A stretch of 64,000 nucleotides of DNA from Larkinella terrae (GTDB lineage: Bacteria; Bacteroidota; Bacteroidia; Cytophagales; Spirosomataceae). Both the position numbers and the translations under genes were made by a program. Below the pieces are notes generated by a model. It saw nothing but the letters and a program-made list of their open reading frames with translations. It was not told the DNA's origin and did no database searches. Within the stretch, counting starts at the first letter, position 1. Each line of letters opens with the position of its first letter. The stretch covers positions 811,004 through 875,003 of the forward strand of contig NZ_WJXZ01000001.1 of assembly GCF_009668025.1 (NCBI RefSeq), given 5' to 3'. Of the stretch, positions 1-64,000 are shown piece after piece.

Positions 1-545
1 ATCGCTTCCTGAAAGCTGGCAACGGCTTTTTCCGGTTCGGAGAGCTCCAGTTGAATCAACCCTCTCTGGTACGAAACGCACGCCAGCGACTGATTGGGCA
101 CTTTTTCGAGTGCCGCCAGCGCCTGTTCGTATTCCTTGTTTCGGCGTAATTCGATTACTGCGTCGATGGCTTCAGGACAGGCGGCTTCGCCCCGGGTTCC
201 CAAATCGGGTTGGTAAAAGTCGTCGTAAAGGTCCTGATTGGAGTTTAACGAGAGCCGGTAAGCTCCCCAGCCTGCCAGTACCAGCACGATCGAAGCCGCA
301 ATTTGGTAAATGAGTCGCTTGCTGATCCATGCCTGCTCCACCAGAACTCTTTCCTTTTTGGACTGGCGCAACTGCTCCAGCGTGGCCAGATGTGCCAGAC
401 TGGTTTCGACTTTCTGAAAAGAGGCCACCCGCTTTTGCAGCGCCGGGTCGGATTGCAATCTGGCTTCAAAAGCCGCCCGGCGGTTTGAAGGAAGGGTGTC
501 GTTCAGATAGGCCAGAATGTCCCGGGTTTCTTTATCGGAGGCCAT
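1..545 (-). CDS. Anti-sigma-like single-pass membrane protein with TPR tail (partial, runs off left edge)
   Basis: The 3' end lies outside the window; about 181 residues are visible. The start is the ATG at 543-545, 11 bp after the stop of the sigma gene, so the two are almost certainly one operon. Residues 1-75 form a charged helical cytoplasmic head (ILAYLNDTLPSNRRAAFE), residues about 79-97 are one membrane helix, and the visible periplasmic part begins a TPR-like repeat (residues about 125-180). There is no zinc-binding HxxxCxxC motif, so it is not a classical ZAS anti-sigma factor. Size, head sequence, helix position and TPR tail all match the protein at 5707-6387, its counterpart in the second module. 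Anti-sigma function is inferred from gene order and topology. The downstream end is unknown. Confidence 0.75.
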   Translation of the reverse strand, partial: MASDKETRDILAYLNDTLPSNRRAAFEARLQSDPALQKRVASFQKVETSLAHLATLEQLRQSKKERVLVEQAWISKRLIYQIAASIVLVLAGWGAYRLSLNSNQDLYDDFYQPDLGTRGEAACPEAIDAVIELRRNKEYEQALAALEKVPNQSLACVSYQRGLIQLELSEPEKAVASFQEA

Positions 546-556
546 GCTTATAAAAA

Positions 557-1573
557 TTAATCATCGGAATTGTCAAGTAAATCTCGAAGGCGACCCATGC
601 AACCTCGGTGTAAAGTTCGAACATACCCGTAGGATCTGCCAATTTTCTCAGCTACTTCCTCCAGCGAATATTCCTCCACGTGATGGTACCAGATGATGGA
701 GGCACAAGGCTCTCCTAGCTTGGGAATCGTGGCCCGTAATTTGTCTATTTCGTAATGGTCATCCGGTTCGGGAGGGGCGTTTTCCAATTCTTCATTCCCA
801 TAAACGGGTCTGACTTTAATATCCAGCCAGCGGAACCGGGCAATATTCATAAAGAAAGAACTCATCAGAGCAGGTTCACCGCCCTTTTTGGTTTTGCTGC
901 GGTCATACCATCGGTAACCGCTCTTCAGATCATAAGGTCCTTTTTTTATTTTTTTAAATAACTCCCTTAACGAGATGGACCAGACCAGCTCGGCATCCGA
1001 TTCCTGTCCGCTGGATAGCGTAACCATGTGCTCGGTCGGGCCGTACGTCCGGTTTTCAAAACCCTGATACGCTTTGGCAAAAACCGGTCCCTTTATTCCT
1101 TTAATCACCTCATGCACGGCCCGTTCCGAAGGGGATTTGCCATTGATTAATTCCCGTAAATCGGTTGCCGACTTGTGCTGTACGTCCAGCCGGGTTCGTT
1201 GCCGGGCCTCACCAAACGCTTCTTCAATTTTAGCAAGCTTTTGCGTCACCTGCTCCCGGAAGTAAAGCCCGTAATCTGCTTCGGTTTCCCTTAATCGGTC
1301 CACAATGGCCGGAATGTCATCCGAGGTCAGCATTTTTTTTATTTCGTCATCCGACTCATCAAACAAGTCGCCGTACCGCGCCACAAAATCGTCAACCCAG
1401 TCCGCTACCGGTTTCTGGCCCCGCTCCAGCAGGTCGGCATAATCCGCGGCCCTTCGATTGGCGTATTCAAACTTTTCAAAAGCTACCCACATGACAAAAG
1501 CCATATAAAACCCCTTATCCTCCTCGACTTTGGCCCCATTTGAAGAAAATAAAAAATCTAAAATTTTGGCCAT
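557..1573 (-). CDS. ECF-like sigma factor with long N-terminal extension
   Basis: A 338-residue protein. The last 60 residues are a sigma-70 region 4 helix-turn-helix (SLEEVAEKIGRSYGYVRTLH). Upstream, around residues 195-255, are region-2-like features, including a segment like the usual YLFTIARNRWLDHLR (FFMNIARFRWLDIKVR). Normal ECF sigma factors are 170-200 residues; here about 150 residues precede region 2. That extension is acidic and helical and resembles no domain I know. The protein should direct RNA polymerase to a small set of promoters. It is followed 11 bp later by an anti-sigma-like membrane TPR protein and is divergent from the TPR-CHAT gene at 1690, so the 116-bp gap probably holds promoters for both. 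Sigma assignment is good; the targets are unknown. Confidence 0.75.
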   Translation of the reverse strand: MAKILDFLFSSNGAKVEEDKGFYMAFVMWVAFEKFEYANRRAADYADLLERGQKPVADWVDDFVARYGDLFDESDDEIKKMLTSDDIPAIVDRLRETEADYGLYFREQVTQKLAKIEEAFGEARQRTRLDVQHKSATDLRELINGKSPSERAVHEVIKGIKGPVFAKAYQGFENRTYGPTEHMVTLSSGQESDAELVWSISLRELFKKIKKGPYDLKSGYRWYDRSKTKKGGEPALMSSFFMNIARFRWLDIKVRPVYGNEELENAPPEPDDHYEIDKLRATIPKLGEPCASIIWYHHVEEYSLEEVAEKIGRSYGYVRTLHRGCMGRLRDLLDNSDD

Positions 1574-1689
1574 TGTTTAGGTGCTTTTTTCCGATTGAAA
1601 GGCACAATATACTTATATTTCCAAAATAGTGACATTTGTTCAACCGCCAGAAAACGAAAGAATAGAAAAAAATTGCACCGGCATTCTTT

Positions 1690-4600
1690 ATGCAGAAATA
1701 CGTACAAAAAGGAATTCTTTCGGGCCTTGTCCTGCTGCTGAGTCCACTGGCCTTTGGGCAGAATTTATTTACCAGACAAGTCAAAGTAATGGCGCTGATC
1801 CGTGATCAGTCTTACGCCGAAGCCCTTTCAATTGCCAAACCAACCGTCGACAGCCTTGAACAACTGCCTGATCATAAAAACTTTTTCTACGTAACCTGGG
1901 CCGGTTTACTGACCAATCTTTACCAATTCAACAACCGGGACGATACTGCAAAGATCTATTCGGAACGTACCGTAGCAGCCGCGGGGCAGCTGTTCGGAAG
2001 AAAGGACTTTCGATACCTTGAACATCTTGAAAATCTGGCCTTTATACATTTAGGACTGGGTGCGCTGCACGATGCCGATTCGCTTTACAACTCGGTGTTG
2101 ACCGCCCGGGCTGAAATTGGGAAAGATAACCAGCGATACGCCCAGACCCTGACCGGGCTGGCGAAAGTCTATTTCACGATGGGGCGCTATGGCGAGGCAA
2201 AACCGCTTTATGAACAATCCCTGGCGATCAGCAAGGCAACGTCGGGTGAAAACACCGGTTCGTACGGAAAAGCCCTCACCCATCTGGCATTTGTCCACAA
2301 AACAATCGGGCAGTCGGCAAAAGCGGAACAGCTCTACCAGCAGGCGCTGGCCATTCATAAAGCAAATCTGGGCAAAGGAATCAGCCCTTCGGCCGAAGCA
2401 CTCAACAAAGCCCTGTATGCCGAAACACTGGATGAATTGGCTTACCTCTATCAGGAATTCCAGCAACACGACCGCGCAGGACTACTTTTTCTGGAAGCGT
2501 TGCAGTTGCAAAAAGAAGCCTTTGGCGAGCGGGATGCCAATTACTTGGCTTCTTTGAATAGTGTGGGAACCTATTACGCATCCACCAAGAATTATACGCT
2601 GGCCGAACAATACTACCGGAAAGCGTTACAGTTGCAAAAGGAGGTATTGGGAACAAAGCATTCGGATTACGCCATTACGCTAAATAGCCTAGGTAACCTT
2701 TTTTTAAATAAAAACGAGTCCGCGAAGGCCGATTCCATTTTTCGGGAAACCACGCGCCTTCATGCCGAGATTTTCGGCAAAAACCACATTGGATACGCAA
2801 TCGCCCTGAATAATCTGGCCCTCACTTCAACCAAATTAAACCGATACCCGCTGGCCGATTCGCTTTTCCGGCAGTCGCTGCAGATTTGCCGGGATTTATT
2901 TGGTTACAATCACATCCGCTACGTCACCTTTTTAAATAACCTGATCCGGCTGCAAACCCTGATGGGAAACGACTCGGCCGCCGATTCGCTGCTGCGCTCC
3001 GGAATGAAAATTGAACTGGCCTTAACCAGACAATACAACCAGTTTTTATCCGAATACGAGAATAATCAGACGCAGCGCCAGTTCACGGCTTTTCACGAAT
3101 TTCAGGCTTCGTTCTACACCCAAAACCGCCAGCGGTTTCCGGAATCCATTGGCGCTTTTCTGAATACGTCCCTGCATCGAAAAGGAAACCTGCTGCAAAA
3201 TCTGGAACTGCTGCGCCAGCGGATCGCCAGCAGTGGCGACACGGTTTTGACCCGCCTGTTTGCCGACTGGCAGAATCAGAAACGACTGCTGGCGCTTTAC
3301 CTGCAACAACCCGCCCGGAAGCGAACGGTCAATCTGGTTCATGAAACGGAAAAAGCCGATCGACTGGAAAAAGAGCTGCTACGCCAGTCGCAGGCTTTCC
3401 AGCAGGCTCAGAATCTGGAAGATATTCAGTGGACCGCCATCCGGGACAGCCTGAAATCGAACGAGGCCGCCATTGAATTTATTCGCTTTGCCCACACCCG
3501 CAATAACCGTCCAACCGACTCCACCCTCTATGCCGCGCTGATCGTTCGGCCCGGTGACAGGCATCCCCGGCTGATTCCGTTGTTTGAAGAACAGAAATTG
3601 AGTTTGCTGTTGCAGAAAGCCCAGAAGAGCAAAACCGGTCCGGGGCAGCTGTACGCCCTGCGCACTTCGACCCTTTTATCCGGTTCGATGGCGGTGGATG
3701 GGCGACAGGTCTATCAACTGGTCTGGAAACCGCTGATGCGTCATCTGGATGGTGTCAATACGGTTTATTTTTCGCCCGCAGGGCTGTTACACCGGATTTC
3801 GTTTGCGGCCCTGCCCGTTTCTTCGGATTCGCTCCTGTCCGAACGCTTTACGCTCCACCAGCGGTTTAACCTCCGCAGCCTGGTCGAAAAAATCCCGCCC
3901 CTATCGCCCCAGAACGAATGGCAGGTGATTGCCTTTGGCGGAGTAACCTACAAAGCAAAACCAGACAACAACCCTCCAGCGCCCAAAACCGCTCCGGTTT
4001 CGGGACCACTGATGGCGTACCAACTGCCGAAGCCTGCCCAAAAACGTGGGAACCGGGGCGATTTGCTGATCGATCTGCCGGGCACCTTGGAGGAAATCAA
4101 CGCCATCGATTCGAGTCTTCGCCATCGCACCCGGGAAGTAAAGTTGTTTCAGGGTTGGGATGCTACTGAAGAAGCCTTTAAAGCTATTGACCAAAAGCGC
4201 TCCCCGACGGTCATTCACCTGGCTACCCACGGTTTTTTCTTTCCTGCGCCCCAGCCAAAGCCGGACCAGCCGGTAGCCGTGGCGAGTCCGTCGAGCGCAA
4301 ATACCTGGCGGGGCGCGGAAGATCCGCTGCTGCGGTCGGGGCTGCTCCTGGCGGGTGCCGAGCGGGCCTGGCAGGGACAATCATCGCTCGAGGGAGCGGA
4401 AGACGGTATTCTGACCGCTTACGAAATTGCCCGCATAAACCTGACGGACACGGAATTAGTGGTTTTGTCGGCCTGCGAAACGGGCTTGGGCGATGTGGTG
4501 GGCAGCGAAGGCGTTTACGGACTCCAGCGGGCCTTCAAGCTGGCGGGTGCCCGGCGGCTGATCATGAGTTTATGGAAAGTGCCCGACAAGGAAACCACCG

Positions 4601-4737
4601 AGTTCATGAACGAATTTTACCAGCAGTGGCAACCGGGCGTTCAGGCGAATCAGGCTTTTCGGAATGCGCAGCGGACGCTCCACCGGCGTTACCCGAAGGA
4701 GCCCCGGAAATGGGCGGCTTTTACGCTGGTGGAATAA
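1690..4737 (+). CDS. Secreted TPR-CHAT (caspase-like) protein, module A
   Basis: A 1015-residue protein with a signal peptide (residues 1-24, ending AFGQ), so it should act in the periplasm or at the surface. Residues about 40-470 are tandem TPRs of the 42-residue kind (repeated ALxLQKExxG..xxYAxxLNxLG). A helical linker follows, and residues about 690-1015 are a CHAT domain, a clan CD cysteine-peptidase fold. The catalytic pair is intact: His847 in HLATHGFF and Cys929 in LSACETGLG, with the family's SEGVYGLQRAF and ARRLIMSLWKV motifs after it. It has no C-terminal membrane helix, unlike the CHAT protein of module B. It is divergent from the sigma gene at 557-1573. Substrate unknown; cleavage of the neighbouring membrane TPR protein is a guess from context. 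Confidence 0.88.
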   Translation: MQKYVQKGILSGLVLLLSPLAFGQNLFTRQVKVMALIRDQSYAEALSIAKPTVDSLEQLPDHKNFFYVTWAGLLTNLYQFNNRDDTAKIYSERTVAAAGQLFGRKDFRYLEHLENLAFIHLGLGALHDADSLYNSVLTARAEIGKDNQRYAQTLTGLAKVYFTMGRYGEAKPLYEQSLAISKATSGENTGSYGKALTHLAFVHKTIGQSAKAEQLYQQALAIHKANLGKGISPSAEALNKALYAETLDELAYLYQEFQQHDRAGLLFLEALQLQKEAFGERDANYLASLNSVGTYYASTKNYTLAEQYYRKALQLQKEVLGTKHSDYAITLNSLGNLFLNKNESAKADSIFRETTRLHAEIFGKNHIGYAIALNNLALTSTKLNRYPLADSLFRQSLQICRDLFGYNHIRYVTFLNNLIRLQTLMGNDSAADSLLRSGMKIELALTRQYNQFLSEYENNQTQRQFTAFHEFQASFYTQNRQRFPESIGAFLNTSLHRKGNLLQNLELLRQRIASSGDTVLTRLFADWQNQKRLLALYLQQPARKRTVNLVHETEKADRLEKELLRQSQAFQQAQNLEDIQWTAIRDSLKSNEAAIEFIRFAHTRNNRPTDSTLYAALIVRPGDRHPRLIPLFEEQKLSLLLQKAQKSKTGPGQLYALRTSTLLSGSMAVDGRQVYQLVWKPLMRHLDGVNTVYFSPAGLLHRISFAALPVSSDSLLSERFTLHQRFNLRSLVEKIPPLSPQNEWQVIAFGGVTYKAKPDNNPPAPKTAPVSGPLMAYQLPKPAQKRGNRGDLLIDLPGTLEEINAIDSSLRHRTREVKLFQGWDATEEAFKAIDQKRSPTVIHLATHGFFFPAPQPKPDQPVAVASPSSANTWRGAEDPLLRSGLLLAGAERAWQGQSSLEGAEDGILTAYEIARINLTDTELVVLSACETGLGDVVGSEGVYGLQRAFKLAGARRLIMSLWKVPDKETTEFMNEFYQQWQPGVQANQAFRNAQRTLHRRYPKEPRKWAAFTLVE

Positions 4738-4764
4738 AAAAAGTCCCGGCCTGCAGACCGGAAC
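4736..4764 (-). terminator. Rho-independent terminator for the small lipoprotein gene
   Basis: Read on the minus strand, an imperfect stem (4743-4764) is followed by a run of seven T (4742-4736). It lies just downstream of the minus-strand lipoprotein gene and abuts the stop of the convergent CHAT gene. Confidence 0.6.
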
Positions 4765-4792
4765 TTAACCTAAAACGTACGTACGTATTTCT

Positions 4793-4996
4793 TCATTTTC
4801 CTCCCCCGTGCCCGCCTTTTGGCGGTTTGGCCGACGGATTGTCCGGATCATCCGGATCGTCGGCAGCGTGCGTTGACGATGGAGATTGCGGAATCAGTTC
4901 TTCCTGGCAGGAAGTCAGGGTGAGTGTGCCAAAAATCAGCATGGCAAGCCCAAGGCGGCCAAAAAGTGTTTTGGCTGCAAAAGTTACATTTTTCAT
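4793..4996 (-). CDS. Small lipoprotein with acidic, proline-rich tail
   Basis: A 67-residue protein with a lipoprotein signal: basic start, hydrophobic core and lipobox LTSC, giving a mature protein of only about 37 residues rich in Asp, Pro and Gly (DDPDDPDNPS, then GGHGGGK). A terminator follows it, which supports it being a real gene. It sits between the two sigma/CHAT modules, divergent from the sigma gene at 5171. No function recognised; the low-complexity tail suggests a surface or periplasmic lipid-anchored peptide. Confidence 0.55.
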   Translation of the reverse strand: MKNVTFAAKTLFGRLGLAMLIFGTLTLTSCQEELIPQSPSSTHAADDPDDPDNPSAKPPKGGHGGGK

Positions 4997-5170
4997 TTTT
5001 GATCGAGATTAAAGTGATGGCTTTAACCCGATGGGCCCCTCGGATCGTCGTCCAGTACCCTTCATCGTCGGCGAGCGGGCGGATTGTCAGATGGGGAGAA
5101 AAATTTTTTGTAACTTTTTTGAAGGCTGCTGGCAGTAACCTTTTGAACGAGTCGTTGTCTGTTCTGCATT

Positions 5171-5710
5171 ATGCCCAGATTTACTGAAAGCGAGGTGGTG
5201 ACCGCCTATAAAACCGGTCTTCAAATTGAAAGCGTTACCGAGTATATGTATAGCACGTACTACCCCACGATCCGCGAACTGTGTCGTCGGCTGGAAGGGA
5301 ATGTTCAGGATTGTGAAGACCTGTTCCAGGAAACGCTGCTTATTTTTATCGAGCTGGTTCAGGCCGGTCGCTACAACCCACACGGGAGTGCTACGCTGAA
5401 AACGTATCTGTACTCCATTGCCCGAAACGTCTGGTCCGGGCGCTGGAAACGCTCCGTCCGTCAGCAGAATTGGGAGAAAAATTTTGCGGACACTTTTTAT
5501 CCGGAGCAGGACACGATTGACCTGTACATCAATCAGATGACAGCGATGCAAATGCTGAATCAGCTCGGTGAGCCCTGCCGAACGATTATCAGCCGGTATT
5601 ACATCGAAGGCTTCAGCCTGGATGAAATTGCCAGGGAACTGGATTTGAATGAACCCACGGTGCGGCAACGAAAATTTCGCTGTCTGAAAAAACTAAGAGA
5701 TATGCTATGA
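5171..5710 (+). CDS. ECF sigma-70 factor, module B
   Basis: A 179-residue protein of normal ECF length. Region 2 covers residues about 22-95, with the core-binding EDLFQETLLIF and the -10-binding YLYSIARNVWSGRW. Region 4 covers residues 122-179, with the helix-turn-helix FSLDEIARELDLNEPTVRQR. It overlaps the next gene by four bases (ATGA), so the two are translationally coupled, as is usual for a sigma/anti-sigma pair. It is the counterpart of the longer sigma at 557-1573; region 4 of both contains a LGEPC segment before the helix-turn-helix. Autoregulation is plausible but no duplicated promoter motif could be confirmed. Confidence 0.9.
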   Translation: MPRFTESEVVTAYKTGLQIESVTEYMYSTYYPTIRELCRRLEGNVQDCEDLFQETLLIFIELVQAGRYNPHGSATLKTYLYSIARNVWSGRWKRSVRQQNWEKNFADTFYPEQDTIDLYINQMTAMQMLNQLGEPCRTIISRYYIEGFSLDEIARELDLNEPTVRQRKFRCLKKLRDML

Positions 5711-6387
5711 CATCCGACAACGACATGAACGAAATGGATCAGATTGAAGCCTACTTAGCGGGTCGGCTTGCGCCAGCGGAGCGGCAGCAGGTAGAGGAAA
5801 AAATTCAGTCTGATTCCGGTTTTTCGAAAAAAGTGGAAAGTATGCGACAAGTCACTCAGCTGTTGCGGAGAGCCGATATCCAACAGCGTACCCAGGTCAC
5901 CCTACAAAACCTGTATCGGCAACGTCGTCAGCGCAGCCGTCGCCTGACGTACTGGTACGGAAGCGGTTTGACCACTCTGGCCGCCTGTCTGGCCTTCGCG
6001 TTTTATCTGGCGTTTACCGACGTGCATCTGCCGGTTATTGAAGACGATTTGCTGATCGTTCGTGGCCGGGAGATGGAAGAGCGCGCCCTGACCAGTGAGC
6101 AGTCGGCCTATGGAAGTTTGCTGGCCGGGCAGCAGGCTCTCAAACAGGGGAATTACCTGAAAGCCACTAATTATCTGGAAAAAACGCTCCGGTTTACCGA
6201 TCTGCGGCCCTACTACCGGGAAGCCGCCCAGTGGTACCTGGTGCTGGCCTATCTTTACAGCGATCAGCCCCGGCGGGCGGAGGGGTATTATCAGCAGCTC
6301 CAAACGACCGATCAGCCGCAATATGTGGTCAACTCCATCGACCGCTGGAAAGTATATGTTCAGATTCAGCGCCAGAAGCTGTTGTAA
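5707..6387 (+). CDS. Anti-sigma-like single-pass membrane protein with TPR tail, module B
   Basis: A 226-residue protein. Residues 1-80 are a cytoplasmic helical head (IEAYLAGRLAPAERQQVEE) ending in a strongly basic stretch (RQRRQRSRR), a stop-transfer signal. Residues about 84-103 are one membrane helix, and residues about 125-220 form TPR-like helices outside the cytoplasm. It overlaps the sigma gene by four bases. It is the full-length equivalent of the partial protein at 1-545. It lacks a zinc-finger anti-sigma motif, so the assignment is by position and topology. Its 3' end overlaps the 3' end of the convergent CHAT gene by 22 bp. Confidence 0.8.
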   Translation: MTSDNDMNEMDQIEAYLAGRLAPAERQQVEEKIQSDSGFSKKVESMRQVTQLLRRADIQQRTQVTLQNLYRQRRQRSRRLTYWYGSGLTTLAACLAFAFYLAFTDVHLPVIEDDLLIVRGREMEERALTSEQSAYGSLLAGQQALKQGNYLKATNYLEKTLRFTDLRPYYREAAQWYLVLAYLYSDQPRRAEGYYQQLQTTDQPQYVVNSIDRWKVYVQIQRQKLL

Positions 6388-9197
6388 CGAAGGAACAACA
6401 AAACTCCGGCAATCAGCAGCGCAGCACAACTGCCGGTCATGACCCAGTGATCCGGTTGAGGCCACCGAAAACCAGGTTGATAAAGCGGCTCATTGGCGCC
6501 AATGACCACGAAATGGGCCCAGAAATACGGGTGGTTGTACGGACGACTCCATTCCAGTTTAAAAAAATCGGTCCGGGCTTTGCGCAGGGCCGTCGCCGGC
6601 GAATCGCCTTCCTGCAAATATGCGTAAGTCCGCCTGACCAGAAAGGCCGACGTCCGGTCGTGCGCATTCCACAAGGTGCTGATCGTGGTCGGGCAGCCCG
6701 CGTAGGCAAACGCGCGGGCCAGGCTCATCATGCCTTCCGAGCGGTAGAGTTTGCCGTTGCCTCCTTCACAGGCGCTTAGCGCGACCAGGCGAACATGGCG
6801 CAGATTCATCTGGCTGATTTCGTGGGCGTATAACCGGTGCTTCCTGGTGGTATCGTTGGGGTAAAAAGCAATATAGGAATGCATCGGCTCTTCGCTGTCG
6901 AGATGCGCGTGCGTCGACAGAAACCAGATGGAGTGGTTTTTCTGCGCGTTCAGGAAATTAGGGCGGGTTGCCTGTTCGCTCATCAATTGCCGGGTTGATA
7001 AATTGGCAAACTCGCCCCCGCTGGCGGAGAGGGTTTCGTACCCGAAATGATCGGAAATCGTGGGCTGAAGATCCCGGTTAAACGGAGCAATCGCCAGGAC
7101 ATCATCGGCGGAAATTCCCCCCGGCGAATGAGAAGTACCCCCCAGCGAAGTGGCGGTATAGACGTACCGGATGGTGTGCTGAAAGCCAATGTAATCGTTG
7201 ACGGCTCGACCGGTTTCAAACACATCAATCGGCAATCCATCCAACACCCCGCCCGTGTTGACGACCCAGGATTCTTTGGATTCGATTTCCGAAAGCAACG
7301 GAGCAATAAACCACTCAAAAGCCTGAAGCGCAAACGGTGTTCCGGTATACTGACTAATGCCGGGGTGGCGCCGGAGCGACGAGCGCAGGGTGTCGAGAGT
7401 CCGAAAAAGGGTCAGCGAATCGACCGGAATCGTTTTCCAGCTACTCCGCTGGTGCGTAAGGGCAAAAGCGTGCAATTTGCCGTGGCTATAGTTATAGGTA
7501 ATATAGGCCGCCGTTTCCGGCAATCGGGCCTGAACCTGCTGAACGGTAACCGGTTGGGTCAGGTATTTGGAGTAGTAATAATCCGGATACTTTTGCTCCC
7601 ACTGCCGGAGCAGCAGGTAATGCTGGTGCAGCCGGTCGCGCTCCCGGGCGAGCAAACTGCGCTGGTGTTCGGGCGTGGGATTATCGAGCAGCTGCGCCCG
7701 GACGGACGACAGTTCCTGGCGGATTTCCTGATCGAGCCGGAGTTGCTCGGCGGGCAGGTACTGCGGTTTCAGGGTGGCTTCGGCGTAAAAATCCTGGAAA
7801 CTGGTGGCGCGGCCCTGTTCGAGCAGCGTAAAAGCCATTCCGAAAGCCGACTCGGTCCGGTTTTGGCGATACAGTTGATAAGCCGCTTCCTGCGCCTGCT
7901 GGTACAACGGCAGAACGGTTTCGCTCAGATACAGTTTATCTTCCAGCACACCCAGGTGTTTCCGGGCCTGGTGAAACACATCAATGGCGCGTCGGTACGT
8001 CTGGAGGGCATCTTCCCATCGCTCCTGCCGGGTCAATTGATTGCCTTTCAGGAACAGTACCTCCACGGCCAGTTTTTCGTCCAGCACCTGATCGGTTGGC
8101 GGATTTCCCAGCTTATCCAGTAAAAAAGACGGTTTCAGGACCGACGCCAGGGCACGTTGCCAAAAGGTCATTCCGGTCTCCGGTTGCCCCTGCGCCATTT
8201 TGATTTTCCCTTTGACCAGCCAGCTCGTTGCCAGTATCCGGCCCTTACCGCCGTATTTCAGCGTGTAGGTCGAAACCGCCTTATTCAGGTAAAGCTCCGC
8301 TTCTTTTTCCCGACCGATTTCCCAGTAACACAAACCCAGGTGATTGTATAAATTAACCACCATCCGGGTGTCATTTTGGCTGGAATCCCGTTCGGTCAGG
8401 CGGGTATAAAGCCGGTACGACATCTGTAAATAGCGCAGGGCCGCCGGGTAGTGCTGCTGGCTCAGCAAATTCCAGCCGATGCCGGAATACATTCGGGCCA
8501 GTTGCAGATCCACCAGGGAATAATTGCGAATGCCTTCCCGACGCAGGGCCAGGGCCCCGGCAAAGTTTCCGACGGCTTCGTATTGCCCCGCCAGCACGTT
8601 ACAGATGATGGCCACCTCACTTTTGATGTGAAAATCACGCGCCAGTTGCAAGGCTTTTAGAGCCAGGACCTGACTCACCGAAAACCGCCCCGCCGATTCG
8701 TGCAGCATGGCCTGGTTGCTGTAATGGTAGATCACGTAATCGGTAATTTCCCGGTTCAGCTGCGGATGCTTCTCAATCATCCGATCCGCTTTTTCAAAGA
8801 AGTGGGCCGACGAAGTATAGTCGTTGAGCTGACGATACAATTCGCCCAAGCTGGAATGGACTTTAAAAGCCGTTGAGTCGGCAACGGGCGTTTTTTTCAG
8901 CATGTCAAGCCCCTGCAAACACCGCGAAATACCGGCCTGATAGTTTCCCGCCAGGTAATCCATCGAACTCAAATCGACCAGCAGTGTAATGCTCAGCTCC
9001 GGTTGCTGCCGGGTCCGGCTGAGCTGGTAGGCTTGCTGGTAATAGCGGGTCGCTTCGTCATACCTCCCCAGATCATACAGCCGTTCCGCCTGATTTCGGA
9101 GCCGATGAATGGAGGCCGGTTGCGCCCGGGCTGAGTCCGTAAAGCCCTGCAAGCCAATCCATAACCAGCAAAAAAGATGAAAGTGCCGGGCCGACAT
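6366..9197 (-). CDS. Membrane-anchored periplasmic TPR-CHAT protein, module B
   Basis: A 943-residue protein with an N-terminal signal peptide (residues 1-26, ending ARAQ), TPR repeats over about 30-430, a coiled-coil linker (about 450-540) and a CHAT domain over about 600-905. The catalytic His is residue 763 (LSTHAH, with a second His at 765) and the Cys is residue 810 (ALSACEGG), followed by YRSEGMMSLARAF. A C-terminal hydrophobic segment (about 917-937) should anchor the protein in the inner membrane with the protease in the periplasm. That would put it next to the TPR tail of the neighbouring anti-sigma-like protein. Convergent with that gene, with 22 bp overlap. Proteolytic activity is expected from the intact dyad but not shown. 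Confidence 0.87.
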   Translation of the reverse strand: MSARHFHLFCWLWIGLQGFTDSARAQPASIHRLRNQAERLYDLGRYDEATRYYQQAYQLSRTRQQPELSITLLVDLSSMDYLAGNYQAGISRCLQGLDMLKKTPVADSTAFKVHSSLGELYRQLNDYTSSAHFFEKADRMIEKHPQLNREITDYVIYHYSNQAMLHESAGRFSVSQVLALKALQLARDFHIKSEVAIICNVLAGQYEAVGNFAGALALRREGIRNYSLVDLQLARMYSGIGWNLLSQQHYPAALRYLQMSYRLYTRLTERDSSQNDTRMVVNLYNHLGLCYWEIGREKEAELYLNKAVSTYTLKYGGKGRILATSWLVKGKIKMAQGQPETGMTFWQRALASVLKPSFLLDKLGNPPTDQVLDEKLAVEVLFLKGNQLTRQERWEDALQTYRRAIDVFHQARKHLGVLEDKLYLSETVLPLYQQAQEAAYQLYRQNRTESAFGMAFTLLEQGRATSFQDFYAEATLKPQYLPAEQLRLDQEIRQELSSVRAQLLDNPTPEHQRSLLARERDRLHQHYLLLRQWEQKYPDYYYSKYLTQPVTVQQVQARLPETAAYITYNYSHGKLHAFALTHQRSSWKTIPVDSLTLFRTLDTLRSSLRRHPGISQYTGTPFALQAFEWFIAPLLSEIESKESWVVNTGGVLDGLPIDVFETGRAVNDYIGFQHTIRYVYTATSLGGTSHSPGGISADDVLAIAPFNRDLQPTISDHFGYETLSASGGEFANLSTRQLMSEQATRPNFLNAQKNHSIWFLSTHAHLDSEEPMHSYIAFYPNDTTRKHRLYAHEISQMNLRHVRLVALSACEGGNGKLYRSEGMMSLARAFAYAGCPTTISTLWNAHDRTSAFLVRRTYAYLQEGDSPATALRKARTDFFKLEWSRPYNHPYFWAHFVVIGANEPLYQPGFRWPQPDHWVMTGSCAALLIAGVLLFLRYNSFWR

Positions 9198-9322
9198 TCC
9201 TTAGTGAAGAAGTAATTGGACTAGAAAGATACAATCGTGACCAATTGGTAACAAGCCTTCCCCCATAAAGTGTAAAAATCGCCGGTTGCTGTCACGGAAC
9301 CGGCGACAGAACAAAGTAAGAG

Positions 9323-9469
9323 TAAGAGACTGTCTAAAATTTATAATTTTCCTTTTCCACATTGCCCCCAACCCACTAAAGGGGGCATTAATCGGCATTT
9401 CAAAGCCCCCTTTAGGGGGTTGGGGGCAGACCGAAGAAAGGAAGAATCTGAATTTTAGACAGTCTCTAA
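9323..9469. mobile_element. MITE-like element, 16-bp terminal inverted repeats, TAA target duplication
   Basis: The ends are perfect inverted repeats: GAGACTGTCTAAAATT (9326-9341) and its complement (9451-9466). They are flanked on both sides by TAA (9323-9325 and 9467-9469), which reads as a 3-bp target duplication. Inside is a second inverted repeat of 24 bp with one mismatch (9363-9386 and 9405-9428) made of blocks of C and G. No coding sequence. A 3-bp TNA duplication is typical of some IS5-group elements, so an IS5-type transposase acting in trans is a reasonable guess. It lies about 95 bp upstream of the first gene of the 9564-17085 operon. Confidence 0.7.
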
Positions 9470-9563
9470 AGCCACCAAAAAAATTTACAGAAGGAGATGA
9501 CAATCGGGGGTAATCGGCCCGATTAAGGGGTACAAACGCATCATCCATTTAACGAATCGAACT

Positions 9564-10001
9564 ATGTCGAAACTCAATCACCCCACGGAAGGCAGTTCGT
9601 TGCGGTTCCGGCTTTGCCTGTTGCTGATGGCCGGAATCGGGATTGCCAGTTGGCTACGTCCGGCTTCATCGGGCTCAAAACCGCCCGCAACGGCGGCTAA
9701 AACCACCGAAGCCTTTACGCCCGTTCAGCAGGAAAACCGAAACTTCTACGGCGCGATCGGTTCGCTGGCCGAGCTGATGTTCGGGACCCCGGCCCAGCGC
9801 AAGTCGGCCTATGATGAAGAAGAGCGGGCCCGCCGGGACAGCGATGCGGCTCTGGATGAACGGCTCGGGCGGGAGCGGGAAGAACGCTACAAACAGGAAG
9901 CGGAAGAACGCTACCAGGACCATCAGGACTACCTGCAGCAGCAAAAAGAGCAAAACGACCAGTATTACGAACAGAAAAAAGCGGAAGAAAGCACCTATTA
10001 A
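9564..10001 (+). CDS. Membrane-anchored coiled-coil protein, first gene of envelope operon
   Basis: A 145-residue protein with one hydrophobic segment near the N-terminus (residues about 17-34) followed by a Ser/Pro/Ala-rich linker. A long charged helix (residues about 83-142) rich in Glu, Arg, Gln and Tyr is probably a coiled coil. No family recognised. It is the first of seven same-strand genes with gaps of 2-27 bp. The next gene starts 4 bp after its stop. Its likely location is the inner membrane with the coiled coil in the periplasm, or the reverse; topology cannot be decided by eye. Confidence 0.7.
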   Translation: MSKLNHPTEGSSLRFRLCLLLMAGIGIASWLRPASSGSKPPATAAKTTEAFTPVQQENRNFYGAIGSLAELMFGTPAQRKSAYDEEERARRDSDAALDERLGREREERYKQEAEERYQDHQDYLQQQKEQNDQYYEQKKAEESTY

Positions 10002-10005
10002 CGCC

Positions 10006-10593
10006 ATGTCTATTTTAACCAAACCCGTCAAATGGGTACAACGGCCTATTGTGGGCCTGATTCCCCGGCCCGTGGAGCTTTTCCTGGGAGCGGTTCTGCT
10101 TCTGGTAGTGCTCAAATGGGTGCTGGGTCCCGGTGGTGGTCAAAGTCCCCGACAGGTTGCCCGGGCCGTTGCCGAAGGGATGATTACGGTTCTGAAGGAC
10201 GACCAGAATTTGCGGCAGGGCGTCCTGTTTTTCACCAAAGACGGCCAAAACCACGATGGCACCGTCGAAATCCGGGACCTCGGGGCCGGATTGGGCGGAC
10301 TGCTGCTGGGAGGAGGGCTGAACCGCGTTGGCGGAAGCGTCTATTTCCACGGTTACCGCCATTCATCGGGCGTAACGCTCACGGGCGGCCCGCTTGATCT
10401 GGAGTTCCGGGCTGGTTCTCAGGAAAATGGAGGGGCCAAACAAGCCGTCTTCCGCATGCAGGGAACCCTTCAGGTGGCGGAAATCGACCAGCCGGTTACC
10501 GTGCAGCTCGAATTCGTGAGCGAACAGGATACGTACCAGATTGACGCCCTGAAGGGTCAGATCACCATTAACCAACAAACGACAACCCTCTGA
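10006..10593 (+). CDS. Single-pass membrane protein of unknown function
   Basis: 195 residues from the ATG at 10006, 4 bp after the previous stop; an in-frame extension back to 9811 is rejected because it would run through the preceding gene and has unnatural composition. Residues about 23-41 are a membrane helix. The rest looks like a soluble beta-rich domain with a Gly-rich loop (LGAGLGGLLLGGGLNRVGG). No family recognised. It is followed 2 bp later by the next gene, so co-translation is likely. Confidence 0.75.
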   Translation: MSILTKPVKWVQRPIVGLIPRPVELFLGAVLLLVVLKWVLGPGGGQSPRQVARAVAEGMITVLKDDQNLRQGVLFFTKDGQNHDGTVEIRDLGAGLGGLLLGGGLNRVGGSVYFHGYRHSSGVTLTGGPLDLEFRAGSQENGGAKQAVFRMQGTLQVAEIDQPVTVQLEFVSEQDTYQIDALKGQITINQQTTTL

Positions 10594-10595
10594 TT

Positions 10596-11159
10596 ATGAA
10601 CCAGTCGACATTTATTACTCCGACTCCTACGCCTTCCGCACTGTTCGGAACGCCGGGCAACGATTTATCGCTGGCGGCCATCGGCGGAATGGTCAGCAGT
10701 CTGCTCGTGCTGCTCTACGACATCGCCCCCCTGCCACCGTTTCTGTTTCTGGTGCTTGTTCCTGCGGGACAGGGGCTACTCTACTGGGGCTTTCATCAGG
10801 TAGGCCGGTTTTATCACCTTAAGTGGGTGCTGCGCGGAGCCCGACTGATGCTGCTGGGCCTGCTGATGTCGTGGGTTTCGTCCCTGACCGGCTGGTCGCT
10901 GGCAAACTGGGTCTTTAAGTTTGCTTTCTGGGTGAGCCCCTTTCTGGTTTTCGTCGATTTGTGGCCCATGCGCCAGCTGACCAATCGCCCACTGGCTACA
11001 GCACTGGTTATCAGCCAGATTGCCTTTAACGCCGGTAATCATCTTAAATTCGTTTCACCCGACTGGACCGGTTTCTGGGAAGCCTGCACCACGGCATTAA
11101 CCGCCTGGTTTCTGTACGATGTTGCCGAGCGGTTTTCCCGTACTCATCCTGCCAACTAA
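10596..11159 (+). CDS. Polytopic inner-membrane protein
   Basis: A 187-residue, strongly hydrophobic protein with four or five membrane helices, a Thr/Pro-rich N-terminus and a short polar C-terminus. It starts 2 bp after the previous stop. No transporter or enzyme motif was recognised. Within the operon it is the only polytopic protein and may serve as the inner-membrane anchor for the other products. Confidence 0.72.
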   Translation: MNQSTFITPTPTPSALFGTPGNDLSLAAIGGMVSSLLVLLYDIAPLPPFLFLVLVPAGQGLLYWGFHQVGRFYHLKWVLRGARLMLLGLLMSWVSSLTGWSLANWVFKFAFWVSPFLVFVDLWPMRQLTNRPLATALVISQIAFNAGNHLKFVSPDWTGFWEACTTALTAWFLYDVAERFSRTHPAN

Positions 11160-11186
11160 AATCTGTCATCCCAACCACTTTCTCTT

Positions 11187-12086
11187 ATGCGCTCATTTTT
11201 TTTAACTGCCCTTCTGGGCCTGTTCGTTCATGCCGCCCTGGCTCAAACGCCCCGAACGGACGTATTACACAAACTGGATCGTTCGACGCTGAACGTCAAA
11301 GTAGACGAAGTGACGGAAACGGATGTGGTTTATTTTGAAGCCACGGCACCAACCGTCCGGAAGATGCTGCCCAAAAATGGGCTCTGGAAACTTGTTTTTG
11401 CGGATGGCAGCACGGAGGTTTTCAATCAGCCCACCGAGCTTCCTGCCGCCCCGCCCCTCGAATCGGTAGCCCAACGGAAAGACAGTACATTCAGAAAACC
11501 GCCTACGAGTCCGGGGTATCGCATCAATTTGACGGTTGGAACGGAAGTGTCTTACTTCCCCGCGGGACTCAACAAAGATTGGGTAGACGATTCGCTGGGC
11601 TACGGAATGGATCAGAACCTCGGTTTCAGCGTTCGTTTCGACTACCGGTTTATTCGCCCCCTGGCCGCTTCGCTGACGGTGGGCTATTCGCAGTGGGAAT
11701 TGCTCCGGCGCTACACCCAGAACGGCAGCGATCAGTACCAGGAAACCGTCACCATGCGCCGGATTCCGCTGCAGGCCGGTTTGAAAATATACGTTGCCAA
11801 CCATTTTTTCCTCCTGCCTTCCGGCGGCATTAACCTCCTGACCATCAAACGGAAAGCCAGCGAGACCCACCCGAATCCCACGGCAGAAAATACGTCATCC
11901 ACGCCGATTACGTACGGGGCCAGCCTGGGTTACGAATTTCATGCCGGTCGTTTTCTGGTCGATCTGAGCGGCCAGTATCAACTGCTGAATATCCGCCAGA
12001 CCACCAGCGCGCCCGGTTCGGCCACGCAGCAGAAGGTGCAGTTTGCGGGGCTGCGATTGGGTCTTGGCTTCAGTACAAAAAAATAA
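11187..12086 (+). CDS. Outer-membrane beta-barrel protein with N-terminal beta module
   Basis: A 299-residue protein with a signal peptide (residues 1-20, LAQ). Residues about 28-82 form a small beta module (DRSTLNVKVDEVTETDVVYF, then WKLVFADGS) resembling modules in the protein at 13149. Residues about 110-299 have alternating strands typical of a small outer-membrane barrel (VGTEVSYFPAGL, FSVRFDYRFI, ASLTVGYSQW, FAGLRLGLGFS). Part of the seven-gene operon; 27 bp from the previous gene. Probably an eight- to ten-strand barrel; function unknown. Confidence 0.75.
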   Translation: MRSFFLTALLGLFVHAALAQTPRTDVLHKLDRSTLNVKVDEVTETDVVYFEATAPTVRKMLPKNGLWKLVFADGSTEVFNQPTELPAAPPLESVAQRKDSTFRKPPTSPGYRINLTVGTEVSYFPAGLNKDWVDDSLGYGMDQNLGFSVRFDYRFIRPLAASLTVGYSQWELLRRYTQNGSDQYQETVTMRRIPLQAGLKIYVANHFFLLPSGGINLLTIKRKASETHPNPTAENTSSTPITYGASLGYEFHAGRFLVDLSGQYQLLNIRQTTSAPGSATQQKVQFAGLRLGLGFSTKK

Positions 12087-12104
12087 CATTCAACCCTCTT
12101 ACTC

Positions 12105-13124
12105 ATGAAATCCCTACCATTTTCCTCGTTTTATACGGTTCTGGCTACGTTGCTCATTGGATTGGCCGCGTTGAGTTGCCGAAAAGAAGTCGAAATTGTT
12201 CTGCCGGGTCCGCTGATCGAAGGCCAGCCTTCGGCGGCTTCGATGGCCGGAAAACCGCTCAGCACGGCGGGCAGCGCCTTCAAATTTACGGTCGATCTGT
12301 ACGTGGTCAACAAGAGTGGCCGGTACGTCTCCGGTTTGAGCAAACAGCATTTCAGCATTCCGGACAACACGGTCAGCCAGCGGAAGTACACGCTCGATGA
12401 CGTCAAAACCGCCAGTCTGGTCAACAAACCGGGTGGTTATTCCGCGATGATCCTGCTCGACCAGTCGGGTAGTATTCTGACCACCGACCCCAATGACCTG
12501 CGCATTGAGGGCAGTAAAATTTTTCTGGATTACCTGGGGAAAGACGATTACGTATCGCTGGTGAGTTTTCCGACCAACTCATCTGATTCCCGGGCCAAAT
12601 ACCACAAAGGATTTTCGCGGGATATCAACGCCATGAAAGCGTCGCTGGATACGCTGGCACAAACCGAGCGCGGGGGCACTCCGCTGTACAAGACGGCTTT
12701 TGAAGTCACCAATTACACCGCGGCCAATGCGAAAACCGTCAACAAAGCCGTGATTGTCTTTACCGATGGGGCCGATACGGACGGGGGTAAATCGTTGCAG
12801 AACGTCATCGACAACGCCGTACAGAAAAGCATTCCGATTTTTACAGTCGGCCTGAGCAGCGGGGTTGATGTGAACGTCCTGTCGCAGATGGCCAACGAAA
12901 CCGGCGGTGCCTTTTTCTGGGCTAAAGACGCCAAACAGTTGATCACCTCCTTCGGAACGCTGGGAAATCTGCTGCGGGGAACCGCTCAGGTGTACCGTAC
13001 ATACTGGACCGTCACCCGCGCCACCGGCACCTGGCGGGCGGGCGACGTGGTCACCGGCACGATCAAGGTCGACCTGAAAAATGGTGAAATCATCGAAGTT
13101 CCCTTCTGGGTCAAGGTTCAATAA
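12105..13124 (+). CDS. VWA-domain lipoprotein
   Basis: A 339-residue lipoprotein: signal ending in lipobox ALSC with the acylated Cys at residue 25. Residues about 110-295 are a von Willebrand factor A domain with a complete metal-binding site: DQSGS (from Asp119), the Thr in RGGTPLY and the Asp in VIVFTDGAD. Such domains bind protein partners through a divalent metal. Its site in the operon, between a barrel protein and a periplasmic protein, suggests a scaffold on the periplasmic face of a membrane. No MoxR ATPase or Bat-type genes are next to it, so this is not the usual aerotolerance operon. Confidence 0.87.
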   Translation: MKSLPFSSFYTVLATLLIGLAALSCRKEVEIVLPGPLIEGQPSAASMAGKPLSTAGSAFKFTVDLYVVNKSGRYVSGLSKQHFSIPDNTVSQRKYTLDDVKTASLVNKPGGYSAMILLDQSGSILTTDPNDLRIEGSKIFLDYLGKDDYVSLVSFPTNSSDSRAKYHKGFSRDINAMKASLDTLAQTERGGTPLYKTAFEVTNYTAANAKTVNKAVIVFTDGADTDGGKSLQNVIDNAVQKSIPIFTVGLSSGVDVNVLSQMANETGGAFFWAKDAKQLITSFGTLGNLLRGTAQVYRTYWTVTRATGTWRAGDVVTGTIKVDLKNGEIIEVPFWVKVQ

Positions 13125-13148
13125 AACTCCTCCTTTTTCGCTACTGTT

Positions 13149-14285
13149 ATGAATTCTCTATTTCTCATCTTACTCAGTACCTTCCTGCTGCTGGCGGGAA
13201 ATCTCCGGGCGCAGCATACCGTTTACCTGACCGATCAAACCCGCGTCGAAGGCAAAATCACCGAAATTACCGACGAAAAAGTGGGTATTCAGGTGGCCAA
13301 AGGTCAGTCGTCGGTCAAATATTCGTATAAACTCGACCGGGTGCAATTGCTCTTCAACCAAACCGGTTCGTATCTCTGCCCGACCGAATTAGGTGCCTTA
13401 CTGCCCGGGGAGCGTTCCCGCCGGATCACGGATTTCATGGCGGACACGTCAGCCACCGATCCCGATCGTCCGGATGTTATCCTGAAAAAATCGTCCGACC
13501 TCATCGTCGCCCGCATCTCGAACGAGAATCAGGAGACCATTGATTACCAGACGATAGACGGAAAAACCGCTTCCATTTCCAAAACCGAGGTAGCCGCGGT
13601 GATCTACCGCGATGGTCGGCATGCCGTTCTGGCCGAGGCTGCCCTTCTGTGCGACCATCACCAGCTCGTGCAGCAGAGTCGGCAGAAACCGTCGCCAGCG
13701 GGTGCGGTTACGACCTCGGCTCCGAGAAATCCGCCCGTTCAAACCGACTCCTGGAGTGCCCAGGCGGTTGCCATCCTGAAACTATCCGAAACGGAATACC
13801 AGCAGTACCGCGACCGGGCCATCCGCAAAGTGGAAGAATTTGCGACCTACCTGGGGGTTATCACCGACAAAACGCTGGACGCCGATACCAAAAACAAAGC
13901 CATTGACGAAGCCTGTAAGATGTTTCGGGCGGATGCCACCATCGAAGTTTCGTCCATGACGCGCAGCGGAACCACCAATTCCTACGGGATTCGGGATTAT
14001 TTGACCCGCTTGAAAATGCTTCCGTACCACACCATTTCCGTTCAATGGTCGAACGTGGAATACGTGCAGGAGTTGCAGCAACGCGCCGACAATAACTATT
14101 ACGGACTCATCAAAGGCGAACAGCGGTTTTCCGGTTTCGGGAAGGACGGCCAGCTCCAGTATGGGGACATCACCGAGAAAAGCGTGGAAGTGATGCTTCA
14201 GGCGTATCAAAAGCAGAAAGAAGGTTCGGTTCAGAATCTGTGGGATATTTTGCTGGGCAACATTGGGGTATCGGCAACGCGTTGA
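13149..14285 (+). CDS. Secreted protein with two beta modules and an alpha/beta C-terminal domain
   Basis: A 378-residue protein with a signal peptide (1-21, LRAQ). Residues 24-73 (VYLTDQTRVEGKITEIT) and 109-158 (VILKKSSDLIVARISNEN) look like two copies of one small beta module, which also occurs at the N-terminus of the barrel protein at 11187. Residues about 200-370 form a separate domain (RKVEEFATYLGVITDK, FRADATIEVSS, YLTRLKML) resembling the N-terminal domain of the next gene's product. No named family recognised. It is followed 4 bp later by the TPR gene. Confidence 0.75.
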   Translation: MNSLFLILLSTFLLLAGNLRAQHTVYLTDQTRVEGKITEITDEKVGIQVAKGQSSVKYSYKLDRVQLLFNQTGSYLCPTELGALLPGERSRRITDFMADTSATDPDRPDVILKKSSDLIVARISNENQETIDYQTIDGKTASISKTEVAAVIYRDGRHAVLAEAALLCDHHQLVQQSRQKPSPAGAVTTSAPRNPPVQTDSWSAQAVAILKLSETEYQQYRDRAIRKVEEFATYLGVITDKTLDADTKNKAIDEACKMFRADATIEVSSMTRSGTTNSYGIRDYLTRLKMLPYHTISVQWSNVEYVQELQQRADNNYYGLIKGEQRFSGFGKDGQLQYGDITEKSVEVMLQAYQKQKEGSVQNLWDILLGNIGVSATR

Positions 14286-14289
14286 CGCC

Positions 14290-17085
14290 ATGAACAACTG
14301 GAAGTGGTTTATTGGCTTTTGCCTCCTCTCCCTATCCGCTGGAGCCCAGGATCTGACTACCCGCGACAACGAGGAAGTCCGATTGCTGGCCCGGCGGAAA
14401 GTTGAACGTGGTCTTTACGACCTGCTCAACGTGCTGAGTCAGGAGGATTTAAACGAATTTGAGCGCAATACCCTGATTAGCGAAAGTTTTACGCAGGGGC
14501 CGAATCAGCTTTTTTACAACGGCGACGTGATTGTAGAAGATGATGTCAATCCGGAACGTACATCGGCAGCCAGCGTGCTGGATTTGAGCGTTGAAAAGTA
14601 CCTGGCCAATTTTGATTTCCTATATCGGAAGTCGGCGGGTAGCTCCATTCAGTTCTCGAATTTTAAAGTATCCAACCTTAAAAAGGGCAATTCACTGTAT
14701 GTCAAGGTGTTTTATACCTCGTTATTCAAAGAAAAACACAAACAGATTGCGACGCCGTACGTGCCCGTTCGCCGGATAGCCGAAGTTCGGGCCGATCTGG
14801 TCGGTAAAAAGTGGTCGTTGCTCATCACGCGACTGGCGTTTTTCACCCCGGCGGATTCCGTGCACTTTACACAGAATGATGTCGCCCTGCGCATTGATGC
14901 CAGTAGACCATTAGCCCCTGATTCCGTACAGGCGTCAATCCCAAAAACCGATCCGGCGCAGGTTCAGGAACAGGCCGCCATAACGGCTTACAATCAGTTG
15001 TTAAACGAAGGCAAAGCGGCTTTTGAAACCGGGAACCTGGTGCGGGCGCTGGAAGTTTTTCAGGAAGCCGATCGCACCAAACCGTATGAAGACCTGACTC
15101 CGCGCATCCGGATTTACAAAGTACAGAAAGCGCTGGAAGAACAAACCCGGCATTCCGATGCCGAATTGAAACGACGGGCTGAGTTAGCCCGGCGAAAACG
15201 GCGGTATGAGGAAGCGGCCCAGGTTTACCAGAAGCTGCTGGAACTGAAACCCGACTCCGCTGCGCTCGAATCGACCATTCGGGGATTGCTGGAAAAAGCC
15301 CGGCTGAAAGCGGAATACAACGAAAAATTCGCGTTGGGCAAACACCAGGAGCTAATCAAAGACTACAGCCGAATCATCAGCGCCGAGCGGAAACTGAACC
15401 GCCGGTCCGGTGATCAGGATAATAGCTCGGACTGGTATCTGGGACGCGGGCGTTCGTATTTTATGCTGAACAACCTCAGCGATGCGCTGGCGGATTACAC
15501 GGAATCCCTGCGACTGGACTTTCAGAATCTGGAAGCGCTCGAAGCCCGCGCGGCCCTGTATGCCCGGCAACAAAATTACCCCCGGGCCATCGCCGATCTG
15601 ACCACCTATCTGTCCATCGACAAAACCAGCGCCGAAATCGCAGCCCGCCGGGCCGCTTACCGCATTCAGACCAACCGCCCGGCCGAAGCCCTCGCCGACT
15701 ACGATCTGGCCGTCAGTCTGGACAATCAAAATTACCGCTACTTCCGCGACCGGGGGCTTTTCCACCTCCGCAGCAACGCATTTGAGCGGGCTTTGGCCGA
15801 TTTTAACGCTGCGATTCTGCGGAGCCGAACCCAGCCGGATCTGTTTTTTTACCGGGGCTACGCGCAAACCGGTCTCAGGCAATTTGAGCCGGCCGGGCAG
15901 GATTTTAGCCGCGCGACCGAACTGGGTTTATCCGCTCAATTGATGGCCCGGATCGACTCCATCGCCAACGTTTATTACCAGACCGGTCTTCAGGCAAAAG
16001 TGCCGACCGAAGCCCTGAAACTGTTTGGCGTTGCCTTGCAGCTGAAACCGGTTTATGCGGCTGCGTGGTCGGCCAAAGGGACTATTCACTTAAACCGCTC
16101 GGAAGATTCACTGGCTGTTCAGTCGTTCACGAAGGCCATTCAGTATGCGGGCAAAGACGCCAAAGCCTGGTTTCAGCGGGCGACCGCCTGGGCGCGGCTG
16201 AAGGATTTTGCGATGGCGAGCGCCGATTTCAAACAAGCCTACACGATTGATCCGGGCAATTATCCGGCGATGCAGAACGAAGCCCGTTGTCGGCTCGAAA
16301 TGCGTCAGTTTGAGCAAGCCGGTCTGGTTTTGGGTACGCTCAAAGCCGCCCGCCGGGAGATCGAACAACGCTACCCAAAAGCCTTTCTGGCCGAAACCTA
16401 CTGGCTGGCTGGCCGTTGCGCCAACGAACTGGGTCTTTATAAAACCGCCTTGCCGGATTTGTCCGCAGCGCTGGATGCCGACAAAAACTGGGCGCCTGCC
16501 TACACGGAGCGCGGCCGTAGTTACGAAGCCCTGGGTCGCCCGGAGCGCGCACAGGAAGATTACGAAAAAGCCGTCGCTCTGGAACCCACCGTGGCGACTC
16601 ATTACCTGGCGCTGGGGCAGGTGCTGGAGGAACGCTTTCGATACAGGGAAGCCCTGGTCCAGTACGGTTTTTGCCTGGATCGCAGCCGGATCGCGACCGT
16701 AACCCGCCAGGCCCGCATCGGCCGCAGTCGTTGTTTTTTTTACCTGGAAAACTATCCCGGCGTCATTGCTGAACTCAATCAGGTGGTAAATCTAAAAGAA
16801 AATGTCGACGACCAGGCCCGAATGCTCTACGCGAAGGTGCGAACCGGGCAGTCGGAGGAAGTGCTGAAAGAAATTCATCCGGATTCAAATTCAGCCCGGT
16901 TACTGTATGTTTTAGGCTGCGCTAATCTGGCCGCCAACAACGAAGCGATGGCTTTGACAAGTTTCAAAAAAGCGTTACAAACCGGTTTGTCGAAAGAGGA
17001 ATTGAAAAAAGATAAGCTGCTGGATTTTGTAAAAAAGGATTTCCGGAAGAATCCGCTTTTTACGGAATTAATCGATCGGCGCTGA
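14290..17085 (+). CDS. Large secreted TPR protein, last gene of envelope operon
   Basis: 931 residues from the ATG at 14290; an in-frame ATG 27 bp upstream is rejected because only the later start gives a proper signal peptide (MNNWKWFIGFCLLSLSAGAQ). Residues about 21-200 are a domain resembling the C-terminal domain of the preceding protein. From about 230 to 900 the protein is almost all TPRs (ALADYTESLRLD, AIADLTTYLSID, ALADYDLAVSLD and so on). TPR arrays are docking surfaces. Being last in an operon that also encodes a VWA lipoprotein and a barrel, it may organise a periplasmic complex. Confidence 0.82.
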   Translation: MNNWKWFIGFCLLSLSAGAQDLTTRDNEEVRLLARRKVERGLYDLLNVLSQEDLNEFERNTLISESFTQGPNQLFYNGDVIVEDDVNPERTSAASVLDLSVEKYLANFDFLYRKSAGSSIQFSNFKVSNLKKGNSLYVKVFYTSLFKEKHKQIATPYVPVRRIAEVRADLVGKKWSLLITRLAFFTPADSVHFTQNDVALRIDASRPLAPDSVQASIPKTDPAQVQEQAAITAYNQLLNEGKAAFETGNLVRALEVFQEADRTKPYEDLTPRIRIYKVQKALEEQTRHSDAELKRRAELARRKRRYEEAAQVYQKLLELKPDSAALESTIRGLLEKARLKAEYNEKFALGKHQELIKDYSRIISAERKLNRRSGDQDNSSDWYLGRGRSYFMLNNLSDALADYTESLRLDFQNLEALEARAALYARQQNYPRAIADLTTYLSIDKTSAEIAARRAAYRIQTNRPAEALADYDLAVSLDNQNYRYFRDRGLFHLRSNAFERALADFNAAILRSRTQPDLFFYRGYAQTGLRQFEPAGQDFSRATELGLSAQLMARIDSIANVYYQTGLQAKVPTEALKLFGVALQLKPVYAAAWSAKGTIHLNRSEDSLAVQSFTKAIQYAGKDAKAWFQRATAWARLKDFAMASADFKQAYTIDPGNYPAMQNEARCRLEMRQFEQAGLVLGTLKAARREIEQRYPKAFLAETYWLAGRCANELGLYKTALPDLSAALDADKNWAPAYTERGRSYEALGRPERAQEDYEKAVALEPTVATHYLALGQVLEERFRYREALVQYGFCLDRSRIATVTRQARIGRSRCFFYLENYPGVIAELNQVVNLKENVDDQARMLYAKVRTGQSEEVLKEIHPDSNSARLLYVLGCANLAANNEAMALTSFKKALQTGLSKEELKKDKLLDFVKKDFRKNPLFTELIDRR

Positions 17086-17117
17086 ACGCGGACCTTGCCG
17101 GTAACATCACTTAGTAG

Positions 17118-17148
17118 TTACACAGGTCATTCTTTTACTTTATATTTG
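17118..17148 (+). promoter_or_regulatory. Bacteroidota-type promoter for the 17176 gene
   Basis: TATATTTG at 17141-17148 is a perfect TAnnTTTG -7 box. The -33 position has TTA (17118-17120), one base from TTG, with a 20-base spacer. The start codon is 27 bases after the -7 box. Confidence 0.5.
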
Positions 17149-17175
17149 AAGATAAATACCTAAATAACTATTCAA

Positions 17176-17910
17176 ATGCTGAGAAAATCACTAATTATCG
17201 TAACGCTCTGGTTCAGTGTAAGCGGAATGGTAGCCGCACAAACGTCGGACGAGGTAGTCGGAAAATACATTCAGGCGATGGGTGGTGCGGATAAACTGGC
17301 TAATTTAAAAACGCTGAAAATGAGTGCCGCTTTTCAAATGGCAGGCATCGAGGCTTCCCAGAATACGACCGTTATTAACAATAAAGCGTTCAAACAGGAA
17401 GTAGTTTTTCAGGGAATGTCAGTCGTGCAGTCGGTGCTGGACGGCCAGGGATGGGCCATTAATCCGTTAATGGGTCAGAAAGACCCCACCGAACTACCCA
17501 AAGAGGCCATCGATATGGTTGCCGACCAAATGGACCTGACCGGGTCGCTGTTTCAAAGCAAGGAAAAAGGCAACACGGTAGAGCTGGCGGGCAAAGAAAC
17601 GATTGGTTCAGCAGAAACTTATAAATTGACCGTCACCAAAAAAAATGGCCGGACTGAAATTTATAACCTGGACACGAAAACGTATTTACCCGTTAAAATC
17701 ACATCGGCGCAGAAAGTGTCGGGGCAGGAATTTAAACAGGAAATTACCACTTCTGATTACCAGAAAATTGATGGATTAGCCTTTCCATTTACCCTATCAA
17801 TCAAAAGTGCCGCGATACCGGGTGGTGGGGCAATGCTTGTAAAAGTTACCAAAATTGAAGTCAATCCGGCCGTCGACGAAGCGATCTTCAAAATGCCCGC
17901 AAAAAAATAA
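17176..17910 (+). CDS. Secreted LolA-fold-like protein
   Basis: A 244-residue protein with a signal peptide (residues 1-22, VAAQ). The mature part has the pattern of Bacteroidota outer-membrane lipoprotein-sorting-like proteins: EVVGKYIQAMGGADKLANLKTL at the start, then antiparallel strands (ETYKLTVTKKNGRTEIYNLD, YLPVKI, YQKIDGLAFPFTL) and a C-terminal VDEAIFKMPAKK. Such proteins have a LolA/LolB-type half-barrel that binds lipid; actual lipoprotein sorting is not implied. It has its own promoter and is separate from the operon upstream. Confidence 0.72.
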   Translation: MLRKSLIIVTLWFSVSGMVAAQTSDEVVGKYIQAMGGADKLANLKTLKMSAAFQMAGIEASQNTTVINNKAFKQEVVFQGMSVVQSVLDGQGWAINPLMGQKDPTELPKEAIDMVADQMDLTGSLFQSKEKGNTVELAGKETIGSAETYKLTVTKKNGRTEIYNLDTKTYLPVKITSAQKVSGQEFKQEITTSDYQKIDGLAFPFTLSIKSAAIPGGGAMLVKVTKIEVNPAVDEAIFKMPAKK

Positions 17911-17993
17911 TTCTGTTCTGAGCGGTTCAGTCATACGGTTTTTCCCGTTCCCGCCAGTTGAAGGAGGCTGCTTTCAGACGTTGTTATAAAAGC

Positions 17994-18028
17994 AAAAAAT
18001 ACCCCGGTCCGGAAGTCCGGACCGGGGT
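17994..18028 (-). terminator. Strong terminator hairpin for the cytochrome gene
   Basis: A perfect 12-bp stem, ACCCCGGTCCGG (18001-18012) and its complement (18017-18028), with a 4-base loop. On the minus strand it is followed by a T run (17999-17994). It ends the minus-strand transcript from 18107-19111. Confidence 0.8.
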
Positions 18029-18106
18029 GATTAGTGAACCAAGAAACCTTATTGTTTTACAACCTTTAGGGTCACGTTTTTCAGCCCGCTGCGGGCTTTC
18101 GATCGC

Positions 18107-19111
18107 TTAGCGGATCGCTACTTCTTTTCCTTTGGGAGAGAATTTAATCACCGCATTCTTCACCGGACTGACGGTTTTCAGGTACGAATAAATCGCTCCC
18201 AGATCCTGCTCACTCATCCCGGAATACATAATCCAGGGCATGATGGTGTTGAATTCTGCGTGTTCGAGGGTCAGCGGATGCTTGAAATCCGGCTGAGCGG
18301 CTGCTTTGAACCGGGCAATAAAAGCCGGTTTCGTCCAGGTACCGATACCGGATTCGGCATCCGGGGTCAGATTCGCAGCCCGTACCGTTCCGGTCGGCAT
18401 CGGAAACGACCGTCCCCCTGCGAAGTCCATGCCCGGCAATTTCTGGCCCTTGTCATCCACGGGCGTGTGGCAGTCGCCACAGCTGGCCAGCGTCACCAGG
18501 TACTTGCCATACGCGAGCGAGTCAGCGGGATCGGGCCGCTTGCTGCCTTCGGATTTAGTCGGAATTGTATTGATAATCAGGTTCATCGGAAAGTCCGACT
18601 CCGGTTCCGGAATCGAGTTGTTCTCAATCGGCTTGAGCGATCGCACGTAGGCAATAATGGCTTTAATATCTTCCGGATCGGCCTGCCCGAAATTGCCGTA
18701 CGGCATAACCGGAAACAGGGCGCGTCCGTCTTTGGAAACCCCGGCGGTGATGGCGCGGTAAACTTCGCCGTCGGTCCAACTGCTCAGGTGCGCGGGCGTG
18801 ATGTTCCGGGCGAAGTAGAGGCCCGGAAATCCCATTTCGCGGGTAAACGCTTCTCCGCCCTTGCCTTCCGTGCCGACCACCACCGGGCCGCTGGAGATTT
18901 TCCAGTTCCGCTCGGAATGGCAATCGATACAAACCGCTACGTGGTTGGCCAGGTATTCTCCCCGGGCAACCTGGGCGGTGTCGGCCTGAACAACCAGGTC
19001 AGGTGCCGGGCCGACATTGGGGAGCGCGAATTTGATGTAACTAATGCCACCAGCGACCAGGAGTACAATGACGCCAGCGACGATGGCCAGGATGCGCAAA
19101 ACTTTTTTCAT
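18107..19111 (-). CDS. Membrane-anchored diheme cytochrome c
   Basis: A 334-residue protein with an N-terminal membrane helix (residues about 5-28) and two cytochrome c domains, each with a CxxCH heme site: CIDCH near residue 62 and CGDCH near residue 210. The heme part faces the periplasm. The layout (anchor plus two heme domains, with YANLVAVC/YLVTLASC-like segments before each site) is that of diheme cytochromes that take electrons from periplasmic dehydrogenases. No dehydrogenase gene is adjacent, so the partner is unknown. Single-gene transcript with a strong terminator downstream. Confidence 0.88.
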   Translation of the reverse strand: MKKVLRILAIVAGVIVLLVAGGISYIKFALPNVGPAPDLVVQADTAQVARGEYLANHVAVCIDCHSERNWKISSGPVVVGTEGKGGEAFTREMGFPGLYFARNITPAHLSSWTDGEVYRAITAGVSKDGRALFPVMPYGNFGQADPEDIKAIIAYVRSLKPIENNSIPEPESDFPMNLIINTIPTKSEGSKRPDPADSLAYGKYLVTLASCGDCHTPVDDKGQKLPGMDFAGGRSFPMPTGTVRAANLTPDAESGIGTWTKPAFIARFKAAAQPDFKHPLTLEHAEFNTIMPWIMYSGMSEQDLGAIYSYLKTVSPVKNAVIKFSPKGKEVAIR

Positions 19112-19315
19112 GGTATCGGTATAAAAGAGTGGGTAGGTTTGGGTTCCGGCAAGCAGAAACCGCAGGAAAAAAAGATCATGAAAGGTTATGGAAAAGGCTT
19201 GAGTACAAACCTAGGGGAAGAAACACAGACCGGCGATAAGGCTTGTTCCAAAAACCATAACGAATGTTCCAAATCCGCCGAACAGCCCAAAAATCAGCCG
19301 AAAAGGAAGGACGAA

Positions 19316-22300
19316 TCAGGATTGAGCGGCAAATTCGCGGGGGGTGAGGTGGTAAAGCTCCCGGAAGCATTTACTGAAGTAGGACGGGCTGGTGAAACCC
19401 ACCTGGTAGGCGGCCTGGTTGACACCCTGCCCGGCCCGCAGCAATTGGGCCGCCCGTTTGAGCCGGTAATTCCGCAGCAGATCGTTCGCCGACAGATCGG
19501 TCAGCGCTTTTACTTTCCGAAACAGATTGGTTCGGCTCATGCCCAGTTCCGCCATCATCTGTTCCGTGCCAAACTGGGAATCGCCCAGATGCTCTTCCAG
19601 CAAGTCATACAGACGAGTCAGGAAAGGATCGGTGGGCTCGGTAGCCGCCGGAGAAGCCGCCGGATTTGGATTGATCAGATTGGCCCGCGCCCACTCGCGC
19701 TGCCGCTGCCTGTTAACCAACTGGTTGCGAACCCGGAGCTGGAGTTCGGAAATCTGAAAGGGCTTGGTCAGGTAATCATCCGCCCCCAGCGCCAGCCCCG
19801 CCAGGCGGTTTTCGACCGAGGCTTTGGCCGTCAGCAGAATCACCGGAATGTGGTTGGTGCGCTGGTCGGTTTTCAACTGGCCACACAGGGCAAAACCGTC
19901 CATTTCGGGGCCAGACTGGATAGTTCCGTTCTCGACGGGCATCATCACATCCGAAATGATCAGGTCGGGCAAATACATCAGGGCCTGATCCAGCCCGTCG
20001 CGTCCGTTGACAGCCCGCCGAATGCGGTAATGTTCCGGCAAACTGTCGGCAATAAACTGCGCCAGCTCGTCATTGTCTTCCACGATTAGCAAACGGGGTT
20101 CGATGGAATCATCGGCGGCTACCCAGGCATTGGCGTTCATATCCCGGTGCCCGGAAGTCGTTATTTCCGTAGTAACACCCTGTAAATCAACCTTTCGATA
20201 CGGCAACAGAACCGCAAACTTTGTTCCTTGAGTAGGCTGGCTCTCGACGGAAATCTGCCCGCCCTGCAACTGCACCAGCTCCTGCACCAGCGCCAGGCCG
20301 ATTCCCGTACCCGGTGTCGCGGCCCGATCAGAAACCTGATAAAACCGGTCGAAAATATGCGGCAGGTGCTCGGCCGGAATACCAATGCCCGTATCGGCCA
20401 CCGCCAGCCTGATTTGACCGGAAGCGGTTTCCAGCGAGACGCGAACGGCACCGGTTTTTGTAAATTTCAGGGCATTGGATGTCAGGTTATAAACAATCCG
20501 TTCCAGCTTTTCAGCATCGAACCAGTACTCACCCTCGACCTCCGAATCAAACGTCAGGCTCAATCCCAGCGTTGCGGCCTGCTCACTGAAAGGCTGCAAC
20601 CACTGCCGGATCGACTCGGTCAGATTGCCCCGGGACTCGTTGACTGGCATAACACTGGCCTCCAGCTTCGATAAATCCAGCAGTTGATTGATCAGCCCTA
20701 AAAGTTGTTGCGCATTTTGCTCGATGGTTTGCAGCCGCCGACGGTTTTTGGGGTCCGGATTCTCCCGCACCATCTGCTCGGCTGGCCCCAGAATCAGCGT
20801 CAACGGCGTCCGGAATTCGTGGGTAATGTTGGTAAAGAAATTCGTTTTGATCGTATCGACGGACCGAAGCTGGTCGGCTTCCTTCTGCCGCAACTGAATG
20901 TCCTGTTGCAATCGCAACCGGTTCAGGTAAACCTGCAGCAGGCCCCAGGCCACGCTCAAACCGATCAGAACATACAGCCCAATGGCCCACCAGGTCGCCC
21001 AGAACGGGGGTTGGATCGTAACCGCCAGTTTGCGCACCTGATGGCTCCAGCTACCTGACGTGTTGGAGGCATTCAGCATCAATACGTAATCGCCCGGCGG
21101 CAGGTTGGTATAAATAGCTTCGGGCCGGTCAGTTAACTTCCAATCGGTTTCCAGCCCTTCCAGACGGTAGCGGTACCGGTTTTTGGTCGGCTGATTGAAT
21201 TGCAGGGCCGCGAACCGAACGGTCAGGTAATTCTGGTTGTGCGCCAGCGAGAGCTGATCGGTCGCCTGAATGGGCACCTCACCCAGAATGGAGCGGTTTC
21301 CGGCCGGGATCGTATCGATGATGCGGGTTCCCGGAAAATCCTGCTGAATGATCTGGTTGTTGACTTCCAGTTCGGTCAGTTCGATGGGCGGAGCAAACGT
21401 ATCCTGCCCGATCTTCTCGGGATAAAAAATTGTAAATCCTTCCAGTCCACCCATGAGGATTCGGCCATCGGGAAACTGGACGTAATGGTAGCTGTTAAAC
21501 TCGTCGGCCATGATCCCGTCATCCCGCGTAAAGGTCTGGGTTGTGAAGGTCCGGCGATTCATCCGGCAGAGTCCTTTGTTGGTCCCCATCCACAAATATC
21601 CAAACCGATCCGGTTTCACCGAATACACCACATTATTAGGCAGCCCCTCGGCTTTGGTAAACCGCCGAACCCGCCCGGTCTGTTTATCGAACAGGCAAAG
21701 ACCACTCCCAAAGGTTCCGATCCAGAGGTGATTGGGATCGGCGGGATCGGCCGAAATACTGTACAGCGAATTGCTGCTCAGCGAAGCCCGATCGCCCGGA
21801 CGATTGACGAACTGTTGTCGTTGGCCGTTCCGGCGGTCAACGCGCCAGAGGCCACCCGACCGACTCGCCAGCCAAAGAAACTGCGCATCGACCACCAGTT
21901 CCGTAATCGGGCTTGTGATTTGACTGGGAATCGGATAAGAAAAAAGGACCCAGTTTTGCTTTTGCTCATCGAACCAATAAGCCGTTGAGTCATAAACCGC
22001 CCAAACGCGTCCCTGAGGATCGGTCGTCATCGGGCAGGGAATGTAGCCGGGGGCAGTCCAGCGAAAGGCAACAGGTAGCGGAAATCGCTCGGCCTGGCGG
22101 GTTTTACGATTCAGTCGATAGAGGTCCGAGGTGCCCACATTAAACCAGAACCGGCCCTGCGCGTCGAAGGTGGATCGAAAATTATAACTGCTCAACCCCT
22201 TTAGGGCCGTCTGTACAATCGGGGAAATGGCGGGCAAACCCAGCGAGTCGATCGTGAGCAGATCCTGATAAAAATCGCGGCTGTATCGGCGAGTCTGGAA

Positions 22301-23362
22301 AGAGGATGGTTGCAGATTGTAGGTGCGGATGCCGGAACCGGCGGTACCGATCCATAGCACATTCGTGCGATCAACGAACAAACTGCTGCAGCCGTCGTTC
22401 AACTGATTCCAGCGCTGAACGACCTGAACACCTTGCTGGTCGGTAAATCGAAACAGGGTGTTAAACTGATCGAAATAGACGGCTCCCTGCCGGTCGGTTG
22501 TCATCCTGTGTCCCTCCAATTGATTTCCCAGTGCGGGCAGGCGGTACGAGCGTAACCGGCCCGTCCGGGGTTGAACCAACGTCAGAAACCGTCGGGATGT
22601 GGCCATGATCTCTCCGGTTGGTCGGCGATGGAGCCGGTACACCGTATCCTCGGGCAGCGATTGAGGATTCCCGGGTTGGGGTTGCAGGGGAACAAAGCTG
22701 CGCGTTACTTCGTCGAATCGATTCAACCCCTTTGCCGTAGCCAGCCAGATGCGTCCATCGGCCCCTTCTATCACATCCGTTACGTAATTCGTACGGAGTG
22801 ATCCGGGCTGATCAGGCTGGTGGCGAAACCACTGGCCCTGGTTCTTTTTAAGATCCCAGCAAATGACGCCATCGCCTAGCGATATCAGCCAAAGCCGATC
22901 CTGCCGATCGGTTCGTAGCGCATAGGGCACTTTATTTTTTGTCAGCTGACGAAAAGCGGCTTGCCGGGACAGGTTGACAAATGTTTCGCTTCGGGGATCG
23001 AATTGGTCGATATCGCCCCGTTCAGAAACGATCCAGATTTTGCCGTGGTGGTCCAGCTCGATTTGGTTCAGACCCGCAAAGGAGAGGTAGGGTCGCCCAT
23101 CGGGGTCCGGCTGAAACACTTTAAACTGGTGCCCGTCGTAGCGGCAGAGTCCATCGCGGGTAGCGGCCCAAATGAAACCCCTTTTGTCCTGAAGAATCGA
23201 AGGAACAAAGGCTTGTGGTAGTCCCTCCCGGTCCGTAATCTGCCCGGGTTTGGGTAAGCGAAAAGTCTGAGCCCGCAGCCAGCCGGACGAGGTCAGGAGA
23301 GTGAACAGAACGAATAGTAACCGACAGGCAGAGAGTAGATAATCAGGCAAAACGGATGGCAA
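19316..23362 (-). CDS. Hybrid two-component sensor/regulator (HTCS) with propeller sensor
   Basis: A 1348-residue one-protein signalling chain. Signal peptide (1-31); two-component propeller repeats over about 40-700 (GFIWAATRDGLCRYDG and similar); Y_Y_Y domain about 727-785; membrane helix about 790-812. The histidine kinase has the H-box THEFRTPLTL near residue 847, an N-box, and the G-boxes ADTGIGIP and GTGIGLAL. A receiver spans about 1088-1210 and an AraC-type DNA-binding domain the last 100 residues. HTCS proteins usually sense oligosaccharides and control polysaccharide-use genes. None sits directly beside it. The receiver carries an in-frame insertion between DVMMP and MDGF (see findings). 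Confidence 0.93.
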   Translation of the reverse strand: MPSVLPDYLLSACRLLFVLFTLLTSSGWLRAQTFRLPKPGQITDREGLPQAFVPSILQDKRGFIWAATRDGLCRYDGHQFKVFQPDPDGRPYLSFAGLNQIELDHHGKIWIVSERGDIDQFDPRSETFVNLSRQAAFRQLTKNKVPYALRTDRQDRLWLISLGDGVICWDLKKNQGQWFRHQPDQPGSLRTNYVTDVIEGADGRIWLATAKGLNRFDEVTRSFVPLQPQPGNPQSLPEDTVYRLHRRPTGEIMATSRRFLTLVQPRTGRLRSYRLPALGNQLEGHRMTTDRQGAVYFDQFNTLFRFTDQQGVQVVQRWNQLNDGCSSLFVDRTNVLWIGTAGSGIRTYNLQPSSFQTRRYSRDFYQDLLTIDSLGLPAISPIVQTALKGLSSYNFRSTFDAQGRFWFNVGTSDLYRLNRKTRQAERFPLPVAFRWTAPGYIPCPMTTDPQGRVWAVYDSTAYWFDEQKQNWVLFSYPIPSQITSPITELVVDAQFLWLASRSGGLWRVDRRNGQRQQFVNRPGDRASLSSNSLYSISADPADPNHLWIGTFGSGLCLFDKQTGRVRRFTKAEGLPNNVVYSVKPDRFGYLWMGTNKGLCRMNRRTFTTQTFTRDDGIMADEFNSYHYVQFPDGRILMGGLEGFTIFYPEKIGQDTFAPPIELTELEVNNQIIQQDFPGTRIIDTIPAGNRSILGEVPIQATDQLSLAHNQNYLTVRFAALQFNQPTKNRYRYRLEGLETDWKLTDRPEAIYTNLPPGDYVLMLNASNTSGSWSHQVRKLAVTIQPPFWATWWAIGLYVLIGLSVAWGLLQVYLNRLRLQQDIQLRQKEADQLRSVDTIKTNFFTNITHEFRTPLTLILGPAEQMVRENPDPKNRRRLQTIEQNAQQLLGLINQLLDLSKLEASVMPVNESRGNLTESIRQWLQPFSEQAATLGLSLTFDSEVEGEYWFDAEKLERIVYNLTSNALKFTKTGAVRVSLETASGQIRLAVADTGIGIPAEHLPHIFDRFYQVSDRAATPGTGIGLALVQELVQLQGGQISVESQPTQGTKFAVLLPYRKVDLQGVTTEITTSGHRDMNANAWVAADDSIEPRLLIVEDNDELAQFIADSLPEHYRIRRAVNGRDGLDQALMYLPDLIISDVMMPVENGTIQSGPEMDGFALCGQLKTDQRTNHIPVILLTAKASVENRLAGLALGADDYLTKPFQISELQLRVRNQLVNRQRQREWARANLINPNPAASPAATEPTDPFLTRLYDLLEEHLGDSQFGTEQMMAELGMSRTNLFRKVKALTDLSANDLLRNYRLKRAAQLLRAGQGVNQAAYQVGFTSPSYFSKCFRELYHLTPREFAAQS

Positions 23363-23375
23363 AGGCTGGTTACTT

Positions 23376-23435
23376 TTAAAGTATTAACATTTATTTATTT
23401 ACTGATATAAACGAAAGCTTTCAGTAATACTTTAA
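23376..23435. promoter_or_regulatory. Nested palindromes upstream of the HTCS gene
   Basis: An AT-rich stretch holds an 11-bp perfect inverted repeat, TTAAAGTATTA (23376-23386) and its complement (23425-23435). A second, overlapping one is TTACTGA (23399-23405) and its complement (23421-23427). It lies 14 bp upstream of the HTCS start, so it could be an operator or an alternative leader structure. Confidence 0.35.
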
Positions 23436-23488
23436 TGAACCAAACAAACCTTTCTGTCGAGTTGTTGAAAATCAGCGAAGAAAAGGGG

Positions 23489-24448
23489 TTATCCGGGCTG
23501 CGACGAATCGCGTTTTTGCCAGTGGTAAGCCGCAATCGAGTTCTTCCAGAAATATTTTTCGGCCACGGTTTTGCCTTTTGCGTTGAAATAGTCATTCACC
23601 AGACCCAATCCGACCTGAATGGGCCGCCACTTGTCACTGTTGGGCCAGTCGCTGCCGTACAAAACCCGATCTTCGCCAAAAATGCCGAAAAACTCATCCA
23701 GCCGCGCCCGGTAGAAATCCAGTGTCTCCGGAATTTTACCATCCACCTGCCGAAGAACCTGCGAAATCTTCACGTAAACCTGAGGTCGTTTGCCCAACTC
23801 CCGCAGGTCGGCTTCATACGCCTTTTGGGCCGCAGCCGCTTCCGGAATTGTGATTTGGGGCAGGTGATCGATGATAACCCGCAGATCCGGCACCTGATCC
23901 GTCACCCGCACCATAGCCGCCAGTAAGGCCGGATTCGGGTTGGCCGTATCCAGCGTTAGTCCGGCCTGGGCCAGGTAACGAAGATCCGCCATGAATTGGG
24001 GATTCGACAGTTGGCGGGACGGGTCCCGATCCCAAAGATTGCCGTTGCGAATGCCCCGAAACAGCGGATTGCGCCGGAAGCGGTCGAGCTGCTGCCGGAA
24101 GTCGGGCTGGCCCGGTTCGAGATTGCCCACGGTTCCGACGATGATTCTGTCCTTCGCAGCAACGTCGAGCACCCACTGGTTGTCTTCCAGCCAGGGACTG
24201 GCTTCCACGACAATGGCGCCCACCACGCCGAGGGGCCGGGCGAGTTTGCGGTAGCGGTCCGGCAGCGCAGGCTGATAAAGGACCTTGTCGGTTTTGGATG
24301 GCCACGGCACTCCCTGCGGACGATTCGTGTCAAACAGATGAATGTGGGTGTCGATAATCGGGATGGCGGTATCCGCCCGGCTTAAAGCGGGAAGCCCGGA
24401 TGCCGCGACGGCACCGATGGACAGGGAAAGAAAGTTTCTGCGGTTCAT
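23489..24448 (-). CDS. Secreted amidohydrolase (amidohydrolase 2 family)
   Basis: 319 residues from the ATG at 24446-24448. A longer frame upstream is rejected because the chosen start gives a twin-arginine-like signal (NRRNFLSLSIGAVAASG). The fold is a metal-dependent TIM barrel: DTHIHLFD provides the first metal ligands, IIDHLPQ is in the middle and YGSDWP carries the catalytic Asp near the C-terminus. Relatives include lactonases such as 2-pyrone-4,6-dicarboxylate and L-fucono-1,5-lactone hydrolases; the substrate here is not determined. It lies upstream of the HTCS gene on the same strand. Confidence 0.83.
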   Translation of the reverse strand: MNRRNFLSLSIGAVAASGLPALSRADTAIPIIDTHIHLFDTNRPQGVPWPSKTDKVLYQPALPDRYRKLARPLGVVGAIVVEASPWLEDNQWVLDVAAKDRIIVGTVGNLEPGQPDFRQQLDRFRRNPLFRGIRNGNLWDRDPSRQLSNPQFMADLRYLAQAGLTLDTANPNPALLAAMVRVTDQVPDLRVIIDHLPQITIPEAAAAQKAYEADLRELGKRPQVYVKISQVLRQVDGKIPETLDFYRARLDEFFGIFGEDRVLYGSDWPNSDKWRPIQVGLGLVNDYFNAKGKTVAEKYFWKNSIAAYHWQKRDSSQPG

Positions 24449-24540
24449 GGCCTGCATGTAGTGATTCCAACTCCGCTGCCAGAACCAGCCCGGCGAGCGG
24501 TTTTTTGTTCCCGGAAATTGAATAACCGGTTTTTGTACCC

Positions 24541-26331
24541 TCAATTCCCCTGCACAACGGCTTCGTAAAACCGGTCCAGAATCAGCGTCCGGATATTCAG
24601 CGTCGGTTTTCCGTACGTTTTGCCATCGTCGGGATACACCCGGTTGGTCAGACAAACGTACACCAGATTGTATTTGGGATCGACCCAGACGTAAATGCCG
24701 GTGTAGCCGGTATGCCCGTAGGATAGCGGAGAAGGATAGGCTTTGGGACCTTGTTTCGGATTCGTCGCCCGCGCAAACCCGTAGCCTCTTCCACTCCTGG
24801 ATTGCTCCGACGTAAACAGATCGACCGTTGCAGGTTTGAAATACGTCTGCCCGCCGTACGACCCTTTATTCAGATACATTTGCCACAGAATGGCCAGGTC
24901 GTTGGCGTTGGCAAACAAACCGGCATGCCCTTCGACGCCCCCGGCCATTGCCGCCCCCGGATCGTTGACGTACCCCTGAACCCGCATGCTGCGGAACCAG
25001 TTATCGTTTTCGGTTGTGGGCACGATGCGCGAGCGGGGAAACCGGTTTCGGGGCAGAAAACCCATCGTCTGTAAGCCCAGCGGCCGGTAAAATTCCTTCT
25101 GCACATATTCATTCAGCTTTTGATGGGTAGCAGTTTCGATCACTTCCTTCATCATGTACATGCTGACATCGCTGTAAACAAATTTACCCCGGGTGTCGCC
25201 CTTCGATTTCAGCGTGGTCGGCCACATCACTTCGTCGAAATAATTGGCCCGCAGGAAAAAACCGTCGGCCACTTTGGTCGGAAAGGCCGCCGACGAATCG
25301 GAGTTCAGGTCCAGCGGTTTCAGTTTTTCGTAGAATTTAATATAAGGCGTATAACCGGCTTCGTGGAGCATTGCTTCCCGAATGGTAACTGTCGCCTTAT
25401 CCGGAATCGTCCGGGTGCGGGCCACGTAGGTACTGATGGGCGTTTTCAGATCGATGGTGTTCTGATCAACCAGCCGCATGACTGAGGGCGTCGTGGCGCT
25501 AACTTTGGTGACCGAAGCCAGGTCGAAAATGTCATCGGGCTGGGTTGGTTCTTCCTTCGAATAGGTATGATTTCCATAGGCTTTGTGAAAAACCACCTGC
25601 CCATCCTTCGCCAGCAGCACCACCGCCCCGGGCGTAACGTGGTCGGCAATCGCCACTTTCATCAGTGAATCGATCCCTGTCAGCCGATTGCTGCTCACCG
25701 AGACCGCTTCCGGCACGGAATAGCCCAGCCGGATTTTGGTGGTCGAAAAACCGCTGCCGGATTTAAACACGTTGCCGTAGGCGGTTTCCAGCCGGTGGCT
25801 GGCCGCCATTCCACCAAAGATCAGCTGCGCAGCGGCCGATGCGCCTTCGGCCGTATTGCCGGGGTACCAGATGATGGGCGAACGCAGCGATTCCAGCAAA
25901 GCCAGGTTTTTTCCGCTGCCGGTCAGCACCACCAGCACCCGGTTGATCGCTTCCTGGTCTTTGATAAAACGCAGCAACTTCGCATCAAAGGTCGACAGAT
26001 CCGATAACGTAATGAGAATCAGGTTATACAACTTCAGCTGATCGTGCAAGATCAACAGCGCGGAATCGGCCGGATTGTGGGCGATCGAATAGCCCGTAAC
26101 CGGGCTGTACTTCGATGCAATGCTGTCAAAAACCGCCTTTTGGCCAAAGGCGTACTGAACGCTGGCAATTTTCAAATCCCGGAGGTCGGTAACCGGAACC
26201 AATCCCGACGCGTTGTTTAGCAGGGTAATCTGTTTTTCGGCTTCTTTCAGGGCCGTCAACCGGAAGGGACTCTGGGCAAAGGCCGTGCTACCACCAAGAA
26301 GTAACAACAGGCTATATAAAACGTTTTTCAT
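24541..26331 (-). CDS. Serine beta-lactamase-like hydrolase with GH3-C-like N-terminal domain
   Basis: 596 residues from the ATG at 26329-26331, giving a good signal peptide (LLLLLGGSTAFAQ); an in-frame extension further upstream is rejected for lack of one. Residues about 25-225 resemble the C-terminal domain of GH3 glycosidases (EAEKQITLLNNASGLVPV; ILITLSDLS). Residues about 245-590 are a class C beta-lactamase/penicillin-binding fold with SVTK as SxxK, a YSD motif and GHTGYTG as the KTG equivalent. Longer Bacteroidota proteins have GH3-N, GH3-C and this domain; here the GH3 catalytic barrel is missing. Likely a periplasmic peptidase or esterase of cell-wall recycling type. Confidence 0.82.
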   Translation of the reverse strand: MKNVLYSLLLLLGGSTAFAQSPFRLTALKEAEKQITLLNNASGLVPVTDLRDLKIASVQYAFGQKAVFDSIASKYSPVTGYSIAHNPADSALLILHDQLKLYNLILITLSDLSTFDAKLLRFIKDQEAINRVLVVLTGSGKNLALLESLRSPIIWYPGNTAEGASAAAQLIFGGMAASHRLETAYGNVFKSGSGFSTTKIRLGYSVPEAVSVSSNRLTGIDSLMKVAIADHVTPGAVVLLAKDGQVVFHKAYGNHTYSKEEPTQPDDIFDLASVTKVSATTPSVMRLVDQNTIDLKTPISTYVARTRTIPDKATVTIREAMLHEAGYTPYIKFYEKLKPLDLNSDSSAAFPTKVADGFFLRANYFDEVMWPTTLKSKGDTRGKFVYSDVSMYMMKEVIETATHQKLNEYVQKEFYRPLGLQTMGFLPRNRFPRSRIVPTTENDNWFRSMRVQGYVNDPGAAMAGGVEGHAGLFANANDLAILWQMYLNKGSYGGQTYFKPATVDLFTSEQSRSGRGYGFARATNPKQGPKAYPSPLSYGHTGYTGIYVWVDPKYNLVYVCLTNRVYPDDGKTYGKPTLNIRTLILDRFYEAVVQGN

Positions 26332-26509
26332 ACGTTTGGCAATAAACAGGATTATTACTGATTTGTCAATCTCTTCCCTCCCGGCGCTCCGCCATTTGCC
26401 CGCATTTCCCAAAAGTGACAGCGATTGACTCATTTGTGACAGTGTCTTTCGGCGATCCGGCCGACCTTTGAATCATTCAAACAGGCCAAAACACTAAACA
26501 TCAAATATC

Positions 26510-26911
26510 ATGAAAACGCTCATCAAATCCCTGCTCGTCGCCGTTTCGCTGACTGTCGTTTCTTCCTCTTTCGCTGCCGCCAAACCCATCGGCCGCCCAA
26601 AAACCGAACCGGTTGTTGCCGCCTACCAGAGTAGTCTGTACACCGACGCCCAGGGCAAGTTGCGGATTGCCATTGATAAAGAAACCGGTGGAACCGTCGA
26701 GGTCCGGCTGGTCAACAGCGAAGGCAAGGAAGTATTCGTTCAGGAAGTAGGCAAACGTCGGAAAACCGCCCGGATGCACCTGGATATCAGTGCACTGCCC
26801 GACGGCGCTTATCAGGTAGAAATTACCAACGGTGTCGATACGAAGGTCAATCACGTATCGCTGGCGACTCAGCAACCGAGTTTCACCAATCGATTGATTG
26901 CCGTCAAATAA
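26510..26911 (+). CDS. Small secreted beta-rich protein
   Basis: A 133-residue protein with a clear signal peptide (residues 1-24, FAAA). The mature part alternates short strands (KLRIAIDKETGGTVEVRLVNSEGKE and YQVEITNG), reminiscent of the beta-sandwich sorting or Ig-like domains common in Bacteroidota exported proteins, but the match is weak. It has a strong terminator 15 bp after its stop and is divergent from the beta-lactamase-like gene. Function unknown. Confidence 0.65.
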   Translation: MKTLIKSLLVAVSLTVVSSSFAAAKPIGRPKTEPVVAAYQSSLYTDAQGKLRIAIDKETGGTVEVRLVNSEGKEVFVQEVGKRRKTARMHLDISALPDGAYQVEITNGVDTKVNHVSLATQQPSFTNRLIAVK

Positions 26912-26925
26912 AACCGCAATAAAGT

Positions 26926-26970
26926 CAACACAAAAGGCCGATTCCAGCGTGGAATCGGCCTTTTGTGTTG
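26926..26970 (+). terminator. Terminator of the small secreted protein gene
   Basis: A perfect 21-bp stem (26926-26946 with 26950-26970) and a 3-base loop. The stem's outer part has A runs on the left and T runs on the right (CCTTTTGTGTT), so it can work in both directions. Confidence 0.85.
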
Positions 26971-27120
26971 CGATAAAAGAGCGGAATTTACTTCATCGGC
27001 CCGTTGCGGCATCGGAAATTGAAAGGGTGGTCAGCCGAAACTTACTCATTAGTTAGAAGACTGATTCTGTGTGAGTTAAAAACTTAATATTTGATTAACA
27101 CCCTTATTAAATCGGTTACA

Positions 27121-27149
27121 TTCAGGTAATATATGACGATTTAGTTTTG
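27121..27149 (+). promoter_or_regulatory. Probable promoter of the phytase-esterase-like gene
   Basis: TAGTTTTG at 27142-27149 fits the TAnnTTTG -7 box. TTC at 27121-27123 is a near-match for the -33 TTG with an 18-base spacer. The start codon is 25 bases further on. Confidence 0.4.
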
Positions 27150-27174
27150 CAGATCAAAACCCCGTTTCTGCTCT

Positions 27175-28494
27175 ATGAACCGATTTTCTATATCCTCTTC
27201 CGTTGCCTTGCTGGGGATTTGTGCCAGTGGCTTGCTCGTCACTTCCTGCTACGACCACCTGCTGCCATCTGTTTCCTATCCGGCGTTTTCCGAAGCCTCG
27301 AACCCGAAAATACTGGCCGTTTCGCCGAACCAGACGACCATTTACAACGGCGGTTTTGGATCGGCCATTGCCGCCGACCCGAACGATCCGAACGTTTTTT
27401 ACCTGCTGACCGACCGGGGACCGAATGCCGCCGGATCAACGGGTACCAATCCCATTATTTTCGGAAAAGCTGATTTTACGCCCCAGATCGGCAAATTCCG
27501 GGTCGACGGCAGTACCCTGAAACTGGAAGAAACGATTCTGCTTAAAGCGAAAGACGGCACCCCGTTGACCGGTTTGCCCAATCCCACGGGCGCAGGCAAT
27601 ACCGGCGAAACCGCCTATGACCTGACGGGTCAGGTGTTGGGAACCAGCGCCGACGGCCTGGATTCGGAAGGGCTGGTGCGGGATTCGGACGGCACGTTTT
27701 GGGTGAGCGACGAATACGGCCCGCACATTGTGCATTTTGACGCCACCGGCAAAACCATCGAACGCATCAATCCGTTCGGTACGGGAACCGGTGGCCGGAA
27801 GCTGCCGCTGGTGCTGGCGCGTCGTCGGCCCAACCGGGGCATGGAAGGACTCACGATTACACCCGACGGAAAAACGCTGGTGGGCCTGATGCAGTCACCG
27901 CTCTATAATCCGTCGTCGGGAGCGGTTTCGGGTTCGTTGGTTCTGCGGGTTCTGACTTTCGACATTGCGACGGGCGCGACCAAACAATACGTTTACCTGA
28001 TGGAAAACGCAAGCCTGACCGGTTGCAGCGAAATCGCGGCCATCACCAATACGACCTTCCTGGTGCTGGAGCGCGACGGCAACTACGGTGGCAATTCGGT
28101 CAATCCGGCAACGTTTAAACGGGTTTATCAATTCAATCTGGCCGGTGCCACGGACATTTCCGATCCGGCGAATGGCGCGGGCGGTAAACTCTACAATACG
28201 GACAAGACCGTTGAAGAATTGAAAAATCTGGCCGGTTTACAGGGCGCTGGCATTGTTCCGGTTACCAAAACGCTGGTTTTTGATCTGTTAACGGGGCTTT
28301 CACCGGTGTATCCGCACGACAAAGCCGAAGGGATCGCGCTGATCGGGAACAACATCCTGGCGATTTCCAACGACGACGATTTCGGGGTGGTCGATAACGG
28401 CGCCAATGGCTTTATGGCCAAGATTCTGCCCGCGACCAACACTGTCGATAAAAACCGGATTTACTTCGTAACCTTGCCAACGCCGTTGCGCTAA
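27175..28494 (+). CDS. Esterase-like-activity-of-phytase family lipoprotein
   Basis: A 439-residue lipoprotein; the signal ends in lipobox VTSC. The mature protein has the pattern of the esterase-like activity of phytase family, a beta-propeller-like fold: YLLTDRGPN near the start, LDSEGLVRDSDGTFWVSDEYGPHIVHFD, GMEGLTITPDGKTLVGLMQSPLY, and EGIALIGNNILAISNDDDFG near the end. Probable periplasmic or surface phosphoesterase, calcium-dependent by analogy. It precedes the Oar-like receptor by about 200 bp with a terminator between, so they are separate units. Confidence 0.85.
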   Translation: MNRFSISSSVALLGICASGLLVTSCYDHLLPSVSYPAFSEASNPKILAVSPNQTTIYNGGFGSAIAADPNDPNVFYLLTDRGPNAAGSTGTNPIIFGKADFTPQIGKFRVDGSTLKLEETILLKAKDGTPLTGLPNPTGAGNTGETAYDLTGQVLGTSADGLDSEGLVRDSDGTFWVSDEYGPHIVHFDATGKTIERINPFGTGTGGRKLPLVLARRRPNRGMEGLTITPDGKTLVGLMQSPLYNPSSGAVSGSLVLRVLTFDIATGATKQYVYLMENASLTGCSEIAAITNTTFLVLERDGNYGGNSVNPATFKRVYQFNLAGATDISDPANGAGGKLYNTDKTVEELKNLAGLQGAGIVPVTKTLVFDLLTGLSPVYPHDKAEGIALIGNNILAISNDDDFGVVDNGANGFMAKILPATNTVDKNRIYFVTLPTPLR

Positions 28495-28543
28495 GATCGG
28501 TCGTCCGGTTTGCAAAACTATTGAAATTATCTAGCTGATTCGT

Positions 28544-28575
28544 AACGGGTTGTGGTAAAACTGCAACCCGTTTTT
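28544..28575 (+). terminator. Terminator after the phytase-esterase-like gene
   Basis: Stem AACGGGTTG (28544-28552) with CAACCCGTT (28564-28572), followed by T residues. Confidence 0.75.
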
Positions 28576-28702
28576 AGTTGTACCGTGCCACTTTTATGTA
28601 CCGAAAATAGTACAATGGTTACAAATTGGTAATAAACTGATAACACCGTTTAAAAGTAGATGCGCTCTCTTTGCAGCTGGGAAAAATCGACTATCCAATT
28701 GC

Positions 28703-31700
28703 ATGAAAAACCATCTATTATCTACTTTTTTAGGATTATTTTTAGTTTGCTGCTTCATCGACCACGCATTTGCACAAACGACGCAGGCTTCCATTTCGGG
28801 GGTCATTTCGGAGAATCAGAAAGGCGGACTTCCCGGCGCCACCGTTCAGGTGCGGAACGGCTCGACCGGTTTTACGACGGGAACCGTCACCAACGCCAAA
28901 GGGGAATATTCGTTCAAGGAATTGCCACTGGGCGGTCCTTACACCATTTTGGTAACATTTATTGGCTTCGGTGAACAGAAACGGACAGGCTACATGCTCA
29001 ATCAGGGCGACGCCGTCCGGGTCAATCTGAACATGCAGGAAGACAGCCAGACGCTCGAAGTGGTGCAGGTGGTGGCTTCCGGCATGAAAAACAAGATCGA
29101 TAACCTGGGAGCGGCCACGGCGGTTTCGGCCAAATCGATTGCGGCTTTGCCGGTCAACGGGCGGAATTTCACGTCGCTGATGGACCTTTCGCCCCTGAGC
29201 CGGGGTGGTAACATCTCGGGCCAGCTCGGTTCGTCGACCAACTACACCATCGACGGAATGAATGCCAAAAACCCAACCTCGGCGGGCTCGACCACCAGCC
29301 GAAGCGGAGCGCCGTATTCCATTTCCATCGAAGCCGTTCGGGAATTCAAAGTCGTTACCAACCAGTATGATGTGACCTACGGACGCAGTGGGGGCGGAAC
29401 CGTCAGCGCGGTGACCAAATCGGGTACCAACAAACTGAGTGGAAGCGCTTTTAACTACAGCCGCGCCAACTGGCTGTCGAGCCCGTACGACATTCGGGGC
29501 AATAAGCGGAACAATAAATTCTCGACCAACCAGTTCGGTTTCTCGCTGGGCGGCCCGATCATCAAGGACAAACTGCACTTCTTTGTGGCCTGGGATCACC
29601 AGCAGGATTCGCGCCCGCTGATCATTGCGGATGTTCAATCGCCTGCCGACGAAAACCGGTTTAACATTACCCGCACCACGCTCGACCGGTTTGTGTCGAT
29701 TGCCCGCAGCCAGTACGGTGTGGCCAACACGCCCCAGTACGGCACTTTTGACAAGGGCCGGGGCTCGGATGCGGCTTTTGCCCGAATTGACTGGCAGATC
29801 GACCCCAAAAACCTGCTGACCATCCGGAACAACTACACCAACGATCGCAACAAACTGGGTCTGGCCGATAATACCGCCATCAATATTTACGAATCGTACG
29901 GGAATGACTACAACTGGGACAACAGCTTTCTGGCTAGTCTGCGGACGTCGGTCAATCCCAGGATCACGAACGAGCTGAAGCTCCAGCACCTGTATACGTA
30001 CCAGAAAAGTAGCCCCGGCGATCAGTTGCCGTCGGCCAATATTCCGCGCGCCATCGTGGAGGGCGTGGTTTCTACCGTCGATGGCGGCACCAAATCGACC
30101 AACATTCAGATGGGCGGCCACCGGTTTGCGCAGGAAGGATTTGACAACAACGTGATTCAACTGGTTGACAACCTGTATTATAACACCGACAAGGTTCAAT
30201 ATACGTTCGGGCTTGACCTGATGTATACGCGGGCGCATTCGCTGTACGGCAGTGAGGTCAACGGCCGGTTTCATTACACCGTCGATGCCGCAGCCGGAAT
30301 GACGGCGCTGGATAAATTTGCCGCGCTGCAACCCTACCGGTATTACCGCGAAGTGCCTCTGGTGGCCGATCCCAGCGTGGTGGGAAAAACCCTGAACGCC
30401 GGTATTTACGGGCAACTCACAACCAAACTGGCACCGGGCCTGGAAATGACCGCCGGTTTGCGGTTCGACTACGCCCACTATCCTTCCTCTCCGCTGAATC
30501 AGGTGGTTTTTGATGAGTTGAAATTGCGCACGGACAATAAACTGAAGTCGTTTGTCGCTCAGCCGCGTTTGCAGTTTACCTGGGATGTGAATGAAAAACA
30601 CACGGATTATATCCGGTTTGGAGCGGGTGTTTTTGCGTCCGATATCAACAACTACGTCATTATCAACAACCTGACATTTGACGGCAAGCACCTTGCGACC
30701 GTCGATGTGCGGGCTCCGAACATTCCGACGCCGGATTTTGCGGCTTACCGCAGCAACTACGGCAGCATTCCGTCGCTGGCGGCTTTCCAGCTTCCGACGA
30801 TCAACATGACGGGCGCCGACGCGCGGGTACCGGTTTTGTACAAAGCCAACCTGTCGTATAACCGCTATCTGACGGATAAACTGAAAGTGGGAGTTGCCGG
30901 TTACGCCAGCCTGGGCCGTCACAACTACATGTACGTCGACCGGAACATGGCCGTCGATCCGTTCTTCCGCCTGGCCAATGAAGACAATCGCGGTGTGTAC
31001 GTGCCGCTCAGCTCGATGCCGGCCAACGGCGCGGGCGACTGGCTGCAGGGCCGGATCAGCCAGAAACTGGGTCGCGTGCTGGAACTGAACAGCCAGGGCA
31101 AAGTGAATCAGTTTGCGGTGGTTCTGGATGCAACGTATCAGTATTTCCGGGATGGCGAAATTTCGGCCAGCTACACCTGGAACGACACCAGGGACAACAC
31201 CTCCTACAACGGAAACGTGGCCAACACGGCAACGCTGTCGTTACCGGTAAAAGACGATCCGCGCAACCTGAGTAAAATGTCATATTCTGATAACCACTTC
31301 CGCAACAAAATCGTCTTTTACGGAACGCTGCCCAGCTTTCTCGGGATCACGGTGGGCGTGCGGTATTCGGGTATTGGCGGTACCCGGTATTCGTTGTTGT
31401 CGGGAGCCAACAGCAATGCCGACTTTGTGTCGGGCACGAACGACCTCGCCTTCATTTTCGACCGAAACAGCGAGAGCGTTCCGGCCAACGTGCGGACCGG
31501 TTTGCAGGCCATCCTGAACAACGCCGACGCGAGCCAGAGCATCAAGGATTACATCACGAAATACTCCGGCAAAATGGCCGAGCGGAACGGCGGCATCAAC
31601 GGTTTTTACGGCGTTTTTGACATTCGGGCGAGCAAACGCTTCCGGTTCTACAAAAACCATAGCCTGGAAGTTTCTGTCGATGTGTTCAATTTCGCCAACC

Positions 31701-31906
31701 TGCTGAAGAAAACCTGGGGTGCCAACAAGTCGCTGGGAACACAGGCGCTGTACGCCCTGGGCATTCCGGCGTCGGGCACGACGCCCGCCGTTGCCGGTTT
31801 CGACCGAGCGAACCAGCGGTTTGTCTACCGCGTCAACACCGCCGGAATCGTGTCGCCTTCGGGCGATCCATACCAGCTCCAGATTGGCGCGCGGTACAGT
31901 TTCTAA
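28703..31906 (+). CDS. Oar-like TonB-dependent receptor
   Basis: A 1067-residue outer-membrane protein. Signal peptide (1-25, FAQ); carboxypeptidase-regulatory-like domain about 26-115 (ASISGVISENQKGGLPGATVQV); plug about 120-245 with LPVNGRNFTSLMDLSPL, NYTIDGMNA and EAVREFKVVTNQYDVTYGRS; beta barrel from about 250 to the end, finishing YQLQIGARYSF with a terminal Phe as usual. These features match the Oar group rather than the SusC group, and no SusD partner follows. Substrate unknown; Oar-like proteins have been linked to adhesion, vesicles and protease-related uptake in other bacteria. It has its own terminator. Confidence 0.92.
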   Translation: MKNHLLSTFLGLFLVCCFIDHAFAQTTQASISGVISENQKGGLPGATVQVRNGSTGFTTGTVTNAKGEYSFKELPLGGPYTILVTFIGFGEQKRTGYMLNQGDAVRVNLNMQEDSQTLEVVQVVASGMKNKIDNLGAATAVSAKSIAALPVNGRNFTSLMDLSPLSRGGNISGQLGSSTNYTIDGMNAKNPTSAGSTTSRSGAPYSISIEAVREFKVVTNQYDVTYGRSGGGTVSAVTKSGTNKLSGSAFNYSRANWLSSPYDIRGNKRNNKFSTNQFGFSLGGPIIKDKLHFFVAWDHQQDSRPLIIADVQSPADENRFNITRTTLDRFVSIARSQYGVANTPQYGTFDKGRGSDAAFARIDWQIDPKNLLTIRNNYTNDRNKLGLADNTAINIYESYGNDYNWDNSFLASLRTSVNPRITNELKLQHLYTYQKSSPGDQLPSANIPRAIVEGVVSTVDGGTKSTNIQMGGHRFAQEGFDNNVIQLVDNLYYNTDKVQYTFGLDLMYTRAHSLYGSEVNGRFHYTVDAAAGMTALDKFAALQPYRYYREVPLVADPSVVGKTLNAGIYGQLTTKLAPGLEMTAGLRFDYAHYPSSPLNQVVFDELKLRTDNKLKSFVAQPRLQFTWDVNEKHTDYIRFGAGVFASDINNYVIINNLTFDGKHLATVDVRAPNIPTPDFAAYRSNYGSIPSLAAFQLPTINMTGADARVPVLYKANLSYNRYLTDKLKVGVAGYASLGRHNYMYVDRNMAVDPFFRLANEDNRGVYVPLSSMPANGAGDWLQGRISQKLGRVLELNSQGKVNQFAVVLDATYQYFRDGEISASYTWNDTRDNTSYNGNVANTATLSLPVKDDPRNLSKMSYSDNHFRNKIVFYGTLPSFLGITVGVRYSGIGGTRYSLLSGANSNADFVSGTNDLAFIFDRNSESVPANVRTGLQAILNNADASQSIKDYITKYSGKMAERNGGINGFYGVFDIRASKRFRFYKNHSLEVSVDVFNFANLLKKTWGANKSLGTQALYALGIPASGTTPAVAGFDRANQRFVYRVNTAGIVSPSGDPYQLQIGARYSF

Positions 31907-31927
31907 GGCTTCGCTGCTCAACTGGCA

Positions 31928-31970
31928 AAACTCCCTGAGTCATTCCGAATGACTCAGGGAGTTTCATTTT
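31928..31970 (+). terminator. Terminator of the Oar-like receptor gene
   Basis: A perfect 17-bp stem (31928-31944 with 31948-31964), a 3-base loop and a T-rich tail. Confidence 0.85.
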
Positions 31971-32178
31971 CCGGACATCTTCGTGCGACCAATCGGTTGA
32001 ATTCCTGAAAAATAATCAGGCGCAGTTTTTTATTCAAAAACTGCGAAATAGCGGAATGGATGATTCCAATAACCCGCCGTTTATCATTTGTAGTTTAAGA
32101 ATATAATTTTGTCGGTTAAAAGCATAAATAAATTGAAAAAGAAGTAAGTTAGCGGCTTAACTCTATACCCTTACTCAA

Positions 32179-32526
32179 ATGATGACAAAGTTTACGCAGG
32201 TAGCCCGTGGCGGGTTGTGTTTTGTATTTCTGGCGGGTTTATTCGGGCGATGCAGCATGCCCGACCATTACGCTCCGCAAGAGTCCTGCTCCGAAATACG
32301 GGCGGCATTGACCAGTTGCAAAAATGGGTACGAACTACTCGCCATTGTGAACCAAAAGACCAACGAGCGTACCGTTCCGACTACCAAAGTTGCTTTTGTT
32401 GCTGACGATCTTAAATCCCTGGGATCAGAATGTTTTTATAACGGAAACCTGATTGTCGAAAGCACGGCCACCAGCTTAAAAGTGGCTGACGGAACCAATT
32501 TTTACGAATACGGTTGTGCGAAATAA
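32179..32526 (+). CDS. Small cysteine-containing lipoprotein
   Basis: A 115-residue protein with a lipoprotein signal (hydrophobic core then LFGRC). The mature part has four further Cys (SCSEI, TSCKNG, SECFYN, YGCAK), which could form two disulfides in the periplasm. No family recognised. Upstream, TAATTTTG at 32104-32111 fits the -7 box but a good -33 is not seen. A terminator at 32583 follows. Confidence 0.65.
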   Translation: MMTKFTQVARGGLCFVFLAGLFGRCSMPDHYAPQESCSEIRAALTSCKNGYELLAIVNQKTNERTVPTTKVAFVADDLKSLGSECFYNGNLIVESTATSLKVADGTNFYEYGCAK

Positions 32527-32582
32527 ATAGCAACCATTCCGGTTTGAAACCGATAAATGGTTAAAATCCGAACTGATTTTAT

Positions 32583-32614
32583 AAAGCGGTATCGAGGATC
32601 TCGGTACCGCTTTT
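32583..32614 (+). terminator. Terminator of the small lipoprotein gene
   Basis: A 14-bp stem (32583-32596 with 32600-32613, one G-T pair), a 3-base loop and TTTT at the end. It also argues that the sulfatase gene starts after it. Confidence 0.8.
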
Positions 32615-32796
32615 CTGGTTTTGTGGCTAGTTGGTTAAAAATGGCAGTTGGGGCAAAAACCGCTTTGTATCCCGAACGGTTTCGTACAATATCCAGAAAA
32701 GTGAGTAAGATCGGCCCGGAATTGCTTTTTATCCCTGATGAACCGGTTCATCAGCCGCAACCTGACGGCTTTCCGTTTAGCAGAAAAGCACTTTCC

Positions 32797-34266
32797 ATGA
32801 ATCCGAATATCCCCGTTCGAACGGTGTCTCAAGTGATTACCAGTTTGTTGCTGCTGGCAACGCTCCCTTTCACGGCTCCGGCCCAAAACCGCCCCAACTC
32901 TACCCCCAAACGACCCAATATCATCTTTATCCTGGCCGACGACCTCGGCTACGGCGACCTCGGCATCAACGGCCAGAAGCTCATCAAAACGCCCCATATC
33001 GACCGGCTGGCGGCCGAAGGAGTTCGGTTTACCCAGTTTTATGCCGGAACATCGGTCTGCGCGCCCTCCCGTTCGTCGCTCATGACGGGCAAACATACCG
33101 GCCATACCTACATCCGGGGCAACAAAAGCGTCGAGCCCGAAGGACAGCAGCCCATTGCGGACTCGGTGGTAACGGTTGCCGAGATTTTGCAGAAAGCTGG
33201 GTATGCCACAGCGGCTTTCGGGAAGTGGGGCTTAGGGCCCGTCGGTTCCGAAGGCGATCCGAACAAACAGGGTTTCAATCGTTTTTACGGCTACAACTGC
33301 CAGAGTCTGGCCCACCGCTATTACCCTGATCACCTCTGGAACAACGGCGAAAAAATCGTTCTGAAGGAAAACGAAAACCTGACCCAGACCAGGCAATACG
33401 CCCCCGATCTGATTCAGAAGCAGGCGCTGGAGTTTGTCAAAGCCCGCGATTCGCAACAACCGTTTTTCCTGTTTCTGCCCTATATTCTGCCTCATGCCGA
33501 GTTGCTGGTGCCCAACGACAGTATTTTTCAGTATTACAAAGGCAAGTTTGCCGAAAAACCGTATAAGGGAGCCGATTACGGGCCGAACGCCAGCGATGGC
33601 GGTTATGCGTCCCAGGAATATCCGCGCGCAACGTTTGCGGCCATGGTCACGCGACTTGATCTGTATGTGGGCCAGTTATTGGCGACGCTGAAAGCGAAAG
33701 GGCTGGATCAGAACACGCTGGTTATTTTTTCCAGCGACAACGGTCCGCACCAGGAAGGCGGGGCCGATCCGGCCTTCTTCCAAAGCGGGGGCGGTTTTCG
33801 CGGTGTCAAACGCGATCTCTACGAAGGCGGTATTCGGGAGCCTTTTATTGCCCGCTGGCCGGGAATCATCAAACCAGGCACGAAAAATGACTACATCGGC
33901 GCTTTCTGGGATTTGCTCCCCACCTTTGCCGAACTGGCCGGAACCAAAGCGCCCACGGCCATCGACGGCATTTCGTTCGTCCCCGCACTGACGGGGAAGG
34001 GTGTCCAGAAAAAACACGATTACCTCTACTGGGAATTCCACGAACGGGGTGGTTCGCAGGCGGTTCGGCAGGGGAACTGGAAAGCCGTTCGACTAAACGC
34101 GGCTGCCCATCCGGGCGGAGCCGTCGAACTGTACGATTTATCGAAAGACCCGGCAGAAACCACGAATCTTGCCGGGAGCCAGCCGGATAAAGCCAACGAA
34201 CTCGGCCGGTTAATGAACGAGTCCCACCTGGCTTCGGCCCTGTTTCCGTTCGGAAACGAAAAGTAA
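32797..34266 (+). CDS. Secreted sulfatase (arylsulfatase family)
   Basis: 489 residues from the ATG at 32797, which yields a signal peptide (LLLLATLPFTAPAQ); an in-frame start at 32557 is rejected because it lies before a terminator hairpin and has no signal. Metal ligands are in ADDLGYGDLG and SSDNGPH. The active-site motif CAPSR carries the Cys that a maturation enzyme converts to formylglycine, followed by SSLMTGKHTGH. It hydrolyses sulfate esters, probably from sulfated polysaccharides or small aryl sulfates, in the periplasm or outside. The formylglycine-generating enzyme is not in this window. Confidence 0.92.
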   Translation: MNPNIPVRTVSQVITSLLLLATLPFTAPAQNRPNSTPKRPNIIFILADDLGYGDLGINGQKLIKTPHIDRLAAEGVRFTQFYAGTSVCAPSRSSLMTGKHTGHTYIRGNKSVEPEGQQPIADSVVTVAEILQKAGYATAAFGKWGLGPVGSEGDPNKQGFNRFYGYNCQSLAHRYYPDHLWNNGEKIVLKENENLTQTRQYAPDLIQKQALEFVKARDSQQPFFLFLPYILPHAELLVPNDSIFQYYKGKFAEKPYKGADYGPNASDGGYASQEYPRATFAAMVTRLDLYVGQLLATLKAKGLDQNTLVIFSSDNGPHQEGGADPAFFQSGGGFRGVKRDLYEGGIREPFIARWPGIIKPGTKNDYIGAFWDLLPTFAELAGTKAPTAIDGISFVPALTGKGVQKKHDYLYWEFHERGGSQAVRQGNWKAVRLNAAAHPGGAVELYDLSKDPAETTNLAGSQPDKANELGRLMNESHLASALFPFGNEK

Positions 34267-34325
34267 GACCGCATAAGCCTGAATCAATCTCAGTCATAAA
34301 AAAAACTTGCTGTGGGGACAAACCG

Positions 34326-34386
34326 CCGTCACAACCGCTGACGGGGTTTTTACGAAAAAACGACCCGGCTACGAGCCAGGTCGTTT
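34326..34386. terminator. Two adjacent hairpins after the sulfatase gene
   Basis: First CCGTC (34326-34330) with GACGG (34340-34344) followed by a T run. Then AAACGACC (34358-34365) with GGTCGTTT (34379-34386) around an inner GGCT/AGCC stem. The second has a T run on the minus strand as well. Confidence 0.6.
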
Positions 34387-34690
34387 CTGAATACCCACCG
34401 TAACTTGTACTCTTCTTGTTTGACAAAACCGGGAAAGCCGGTTAAGTATAGTTTCCATACGGAAATAATGAGGTAATGGCCCATCTGCTTCCGTAGGCCT
34501 TTCCAGCGCCTGCTGTCCACTCCCTTACTAAATACGGGTTTCCCAAACCATTCGCTCCCGCTGCCGTTAAAAGAGTGCAGACAAGAACCCTGCAACGAAC
34601 CGGAACTTGCTGCATCTGCGGGACGCGTGGCGACAGGCTCCGGCACCCAACTCAACCCAGTCGTTTAAAATTTCCATACCAATTTAGGAT
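34387..34690. other. Intergenic stretch with no convincing gene
   Basis: About 300 bases between the sulfatase terminators and the next gene. A minus-strand frame runs through it but has no signal, domain or neighbour that supports it. No repeat, tRNA or clear promoter was found. Confidence 0.4.
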
Positions 34691-35938
34691 ATGACTCAAC
34701 GTCCTTTCAATCGATTCAATAGCCCGATAAGTCGTCGGGATTGGGTACGTTATTGCGGCATGACCACCGCAGCGCTGCCCGGCCTTCTGGCCGTTTCCGG
34801 CCTGCAGGGCTGCGGAAATTCGGATCATCAATCAACCGGCGAATCCGCCACCGATTCCACCGGGTCGGCCGCAGGCAGAAGCGAATCATCCGGTCGCAAA
34901 CTCGGCATTGCCCTCGTGGGTTTGGGGAAATACAGCGAAGGCCAGCTGGCTCCGGCTCTGGAAGAAACCAACCTGTGCAAGCTGGCCGGTATTGTCACAG
35001 GCTCGCCCGAAAAGGCCGAGAAATGGAAGAAAAAATACGACATTCCGGCGAAGAATGCCTACAATTACCAGACATTCGATCAGATCGCCGACAATCCCGA
35101 TATCGACATTATTTACGTCGTGCTTCCCAACTCCCTGCACGCCGAATACGTGATCCGCGCGGCCAAAGCCGGTAAGCACGTCATCTGTGAAAAACCGCTG
35201 GCAACCTCAGCCGCGGACGCGCAAAAGATGATCGATGCCTGTAAAAAAGCCGGAGTCAAGTTTTCGGTCGGGTATCGACTACATTTTGAGCCTTACAACC
35301 GGGAGATCATGCGCCTGGGTCAGCAGAAGGTTTACGGGCCGGTGAAAAAGATTTACGCCCAGAACGGCCAGAAAGAAGGATACGATACGCCCTGGCGGCT
35401 GGACAAAAAACTGGCGGGCGGGGGGCCTTTGCCAGACGTCGGTGTCTACTGTATACAGGGTGCGATCTACACGAAAGGTGAAGTGCCCATTGCGGTATCG
35501 GCGAAATATCATCCCAAAACGGATCTGAAAAAATTCAAGGAAGTAGAGGAAGGCATGGATTTTCAGCTGCATTTCGCCGACGGAGCCATCGCCGAATGCC
35601 GCACCAGCTACAACGACGAATACAATCTGTTGCGGGGCGAAACCGATCAGGGCTGGTTCGAACTGTCTCCCGCCTATGCTTACGAAGGGCAGAAAGGCCA
35701 GACGAAGGAAGGCAAGTTGGACTTTGAGAAAGTCAACCAGCAGGCCCGGCAAATGGACGCTTTTGCCGATTGTGTTCTGAACAACAAAGAAACCACCGTG
35801 CCGGGCGAAATGGGCTTGCGGGATGTGCAGTTGCTGGAAGCGATTTACCGGGCGGCCGATACCGGGCAGAAAGTTTCGACCAAAGATGTCATTCAGAACG
35901 CATTTGATCCGGTAGCCGCAAAGGCCACGGCATCGTAA
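34691..35938 (+). CDS. Gfo/Idh/MocA oxidoreductase, Tat lipoprotein
   Basis: A 415-residue protein with a twin-arginine signal (SRRDWVR) that also ends in a lipobox (GLQGC), so it is exported folded with its nucleotide cofactor and anchored to a membrane. The NAD(P)-binding domain starts near residue 73 (GIALVGLGKYSE) and contains the family's EKPL motif in HVICEKPLA. The C-terminal domain has GGGPLPDVGVYCIQ with the catalytic region. Most similar in layout to glucose-fructose oxidoreductase-type enzymes. Substrate unknown, probably a sugar. Confidence 0.88.
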   Translation: MTQRPFNRFNSPISRRDWVRYCGMTTAALPGLLAVSGLQGCGNSDHQSTGESATDSTGSAAGRSESSGRKLGIALVGLGKYSEGQLAPALEETNLCKLAGIVTGSPEKAEKWKKKYDIPAKNAYNYQTFDQIADNPDIDIIYVVLPNSLHAEYVIRAAKAGKHVICEKPLATSAADAQKMIDACKKAGVKFSVGYRLHFEPYNREIMRLGQQKVYGPVKKIYAQNGQKEGYDTPWRLDKKLAGGGPLPDVGVYCIQGAIYTKGEVPIAVSAKYHPKTDLKKFKEVEEGMDFQLHFADGAIAECRTSYNDEYNLLRGETDQGWFELSPAYAYEGQKGQTKEGKLDFEKVNQQARQMDAFADCVLNNKETTVPGEMGLRDVQLLEAIYRAADTGQKVSTKDVIQNAFDPVAAKATAS

Positions 35939-35947
35939 ACAAAGCGC

Positions 35948-35994
35948 TGCGAAGCCCGGCAGATTGCGCCACCTGCAGTTTGCCGGGTTTCGCA
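35948..35994 (+). terminator. Hairpin after the oxidoreductase gene
   Basis: A 14-bp stem (35948-35961 with 35981-35994, one G-T pair) with a 19-base loop and no good T run, so a weak terminator or REP-like palindrome. Confidence 0.45.
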
Positions 35995-36037
35995 ACGTCT
36001 TATCCATCAGCCAACCAGCTGTCATTGACCAATTTTT

Positions 36038-39000
36038 ATGAATAATCCGGTTACCAGCTATCGCATTCAGTTTCACCACGGTTTTACTTTTAAAGACGTT
36101 GACCGAATCGTTCCTTATCTGCAAAAACTGGGCATTGGAACGCTCTATGCATCCCCGGTTTTTGAATCGGTTCCGGGCAGCGAACACGGGTACGACGGTG
36201 TCAATCCGAACCACATCAATCCGGAAATCGGTACGGAGCAGCAACTGAAAACCCTCAGCCAGCGGCTTCGCAAGCTCGGCATCAACTGGCTTCAGGACAT
36301 TGTGCCCAACCACATGGCTTTTCATCCCAACAATCCGTGGTTGCTGGATGTGCTGGAAAAAGGGCCGCTGTCGCGGTTTGTCCCGTTTTTTGATACCGCC
36401 TGGTCGAGCCAGCTCTTTCAGGGCCGGTTGCTGGTGCCGTTTCTGGGTGCATCGCTGGACGAGGTGATCCAAAACCGGGAGCTGAAAGTCACCTACCGGG
36501 ATGGCCGGTTTATGCTGACGTATTTCGAATCCGCCTATCCGCTGCGGCTGCGTTCGTACCCCACGGTTTTGCAGGCTACGACAAAACCGGTTCCGGAAGC
36601 AATTCAGCAACTGCTCGACCAGATCCGGCCCATTCAACTGGTGGAAGAACCGGAAGCTTACGCGCTGGAGCTGAACGAATTCCGGCAGCAACTGGCGGCC
36701 TTACAGAAAAATCCAGCCACTAAAGCCTACATCAAAGCCTGTCTGGCGACCCTCAACCGCGATCCGCAGCAAATCCGCCAACTGGCGGATGAACAGGTGT
36801 ATCGGCTGACCCACTACCAGGATACCGACCAGCAGATCAATTACCGGCGCTTTTTTACGGTGACCAGCCTGATTGGGCTGAACATGCAGAACAACGACGT
36901 CTTTGCGGCTTTTCACCAGCCAATCAAAACCCTGCTGGACGAGGGTGTTTTTAGCGGTTTACGAATCGACCACATCGACGGCTTGTACGATCCCAGCCGG
37001 TATTTGCAGCAATTGCGCGAACTGATTGGCGAAGCGACGTACCTCGTTGTTGAAAAAATTCTGGAACCCGGCGAACCGCTGCCCGACGCCTGGCCCGTTC
37101 AGGGTACAACCGGCTACGAATTTCTGGCGCAGCTCAACAATCTGTTCACCCGGAAAGCCAGCGAAACCGCTTTTACGGAGTTGTATGAGCAGTTGGTCGG
37201 CGACAATACGCCCATTCCCCGGCAGATTCTCGAAAAAAAGGCGGCTATTCTGTACCAGTACATGGGCGGAGAACTGACTAATCTATACCGGCTTTTTCTG
37301 GAACTGAATCTGGTAGAGGTGGAGGTGCCCGCGGATACCCTGCAAACCGCTATCGGTACCTTCCTGATTTACTGCCCGGTTTACCGGTATTACGGCAATC
37401 GTTTTCCGCTGGACGATCAGGAAGCGCAGGCTGTTGAGGCCATTCTGAGCCGCATCCGCGACGATAAACCGGAACTAACAGCCGCTGTTGACCTGCTGGA
37501 AGACACGTTTTTACAGAAACCGCAGGACGCTGACGACGACTACAACCGCCGGGTTTCCCGGTTTTACCAGCGATGCATGCAATTTACCGGCCCGCTTATG
37601 GCCAAGGGCGTAGAAGATACGCTGATGTATACCTACAACCGGTTCATCGGTCACAATGAAGTCGGCGACTCCCCGGAGGTTTTTGGCTTCCATCCGGCTG
37701 ATTTTCACCAGTTAATGCAGGAACGGCAGCAACGCTGGCCCCTGGCGCTCAATGCCACGTCGACCCACGATACCAAACGGGGTGAGGATGTTCGGGCCCG
37801 GCTGAATGTGTTGACCGATCTGCCGGATTTGTGGCTGAAAACCGTGCGGGAATGGCAGCAGTTAAACGCGGATTTGAAACAAAACGGTGCGCCCGACGCC
37901 AACGACGAATACTTTATTTACCAGACACTGGCGGGAGCCTATCCGATGCCGGGGCAGGACAACGACGGTTTTGGCGACCGAATGGAGCAGTACCTCGAAA
38001 AAGCCCTCCGGGAATCCAAACGACGCTCGAACTGGAGCACGCCGGACGAAGGGTATGAGAAGGCGGCCAAGTCGTTTGCCACCGGTTTATTGAACCCCAA
38101 AAGGCCGTTCTGGAAGAATTTCCTGCGATTCCACCAGAAAATCGCCGATTTCGGAATCATTAATTCGCTGGCGCAGGTTGTACTGAAAACCACCTGTCCC
38201 GGCGTGCCCGACATTTACCAGGGATGCGAACTGTGGGACCTGAGTCTGGTTGATCCCGACAACCGCCGACCCGTCGATTACGAGCAGCGGCAGCAGTGGC
38301 TGGACGAATTGACCGGCGCCGATTCGGAGTCCGACGAAGTCATTCTGAGCCAGCTTTGGCAAAACCGCTACGACGCCCGGATCAAACTCTGGCTGACGTA
38401 CACGTTGCTGAACGAACGAAAACGGCAACCGACTCTTTTTTCCCACGGGCAGTATATTCCGCTGGCAATCGAGGGCCGCTACAAGGACAATGTGCTGGCA
38501 TTTGCGCGTCGGCACCAGCAGTCCTGGCTGGTGGTTGCGGTTCCCTTGCACCTGGGCGCGATGTGCGAACAGCAAGGGCGGGGAGCAACGGCGCTGGACT
38601 GGAAAGATACCCGTATCGTGTTGCCACCGGATGCGCCGGACGAGTGGACGCACGGCTTTTTGAAAACCAGCGGCCAACCCGCGAATCAGGTCGCGGTGAA
38701 GGACATTTTTACCATTTTGCCCATGGCAATTCTGACGTTAAAACGAGCTGTTACCAACCGTAGCGCTGGTTTATTGCTACCCATTACGTCGCTGCCGTCG
38801 GCTTTTGGAATTGGCGATATGGGGCCGGAAGCCCGATCATTCGCTGATTTTCTGAGCCGCAGCCGCCAGAAATACTGGCAGATTTTACCGCTCAACCCGA
38901 CCGAAACCGGTACGGGCCATTCCCCGTACAGTACCTACTCCAGCATGGCCGGAAACATCCTGCTGGTCAGTCCGGAACAACTGGTGCAGGACGGTTTGCT

Positions 39001-40255
39001 GAGCCCGGTCGAGTTGGCGCACCACGCCCTTCCGGCGACCAGCCAGGTCGATTACGCCAAAGCCGAATGGGTTCGGAATGAGCTATTTGAAAAAGCCTTT
39101 CAGGCATTTCGGCAGGGAAAATCCGAGTTGCTGCGGCAGGAATTCCACTGGTTTTGCCAGCGCGAAGCCCACTGGCTCACCGACTATGCGCTGTATATCG
39201 GATTGAAGCAACAACACCAGGGCAAAGCGTGGTTTCAATGGCCGGAAGAATACCGCCTGCGCGACCCAAAAGCGCTGGAATCGTTTGCTGAAAACCAGGC
39301 CGAAGCACTGGAAAAAGTGCGGTGGCAGCAGTTTATTTTCGACCGGCAGTGGCAGAGCCTCAAAACGTATTGCAACGATCTGAACATCCAGTTGCTGGGT
39401 GATCTGCCTTTTTACGTGAGCTACGATTCGGCCGATGTGTGGTCGCATCCGGACATTTTCAGTCTGGACGAGGAGGGCCGGTTGACGACGGTCGCGGGGG
39501 TTCCGCCCGATTATTTCAACGCCAACGGCCAGCTTTGGGGCATGCCGGTTTTTCGCTGGGACCGGCTCAGGGAGCGGAATTACGACTGGTGGATTCGGCG
39601 CATTCAAAAAAATGCGGACTTGTACGACATTGTCCGCATCGACCATTTCCGGGCGTTGTCGGCGTACTGGGAGATACCGGCTGACGAAACCACGGCCATC
39701 AACGGGCAATGGATCACAGCGCCGGGGGCCGATTTTTTTCGGGTATTAAAAAAAGAACTGGGTGAGTTGCCGCTGGTGGCCGAAGATCTGGGCGACATCA
39801 GCGAGGACGTTTACCGGCTTCGGGATGCGTTCAAATTGCCGGGCATGAAGGTTATCCAGTTTGCCTTTCACCAGAATCTGGCCCAGTCACCGCACATTCC
39901 CCACAATTATTCCCCCAATTTCATTGCTTATACCGGTACCCATGACAATAACACGACGCGGGGCTGGTACCGGGAAAGTCTGACCAAAGCGGAACGGAAG
40001 AAGCTGCAGGAATATGCAGGGAAACCCGTTTCCGAGAAAAACGTGCATCTCGTACTCGGTCAGTTGATCTACGCTTCCGTGGCCCGAACCGCTATTTTGC
40101 CCGTGCAGGATGTGTTGGGTCTGGACGAAACCGCGCGAATCAACACGCCAGCCGCCACGGCCAACAACTGGCTCTGGCGCCTGCTGCCGGGGCAACTAAA
40201 CGACGAAGCCGAACATCAGCTCCGGGAATGGGCCACGCTGTATAACCGCTGGTGA
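36038..40255 (+). CDS. treY-malQ: Fusion of maltooligosyltrehalose synthase (TreY) and 4-alpha-glucanotransferase (MalQ)
   Basis: A 1405-residue protein joining two enzymes. Residues 1-about 890 are TreY, a GH13 enzyme that turns the reducing end of a maltodextrin into a trehalosyl unit: QDIVPNHMAF, GLRIDHIDGL with the nucleophile Asp, VVEKIL with the acid Glu, and STHDTKRGEDVRARL. From about 900 a full GH77 MalQ follows: GLLLPITSLPS at its start, then VRIDHFRAL, VAEDLGDI and GTHDNNTTRGW, so its catalytic residues are present too. Typical single enzymes are about 700-900 and 500 residues, so neither part is truncated. No debranching TreX/GlgX gene is in the window. Confidence 0.93.
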   Translation: MNNPVTSYRIQFHHGFTFKDVDRIVPYLQKLGIGTLYASPVFESVPGSEHGYDGVNPNHINPEIGTEQQLKTLSQRLRKLGINWLQDIVPNHMAFHPNNPWLLDVLEKGPLSRFVPFFDTAWSSQLFQGRLLVPFLGASLDEVIQNRELKVTYRDGRFMLTYFESAYPLRLRSYPTVLQATTKPVPEAIQQLLDQIRPIQLVEEPEAYALELNEFRQQLAALQKNPATKAYIKACLATLNRDPQQIRQLADEQVYRLTHYQDTDQQINYRRFFTVTSLIGLNMQNNDVFAAFHQPIKTLLDEGVFSGLRIDHIDGLYDPSRYLQQLRELIGEATYLVVEKILEPGEPLPDAWPVQGTTGYEFLAQLNNLFTRKASETAFTELYEQLVGDNTPIPRQILEKKAAILYQYMGGELTNLYRLFLELNLVEVEVPADTLQTAIGTFLIYCPVYRYYGNRFPLDDQEAQAVEAILSRIRDDKPELTAAVDLLEDTFLQKPQDADDDYNRRVSRFYQRCMQFTGPLMAKGVEDTLMYTYNRFIGHNEVGDSPEVFGFHPADFHQLMQERQQRWPLALNATSTHDTKRGEDVRARLNVLTDLPDLWLKTVREWQQLNADLKQNGAPDANDEYFIYQTLAGAYPMPGQDNDGFGDRMEQYLEKALRESKRRSNWSTPDEGYEKAAKSFATGLLNPKRPFWKNFLRFHQKIADFGIINSLAQVVLKTTCPGVPDIYQGCELWDLSLVDPDNRRPVDYEQRQQWLDELTGADSESDEVILSQLWQNRYDARIKLWLTYTLLNERKRQPTLFSHGQYIPLAIEGRYKDNVLAFARRHQQSWLVVAVPLHLGAMCEQQGRGATALDWKDTRIVLPPDAPDEWTHGFLKTSGQPANQVAVKDIFTILPMAILTLKRAVTNRSAGLLLPITSLPSAFGIGDMGPEARSFADFLSRSRQKYWQILPLNPTETGTGHSPYSTYSSMAGNILLVSPEQLVQDGLLSPVELAHHALPATSQVDYAKAEWVRNELFEKAFQAFRQGKSELLRQEFHWFCQREAHWLTDYALYIGLKQQHQGKAWFQWPEEYRLRDPKALESFAENQAEALEKVRWQQFIFDRQWQSLKTYCNDLNIQLLGDLPFYVSYDSADVWSHPDIFSLDEEGRLTTVAGVPPDYFNANGQLWGMPVFRWDRLRERNYDWWIRRIQKNADLYDIVRIDHFRALSAYWEIPADETTAINGQWITAPGADFFRVLKKELGELPLVAEDLGDISEDVYRLRDAFKLPGMKVIQFAFHQNLAQSPHIPHNYSPNFIAYTGTHDNNTTRGWYRESLTKAERKKLQEYAGKPVSEKNVHLVLGQLIYASVARTAILPVQDVLGLDETARINTPAATANNWLWRLLPGQLNDEAEHQLREWATLYNRW

Positions 40256-40263
40256 GTATGCGC

Positions 40264-40369
40264 ACGTACCCACGGACTTTAGTTCGTGTAATCTGGAAAA
40301 TTCCAGAAGTCACCCGTTCATCTGAAATGTCACGGACAAAAGGCTACGCGCTCCGGTCCGTGGGTACGT
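40264..40369. repeat. Palindromic element with 14-bp arms
   Basis: ACGTACCCACGGAC (40264-40277) and its complement (40356-40369) bound a 106-bp element. Inside are the palindrome CTGGAAAATTCCAG and another CACGGAC that can pair with the right arm. It fills nearly the whole gap between the fusion gene and the next gene, leaving 3 bp before its start codon. REP/MITE-like; no coding content. Confidence 0.65.
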
Positions 40370-40372
40370 ACC

Positions 40373-41146
40373 ATGCAGAAAAAAACCGTACTGATTACCG
40401 GCAGCACCAGCGGAATCGGATTAGCCATCGCCAGAGCCTTTGCGCAACAGGGACACAACCTGGTCTTTAACGGACTGGAAATGGATGGAGAACAAATTGC
40501 GGCCTCCGTCGCGGAAGAGTACCAAATCGACTACTTGTTTGATCCGGCGAATATGCTCCATCCGGCGGCCCTGCGGACGCTGGTCGAACAGGCCGAAAAC
40601 CGGTTTGGCACGGTCGATATTCTGATCAATAATGCCGGTATTCAGCACGTGTCGCCCATCGAAACGTTTCCCGAAGAAAAGTGGGATGCCATTATCGGGA
40701 TCAATCTCACGGCGGCTTTTCACCTGACGAAAGCCGTTTGGCCCGCCATGAAAAAGCAGAATTTCGGCCGAATCATCAATATTGCGTCCGCGCACGGTTT
40801 AATTGCCTCCGAATTCAAAAGCGCTTACGTAGCCGCCAAACACGGTTTGATCGGTTTAACCAAAACTGCTGCGCTCGAAGGGGCAACCTGCGGCATTACC
40901 GTAAACGCCATCTGCCCCGGTTACGTCAAAACGCCTTTGGTGGAACGACAGATTGTCGACCAGGCGCGAAGCCATCAGATTTCCGAAAAAGACGTTATTG
41001 AAAAAGTTATATTAGCCAAACAAGCCCTCAAACAGTTCATCCCTACCGAATCCATTGCCGCGATGTGTCTGTTTCTGGCTTCGGAAAGTGCCGCTACGCT
41101 CACCGGCGCATCCCTGTCGATCGACGGCGGCTGGTCGGCGCAGTAA
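40373..41146 (+). CDS. 3-hydroxybutyrate dehydrogenase-like short-chain dehydrogenase
   Basis: A 257-residue SDR: nucleotide-binding TGSTSGIG near residue 10, NNAG near residue 85 and a Ser-Tyr-Lys catalytic set in ASAHGLIASEFKSAYVAAKHG. The features QHVSPIETFPEEKWD, NAICPGYVKTPLVE and IPTESIAAMCLFL are those of D-3-hydroxybutyrate dehydrogenase, which interconverts 3-hydroxybutyrate and acetoacetate with NAD. The start codon lies 3 bp after a palindromic repeat, so its leader is partly made of that element. It is unrelated in function to the surrounding glucan genes. Confidence 0.87.
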   Translation: MQKKTVLITGSTSGIGLAIARAFAQQGHNLVFNGLEMDGEQIAASVAEEYQIDYLFDPANMLHPAALRTLVEQAENRFGTVDILINNAGIQHVSPIETFPEEKWDAIIGINLTAAFHLTKAVWPAMKKQNFGRIINIASAHGLIASEFKSAYVAAKHGLIGLTKTAALEGATCGITVNAICPGYVKTPLVERQIVDQARSHQISEKDVIEKVILAKQALKQFIPTESIAAMCLFLASESAATLTGASLSIDGGWSAQ

Positions 41147-41155
41147 TCGCGGCCG

Positions 41156-42892
41156 TTATTTTAACCGGTACCAGTTGTAACCGTAACCGCTTAGCTGAAT
41201 CGGAAACTTGCCGTCGTTTTCGGCCCGGTTTTGGGCTTTGTCCAGCAAACTGACCAGCGTTTTTCCGGTTTTTGTAGCGGTATTCAGCCGAAACCGCTGG
41301 GGTTCGGGGCTGAAATTGTGCAGCATCAGCAGCGACCGGCCCTGCCAGTCGTACCGGATCGCCAAGACATGCGGAGAATCGGTCGTCAGGAGTTGCCAGT
41401 TACCCCAGCCAATCTCGAGACAGTTTTTCCGCAACTCCGACAGACTTCGTATCCGGTTGAGCAAGGAAGCCGAGTCGGCGAGTTGGGCGGCTACGTTTAT
41501 CTTGTCGTACCCAAACGCCCCCGCGCTGATGACGGGGCGCACGGTTTTGGCCGCCGTCGAAAAACCGCCCTGGGGCGCGTTCGACCATTGCATCGGCGTC
41601 CGGATCGATTCCCGTTCTTTCAGCCGCAGGTCATCGCCCATCCCGATTTCTTCACCGTAGCGGATCACCGGCGTTCCCGGAAGTGAAAACAACAGGCTGT
41701 AGGCCAGATCGATCAGGTTCCGGTCACCCAGCATCGGGGCCAGCCGTCGGCGAATGCCCCGGTCGTAGAGTTGCATGGTGGTGTCGGGGCCGAAGCGTTC
41801 ATACACCTGGTTACGTTCCGTTTCGCTGAGCCGACCCAGGTCGATTTCGTCGTGATTCCGCAGAAACTGCGCCCACTGCGCCGTCGGCGGAATGTCTTTT
41901 GTGTCGTTCAGTGCCTTCGCCAACAGCTTGACCTCGCCGGTGGCCAGGGCGTAAAACAGGTGCTGGTTCGCGAAAAAATTGAACATCGTCTGCATCCCCT
42001 GCCCATCTTTGCCGAAATACGGTTCCTGCTCTTTCGGATCCACATTGGCCTCGCCCAGCACAATCGCGTCGCTTCTGTGCCACTGGATAAACTGGTGCAG
42101 TTGCGCAATCATGTCGAACTGGTGCTCCGGTTTGTCGGGGTCAAAATCCGCATTGGCAATTTCGATTAGAAACGGAACCGCGTCGAGCCGAAAACCGGCA
42201 ATGCCTTTGTCAAGCCAATGTTTGACGATCTTCCTCATTTCCCGTTGAACCGCCGGATTCTGCATGTTCAGATCGGGCTGAAAATCATAAAACCGGTGGT
42301 AAAAATAGGCACCCGCCTGCTTGTTAAACGTCCAGACGGTTTTTTGAACACCGGGAAAAACCATGCCCCGGTCGTGTTTTTTAGGTAACTCCTTCGACCA
42401 GACGTACCACGACCGGTAGGGCGAGGCCGGATTGTGGATGGCCTGCTGAAACCAGGGATGCTGGTCGGAGGTGTGGTTGGTCACCAGGTCCATCATGACC
42501 CGGATGTTGCGCTGACCGGCCTGCCGCATGAATTCAGCAAAATCCGCTTCGGTGCCCAGGTGCGGATCGATCCCGTAAAAATCCGAAACATCGTAGCCGT
42601 CGTCGCGGTTGGGAGTCGGCTGAAACGGGGCCAGCCAGATGGTCGTCACACCGAGATTTTTCAGGTAATCGAGTTGCTGGGTCAGGCCCCTGAAATCCCC
42701 AAAACCGTTGCCGTCAGAATCCTTGAATACCTCCACATCTACGCTGTAAATCAAGCTGTTTTTGTACCAGAGTTCTTCGATAAAATCCGTTGGAACCGGA
42801 ACGGGGGGCGTTTTCGTAGAATCGTTCTCGGAAGTTTGCGATTGACAGGCGAGCAGGAAGGTAAGGCTTAAAAGCAGAAAGTATTTTTTCAT
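41156..42892 (-). CDS. Lipid-anchored GH13 alpha-amylase-family enzyme
   Basis: A 578-residue lipoprotein (lipobox LLAC). GH13 conserved regions are complete: DLVTNHTSDQHPWF, GFRLDAVPF with the nucleophile Asp, VLGEANV with the acid Glu, and FLRNHDEIDLG. The sequence around NSLIYSVDVEVFKDSDGNGFGDFRGL and the Asp-rich HDEIDLGRL resembles the trehalose synthase/amylosucrase-like branch of GH13, so it could be an exported maltase, amylase or trehalose synthase-like enzyme. Convergent with the dehydrogenase (9 bp between stops), divergent from the DUF421 pair. Confidence 0.85.
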   Translation of the reverse strand: MKKYFLLLSLTFLLACQSQTSENDSTKTPPVPVPTDFIEELWYKNSLIYSVDVEVFKDSDGNGFGDFRGLTQQLDYLKNLGVTTIWLAPFQPTPNRDDGYDVSDFYGIDPHLGTEADFAEFMRQAGQRNIRVMMDLVTNHTSDQHPWFQQAIHNPASPYRSWYVWSKELPKKHDRGMVFPGVQKTVWTFNKQAGAYFYHRFYDFQPDLNMQNPAVQREMRKIVKHWLDKGIAGFRLDAVPFLIEIANADFDPDKPEHQFDMIAQLHQFIQWHRSDAIVLGEANVDPKEQEPYFGKDGQGMQTMFNFFANQHLFYALATGEVKLLAKALNDTKDIPPTAQWAQFLRNHDEIDLGRLSETERNQVYERFGPDTTMQLYDRGIRRRLAPMLGDRNLIDLAYSLLFSLPGTPVIRYGEEIGMGDDLRLKERESIRTPMQWSNAPQGGFSTAAKTVRPVISAGAFGYDKINVAAQLADSASLLNRIRSLSELRKNCLEIGWGNWQLLTTDSPHVLAIRYDWQGRSLLMLHNFSPEPQRFRLNTATKTGKTLVSLLDKAQNRAENDGKFPIQLSGYGYNWYRLK

Positions 42893-43071
42893 AAGCGGAA
42901 CAAAATCGCATCGTTATAGCGTGATCGGAAGGGTAACTCAATGCGAAGCGTCTGGTCTAAAATTTTATCACTTCCCGATTTACTGGCCCTCATCCGGCAC
43001 ATTGGCTCAATTCTTCCGTTTTTTTTCCCGAACCGGTCAATCACTTGAGCGAAACAAAAAGTTAAGCCGGT

Positions 43072-43761
43072 ATGAATAAGGAGGAGATTGAATTTGGGGA
43101 TTGGCAGCGCATTCTGATCGGGAACGCACCGGCCGAATTTCTGCTGGAAGTGCTGATCCGCACGGTAATCGTTTATTGCCTGCTCATTGTGGTCTTGCGG
43201 TTTTTGGGAAAGCGAATGAACGGGCAGATAACGAATCTGGAAATGTCCGTCATGCTCACCATGGGGGCCATTGTTTCCCCGGCCATGCAACTCCCCGACC
43301 GGGGAATTTTATCCGGGTTGGTCGCCATGCTCTGCGCCCTGACTTTTCTCCGCGTTACCAACCTGCTGGGTTTCAAAAGCCGGGCAGTGGAACACATTGT
43401 TCAGGGAACCGAAACGCTGCTGATCAAGGACGGGATTATTCAGTTAGACGCGATGGCCCAAAACCGGTTGTCGCACCAGCAGATCTATTCGGCGCTGCGC
43501 AGCAGTAACGTTTACAACCTGAGCAAAGTCAAACGCATGTACCTGGAAGCCTACGGCATGTTCAGTATTTTTTCGGATCAAGCTGACCGGCCGGGGCTGT
43601 CGGTTCTGCCGCCTTACGACGACGAAATCCACACCATCCATCGTCCGACGGCAGAGCCGACCCTGGCCTGTACCAATTGCGGTTTTACCGCACCGACGGC
43701 CGCCGGTAACCAGCCCTGCCCGAGTTGCCAGGCCAATCAATGGGTTAATGCCATTTTGTAA
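43072..43761 (+). CDS. DUF421 (YetF-like) membrane protein with C-terminal zinc ribbon, copy 1
   Basis: A 229-residue protein. Three membrane helices lie within residues about 20-105 (IRTVIVYCLLIVVLRFLGKR and after), followed by the DUF421 cytoplasmic domain with LLIKDGIIQLDAMAQNRLSHQQIYSALRSS. The last 35 residues carry a zinc ribbon, CTNC and CPSC 14 residues apart, which the basic DUF421 family does not have. The next gene, 9 bp on, is a paralogue with the same architecture. Function of the family is unknown. Confidence 0.85.
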   Translation: MNKEEIEFGDWQRILIGNAPAEFLLEVLIRTVIVYCLLIVVLRFLGKRMNGQITNLEMSVMLTMGAIVSPAMQLPDRGILSGLVAMLCALTFLRVTNLLGFKSRAVEHIVQGTETLLIKDGIIQLDAMAQNRLSHQQIYSALRSSNVYNLSKVKRMYLEAYGMFSIFSDQADRPGLSVLPPYDDEIHTIHRPTAEPTLACTNCGFTAPTAAGNQPCPSCQANQWVNAIL

Positions 43762-43770
43762 ACGTAAACA

Positions 43771-44463
43771 ATGGAAAAAGACGCTATTCATTTATCCGAC
43801 TGGGGGCGAATTCTGGTAGGCGAAGTGCCCGGAATTTTCTACCTGGAAATCCTGCTACGGGCCGCGACCATTTATCTGATTCTGGTAGTTTCCATGCGAC
43901 TCATGGGCCGCCGGATGGCTTCGCAACTCAGCCGCAACGAAATGGCCGCGCTCATTTCGCTGGCTGCGGCCATCGGGGTGCCGATTCTGGACCCCGGCCG
44001 GGGTTTGCTTCCGGCGGTGATCATCGCGCTGGTGGTTATTTTCATTCAACGCCTGATTTCGTACTGGGCCGCCCGAAACGAAAAATTCGAGGGAATCTCG
44101 CAGGACATCTCCAGCGTGATGGTGGAAAACGCCGTGCTGCAACTCGAAAACATGAAAGAGTCGCGCATCACCCGGGATTTGCTGTTTGCGCAGTTGCGCT
44201 CCACCGGCGTATTGCAGCTCGGCAGCGTCAAGCGGCTGTACATCGAAGCCAACGGATCGTTTACGCTCATCCAGCGACCTGAGTCCCAACCGGGTCTGTC
44301 GATTTTGCCCGAATGGGACTCCGAATTCATTGCCAAGCAAAAACCGGTTACGGATCGGTATGTGTGTTACTGGTGCGGCCACGACCAACCCGCCGGGACC
44401 GGCGATTCGGTGCGATGTCCGAATTGCAAAAAACAGGAATGGGTACAGGCCATTCGCGGGTGA
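43771..44463 (+). CDS. DUF421 (YetF-like) membrane protein with C-terminal zinc ribbon, copy 2
   Basis: A 230-residue paralogue of the preceding protein, aligning end to end: both start with a short acidic (I/H)xFxDW-type segment, share the LRxxxRRMxxQ(I/L)(T/S)xxE segment after the second helix, and end in a zinc ribbon (here CYWC and CPNC) and WVQAI. The gap is 9 bp, so the two are co-transcribed and probably form a hetero-oligomer. The divergence suggests an old duplication. Confidence 0.85.
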   Translation: MEKDAIHLSDWGRILVGEVPGIFYLEILLRAATIYLILVVSMRLMGRRMASQLSRNEMAALISLAAAIGVPILDPGRGLLPAVIIALVVIFIQRLISYWAARNEKFEGISQDISSVMVENAVLQLENMKESRITRDLLFAQLRSTGVLQLGSVKRLYIEANGSFTLIQRPESQPGLSILPEWDSEFIAKQKPVTDRYVCYWCGHDQPAGTGDSVRCPNCKKQEWVQAIRG

Positions 44464-44517
44464 TTACACGGCCAAATGGATTTAAATTGAATAATCGCCG
44501 GAATGACCATTTGTTAG

Positions 44518-44654
44518 CCCCCGGTTGAAACCGGGGGAACTCCGGATGCTCGGGCAAATAGGGAACCGTTTTAACGGTTTTCGGCCGCTAAAACGTTAAA
44601 ACGGTTTCTTTACCAGGCGGTTTCTTTCGCTTTACCCACAGCTAAAGCAGTGGG
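44518..44654. repeat. Cluster of three palindromes at the 3' end of treZ
   Basis: Hairpin 1: CCCCCGGTT (44518-44526) with AACCGGGGG (44529-44537). Hairpin 2: AACCGTTTTAACG (44564-44576) with its perfect complement (44594-44606). Hairpin 3: CCCAC..GTGGG (44635-44654). The last one overlaps the stop codon of treZ (44642-44644) and supplies its final residues. REP-like. Confidence 0.65.
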
Positions 44655-46519
44655 CTGGTATTTCTTTCGGCGACCCCTGAATGCCCCTGATAAACCGTTA
44701 CACTGACGGGTGGCAGCCGGAGCGTTTGCCCGGGATTGGGCTGCTCGGGTAAAACCGGCTGAGCGGTTTCGGGGTTTTCCAGCCACTGCGGTTCTTTGGA
44801 ATCCAGCCGTTTTTGCCAGTTGGAAGCCCAGTCGGGCAACGAGTAATCAATCTCTTCCTCGAAAAGATTGAATAAAGCCAGGATGTGGTTCAATCCTTCG
44901 GGGTCCTGCCGATGAAGCACAAAACCGGCCGATCTGAGCACCGTTACCTGAATGCCTCTTTTAGCCATATTCTGCAAAACCGGTTCGGTTCGTCGGAGAC
45001 CGATCAGGGTCCGGTGCCAGTCCAGCATGATGCGGTGTTTGCCGACCGTGCGGTTTTCCCACCGAAGTCTGGAATCCGTAAACGTAGCTTCCTGAAAAGG
45101 GTCAATGTGGTCGTCGTCAGCGTTGAAAGCGGCAAATTCGGCTTTTCGGCCTTTCTTCACGGCGTGAATCAACTCTTCTTCCGAATGATCGGCAAAGTAG
45201 AAAAAGGGCGCTTCGTCGGCGTATTCCTCGCCCATAAACAGCAGCGGCACATATGGCGACAGCAGAACAGCGGCCGCAGCCAGTTTCAGTCGTTCAAAAT
45301 CGACTAAAACCGACAGCCGCTCCCCGCCGATCCGGTTGCCCACCTGATCGTGGTTGAGGTTGAACACCACAAAATGATCCCCCGAAATACCGGTCGATGA
45401 GGCCCCGAATTTTCGCTTCCGAAACGCCGTGTATTCGCCAGTCATGACAAAACCGTCGGTGTAGGCTTTGGCCAGTTGTTCCAGCCGCCCGTAATCGCCG
45501 TACCGGTTTTTCCCGTTCTGATCGAGCAGGACATACAGTGAATGGTGAAAATCGTCGAGCCATTGCGCGTCGAAGCCAAAACCGCCTAATTCGGTCGTTT
45601 TGAGCACTTTCGGGTCATTCAGATCCGATTCGGCCAGCAGGTGGAGCGGGCGGCCCAAGCGTTGTTCCAGGCGTTTAACGTTGTCGTGAAGTTGCGTCCA
45701 GATGGAAACCGCCCCCATGTCGAAAATTTCGTGGATGGCATCGAACCGGAGACCGTCGATATGAAACTGTTCGAACCAGAAGAGGGCATTGTTGACGAAA
45801 AAATCCCGAACGCCATCCGACCAGAGACCGTCGAAATTAATCGCATCTCCCCAGGGCGTATGGTATTTGCTGGAAAAATACGGCCCAAAAGAGCCGAAAT
45901 AATTACCCTCGGGTCCCATATGGTTGTAGACCACATCCAAAAAAACCGCCAGGCCGCGGGCGTGGCACGCATCGACCAGCTTTTTCAGGCCCTCAGGGCC
46001 GCCGTAGGAATGCTGGACCGAATAGGGATATACGCCGTCGTAGCCCCAATTCCGATTGCCGGGAAACTGGGCAACGGGCATGATTTCCAGGGCATTGATT
46101 CCGGTTTCAACCAGCGCATCCAGCCGCGAAATGATCGCTTCAAACGTACCTTCCGGCGTGAAGGTGCCGACGTGCAGTTCGTACAGAATCAGGTCCCGGA
46201 ACGGCAGTCCGCGCCAGAGCTGATCCTGCCAGGCATAGGCCGAGTGGTCCACCACTTCGGAAGGGCCATGAACGCCCTCCGGCTGGAAATGGGAAGCCGG
46301 ATCGGGATAATCGGTGCCGTCGTCGGGTTGAAAAAAATAGCGATCACCGGCGCGGATGCCGTCAACGGTGACGCTGAAATAGCCCTCGTTGTCCTTTTCC
46401 ATCGGAACCTGCCGATCGGTCGGGTGAACGAGGTGTAAAGTCATGCGGTTCTTTTCCGGCGCCCAGACCGTAAAGACAACCGTCTCCGGCCCGGAAAAAC
46501 CGGCTCCAATTCTCTTCAT
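44642..46519 (-). CDS. treZ: Maltooligosyltrehalose trehalohydrolase (TreZ)
   Basis: A 625-residue GH13 enzyme that cuts trehalose from the end of maltooligosyltrehalose, the step after TreY. An N-terminal carbohydrate-binding beta domain (FTVWAPEKNRMTLHLV) precedes the barrel. The barrel has LDVVYNHMGPEGNY, GLRFDAIHEIFD (nucleophile Asp), LLAESDLNDPKV (acid Glu) and NHDQVGNRIGGER. The enzyme-specific WGYDGVYPYSVQHSYGGPEGLKKLVD segment is present. Its last residues and stop codon fall inside a palindromic repeat, so its original 3' end may have been altered. It follows the alpha-glucosidase gene by 13 bp and is probably co-transcribed with it. Confidence 0.93.
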   Translation of the reverse strand: MKRIGAGFSGPETVVFTVWAPEKNRMTLHLVHPTDRQVPMEKDNEGYFSVTVDGIRAGDRYFFQPDDGTDYPDPASHFQPEGVHGPSEVVDHSAYAWQDQLWRGLPFRDLILYELHVGTFTPEGTFEAIISRLDALVETGINALEIMPVAQFPGNRNWGYDGVYPYSVQHSYGGPEGLKKLVDACHARGLAVFLDVVYNHMGPEGNYFGSFGPYFSSKYHTPWGDAINFDGLWSDGVRDFFVNNALFWFEQFHIDGLRFDAIHEIFDMGAVSIWTQLHDNVKRLEQRLGRPLHLLAESDLNDPKVLKTTELGGFGFDAQWLDDFHHSLYVLLDQNGKNRYGDYGRLEQLAKAYTDGFVMTGEYTAFRKRKFGASSTGISGDHFVVFNLNHDQVGNRIGGERLSVLVDFERLKLAAAAVLLSPYVPLLFMGEEYADEAPFFYFADHSEEELIHAVKKGRKAEFAAFNADDDHIDPFQEATFTDSRLRWENRTVGKHRIMLDWHRTLIGLRRTEPVLQNMAKRGIQVTVLRSAGFVLHRQDPEGLNHILALFNLFEEEIDYSLPDWASNWQKRLDSKEPQWLENPETAQPVLPEQPNPGQTLRLPPVSVTVYQGHSGVAERNTSPLL

Positions 46520-46532
46520 TCCAAAATAATCA

Positions 46533-48140
46533 TTAGTCCAATCGAATCACCAATCCTTCATCACCGCCCAGTTGAATGGAATCGCCGACGGTTTGCCCTT
46601 CCCGTTCGGGAAAAGTAGCTACTTCGACGACGCCCCTGAGCGATGGGTCTTTGGCTTTAAAATACGCGGGGCGATGGCTTAAGTTCAGAATAATGAGGAA
46701 ACGGGGATGCCCCTCGGCCTGCCGCAAATAGGCAATTAGTTGCGTATCGGCAAAAACCGGCACATAATTGCCTACCATCAGCGAAGGTTCCCGCTGCCGC
46801 AGACCGATGAGCCGCCGGTGCAGCGTCAGCATCGAATACGGATCGTCGCGCTGCGCCTGGACATTCTCCCGGCGGAACTGATCGGCCAGTCGTAGCCAGG
46901 GTTTTCCGGTCGTAAAACCGGCATTCGGGCTGTTGTCCCATTGCATGGGCGTGCGGGCCGGATCACGGCTGAGGTTTTTATCGGGCATGTTCAGTCCCTG
47001 CGGGTCCTGCACCTCGTCGAACGGAATCGGGACGTCGCGCATGCCAATCTCATCGCCGTAATAAACGGTTGGCGTTCCCCGCAACGTCAGCAACAACAAA
47101 GCGGCCACCCGGGCCTGCTCGCGACCCACCCGGCTGGTAATCCGGGGCTGATCGTGGTTGCCAAGCACCCAGTTGGGCCAGCCGCCCGTGGGCAAAACGC
47201 CTTCGTACTGGTCGATGGCGGCCGCAATTTGCCGGGCTTCCCACGGCAGCAGCAGTAGCTGGAAGTTAAACGGCAAATGAGCGCCTTTGCCATCGATGCC
47301 GTAATAGGCCACCAGTTGGTGAATGGGCAGGTAAATCTCCCCGATCATCAGCCGCTCGTCGTAGGCATCCAGCACCTGCCGCATTTCGAGCACCAGATCG
47401 TGGACTTCGGGCTGGTCGGTCGAGTAAACCGGTAGCAACTGTTCGTAGGTCGCCATGTGGGGCTGATAATCCGGATTAACCGGGTTGTCGCGGAGTTGCT
47501 GATCCTTGATCATGTGCCACATTACATCCACCCGAAAACCGTCGACACCCAGATTGAGCCAAAACCGCATGACGTCGAACATGGCCCGCCGGACCGCCGG
47601 ATTGCGCCAGTTCAGGTCCGGCTGCTCTTTCAGGAACGCGTGGTAATAATACTGCCCCGTCGTTTCGTCCCATTCCCAGCCGCTGCCGCCGAATACGCTG
47701 AGCCAGTTGTTGGGGGGAGAACCGTCGGCCTGCGGATCGTGCCAGAGGTACCAGTCACGCTTCGGATTGTCGCGCGAAGAGCGGGATTCCAGAAACCAGG
47801 GATGCTGGTCGGAGGTGTGGTTGGGCACCAGATCCAGGATCAGTTTCATGCCCCGCTGGTGCACCGCTTCCAGTAAAGTTTTAAAATCCTCCGGCGTTCC
47901 GAACAGCGGATGAATACCCTGATAATCCGAAATATCGTAGCCGAAATCGGCCATTGGCGACGGATAGATGGGCGACAGCCAGACCGCCGTCACGCCCAGC
48001 CATTGCAGGTAATCCAGCCGACCAAGAATCCCTTTCAGGTCACCGATTCCGTCGCCGTTGCTGTCCTGATACGAGCGGGGATAAATCTGGTAAATCACTC
48101 CTTCCTGCCACCAGAGGTGTTTATTCAGTCCGTTTTGCAT
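46533..48140 (-). CDS. GH13 alpha-glucosidase (oligo-1,6-glucosidase/maltase type)
   Basis: A 535-residue cytoplasmic enzyme without a signal peptide. It starts WWQEGVIYQIYPRSYQDSNG, as GH13 alpha-glucosidases do. Catalytic regions: DLVPNHTSDQHPWF, GFRVDVMWHM (nucleophile), LMIGEIYLP (acid) and LGNHDQPR. It releases glucose from the ends of small glucans; whether 1,4 or 1,6 bonds are preferred cannot be told by eye. With TreZ and TreY-MalQ it forms an intracellular maltodextrin and trehalose system. Confidence 0.88.
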   Translation of the reverse strand: MQNGLNKHLWWQEGVIYQIYPRSYQDSNGDGIGDLKGILGRLDYLQWLGVTAVWLSPIYPSPMADFGYDISDYQGIHPLFGTPEDFKTLLEAVHQRGMKLILDLVPNHTSDQHPWFLESRSSRDNPKRDWYLWHDPQADGSPPNNWLSVFGGSGWEWDETTGQYYYHAFLKEQPDLNWRNPAVRRAMFDVMRFWLNLGVDGFRVDVMWHMIKDQQLRDNPVNPDYQPHMATYEQLLPVYSTDQPEVHDLVLEMRQVLDAYDERLMIGEIYLPIHQLVAYYGIDGKGAHLPFNFQLLLLPWEARQIAAAIDQYEGVLPTGGWPNWVLGNHDQPRITSRVGREQARVAALLLLTLRGTPTVYYGDEIGMRDVPIPFDEVQDPQGLNMPDKNLSRDPARTPMQWDNSPNAGFTTGKPWLRLADQFRRENVQAQRDDPYSMLTLHRRLIGLRQREPSLMVGNYVPVFADTQLIAYLRQAEGHPRFLIILNLSHRPAYFKAKDPSLRGVVEVATFPEREGQTVGDSIQLGGDEGLVIRLD

Positions 48141-48316
48141 GCGTTTTTCCGGTCAAACCGATTCGTAAATAGGCAGGTCCTTTGCCACCGGATTAGCCCA
48201 GAGAGCTGCGGTTTTGCAGGATACCTGCTTAGGTATCAACCCGAAAATCGCCATCGGGTTCAAATGAAATGCGCCAAAAACGATTCTGTGGTTCTTTTCT
48301 GGTAAACCGGTGTGCT

Positions 48317-48345
48317 TTGCTTCTTGCCCGCCCTCCTTATATTTG
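48317..48345 (+). promoter_or_regulatory. Bacteroidota promoter of the methyltransferase gene
   Basis: TTG (48317-48319), an 18-base spacer and a perfect TATATTTG -7 box (48338-48345), 25 bases before the start codon. Confidence 0.6.
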
Positions 48346-48370
48346 GCCCTGGTAACAAAACCGCTGACTC

Positions 48371-49423
48371 ATGCTGGAGAATCCCCAACCCGACCTCGCT
48401 CCCATTACCCGACACCTGCGCGCCATGTTTGGCTCCCGCTTGCTGATTGCCGCCGTTCATCACCTGGCGGTTTTTGAAGAATTGAGCAACCGCCCGCTTT
48501 CCGTGGCCGAACTCAGCCACCGGATCGGATTGAAAGAACGACCGGCAGCCGTACTTTTTCCGGCCCTTTGCGCCATGAACTTGCTCGCATACGACGAATC
48601 GGGCAACCTCCGGATTACGGAATTAGGGCAGTACGTTACGCAAAAACAGGTACCCAACCTGATCGGGTATGTGGGTTTGGAAAAAAACGATCCGGGGGCG
48701 GTCGAAATGGCAGTTCGGTTGAAAAACGACGGGCCTCTGGATACAACCGGCGGTATTTCGTACGTGAAAGAAGGCGATGAACCGTCGCCGATGGACGACG
48801 CCGAACTGTCCCGGATGTTCACCCTGGCGCTGGCCGGACGCGCCCAGAAACTCTCGCCCATCGTAGCCGCCAACCTATCGAAAAGCGACGGTCATTTGCT
48901 CGATGTAGCGGGAGGAACCGGTTTTTATACCTTTGAATGGCTGCTCCTCAATCCGAAGGCAACCGCAACGCTTCTGGATCGTCCGGCCGTTCTGGCGGTG
49001 GCCGCCGAATTACTCGAAACGTTCGGAAAAAACGGCCGGCCGGGGGCCGAAACCGTTCAGGAACGCGTGACGTTCCACCCCGGCGACATGCTGACCGATG
49101 ACTTGCCGCAGACGGATATCCTGCTGGCAGCCAGCCTTTTTCACGACTGGCCGACCGAAACCTGCCAGCCCCTGGCCGACCGGTTTGCCGCAGCCCTGCG
49201 CCCGGGTGGGGAGTTGTGGGTGCATGACGCTTTCCTGAACGACGAACTGGACGGGCCGCTGGCCGTTACCGATTATTCCGCCCAGTTGTTTTGGGGAACC
49301 AAAGGTCGCTGCTACAGCCGCCGGGAATACCGCGCGTGGTTCACAAAAGCCGGACTCGAACCAACCGCCGAGAACATTTCAACGCAAATGGATTACGGGC
49401 TGATTTGGGCGAAAAAGAGGTAA
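48371..49423 (+). CDS. O-methyltransferase-type SAM-dependent enzyme with winged-helix domain
   Basis: A 350-residue protein with the layout of plant- and polyketide-type O-methyltransferases. An N-terminal dimerisation winged helix (residues about 20-95, LSVAELSHRIGLKERPAAVLFPAL) is followed by a Rossmann domain with the SAM motif LLDVAGGTGFYT near residue 178. ATLLDRPAVLAVA and FHPGDMLTDDLPQTDILLAASLFHDW, with a catalytic-type His, come next. It likely methylates a small molecule hydroxyl. It is a single gene with its own promoter and a downstream hairpin. Confidence 0.83.
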   Translation: MLENPQPDLAPITRHLRAMFGSRLLIAAVHHLAVFEELSNRPLSVAELSHRIGLKERPAAVLFPALCAMNLLAYDESGNLRITELGQYVTQKQVPNLIGYVGLEKNDPGAVEMAVRLKNDGPLDTTGGISYVKEGDEPSPMDDAELSRMFTLALAGRAQKLSPIVAANLSKSDGHLLDVAGGTGFYTFEWLLLNPKATATLLDRPAVLAVAAELLETFGKNGRPGAETVQERVTFHPGDMLTDDLPQTDILLAASLFHDWPTETCQPLADRFAAALRPGGELWVHDAFLNDELDGPLAVTDYSAQLFWGTKGRCYSRREYRAWFTKAGLEPTAENISTQMDYGLIWAKKR

Positions 49424-49466
49424 GCGATAACTCACGCCAATTACTTACGTATCAGTTAGTAAAGAC

Positions 49467-49514
49467 AGCGTCCGACCCGCAATTCTGCTTAAGCAGAATT
49501 TCGGGTCGGACGCT
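49467..49514. repeat. 48-bp hairpin downstream of the methyltransferase gene
   Basis: AGCGTCCGACCCG (49467-49479) pairs with 49502-49514, and AATTCTGCTT (49481-49490) pairs with AAGCAGAATT directly after it, so the arms are almost loop-free with one C/T mismatch. It could be a terminator or a REP-like palindrome; there is no T run. Confidence 0.6.
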
Positions 49515-49612
49515 AAGTAAGAAACCTTAATATAATTAGTAAATATTCTTAAAAATATTTAATATGAGTCAGGAAACAATTCTATTTTATCTTAGAATAA
49601 GTATAAATAATT

Positions 49613-50056
49613 ATGAAAATCCCGGCGGGCCTCCAACCGTTCGTTATCGAGCATCTGGATATAATCCTGGTAGTTGAAGACAATCTCGATGATCAGTTGA
49701 TCTTACATTATTTATTGCGAAAACAGATTCCCGGTATTTTACCGGTTGGCGCGACATCCGTTGAGCAGGCTTTTACCTATCTGACGAATTGCCACACGCA
49801 ACACTTTGCGCTCCCGTCTCTTATCTTACTCGACTTGTATCTGCCCGATCCGGGCGATGGCTGGAAACTGTTGCGCCAGCTCCGGAACCATCCGGTTTAT
49901 CAGAACATTCCGGTGGTGATCGTCAGTTCGTCAACGGATTTGAATGATATCGAACAATCGTATCAATGCGGTGCGTGCAGCTACCTAATAAAACCAATTA
50001 CGCTGGAAGGTTGGGAGCAAATGCTGCAGTCCATTCCTCCTTTATTCAGAAAATAA
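49613..50056 (+). CDS. Stand-alone receiver-domain response regulator
   Basis: A 147-residue single-domain receiver. Acidic pocket in VVEDNLDDQ, phosphorylation site Asp74 in LLDLYLPD, the switch Ser in VIVSSSTD and the conserved Lys in LIKPIT. The variant (LxLxxxLPxxxGW) is of the kind often paired with bacteriophytochrome or hybrid kinases. No output domain, so it works by protein contact. No kinase gene is adjacent. Confidence 0.9.
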   Translation: MKIPAGLQPFVIEHLDIILVVEDNLDDQLILHYLLRKQIPGILPVGATSVEQAFTYLTNCHTQHFALPSLILLDLYLPDPGDGWKLLRQLRNHPVYQNIPVVIVSSSTDLNDIEQSYQCGACSYLIKPITLEGWEQMLQSIPPLFRK

Positions 50057-50063
50057 GGCGTCA

Positions 50064-51188
50064 TTACTTCACCTGACCGGCTTTTTTCAATAATTCGACG
50101 ACGCGCTCGACCGGCAGTTGAGTGATCTCATAGCCGTTGCTGGTGGTCATGGAGCGTGCGGCAAACAACGAATTAATAATGGCTTCCTCGGTTGCTTCGA
50201 TAGCCGCCATAAAGCAGGGCGAAGCGTCGTCGTTGCGGAGGAATTTCACCTCATCGACGCTACTTTTTGAAGAATTCGGAACCCGGTTGGCCGTCGAAAC
50301 GGCGATGACATAGTCGCCACTGCCGTTGGAGGCAATGCCGCCCGTGCGGGCCATACCCATAAAGGCCCGCTTCGCCAGCCGTTTCAGGTTTCGGGCATCT
50401 AGCGGAGCGTCGGTCAACACCACCATCATGCACGATCCATCGAGTTTTTCCTTGAACGAAAATTTGCCCAGTTCAACGCCAACCGGAACGCCCGCAATCT
50501 GCAAAACGCCCCCGAAATTGGTCTGTACCAATACTCCGACCGTATAGCCACCGAGCGAAACCGGCAGTTTCCGCGAAGCCGTACCGATGCCGCCCTTGAA
50601 TCCGAAACAAACCGTACCCGTTCCGGCGCCCACGTTGCCTTCTTCAACCGCCCCGGTTTTCGCTTTCTTAATGGCCTCCAGCACGTGCGGTTTCGTCACG
50701 GGGCGGCTGCGAATGTCGTTCAAACCGCCGTCGTTGGTTTCGCCCACCACCGGATTCAGGGAGCGCACCTGTTCATTCCCGGGTTGTGCCAGCGTATAGT
50801 CAATAACAGCATCGGCCGCCGTCGGAACACCCAGCGTATTGGTCAGCACAATCGGCGTTTCAAGCGTGCCCAGTTCTTCAACCTGCGTGTAGCCCGCCAG
50901 TTTACCAAAACCGTTGCCAACGTAAATAGCCGCCTGACATTTCTCCTGAAACAGATTTCCTTCATGTGGCAAAATGGCCGTCACGCCGGTCCGCACCTGC
51001 TGCCCTTCCAGCAGCGTCACCTGCCCAACCCGCACGCCCGGCACGTCGGTGATGGCATTCAGGGCGCCGGTGGGCATCACTCCGAGCCGGATGCCGTAGT
51101 CGCGGGGGCGTTTGGACGTTTGCGCCATTAAAGTAAAGCTGCTGATAAGGCAAAAAGTCGTCAGAAGTAAAAAGGAAGCCGTTTTCAT
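50064..51188 (-). CDS. DmpA-type P1 family peptidase, secreted
   Basis: A 374-residue protein with a signal peptide (residues 1-22, LMAQ). Family features: RPRDYGIRLGVMPTGALNAITDVPGVRVG at the start, NPVVGETNDGGLND in the middle, and the autocleavage site region SNGSGDYVIAVSTAN near residue 285, where DmpA-type enzymes self-cut so the new N-terminal Ser is the nucleophile. They remove N-terminal D- or L-residues or cleave beta-peptides. Downstream of the DUF1080 gene on the same strand, 111 bp away, with paired repeats between. Confidence 0.88.
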   Translation of the reverse strand: MKTASFLLLTTFCLISSFTLMAQTSKRPRDYGIRLGVMPTGALNAITDVPGVRVGQVTLLEGQQVRTGVTAILPHEGNLFQEKCQAAIYVGNGFGKLAGYTQVEELGTLETPIVLTNTLGVPTAADAVIDYTLAQPGNEQVRSLNPVVGETNDGGLNDIRSRPVTKPHVLEAIKKAKTGAVEEGNVGAGTGTVCFGFKGGIGTASRKLPVSLGGYTVGVLVQTNFGGVLQIAGVPVGVELGKFSFKEKLDGSCMMVVLTDAPLDARNLKRLAKRAFMGMARTGGIASNGSGDYVIAVSTANRVPNSSKSSVDEVKFLRNDDASPCFMAAIEATEEAIINSLFAARSMTTSNGYEITQLPVERVVELLKKAGQVK

Positions 51189-51210
51189 ACCGGAAAATAC
51201 GGAATAGAAA

Positions 51211-51301
51211 TGAATGATGAATGTAAACGGGGCCGCCCGCGCGGTGCTGAATGTCGAATGTAAAAGTGTTCTTTAATTTGGCACTTTTACATTCGACATT
51301 C
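51211..51301. repeat. Triple repeat of a 17-base motif, two copies forming a 20-bp hairpin
   Basis: TGAATGATGAATGTAAA (51211-51227), TGAATGTCGAATGTAAA (51248-51264) and an inverted copy (51282-51301). The last two form a perfect 20-bp stem (51249-51268 with 51282-51301) around a 13-base AT-rich loop. It lies between two minus-strand genes and overlaps the stop of the upstream one. Confidence 0.6.
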
Positions 51302-52148
51302 ATTTTCCATTTTTCATGGCCTCTTCCACTTCTTTCGGCAACGACTGAATCGGTCGGATTTCAATGTTTCGGTAAAACAATTCCGCGCCTTCCGACTGAA
51401 GCTGTAGTTTCCCTTTGGTGAGCGGCACTTCCTGGCCGTCGACAATGTGCCGGGCGTTGGTCACCACCAGATTCACCTTGCCGTTCATGACATGCAGACA
51501 GCTGTCGCCCAAGCAGTAAAGTTCCAGCACATTCCACTCGCCGGACGGTTTTTCGTTATCCGGGTTTTTGACGCACCAGCGGCCCACCGGCGTTTTGTCC
51601 CGGAACGTCACGGGGTCGGCGCCCGGCTGATAAACGTAGCGCCCTTTCTCGTCTTTTCGGGCCGCAATATCCGCCGACACGTTCATCACGCCCCAGTAAT
51701 CGCCACAATCGCCTTCCTGAATCTGGAACTCCAGCGATTCCATCCAGAGGTGCGCCGTTCCGTGCGGGCCATTGCTGTGGTAAAGCAAACCGCTGTCGCG
51801 GGGCCGGTCAAGCTTGGGGGCCCATTTGAGTTGCCCCCACTTGAATTCCAGCTTCAGGTGGTAATTTTCAAATTCGGCCAGCGTATTGATACCGCCAAAG
51901 ACTTCGCCCGAAACCCGAATCGCCGGTTTTCCGTCGGTCTGCACCACCGAAAAAACCGCCTTCGGATCGTTGTTGAGACCCAGCGGTTCCGTTTTGGACT
52001 GGAACGGGCGATCGAGGTACGACTCCCAGCCACTCAGATCTTTTCCGTTAAAAAGTGACGTCCAGCGATCGGCTTTGAGGGGAGATTGGGCCAGCGCAGC
52101 CGACGCGATCATCCAAACAAAACCGGCAGTAAACAGTCCGTGTTTCAT
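51300..52148 (-). CDS. DUF1080 (3-keto-disaccharide hydrolase-type) secreted protein
   Basis: 282 residues from the ATG at 52146-52148, which gives a signal peptide (ASAALAQ); a start 7 codons upstream is less likely. The mature protein is a concanavalin-like jellyroll of the DUF1080 family: WTSLFNGKDLSGWE at the start, FENYHLKLEFKWGQLKWAPK, DSGLLYHSNGPHG, SLEFQIQEGDCGDYWGV, and EGAELFYRNIEIRPI at the end. Members act on keto-sugars or other glycans in the periplasm. It precedes the peptidase gene on the same strand. Confidence 0.87.
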   Translation of the reverse strand: MKHGLFTAGFVWMIASAALAQSPLKADRWTSLFNGKDLSGWESYLDRPFQSKTEPLGLNNDPKAVFSVVQTDGKPAIRVSGEVFGGINTLAEFENYHLKLEFKWGQLKWAPKLDRPRDSGLLYHSNGPHGTAHLWMESLEFQIQEGDCGDYWGVMNVSADIAARKDEKGRYVYQPGADPVTFRDKTPVGRWCVKNPDNEKPSGEWNVLELYCLGDSCLHVMNGKVNLVVTNARHIVDGQEVPLTKGKLQLQSEGAELFYRNIEIRPIQSLPKEVEEAMKNGK

Positions 52149-52248
52149 GAGAGGTTTACCCAAAATCAAGCGTTCAAACGGCTAATTTACCTATTTTTAA
52201 CCGGGAGAAAAGCGGTTTTTTGCGTTATAGACGGACCTTTTCTCCGGC

Positions 52249-53358
52249 TCAGTCGACCGGAACCTTCTTCTTCCGCCGTCGCAATCGCAGCATTTTATTG
52301 ATGTCTTCCTCGGAGGTCTGGTCGCCGAGTAAAATGCCCCAGGGTTCCAGGCCTTCGACACGGTCGAAAATTACTTTAAGGATCGCAATAATTGGAATCG
52401 ACAAAAACATGCCGGAAACGCCCGACAACGCCCCGCCAATCAGCACGCCTACAATCGATACGAGTGCGTTGATGCGCACTTTGGAACCGATAATAACCGG
52501 CACCAGAAAATTGTTGTCGATGAACTGCACGACCAGAAAAACCGCTACGACTCCCAGCAAGGTTGCTGGTTCGGGGTGATTCACAAACGTAACCGCCACC
52601 GCCAGACCGGTTGCTACCAAACCGCCGATGTACGGAATCAGGTTCAGAATGGCGGCAATGACGCCCATCAAAACCGCATAGCGAACCCCCAGAATGAGCA
52701 AACCCACCGAATTGAGGATTGCGACACAAACCGTTTCGGTGACCAGACCCACCACGTAGCTCTGAATAACACTCCGGATTTCGCCCAGCACTTCGCGCAC
52801 GCGTTCGGTATGTTCGCTGGTAAACGACCGAATGACGAACTGAATCAGCATGGCCCGGTAATACAGCAGCAGAAAGACGTAAATCGGCAGCAGCAGCAAA
52901 GTGCCGAGCGGCCCCGTGATGACCCCGAGCGTGTCAGACCCCTGCAGGGTATCCATCGTTTGGGCCTGGGCTTTTTTGAAGTACTGATCCTGCTGGCTGT
53001 AACTCACGTTGTATTCCTGCCGGACCCAGCGCCGGGCGTCTTTGTAAAAATCGCTGAGATTCTTCTGAAGTTTGGGCCAGTCGTCAGCAAAGTGCGAAAT
53101 CTGCATGGAAATGACCATCGTTAGGCCCACCAGAACCGCCACCGCCAGAAACAGCGCCAGACTGATTGCAATGACCTTCGGAATACCGCGCCGGATCATC
53201 CAGGCTTCGACGGGGCGGAGCAAAACCGCCAGTAAACCCGCCATCGCGAACGGCACGATGATGTCCTGCCCGAGGTAAAAAATGGCCAGAATCAAACAAA
53301 TGGCCAGAAGAGAAAGTGAAAGCCGGTGGTAGAACGGCGGGTTGGTAGCCGAAGGCAT
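52249..53358 (-). CDS. AI-2E family transporter (membrane permease)
   Basis: A 369-residue polytopic protein with the family's helix order: two N-terminal helices (LLAICLILAIFYLGQDIIVPFAMAG is split over one), a long soluble segment of about 100 residues, then five or six helices including GVIAAILNLIPYIGG, the family signature. The name comes from TqsA of E. coli, but members also act as ion or osmolyte transporters, so the substrate is unknown. It ends in a short, strongly basic cytoplasmic tail (RLRRRKKK). Confidence 0.9.
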   Translation of the reverse strand: MPSATNPPFYHRLSLSLLAICLILAIFYLGQDIIVPFAMAGLLAVLLRPVEAWMIRRGIPKVIAISLALFLAVAVLVGLTMVISMQISHFADDWPKLQKNLSDFYKDARRWVRQEYNVSYSQQDQYFKKAQAQTMDTLQGSDTLGVITGPLGTLLLLPIYVFLLLYYRAMLIQFVIRSFTSEHTERVREVLGEIRSVIQSYVVGLVTETVCVAILNSVGLLILGVRYAVLMGVIAAILNLIPYIGGLVATGLAVAVTFVNHPEPATLLGVVAVFLVVQFIDNNFLVPVIIGSKVRINALVSIVGVLIGGALSGVSGMFLSIPIIAILKVIFDRVEGLEPWGILLGDQTSEEDINKMLRLRRRKKKVPVD

Positions 53359-53482
53359 ATTCAGTGAACGTTACGTAAATTCTGTTTATTCCCCGGTCAC
53401 CCCACTCGTTCTGCTGCAATTCCGGACTGGTCGAATCACCTATAAACGGGATTGGCCGGGATTTGTTTTGGTACCGCTCTTT

Positions 53483-54508
53483 TCAAAGCGGTTTGGTAAG
53501 ATAGCCCTGCTGATACGAAACCGGCGTCCGCCCCGTCCAGCGTTTGAACGCGCGGCTGAACGCACTTAACTCGTTGTAGCCTAGAATATACGAAATCTCT
53601 TTAATCGGGTATTTTCCCGACGACAAATAATTCATGGCCAGCGATTTGCGGACTGCATCGGCCACCTGCTGGTAGGTAACGCCCTCGTCCTGAAGCTTCC
53701 GTTGCAGGCTGCGCGGACTGGTGTTGAAATTGGCCGCCAGTTGCTCCAGCGACGGAATGCCCAGGTAGGCGTTGGCCAGCAGAAACCGGCTGATGCGCTC
53801 CTTCAGGGCCTTGCCGGTTTCAAATTCCTGGTACTGCTCACCGACTTTCTTCAGCAACAACCGTTGCAACTCGAAATTGGCGGTAAAAATGGGTTCGTCC
53901 CAGTACCGGTTTTCAAATTCCATCGCGCACTCGTCCGGTTTTACGACCGGTTTACAACGCAGCACCCGTTCATATTCGTCCGGATTGGGCAGATCGAACG
54001 GGAGCCGGACCGCTTTGGGACTGATCTTTTTCAGCACCAGGCCGTCGGCTTCGTGCAGGACAAAGACCAGGAAGAAATCCAGCAGCTGCCGCAACAGCGG
54101 AGCAAATTCGGTTGCCTTCGGCTCGTTCGGCACAAACCGGATCGTGAACGACCGGTCGGTTTGGCTCACGTCCATCCGAAACAAATCCGTAATCAGCTGC
54201 GTGGCGGCAGCCGCGTGCGTCAGAGCTTCTCCCACCGTCGCGCAGCTTTGAACGAGCTGACCCACCACGCCCAAGGCCGCCAGTTGCAGCGACTCGCCGA
54301 AATGCAGCCCCAGCAGCGGATCATGGGTCAACTGAATCGCATTCAGCCACAGGTCATTCAGTTGTTTCTGCGTCAACGGAGCCGCCGATTGACCTTTCAA
54401 TTCCGCTAAATCGATTCCGGTTAACGTACACAAGCGTTCCGGGGCAACATCTTTCTGGGCGGTATACGCCAGCAAACTCAGCGCAAAACGTTTCCGGGGA
54501 TCTTCCAT
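53483..54508 (-). CDS. AraC-family regulator with arabinose-binding-like N-terminal domain
   Basis: A 341-residue regulator. Residues about 15-195 resemble the N-terminal domain found in OruR-type AraC proteins (LTQKQLNDLWLNAIQLTHDPLLGLHFGE). Residues about 240-335 are the two helix-turn-helix motifs (PSLEQLAANFNTSPRSLQRKL and PIKEISYILGYNELSAFSRAF, ending WTGRTPVSYQ). It follows the TonB receptor gene by 96 bp on the same strand. Ligand unknown. Confidence 0.85.
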   Translation of the reverse strand: MEDPRKRFALSLLAYTAQKDVAPERLCTLTGIDLAELKGQSAAPLTQKQLNDLWLNAIQLTHDPLLGLHFGESLQLAALGVVGQLVQSCATVGEALTHAAAATQLITDLFRMDVSQTDRSFTIRFVPNEPKATEFAPLLRQLLDFFLVFVLHEADGLVLKKISPKAVRLPFDLPNPDEYERVLRCKPVVKPDECAMEFENRYWDEPIFTANFELQRLLLKKVGEQYQEFETGKALKERISRFLLANAYLGIPSLEQLAANFNTSPRSLQRKLQDEGVTYQQVADAVRKSLAMNYLSSGKYPIKEISYILGYNELSAFSRAFKRWTGRTPVSYQQGYLTKPL

Positions 54509-54604
54509 GCGCTAAAAGTACGCGTTATCCGGAAAGTTCGGCTGCCTGTGTCGCGAAAGGGTAAGGAACTGGCACATTCGGGTAAACACGACCCGGTTTT
54601 TACG

Positions 54605-57067
54605 TCAAAACTCCTTTTCACCAAACTCGCTGGAAGGAAGTTTCGCTTTTTTCGAAGGTTGGTTCAGGGTGTAACTCAGGCTCAACAGGAACAGATCGGT
54701 TTCCTGAATGTAATTGGTTGTGGTGAAGAAGTTCCTGCCCCATGTGGTGATTCGTTGCCGGTTTGAACCCAGCAACCCCAAATCGATATTCTGCCATTGA
54801 AACGTCGCGGCAAGCCTGCTCTTCCAAAAAGTCTTCTTAGCCGATGCGCCCGGGGTAATAAAGCGCGAATCTTCGCCCTGCGCGGTTACTCTTTTTGAAA
54901 GATAATTCAACGCAAGCTGAACCTGAAAGGAAGGAGAAAGCCGGAACGTTGTATTGGCATTGATCGAATAAACCACACTGGCGGTCTGAACATTGACCGA
55001 ATTATTAAAAAGAGAGCCCCGGATCTTGTAATGATAAACATTTCCTCCGGCGTACAATTGCCATAACCTGTTTAAATTCAGGCTACTCCCGGCTTCCAGC
55101 CCCCAGGAAGTGGCGAGTCCGGCGTTGGTGTAGATCCGGTTTAAAATCGTGTCATTGTAGACACTATTGACCCGGTTTACGACATTTTTGATGCGCTGGT
55201 TATACAACGTTACAAAGAGGTTTCCCTTGTCAAAATCCTTGATTACCCCAAGTTCGCTTAAATCAATAAATTCCGGTAAAATATTGGGGTCGCCCGATTC
55301 AAGCGTCTCGGAATGTTCCCGTTCCGGAAACGGGTTCAGCTCGTTGTTGGTGGAGCGCTGCACTCGTTTGCTATAGCCGCCCCTGGCCCGGAGGGATTTG
55401 GTGATTTGGTACTGCACATTCAGCGACGGAAAGAGATTGGACAGATTCAGGTTCCGGGTTGCCTGGCTGCCCGCCGTAAACGCGCGGGTGGCATACTCGT
55501 AGCGCAGCCCCCCGATGTAGGCCAGCTTACCCACCTTTGCCGTGTACTGCCCGTAAACGGAATGGATATGATTCACGACTCTGGTCCGGCTGCTAAACTC
55601 GGGGACAACCCGAAACGATCCACTTTCCAGATCCAGGTCCAGGTATTGGAAATTCCCTTTTTGAACCTGGTTTCTATATTGATAACCCGTTTCCAACGTC
55701 CCTTTTCCCAGGGTGGTTGTATAGTCCGACTTCATCCGGAAAGCCATCAGCGGATTTTCGCCCGGATTACGGCTGCTTTGCAAAACCGCCTGTCTGTCGG
55801 GCTCCCGCAAGTTCAGATTGGTGGTCAATCCATCCAGCGTAGCGTTTTCAATCAGACTGGAAACCGTCAGAAAGGATTTATTTGTAAAGGTGTGGGTGTA
55901 GTCGAGGTTTCCTAAGGAAATGCTTCCCGATTTGCGGGCCACATTCGAATTGAAGTACGTCATCTGTCCGATGGTTTTCCCCGTACCCAGATCGGTTTTT
56001 GTGTTATTGTAAACAATGTCGGCCCGGCGTGACTGCGAGCGGTAACCCCGGTAAAACCCGACCGAAAACGTATTTCTGGTGTTTGGCGTGAACGAAACCG
56101 CACTTCGTATCGTGTAATTATACCGGATAAAACTCCGTTCACCATCCGAAGGAAATGACGTAAAAACCTGGCCAATGGAGGTATTAACGTCGCCAACCCT
56201 TCTGCCCGCAATGTCATTACGCAAATAATTACCACTCAGCGTAATATCCCATTTTTCAGAATGGCTATTCAGGGTTACATCGGCTCCGTAACGCCGGGGA
56301 TTTTGCAGGTTATGATAGGTGTACACTGCCGGAAAACCGCCCTGAATCGTAGCCGAAAGAGACCGGCTTCCCGCTACGCCGGTCCGGGTGGTGATATTGA
56401 TGATACCCGCTTTCCCGTCCGGATCGAAACGGGCCGACGGCGAGGTGATCACTTCTACATTTTCAATGGTATTGGCCGGGATCTGGTTGAGCACCGTAGC
56501 CGGATCCGATTGCACCGGTTTTCCATTGATCAGCACCAGAAATCCCGAGGCTCCCCGAAGGGTGATGTCGCCCTCGCTGTTTACCGTCACAGACGGCGTA
56601 TTTTTAAGCACGTCAAGGGCGGTGCCTCCCTGGCTGTTCAAAAATTTACTGGCCCGGTAAACCTGCCGGTCTATTTTATGATCGGTCGTTTGCCGCTCTC
56701 CCGTTACCTGCACTTCCCGGAGCGTCCGCAAATCAGGATTCATCCGAATCGACGGCAAGTCGACCCGGTTTTGACCTGTTGAAACAGGTTGTAAAGAGAT
56801 TCTGGATTTGCGGTAACCTATATATTGGGTTTCCAGATAATAGAGTCCAACGGCAACATTTTCAAATTTGAAGCTCCCTTTTTCATTCGTCAGCAAGCCC
56901 GTCACCAGGCTCGAATCCGGGCTTTTGAAAAGGGCAACGGAGCAGTAAGCCAACGGTTGATTCGTGAGTGTGTCGACCACGTCGCCCGCAATCGTTGAAC
57001 CGGTTTGTGCCTGGGCGTAGAACGGTGTACTAAGGATACTGAATACTAAAACCGTAAAAACTTTCAT
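54605..57067 (-). CDS. TonB-dependent-receptor-like outer-membrane protein
   Basis: An 820-residue protein. Signal peptide (1-20, AQAQ); carboxypeptidase-regulatory-like domain about 25-110 (GSTIAGDVVDTLTNQPLAYCSVAL); plug about 125-230 with GGTALDVLKNTPSVTVNSEGDITLRG and SARFDPDGKAGIINI; then a beta barrel of the outer membrane beta-barrel family type with the LFPSLNVQY and YSKRVQRSTNNELNPF motifs near the middle of the barrel. Many members sit beside regulators and take up siderophores or peptides. It lies between two AraC-type genes on the same strand. Confidence 0.9.
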   Translation of the reverse strand: MKVFTVLVFSILSTPFYAQAQTGSTIAGDVVDTLTNQPLAYCSVALFKSPDSSLVTGLLTNEKGSFKFENVAVGLYYLETQYIGYRKSRISLQPVSTGQNRVDLPSIRMNPDLRTLREVQVTGERQTTDHKIDRQVYRASKFLNSQGGTALDVLKNTPSVTVNSEGDITLRGASGFLVLINGKPVQSDPATVLNQIPANTIENVEVITSPSARFDPDGKAGIINITTRTGVAGSRSLSATIQGGFPAVYTYHNLQNPRRYGADVTLNSHSEKWDITLSGNYLRNDIAGRRVGDVNTSIGQVFTSFPSDGERSFIRYNYTIRSAVSFTPNTRNTFSVGFYRGYRSQSRRADIVYNNTKTDLGTGKTIGQMTYFNSNVARKSGSISLGNLDYTHTFTNKSFLTVSSLIENATLDGLTTNLNLREPDRQAVLQSSRNPGENPLMAFRMKSDYTTTLGKGTLETGYQYRNQVQKGNFQYLDLDLESGSFRVVPEFSSRTRVVNHIHSVYGQYTAKVGKLAYIGGLRYEYATRAFTAGSQATRNLNLSNLFPSLNVQYQITKSLRARGGYSKRVQRSTNNELNPFPEREHSETLESGDPNILPEFIDLSELGVIKDFDKGNLFVTLYNQRIKNVVNRVNSVYNDTILNRIYTNAGLATSWGLEAGSSLNLNRLWQLYAGGNVYHYKIRGSLFNNSVNVQTASVVYSINANTTFRLSPSFQVQLALNYLSKRVTAQGEDSRFITPGASAKKTFWKSRLAATFQWQNIDLGLLGSNRQRITTWGRNFFTTTNYIQETDLFLLSLSYTLNQPSKKAKLPSSEFGEKEF

Positions 57068-57164
57068 CGTGCGTAAGTTGCCTGTTCCACTGCCTCAGCA
57101 GATTTGCAAAATTAGCTCTATGAAGAAAGTAGACTTTGTACATCAGGGCCGATTTCTGGTACAT

Positions 57165-57983
57165 TCAGGAAATTCCTTTGCGGTAAACGCCCGGCAGAAC
57201 GCCGGTCTGGCGTTTAAAAAATTTGTTGAAGTGCGACAGGTCGGCAAATCCCAGTTCGAAAGCCAGCTCCGTCAGATTTTTAGAAGAATACAACAGCTGC
57301 TTTTTTGATGCGGAGGTTACTTTTTCGTTGATAACTGCGCCTGCCGTTTTTCCCAGAAACTTTTTACAGGCAGAATTAAGCGTTTTGGAGGTCGTATTCA
57401 ATACTTCCGCATAAAACTTGGTTTCATGGTTCAGCCTGAATTCCACATCCAGAGCGGCAAAAAACCGCTTAAGCAGGGGCGGATACGTTAGCAGTTGCCC
57501 GGCGTTCATCTCGCGTTTGAGCAGGTTGAAAAGTAACAGCAGATACGTTTGAATGACAGCTTCGTAATTGGGTTCGCTTTTGGTATACTCCAGGTCAATG
57601 CTCCTGAAAAGGCCTGAGAATGTTTCGTGTACGTTTTCCAGGTGAAATCCGCTCGGAAAGGGCAACGGAAACGTCTGGAACAGGACGTCGTAAAGCGGGT
57701 GATCCAGCAGAAAATCCTGCTGAATCATCACCACAAACCCTTTCGGAATTTCAGTCAGCTCCCAGCTGTGGATCTGGCCAGGCATCACCAGATAAAGGCT
57801 GTGCGGTTTAACCGGAAACCGGTTATAATCAATCTGGTGAATCCCGGCGCCCTGCTCCAGATAGATAATTTCAAGATAATCTTTATGACCGTGCGGATTG
57901 GTGGTTTTGATTACCTCCTTCATTCGCTTAATTCGGAATAGCTCTTGTTGGTTGAGCTTGTTTTTAATTGGAATATTCATCAA
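57165..57983 (-). CDS. AraC-family regulator with cupin-type N-terminal domain
   Basis: A 272-residue regulator. The N-terminal cupin (residues about 25-115, HGHKDYLEIIYLEQGAG and LYLVMPGQIHSWEL) senses a ligand. The C-terminal region (residues about 170-270) carries the two helix-turn-helix motifs, the second LAFELGFADLSHFNKFFKRQTG, as in AraC proteins. It starts upstream of the TonB receptor gene on the same strand, 97 bp away, and is the likeliest local controller of it. Confidence 0.87.
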   Translation of the reverse strand: MMNIPIKNKLNQQELFRIKRMKEVIKTTNPHGHKDYLEIIYLEQGAGIHQIDYNRFPVKPHSLYLVMPGQIHSWELTEIPKGFVVMIQQDFLLDHPLYDVLFQTFPLPFPSGFHLENVHETFSGLFRSIDLEYTKSEPNYEAVIQTYLLLLFNLLKREMNAGQLLTYPPLLKRFFAALDVEFRLNHETKFYAEVLNTTSKTLNSACKKFLGKTAGAVINEKVTSASKKQLLYSSKNLTELAFELGFADLSHFNKFFKRQTGVLPGVYRKGIS

Positions 57984-58276
57984 GAGTAGCTAGGGTCAGC
58001 GCTGTCAAACGGTTTTTAAACCAGCGAAAATACGATTTATTGCTTTATACCCATTTTCACCTCCTCCGAATCTGAAATGATCCTGCAAGCCGCTGCAACC
58101 GACCGAATGCGTCTGACAAATAAGAATAGTAATAGTAAATTTTTATATCCGTCTATACCCGGCATCGGGCTATACCCTTCTTCGTCAACCTGCTTATATT
58201 ATACCAATATGTGAGTAAAAGGTAAATATTATTACCAAAATACTATTATTAACAAATAATATACATTGAAAAATAG
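57984..58276. other. AT-rich intergenic region
   Basis: About 290 bases between the AraC gene and the promoter at 58277. It becomes markedly AT-rich from about 58130, with many TATTA and AATA runs. Nothing codes here that I can support. Confidence 0.4.
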
Positions 58277-58306
58277 TTGTACTTATTTGTTAATTCACTA
58301 CCTTTG
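58277..58306 (+). promoter_or_regulatory. Near-consensus Bacteroidota promoter
   Basis: TTG (58277-58279), a 19-base spacer and TACCTTTG (58299-58306) match the expected -33/-7 pattern exactly. Transcription would start near 58312. Confidence 0.7.
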
Positions 58307-58311
58307 TAAAG

Positions 58312-58383
58312 TAATTTTAATAGGCAGTTCCGACTGCCTGAAACCTCAGTACCGACCGTTACTTCCCCACCGTAACATTTTTT
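58312..58383 (+). ncRNA. Candidate short structured RNA or 5' leader
   Basis: Directly after the promoter, AGGCAGT (58322-58328) pairs with ACTGCCT (58333-58339) across a TCCG loop. GTTAC (58358-58362) with GTAAC (58372-58376) then forms a weak hairpin followed by six T (58378-58383). This could be a small RNA of about 70 bases, or the leader of the gene at 58437 with an attenuator. No known RNA family recognised. Confidence 0.3.
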
Positions 58384-58436
58384 GAAGCGTCTTTTCTTAT
58401 CCATGTTTACTCAGCGACTTTTTAAGTTACGCCTTT

Positions 58437-58661
58437 ATGTCGTTACCGTTAAACCAGCAACAAGCCGAATCGCCAGATTTGCTGAAAACGTTTCCTCAAT
58501 TTGACTGCATCTCGGATGCCCTTTACCGTCGGCAGTGCATCGACAAACGCACGGGCGTGCTCCACAGCGTGATCCGTCTGGAAAAAATGCGCTACTGCGT
58601 GGTGCCTCCGCAGCTGACCCGGCAATTGGAAAAAGCCGGTTATTCCATCGCGGTTCGCTAA
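58437..58661 (+). CDS. Small protein of unknown function
   Basis: A 74-residue protein, mildly basic at the C-terminus, with a helical middle (FPQFDCISDALYRRQCIDKR) and a final segment (MRYCVVPPQLTRQLEKAGYSIAVR). No membrane segment or signal. Its case rests on a near-consensus promoter 130 bp upstream and on sensible codon use; a 34-codon frame at 58403 overlaps it and is less convincing. The transporter gene follows 64 bp later. Confidence 0.5.
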   Translation: MSLPLNQQQAESPDLLKTFPQFDCISDALYRRQCIDKRTGVLHSVIRLEKMRYCVVPPQLTRQLEKAGYSIAVR

Positions 58662-58725
58662 AAACAAAACCGGATTATCCGATTTTGGAGTTGGTTAGCC
58701 GGGCAATACGCCCTACCTTGCCAAC

Positions 58726-60876
58726 ATGAAAAGGCAGATCCGGGAAGTCCGGTATTTTCTATTCGGTCAGCATTTTTCGGATGGGCTGCGAATTACGCTG
58801 GCCATCCTGATTCCTTCCGTCGTTTCCTATCATTTTGGCCAGTTCGAAACGGGAATGCCCATTTCGCTGGGTGCCTTTTGGGTGAGCATTACCGACGCCC
58901 CCGGCCCCGTTGTGCACCGTCGGAACGGGATGCTGGCGGGCAATCTCGTCGTGGTACTGGTTTCGCTGCTCACCGGTTTTATCCGGATGAACGTCTGGCT
59001 GCTGGGCGCCGAGATTCTCCTGCTCAGCTTTTTCTTCTCGATGTTTGCGATCTACGGCAACCGGGCCACGTCCGTCGGCACCGCCGGGCTGCTGGCGATG
59101 ATTCTGATGATGGACCGCGAACTGGACCCTGCGGCCGTCTGGCGGTACGCGGGTCTGGTGTGCGCGGGCGGTTTCTGGTATACGGCCATCAGCCTGTCTT
59201 TTTCGCAGCTCCGCCCCTACCGAACGGCCCAGCAGGCCCTGGGCGAGTGCATTCACGAAATTGCGAAGTTTCTGACGATCAAGGCCGAATTCTACAGCAT
59301 TCGGACGGATTTGCAGGAAGATTACCGGAAACTGGTGGCCCAGCAGGCCGTTGTTAGTGAGAAACAGGATGCGGTTCGGGAAATTCTGTTTAAAACCCGG
59401 GTTATTGTCAAGGAAACTACCTGGACGGGCCGGTTGCTGGTGCTCACGTTCGGCGACGTCGTGGATCTGTACGAACAGATTATTGCGATGTATTACGATT
59501 ATGCCTCGATTCGGGAGCGATTTGGCAACACTGGCATTCTTGACGAAATCGCCCGCCTGATTCGCCAGATGGCCGTTGAAATGGATTACATTGGTCTGGC
59601 CATTCAGTCCAATCGTCCTTATAAAAGCCGCACGGATTTGATCCGGCACCTGGAACGGCTAAAAACGCGGATCGACGAGCTGGGTAAAAATGAAAAGGAA
59701 AGCAGCAATCTGGTGCTGAAAAAAATACTGGTTACGCTCCGCAACCTCAACCAGCGGCTGACCGACATTCATACCTATTCACCGTCGGAGTTGTCGGAAA
59801 AACCGAAAAACAACGAAGCTCCCGAGTATTCGCGGTTTGTGTCGCATCAGGAAATTGATCCGAAATTAATCGTCAACAGCCTCACACTCAGTTCGTCCAT
59901 TTTCCGGCATTCGCTGCGGGTCACCATCGCGTGCCTGATTGGGTTTGTGGCCGCCAAATTAATTACCTACGGCCACCACGGCTACTGGATTCTGCTAACG
60001 GTTTCGGTGATCCTGAAACCGGCGTTCAGTCTGACAAAGCAACGCAACTACGAACGGATTATCGGCACGATAGCGGGTGGTTTGATCGGCGTCGGACTGC
60101 TGATCGCGATTCCGAACACGACCGGTTTATTCTGGGTGATGCTGGTGCTGATGATCGGTGCCTACAGTTTCCAGCGCACCAATTACATCGTGATGGTGAT
60201 TCTGATGACGCCGTACATCCTGATTCTGTTCCGGTTTCTCGGGCTGGGCGGCATCAGCGTGGCCGAAGAGCGCGTGCTCGATACACTAATCGGCTGCGTA
60301 ATCGCGTTTGCGGCCAGTTACCTGTTTCCGCATTGGGAATCGCAGCAACTGAAAGGCCTGCTTCGTGACGTGCTGGAAGCCAACCTGGCTTACCTGCGCA
60401 GACTGGCCGACAGCCTGTCGGGCAAACGGCTCACGGTGATGGATTACAAACTGGCCCGCAAGGACGTGTACGTCAGTTCGGCCAACCTGTCGGCGGCTTT
60501 TCAGCGGATGACGTCCGAACCGCAAAGCAAGCAGTGGCACAAGAACGAAATCCACGAATTTGTGGTGCTGAACCACATTTTATCGTCCAACATCGCCACA
60601 ATCGCTTCCGCCCGACTGAACCTCGAGCAGCCGACCGGCTGCCCGCCCGACGTACTCCGCCCGCTCAAACGCTCGCTGACGGTTTTGAACGAAAGTTTGA
60701 AAAAACTTGACCCGGAACCCGCCAAACCGCTTCCCGAAGCCGTTGTTTTGGAAACTGCTATCGTCGAGAAGCCCGAGCCCGTTGTCGCCGACGATCGCTC
60801 CCTGAAAGAACAACTGGATTTCATACAGAAGGTCAGCCACGATATTGGTAAGCTAACCGACGCCATTCTGGCCTGA
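58726..60876 (+). CDS. FUSC/YccS-type membrane transporter
   Basis: A 716-residue protein built from two similar halves, each a block of membrane helices followed by a cytoplasmic helical domain. The first half starts IRITLAILIPSVVSYHFG-like with GMPISLGAFWVSITDAPGP (residues about 20-150). The second has HSLRVTIACLIGFVAAKL and GYWILLTVSVILKPAFSLTKQRNYERIIGTIAGG (residues about 395-540), the family signature. These proteins export aromatic acids or related compounds. No fusion-protein (HlyD-like) partner is adjacent. Confidence 0.88.
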   Translation: MKRQIREVRYFLFGQHFSDGLRITLAILIPSVVSYHFGQFETGMPISLGAFWVSITDAPGPVVHRRNGMLAGNLVVVLVSLLTGFIRMNVWLLGAEILLLSFFFSMFAIYGNRATSVGTAGLLAMILMMDRELDPAAVWRYAGLVCAGGFWYTAISLSFSQLRPYRTAQQALGECIHEIAKFLTIKAEFYSIRTDLQEDYRKLVAQQAVVSEKQDAVREILFKTRVIVKETTWTGRLLVLTFGDVVDLYEQIIAMYYDYASIRERFGNTGILDEIARLIRQMAVEMDYIGLAIQSNRPYKSRTDLIRHLERLKTRIDELGKNEKESSNLVLKKILVTLRNLNQRLTDIHTYSPSELSEKPKNNEAPEYSRFVSHQEIDPKLIVNSLTLSSSIFRHSLRVTIACLIGFVAAKLITYGHHGYWILLTVSVILKPAFSLTKQRNYERIIGTIAGGLIGVGLLIAIPNTTGLFWVMLVLMIGAYSFQRTNYIVMVILMTPYILILFRFLGLGGISVAEERVLDTLIGCVIAFAASYLFPHWESQQLKGLLRDVLEANLAYLRRLADSLSGKRLTVMDYKLARKDVYVSSANLSAAFQRMTSEPQSKQWHKNEIHEFVVLNHILSSNIATIASARLNLEQPTGCPPDVLRPLKRSLTVLNESLKKLDPEPAKPLPEAVVLETAIVEKPEPVVADDRSLKEQLDFIQKVSHDIGKLTDAILA

Positions 60877-60931
60877 GTATCCCGGTTTTTTGCCCATCAT
60901 AACGCCCCAAATCCGTTTGTAAGAAAGTTCT

Positions 60932-60961
60932 TTCGCTACTTGGCATTGCATAGTACCTTTG
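60932..60961 (+). promoter_or_regulatory. Promoter of the PspC gene
   Basis: TTC (60932-60934, one base from TTG), a 19-base spacer and TACCTTTG (60954-60961), a perfect -7 box, 57 bases before the start codon. Confidence 0.6.
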
Positions 60962-61017
60962 AATCAACAATAACAACAAAGAAACGGAACAAAGTAAACA
61001 ACTAAACTAATAAAGCC

Positions 61018-61254
61018 ATGACAACCAAGCAATTGCACCGCATTCCTTCCGAATCCATGTTAGGTGGTGTAGCCGCCGGACTTGCTGATTATTTCGGAAT
61101 TGATAAAGTTTTCGTACGTCTTTTCTTCGTCTTGATGTTCATTGTCCCGACTCCGTTCCCGGTTTTTGTGGTCTACATCGTTTTGTGGATCATCATGCCG
61201 AAAGGCGAGCGGTATCTGGAAGCCCGGCCCGACCCGCACCATCAAACCCGATAA
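61018..61254 (+). CDS. PspC-domain membrane protein
   Basis: A 78-residue protein that is essentially one PspC domain: LHRIPSESMLGGVAAGLADYFGIDKVFVRL followed by two hydrophobic stretches (residues about 33-60, VPTPFPVFVVYIVLWIIMP). PspC proteins take part in envelope-stress responses. It is short and free-standing, with its own promoter and a strong terminator 12 bp after the stop. Confidence 0.9.
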   Translation: MTTKQLHRIPSESMLGGVAAGLADYFGIDKVFVRLFFVLMFIVPTPFPVFVVYIVLWIIMPKGERYLEARPDPHHQTR

Positions 61255-61262
61255 ACGCACAG

Positions 61263-61655
61263 CTAATCATACAAAAAGGCGGACCGTTGAGGTCCGCCTT
61301 TTTGTATGATGCCGAGACTATGGATAACCCCGAATGCAATTCGGGGGCCTGACGAACCAACCCGTCCCAACCAACCCCAGTGGGGGTAAATCGGTGTTAA
61401 AGTCAACCCCTCCGGGGTTGGAGTCTGGGATCGATCCCCCTGCCCCGAATTGCATTCGGGGTTATCCATAGTCAAGCCCTTTGGGCTTTTGTACCAGTTC
61501 AGTAACTTCACAACCGTTCGCGCTGCGGCTGCCGAATCCTTCGCAACCGCCGAAACCGCTTCCGGGCGGTTTTCCGCTGCTTTCCGAATCGTTTCGACCC
61601 GGTAACCGGCGGCCGAGAGCGCCAGCAAACTACTTAAAACGAGTCCTTTGATCAT
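61263..61655 (-). CDS. Small secreted helical protein extended by a repeat
   Basis: A 130-residue frame starting within the four-base ATGA overlap with the ankyrin gene, so it is translationally coupled to it. The first 60 residues look natural: a signal-like segment (MIKGLVLSSLLALSAAGY) then a helix (RKAAENRPEAVSAVAKDS). From residue 61 on the sequence is encoded by the palindromic element at 61316-61473, and the stop (61263-61265) lies beyond the terminator hairpin at 61266. The real protein was probably a little over 60 residues. Function unknown. Confidence 0.55.
   Translation of the reverse strand: MIKGLVLSSLLALSAAGYRVETIRKAAENRPEAVSAVAKDSAAAARTVVKLLNWYKSPKGLTMDNPECNSGQGDRSQTPTPEGLTLTPIYPHWGWLGRVGSSGPRIAFGVIHSLGIIQKGGPQRSAFLYD
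61266..61310. terminator. Bidirectional terminator, 20-bp perfect stem
   Basis: A 20-bp stem (61266-61285 with 61291-61310) and 5-base loop, with an A run on the left arm and a T run on the right. It serves the convergent PspC gene and the minus-strand ankyrin unit. Confidence 0.85.
61316..61473. repeat. 158-bp palindromic element with 31-bp perfect arms
   Basis: The left arm (61316-61346) begins GACTATGGATAACCCCGAAT; the right arm (61443-61473) is its perfect complement. The inside is C/G-rich with a smaller palindrome (CAACCCCTCCGGGGTTG, around 61413). No target duplication is obvious. MITE- or REP-like, without coding sequence of its own, and inserted in the tail of a small gene. Confidence 0.75.
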
Positions 61656-62653
61656 GGTTTTGGGGTGGATTTGGTGGTCAGCTTCTTTTTAAAATTCAGG
61701 TAAACAACGGGCATCGTTTCCGGTCCGCTATACGGTTTTTCGAACTCGTCCAGCACTTTTTTGAGGTCGTCGCCCCCCGGCGTCCGGTAGTTCGGGTCGG
61801 CCCCGCGTTCCAGCAGCAATTCGCAAATCGCCCACGACTGGCGTTGTGCGGCATACATCAAGGGCGAGGTAAACGGTCGGATCGCGTATTCGTGGCTCCC
61901 GGCGGGCGCGTTCGGATTGGCCCCGTGATCGAGCAGGGTTTGCACTTTTTCCAGTCGCTCCACATCCAGGTCCATTACTTTAAAAATGATCGGGCTGCCG
62001 TCGCGCGGCACCATATTCGGATCGACGCCCTTATTGAGGAACCAGGTCAGCAATTCCGCCGAACCGGGTTCGCAAACCTGAAACTGAGTGGGGATGTGCG
62101 CCGAATCGGCAATCTGAAAAGTTGCACCGTGTTCCAGCAACACGTCCAAACATTGCATGATGAGTTGCGGGTTATCGCTTTTTGTCGCCGTCAGGGCCGC
62201 AAAATCGAGCAGCGTTTTGGACTGAAAACCGGGTTCGTTGATCGATGGCAGCGGTTTTGCCAGTAGCGTTTTCAGTTGAGTCACGTCACCCGCGGCAATC
62301 GCGGCCGCGATCTGCTGGCGACCGGCATCCTGAAAATAGGCTGAGCCATCCTCGCTGGCTGCTGCGTTCCGACGTTGTTTCTGTAATTCGAAGTAATTCC
62401 CAAAGGCGATATACAGCCCAACGAGGGCGGGCAGGGCCAGAACAACCAGGGCGATGATTTTCGTTGCCCGGTACGGCAGGATGTTTAAAACAATGAGTCC
62501 GGCCAGCAGAAGGGCCGCAAAAAACACCAGTCCCGACTCCATGCCGCGCCCGGCCGCGTCGTTGCCCGAACGATTGATGCCCAGCAGCGTATAGAGGACC
62601 AGCAGGCCGTAAATACCGATTAAAACCCAGTTGGAAATAGTAACGATTTTCAT
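61652..62653 (-). CDS. Membrane protein with ankyrin repeats
   Basis: 333 residues from the ATG at 62651-62653; an in-frame ATG 28 codons upstream is less likely because the chosen start leads straight into the first membrane helix. Three membrane helices cover residues about 5-95 (WVLIGIYGLLVLYTLLG and on). Residues about 130-310 carry ankyrin repeats (LLDHGANPNAPAG and LLLERGADPNYRTPGG are the clearest), which bind proteins. It overlaps the following small gene by four bases. Confidence 0.85.
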   Translation of the reverse strand: MKIVTISNWVLIGIYGLLVLYTLLGINRSGNDAAGRGMESGLVFFAALLLAGLIVLNILPYRATKIIALVVLALPALVGLYIAFGNYFELQKQRRNAAASEDGSAYFQDAGRQQIAAAIAAGDVTQLKTLLAKPLPSINEPGFQSKTLLDFAALTATKSDNPQLIMQCLDVLLEHGATFQIADSAHIPTQFQVCEPGSAELLTWFLNKGVDPNMVPRDGSPIIFKVMDLDVERLEKVQTLLDHGANPNAPAGSHEYAIRPFTSPLMYAAQRQSWAICELLLERGADPNYRTPGGDDLKKVLDEFEKPYSGPETMPVVYLNFKKKLTTKSTPKP

Positions 62654-62925
62654 AATGTGAAAGTGGGTCGAATGAGCGTGGATTTCATACCCCGAAATTG
62701 CAACCGTTGCCTCACGGAAACCACCGGAAATAAACAATAAGTCGTTCTCAGTGAATAAGTAACAAACCGGGCCGACGGCTTACGCCGGCGTTTTGATTTC
62801 ACTCAATAGATTTCCGGCATAAATTTTTAGTCGGATGTCGTTTTTGGCTAAACTTAAAGTAACTTAGGTAGCTGAAATACAGGGAGTTTTTTGCGTTCTA
62901 TGATTTATACGATCCGAAGTCCGTT

Positions 62926-64000
62926 ATGAAACGATATCTCACGCTCCTGCTGCTTGTGCTGTCGATTGCCAGCCGGGCCAATTCCATCCTGATTCCGATG
63001 GATGACCGCCAGAAAAACCATCTCAAATCATACGGTATTGCCTATTTTGTCCTGAAAGCCGGGCTGGAAGTCGACTGGCTGCTCAATTACCGGGGCGGTA
63101 GTTTCATGATCAAGCATAGCCCGACGGTCGAAACCGAGTGCCGGGTTCGGGGCATTTCGTTCGAGATCATCTCGGATGCCGACGCCAATACCATTCAGCA
63201 GCAGATTTCGAATCCGGACCTGAACATGGCTTCGGTCAAACTGGTGTCGGCCGCCCGGATCGTGGTCTATTCGCCGATCAAGGTCAGCCCCTCCGAATTT
63301 GAAAATACCGATGCGGTTTTGCTGGTCCTCAAATACGCCGAAATCCCGTTTGAAGTGGTGTATGACGAAGAAATCCTGCGGGGCGACCTGGCAAAATACG
63401 ACTGGATTCACCTCCACCACGAAGATTTTACGGGTCAGTTTGGCCGGAATACGCGCCGGATGTCGGTCGAAGACGTGAAGGCGCAGGAAGACATTGCCAG
63501 GAAATTCAACTTCCCGAAAGTTTCGCAGATGAAGCTGGCCGTTGCCAAGAAAATCCGGGATTTCTGCGCCGGGGGCGGTTACATGTTCGCCATGTGTTCG
63601 GGGGCCGAAACCTTCGACATTGCGCTGGCGGCCGAGGGCGTCGATATTGTGGGCAGCACCTACGACGGCGACGGTGTCGACCCGAACGCCCAATCGAAAC
63701 TCGATTTCAGTAAAACCGTTGCTTTTCAGAACTTTACGCTGGAACTCGACAACGGCTACGGTGGCATGGCCTTTTCCGACATCAACAGTTCGGCGGGTCG
63801 TTTCGGAGGTTGGGATCAGCCGTCGGGCTATTTCAGCCTGTTTAATTTTTCGGCCAAGTGGGACATGATTCCCGCCATGCTCGTTCAGAACCACGAATCG
63901 AACATCAAGGAATTTCAGGGCCAAACCACGGCTTTCCGCAAAAGCACCGTCAAACCGAACGTGCTCGTGATGGGCACCAGCCCCTCATCCGACCGGTACA
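62926..64000 (+). CDS. Secreted protein of the Bacteroidota 'asparagine synthetase B' type (partial, runs off right edge)
   Basis: About 358 residues are visible; the 3' end is outside the window. It has a signal peptide (KRYLTLLLLVLSIASRAN) followed by SILIPMDDRQKNHLKSYG and a segment like VDWLLNYRGGSF, which I recall from Bacteroidota proteins labelled asparagine synthetase B. The later GGGYMFAMCSGAETFDIALA resembles the Cys elbow of class I amidotransferase-like domains. An exported enzyme cannot be a normal asparagine synthetase, so the label is doubtful. Confidence 0.7.
   Translation, partial: MKRYLTLLLLVLSIASRANSILIPMDDRQKNHLKSYGIAYFVLKAGLEVDWLLNYRGGSFMIKHSPTVETECRVRGISFEIISDADANTIQQQISNPDLNMASVKLVSAARIVVYSPIKVSPSEFENTDAVLLVLKYAEIPFEVVYDEEILRGDLAKYDWIHLHHEDFTGQFGRNTRRMSVEDVKAQEDIARKFNFPKVSQMKLAVAKKIRDFCAGGGYMFAMCSGAETFDIALAAEGVDIVGSTYDGDGVDPNAQSKLDFSKTVAFQNFTLELDNGYGGMAFSDINSSAGRFGGWDQPSGYFSLFNFSAKWDMIPAMLVQNHESNIKEFQGQTTAFRKSTVKPNVLVMGTSPSSDRY

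Follow-up and report, generated by a model that had tools for sequence, protein, structure and literature searches.

TPR-CHAT proteases that probably cut membrane anti-sigma factors to switch genes on: two modules of Larkinella terrae

Proteases with a TPR-CHAT architecture have been linked to sigma factors before. Passages of PMC10028731 report that Csx29, a TPR-CHAT protein, cuts the sigma inhibitor Csx30, supporting relief of the inhibition of the ECF sigma factor CASP-sigma. DdvA is named a "transmembrane anti-sigma factor" in the titles of its PDB entries and was deposited as a CHAT domain-containing protein (8rot, 8rw5), while according to excerpts of the review PMC8999054 CHAT and subtilase proteins are conserved in the neighborhoods of ECF54 sigma factors. 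In view of these precedents, among them the published Csx29/Csx30/CASP-sigma cleavage as given in the passages of PMC10028731, the remark of an earlier sequence-only reading that it knew of no description of such a signalling chain is not supported in that form. A literature search limited to the combination of CHAT with sigma or anti-sigma factors returned no envelope CHAT/anti-sigma pair.

The window (the whole 64,000-nucleotide stretch of Larkinella terrae DNA that was analysed) contains two modules, A and B, each encoding an ECF-type sigma factor, a putative membrane anti-sigma factor (the "anchor") and a predicted TPR-CHAT protease (Table 1). An ORF check located all six genes where the sequence-only reading had placed them, in the same order. 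Its description of both anchors as a head, a single membrane helix and TPRs agrees with their predicted topology. Anchor A is truncated by the window edge and comprises 238 aa in full (window -171..545). The genes of anti-sigma B and CHAT B are convergent and their ends overlap by 22 bp.

Table 1. Genes and predicted functional sites of modules A and B (window coordinates)
Feature	Position	Strand	Remarks
Anti-sigma factor A (putative)	1..545, continuing to -171 beyond the window edge	-	inferred topology: head in the cytoplasm, a single membrane helix, TPR in the periplasm
Codon of Arg118, anti-sigma A	192..194	-	DLGTR/GEAA, slash after the proposed P1; conserved column
Sigma A, divergent ECF-type, 338 aa	557..1573	-	long N-terminal extension; sigma-like part ~ residues 155-333
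CHAT A, TPR-CHAT protease (predicted), 1015 aa	1690..4737	+	signal-peptide-like start (by eye); without C-terminal membrane helix
Glu802 of CHAT A	4093..4095	+	counterpart of E729 in CHAT B
Catalytic His847 of CHAT A (predicted)	4228..4230	+	
Catalytic Cys929 of CHAT A (predicted)	4474..4476	+	
Sigma B, ECF sigma factor, 179 aa	5171..5710	+	regions 2 and 4
Anti-sigma factor B (putative)	5707..6387	+	membrane helix at 88-104 after the head; linker 105-119 of low confidence; TPR-like helices from 134 on
Codon of Arg119, anti-sigma B	6061..6063	+	LIVR/GREM, slash after the proposed P1
CHAT B, TPR-CHAT protease (predicted), 943 aa	6366..9197	-	start resembles a signal peptide (by eye); membrane helix at the C-terminus
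C-terminal membrane helix of CHAT B	6372..6455	-	residues 915-942
Catalytic Cys810 of CHAT B (predicted)	6768..6770	-	
Catalytic His763 of CHAT B (predicted)	6909..6911	-	
Glu729 of CHAT B	7011..7013	-	candidate acidic S1 residue; lies on the short helix 727-730, interpreted as alpha1

The profile HMM analysis assigned both proteases to PF12770 with scores well above the Pfam cut-off of 24 bits (CHAT A: E 5.5e-60, 203.7 bits; CHAT B: E 4.8e-41, 141.5 bits) and detected TPRs in both. The claim that they are secreted agrees with their N-terminal segments as judged by eye, and has to be extended by the hydrophobic C-terminal helix of CHAT B. Sigma B was identified confidently (region 2: E 6.8e-12; region 4: E 5.7e-12; PF04542 and PF08281 above cut-off; TIGR02937: 87.5 bits). 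For sigma A, region 4 alone reached the Pfam cut-off, at a borderline E-value of 2.6e-05, on which ground we rejected a classical ECF factor, and its TIGR02937 score of 29.9 bits is below the cut-off of 42.9. We take it as a divergent ECF factor with an N-terminal extension of ~150 aa because its sigma-like part aligns with sigma B (25% identity in 188 columns; pairwise blastp E 1.4e-10), the alignment through which alone its region 2 can be recognized; blastp found no match between sigma A and the sigma A-like 393-aa protein of the sampled locus L010. Both anchors match the NCBIfam anti-sigma model NF052375 weakly, far below its cut-off (29 and 22.2 bits, E 9.5e-07 and 1.1e-04, cut-off 100 bits), and anti-sigma A obtains 118 bits against an anti-sigma profile from whose seeds L062, L105 and L109 were omitted. 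In appearance both anchors resemble anti-sigma factors of the membrane-bound kind that end in a TPR. The predicted structure of anti-sigma B, with one hydrophobic helix followed by the low-confidence linker, fits a single-pass protein with an exposed juxtamembrane linker.

Identity between the modules is 35% over 111 aa for the CHATs and 25% for both the sigma factors and the anchors, and CHAT A is closer to a third CHAT (42.6% over 874 aa), encoded at a distance of ~12.6 kb. The two modules are therefore too different to have arisen by recent tandem duplication; judged from sequence comparison, they are distant paralogues with CHATs of different subfamilies. The sequence-only reading was right in denying a recent duplication, but its "two copies of a module" are not copies of one cassette.

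CHAT proteins are present in 101 of 198 genomes sampled from Bacteroidota. We took 80 CHAT regions among the matches listed: 40 were the same-order and same-class rows among the matches listed (one of these regions contains two CHATs), 32 were first of their genus among the rest (G104 was skipped at a contig end) and 8 were second copies. With one CHAT counted per region, and with L125 dropped since the profile found no CHAT in it, 79 remained. Of these 79 CHAT genes, 43 have an ECF sigma gene no more than 5 kb away (5.46 expected); counted by genus, the linkage is seen in 24 of 43 (4.96 expected). The arrangement recurs in the same genome, in several families and in three named plasmid records. 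The sigma/anti-sigma/CHAT partnership is widespread and, in the Bacteroidota sample, far above chance; the suggestion that it has been kept is supported. A scan of named genomes with CHAT B yielded 10 loci, all cyanobacterial. A few of the 43 linked ECFs (L064, L059, L062) belong to the housekeeping or generic sigma factors. For the remaining 36 CHAT genes no ECF was found closer than 5 kb; these 36 include 12 of the 41 CHATs with a C-terminal membrane helix, 9 of the 12 lacking an anti-sigma as well. As to sigma/anchor pairs without CHAT genes, which if predominant were to speak against a functional unit, the picture is mixed: 26 of 121 anti-sigma candidates have no CHAT in the fetched stretch, and anti-sigma-like genes also occur in CHAT-less genomes.

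In the linker between the membrane helix and the TPR, a near-invariant Arg followed by a small residue is found in 61 of 68 CHAT-linked anti-sigma factors outside the group that we call Met-type; compared with its nearest relatives, anti-sigma B has its Arg (Arg119) shifted by ~7 aa. Linkers of the Met/DPGL type are not uniform, with M[DGSN] in 18 of 25 and Leu-Asp in several second copies. Homologues without a CHAT in the fetched stretch retain the Arg at the aligned column in 16 of 26 cases (L009 and L158, with a CHAT 5-11 kb away, are left out of this count). The Arg is therefore not a mere mark of CHAT adjacency, and its presence in these homologues calls for a CHAT acting in trans or for another protease. 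The aligned Arg is absent from all five usable homologues from CHAT-less genomes, by alignment (L146/L176, with Lys; L148/L177; L149/L178) or by eye (L174, L175); the first three of these genomes were picked as known matches, and a sixth match, L179, lacks the linker.

In the predicted structure of CHAT B, His763 and Cys810 follow the core-sheet strands 757-762 and 804-809, and both catalytic residues are retained in 82 of 82 anti-sigma-paired CHATs. The covariation set comprised pairs no more than 5 kb apart with CHATs of at least 700 aa. At the column of E729 of CHAT B, Glu occurs in 60 of 61 CHATs with Arg-type partners, in 0 of 19 with Met-type and in 0 of 2 with Lys-type partners; the Lys-type pair without the Glu is contrary to simple charge logic. 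Out of 399 CHAT columns, this is the only one that follows the P1 class of the partner after one relabelling (L159, relabelled after the result was seen; without it the column has 1 discordant row of 82). The labels Met-type and DPGL-type had been assigned to the loci on the basis of their anti-sigma factors, before any CHAT column was examined, and the three named plasmid loci, read after the analysis, agree with the Glu/Arg match. By the order of structure elements, E729 occupies the place of the acidic P1-binding residue of Arg-specific clan CD proteases. On the tree the Glu was lost in four places and the Met-type CHATs form one clade of 16; the independent pairs (2 on well-supported branches, 4 on all) are too few for significance.

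The protease-matched Arg just outside the membrane leads us to propose that the CHAT probably cuts the anti-sigma to switch genes on; that it is the site-1 protease of its anti-sigma, each module being an envelope signalling switch, we consider reasonably likely. Computation directly shows the genes and how they lie together, the dyads of catalytic residues, the conservation of the linker Arg and its covariation with the Glu; the export, topology, signal, docking, cleavage and later steps, as follows, are inferred. The ECF sigma factor would be kept at the inner membrane by the single-pass anti-sigma, with its head in the cytoplasm and its TPR in the periplasm. The TPR-CHAT protein, secreted (A) or anchored in the inner membrane (B), may sense a signal through its own TPRs, dock on the anti-sigma TPR and cut the flexible periplasmic linker after Arg119 (B) or Arg118 (A), the Arg being accepted by Glu729 (B) or Glu802 (A) as acidic S1 residue. 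A site-2 protease and cytoplasmic proteases could then complete removal of the anti-sigma and free the sigma factor, much as in the DegS/RseA/RseP cascade. The cut in module A could be shared, or taken over, by a C14 caspase whose gene adjoins that of anti-sigma A.

A possible but unlikely explanation makes the CHAT an output: the sigma factor, freed by another signal, would transcribe the neighboring CHAT as an envelope effector for remodelling, defence or self-killing, and the linkage would reflect autoregulated neighborhoods. ECF sigma factors commonly control neighboring genes, many linked CHAT genes form a tandem with the sigma gene or run divergently from it, and L081, L122 and L130 combine a CHAT with an adjacent anti-sigma in the absence of any ECF closer than 5 kb. 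From such a role, however, one would expect neither that the linker Arg is conserved nor that it covaries with a single CHAT residue, and CHAT B is convergent with the sigma B pair, its start codon lying 4.0 kb from that of sigma B. It is distinctly unlikely that the linker is the cut site of a different protease (C14 caspase, subtilase or DegS-like), with the CHAT acting only as scaffold or regulator. Apart from the Arg retained in homologues without a CHAT in view, this would agree with the Peptidase_C14 gene directly after anti-sigma A, with caspase-like genes recognized by eye in three loci (L262, L263 and L253, the last of them with no CHAT in view), with the subtilase in the C22 module of the same genome, and with the cleavage after Arg/Lys by metacaspases given in a table of PMC4357240. 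Against it stand the covariation of the linker Arg with the CHAT, the retention of His and Cys in every linked CHAT, and the absence of C14 among the proteins scanned in window positions 1-17085. C14 caspases elsewhere in the genome (L276, L278) were dismissed as candidates: by eye they belong to PP2C/FHA/kinase clusters, L276 with a generic ECF.

We regard it as very unlikely that the Glu/Arg match merely came with common descent, pairs that were inherited together having diverged together so that clade-specific residues of any function agree. The single Met-type clade and the paucity of independent pairs speak for this, but only one column shows the match (after the one relabelling), at the P1-holding place of Arg-specific clan CD proteases, the Glu was lost repeatedly, and the three later loci agree. 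Chance adjacency of two abundant families is extremely improbable, and was already disfavoured: even with 80 ECF genes over the cut-off in this genome, a CHAT would have ~0.07 chance neighbors, as opposed to the observed excess of linkage and an arrangement repeated in several families.

Extending the site-1 protease reading to the phylum, we lean slightly towards a widespread class of envelope switches, in which secreted or membrane-anchored CHATs would act on anti-sigma factors, cut site and S1 pocket would have changed together as Arg/Glu (and Met/non-acidic) pairs, and parallel modules in one cell would be insulated by protease specificity. If this is true, many Bacteroidota CHATs have a role, that of passing an envelope signal to transcription, together with a substrate and a cut site, the CHAT-sigma routes of Csx29 and DdvA are joined in one theme, and a compact bacterial case of protease and cut site changing together becomes available. 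The prediction is sharp, as it concerns one bond, one Glu and one Cys.

Among known systems, type III-E CRISPR CASP/Craspase resembles the modules in that, according to the passages of PMC10028731, the genes of an ECF sigma factor and its inhibitor adjoin that of a TPR-CHAT protein; Foldseek reported Csx29 as the best match of CHAT B, with a similar TPR-CHAT fold, and by sequence no PDB entry matched the CHAT B domain when this was searched by itself. Craspase differs in being activated by RNA through Cas7-11, and those passages do not describe Csx30 as a membrane protein, whereas the modules have a CHAT with a signal-peptide-like start, a predicted membrane-spanning inhibitor and a conserved Arg as the proposed site; no Cas protein was matched among the 20 proteins scanned. 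DdvA took Foldseek ranks 2 and 3 for CHAT B with low TM-scores (0.24-0.25), and in its CHAT His/Cys region there is a match at the sequence level (E 5.7e-11). As far as its PDB titles tell, DdvA unites anti-sigma and CHAT in one protein, whereas modules A and B have them in separate genes; an hhalign comparison of the CHAT profile with the anti-sigma profile gave a 17-column match at the membrane helices only (probability 1.2). For ECF54, the excerpts of PMC8999054 give a Geodermatophilus protein as example and propose proteolysis without an anti-sigma, in contrast to the anti-sigma-like partner of each sigma factor here. Separase (clan CD, C50) is a eukaryotic cohesin protease and not one of the cell envelope. 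The RseA/DegS/RseP pathway of sigma-E shares a single-pass anti-sigma, a periplasmic sensor part, a site-1 cut outside the membrane (predicted in the modules) and peptidases of the site-2 type, here the M50 peptidases encoded in the genome; unlike DegS, a PDZ serine protease, the site-1 protease of the modules would be a CHAT cysteine protease predicted to cut after Arg.

The six ORFs delimited by the sequence-only reading (two sigma factors, two anchor/anti-sigma proteins and two CHAT proteins) are all present in the window. In module A, the gap between the divergent starts of the sigma A/anti-sigma A pair and CHAT A is ~116 bp; in module B, the sigma and anti-sigma genes share 4 bp, and the convergent CHAT B gene overlaps the end of anti-sigma B by 22 bp. 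Sigma A possesses an N-terminal extension of ~150 aa, for which the Pfam scan reported no match over the cut-off. Another A-type CHAT lies left of the window, 10.7 kb from anti-sigma A, and a run of plus-strand genes (9564-17910) adjoins module B.

Genes of modules A and B and their surroundings (window positions, unless locus L009, covering the left flank, is named)
Feature	Position	Strand	Remarks
Peptidase_C14 caspase + DUF4384 protein	L009 15845-17899		just left of window, directly after anti-sigma A; Pfam
Anti-sigma A	1-545	-	module A
Sigma A	557-1573	-	module A
CHAT A	1690-4737	+	module A
Sigma B	5171-5710	+	module B
Anti-sigma B	5707-6387	+	module B
CHAT B	6366-9197	-	module B
Small protein		+	first in the 9564-17910 run
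OMP beta-barrel	11187-12083	+
VWA-domain protein	12105-13124	+
Large TPR protein	14263-17085	+
LolA-like protein	17176-17907	+

The arrangement recurs in the same genome (7.85 Mb; the window lies on contig C1), where large TPR-CHATs account for six of the eight CHAT matches and are spread over three neighbourhoods, all of which also contain ECF and anti-sigma-like genes. Contig C6 (locus L010, 4635-14395) carries a B-type trio of ECF, anti-sigma and convergent CHAT with a membrane helix, as well as an A-like sigma pair and a divergent ankyrin-TPR-CHAT. Contig C22 (locus L011, 8516-15231) encodes an ECF, two tandem anti-sigma-TPR proteins with linkers of Met- and Leu-type, a subtilase, and a CHAT whose C-terminal membrane helix is weak. 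Two Aureibacter tunicatorum plasmids, pAT7 (L282; only 15 kb) and pAT1 (L283), also carry the sigma - anti-sigma - CHAT trio, in both annotated as sigma - hypothetical - CHAT. Since 80 ECF genes of the window's genome score over the cut-off, adjacency alone is weak proof, and the association was therefore measured across the phylum. Judged by its gene families and the nearest named loci, the genome probably belongs to the Bacteroidota, perhaps to the Cytophagales near the Spirosomaceae.

CHAT is present in 101 of the 198 sampled genomes of the phylum. From the matches listed, 80 neighbourhoods were picked by rank and taxonomy, blind to the neighbours, of which 79 contained a CHAT according to our own model. 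An ECF gene lies within 5 kb of the CHAT in 43/79 cases (5.46 expected from each genome's ECF density, p 4e-29), a few of these matches being non-partners (a housekeeping-type sigma gene in L064, generic ECFs in L059 and L062), and 24 of the 43 genera have at least one ECF-linked CHAT, where 4.96 would be expected. Our anti-sigma model identified a gene within 5 kb in 40/79. A link to either gene is seen for 32/41 CHATs with a C-terminal membrane helix versus 14/38 others (Fisher p 2.6e-4). In a hand-picked set of genomes, anti-sigma homologues (E<=1e-15) were found in 29/36 CHAT-bearing versus 6/24 CHAT-less members. Five loci (L081, L122, L128, L130, L131) show a membrane-helix CHAT convergent with an anti-sigma gene without an adjoining ECF; these anti-sigmas are orphans, with the cognate sigma probably elsewhere.

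Alignment of 38 linked anti-sigmas revealed, between the membrane helix and the TPR, an otherwise variable linker with a single near-invariant residue, an Arg that in most cases precedes Gly, Ser, Ala or Asn and is kept despite divergence of the remaining periplasmic part (L124, L074, L089, L116). With the set enlarged to 121 candidates, Arg occupies this column in 61/68 linked genes that belong to neither the Met nor the DPGL group, the other seven comprising five gaps (YRD type) and two Lys. The Met group, including the C22 module, exhibits Met followed by Asp, Gly, Ser or Asn (TMD...DSLQTGI), though several second copies have Leu-Asp instead; a third, small group reads DPGL...M, and M[DGSN] occurs in 18/25 linkers of these two groups. 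AlphaFold models residues 105-119 of anti-sigma B, which follow the membrane helix (88-104) and precede the TPR, with pLDDT <50, and Arg119 is the last of them; this Arg is offset by ~7 residues from the four nearest relatives, which there read YR|DD or YR|QD. Of 26 anti-sigmas whose fetched stretch contains no CHAT, 16 keep the Arg and may be cut in trans; the residue is absent from the aligned position in 5/5 usable homologues from CHAT-less genomes.

The linker class was compared with the partner in 82 paired CHAT domains, the classes having been set beforehand from the anti-sigma side. The column of E729 of CHAT B is Glu with 55/56 Arg-type and 5/5 YRD-type partners, and non-acidic with 16/16 Met-type, 3/3 DPGL-type and 2/2 Lys-type partners; the Lys pair is at odds with simple charge logic. 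The sole Arg-type exception, L159, has a very divergent CHAT and reads VTRQ; with it relabelled, E729 alone of 399 columns fully splits Arg from non-Arg partners. In a CHAT tree computed with this column omitted and L159 relabelled, four Glu losses and four changes of P1 class fall in the same lineages, and a conservative independent-pairs test yielded 2 pairs on well-supported branches (4 when all branches are counted), too few for possible significance. Three plasmid loci obtained later and aligned by eye fit as well: pAT7 (QFR|N, Glu), pAT1 (FR|S, Glu) and pEMTOL03 of Emticicia oligotrophica (DM|S, Val).

Caspase-like genes were noticed by eye in similar surroundings, in the order ECF, anti-sigma, caspase-like, CHAT in L263, with the last two exchanged in L262, and as ECF, anti-sigma, caspase-like in L253. 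Small C14 caspases (L276 6084-8061, L278 2569-8777) appear, by eye, clustered with genes for PP2C phosphatase, FHA and protein kinase proteins; an ECF and a short anti-sigma-like gene are present in L276 as well.

The simplest reading is that CHAT cuts the anti-sigma in its linker, which would be the first step of regulated proteolysis. CHAT could instead be a mere output of the sigma factor, against which the covariation between linker and CHAT speaks. The same covariation also argues against the cut being made by another protease alone, a role for which the C14 caspase gene adjoining anti-sigma A, and the caspase-like gene of L253 with no CHAT in view, would be candidates.

Our full-text literature search for CHAT with sigma or anti-sigma, which covered few subscription papers, found no envelope CHAT/anti-sigma pair. 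Neighbourhoods with caspase, ECF and TPR-protein genes are mentioned in PMC8195603. For ECF54, the pertinent passage of a review lists CHAT, subtilase and carboxypeptidase genes as neighbours and proposes proteolysis with no anti-sigma involved (PMC8999054). The PDB entries 8rot/8rw5 concern DdvA, named a transmembrane anti-sigma factor, with the molecule deposited as a CHAT domain-containing protein. Csx29 is described as cleaving Csx30, which in the authors' model lifts the inhibition of CASP-sigma (PMC10028731).
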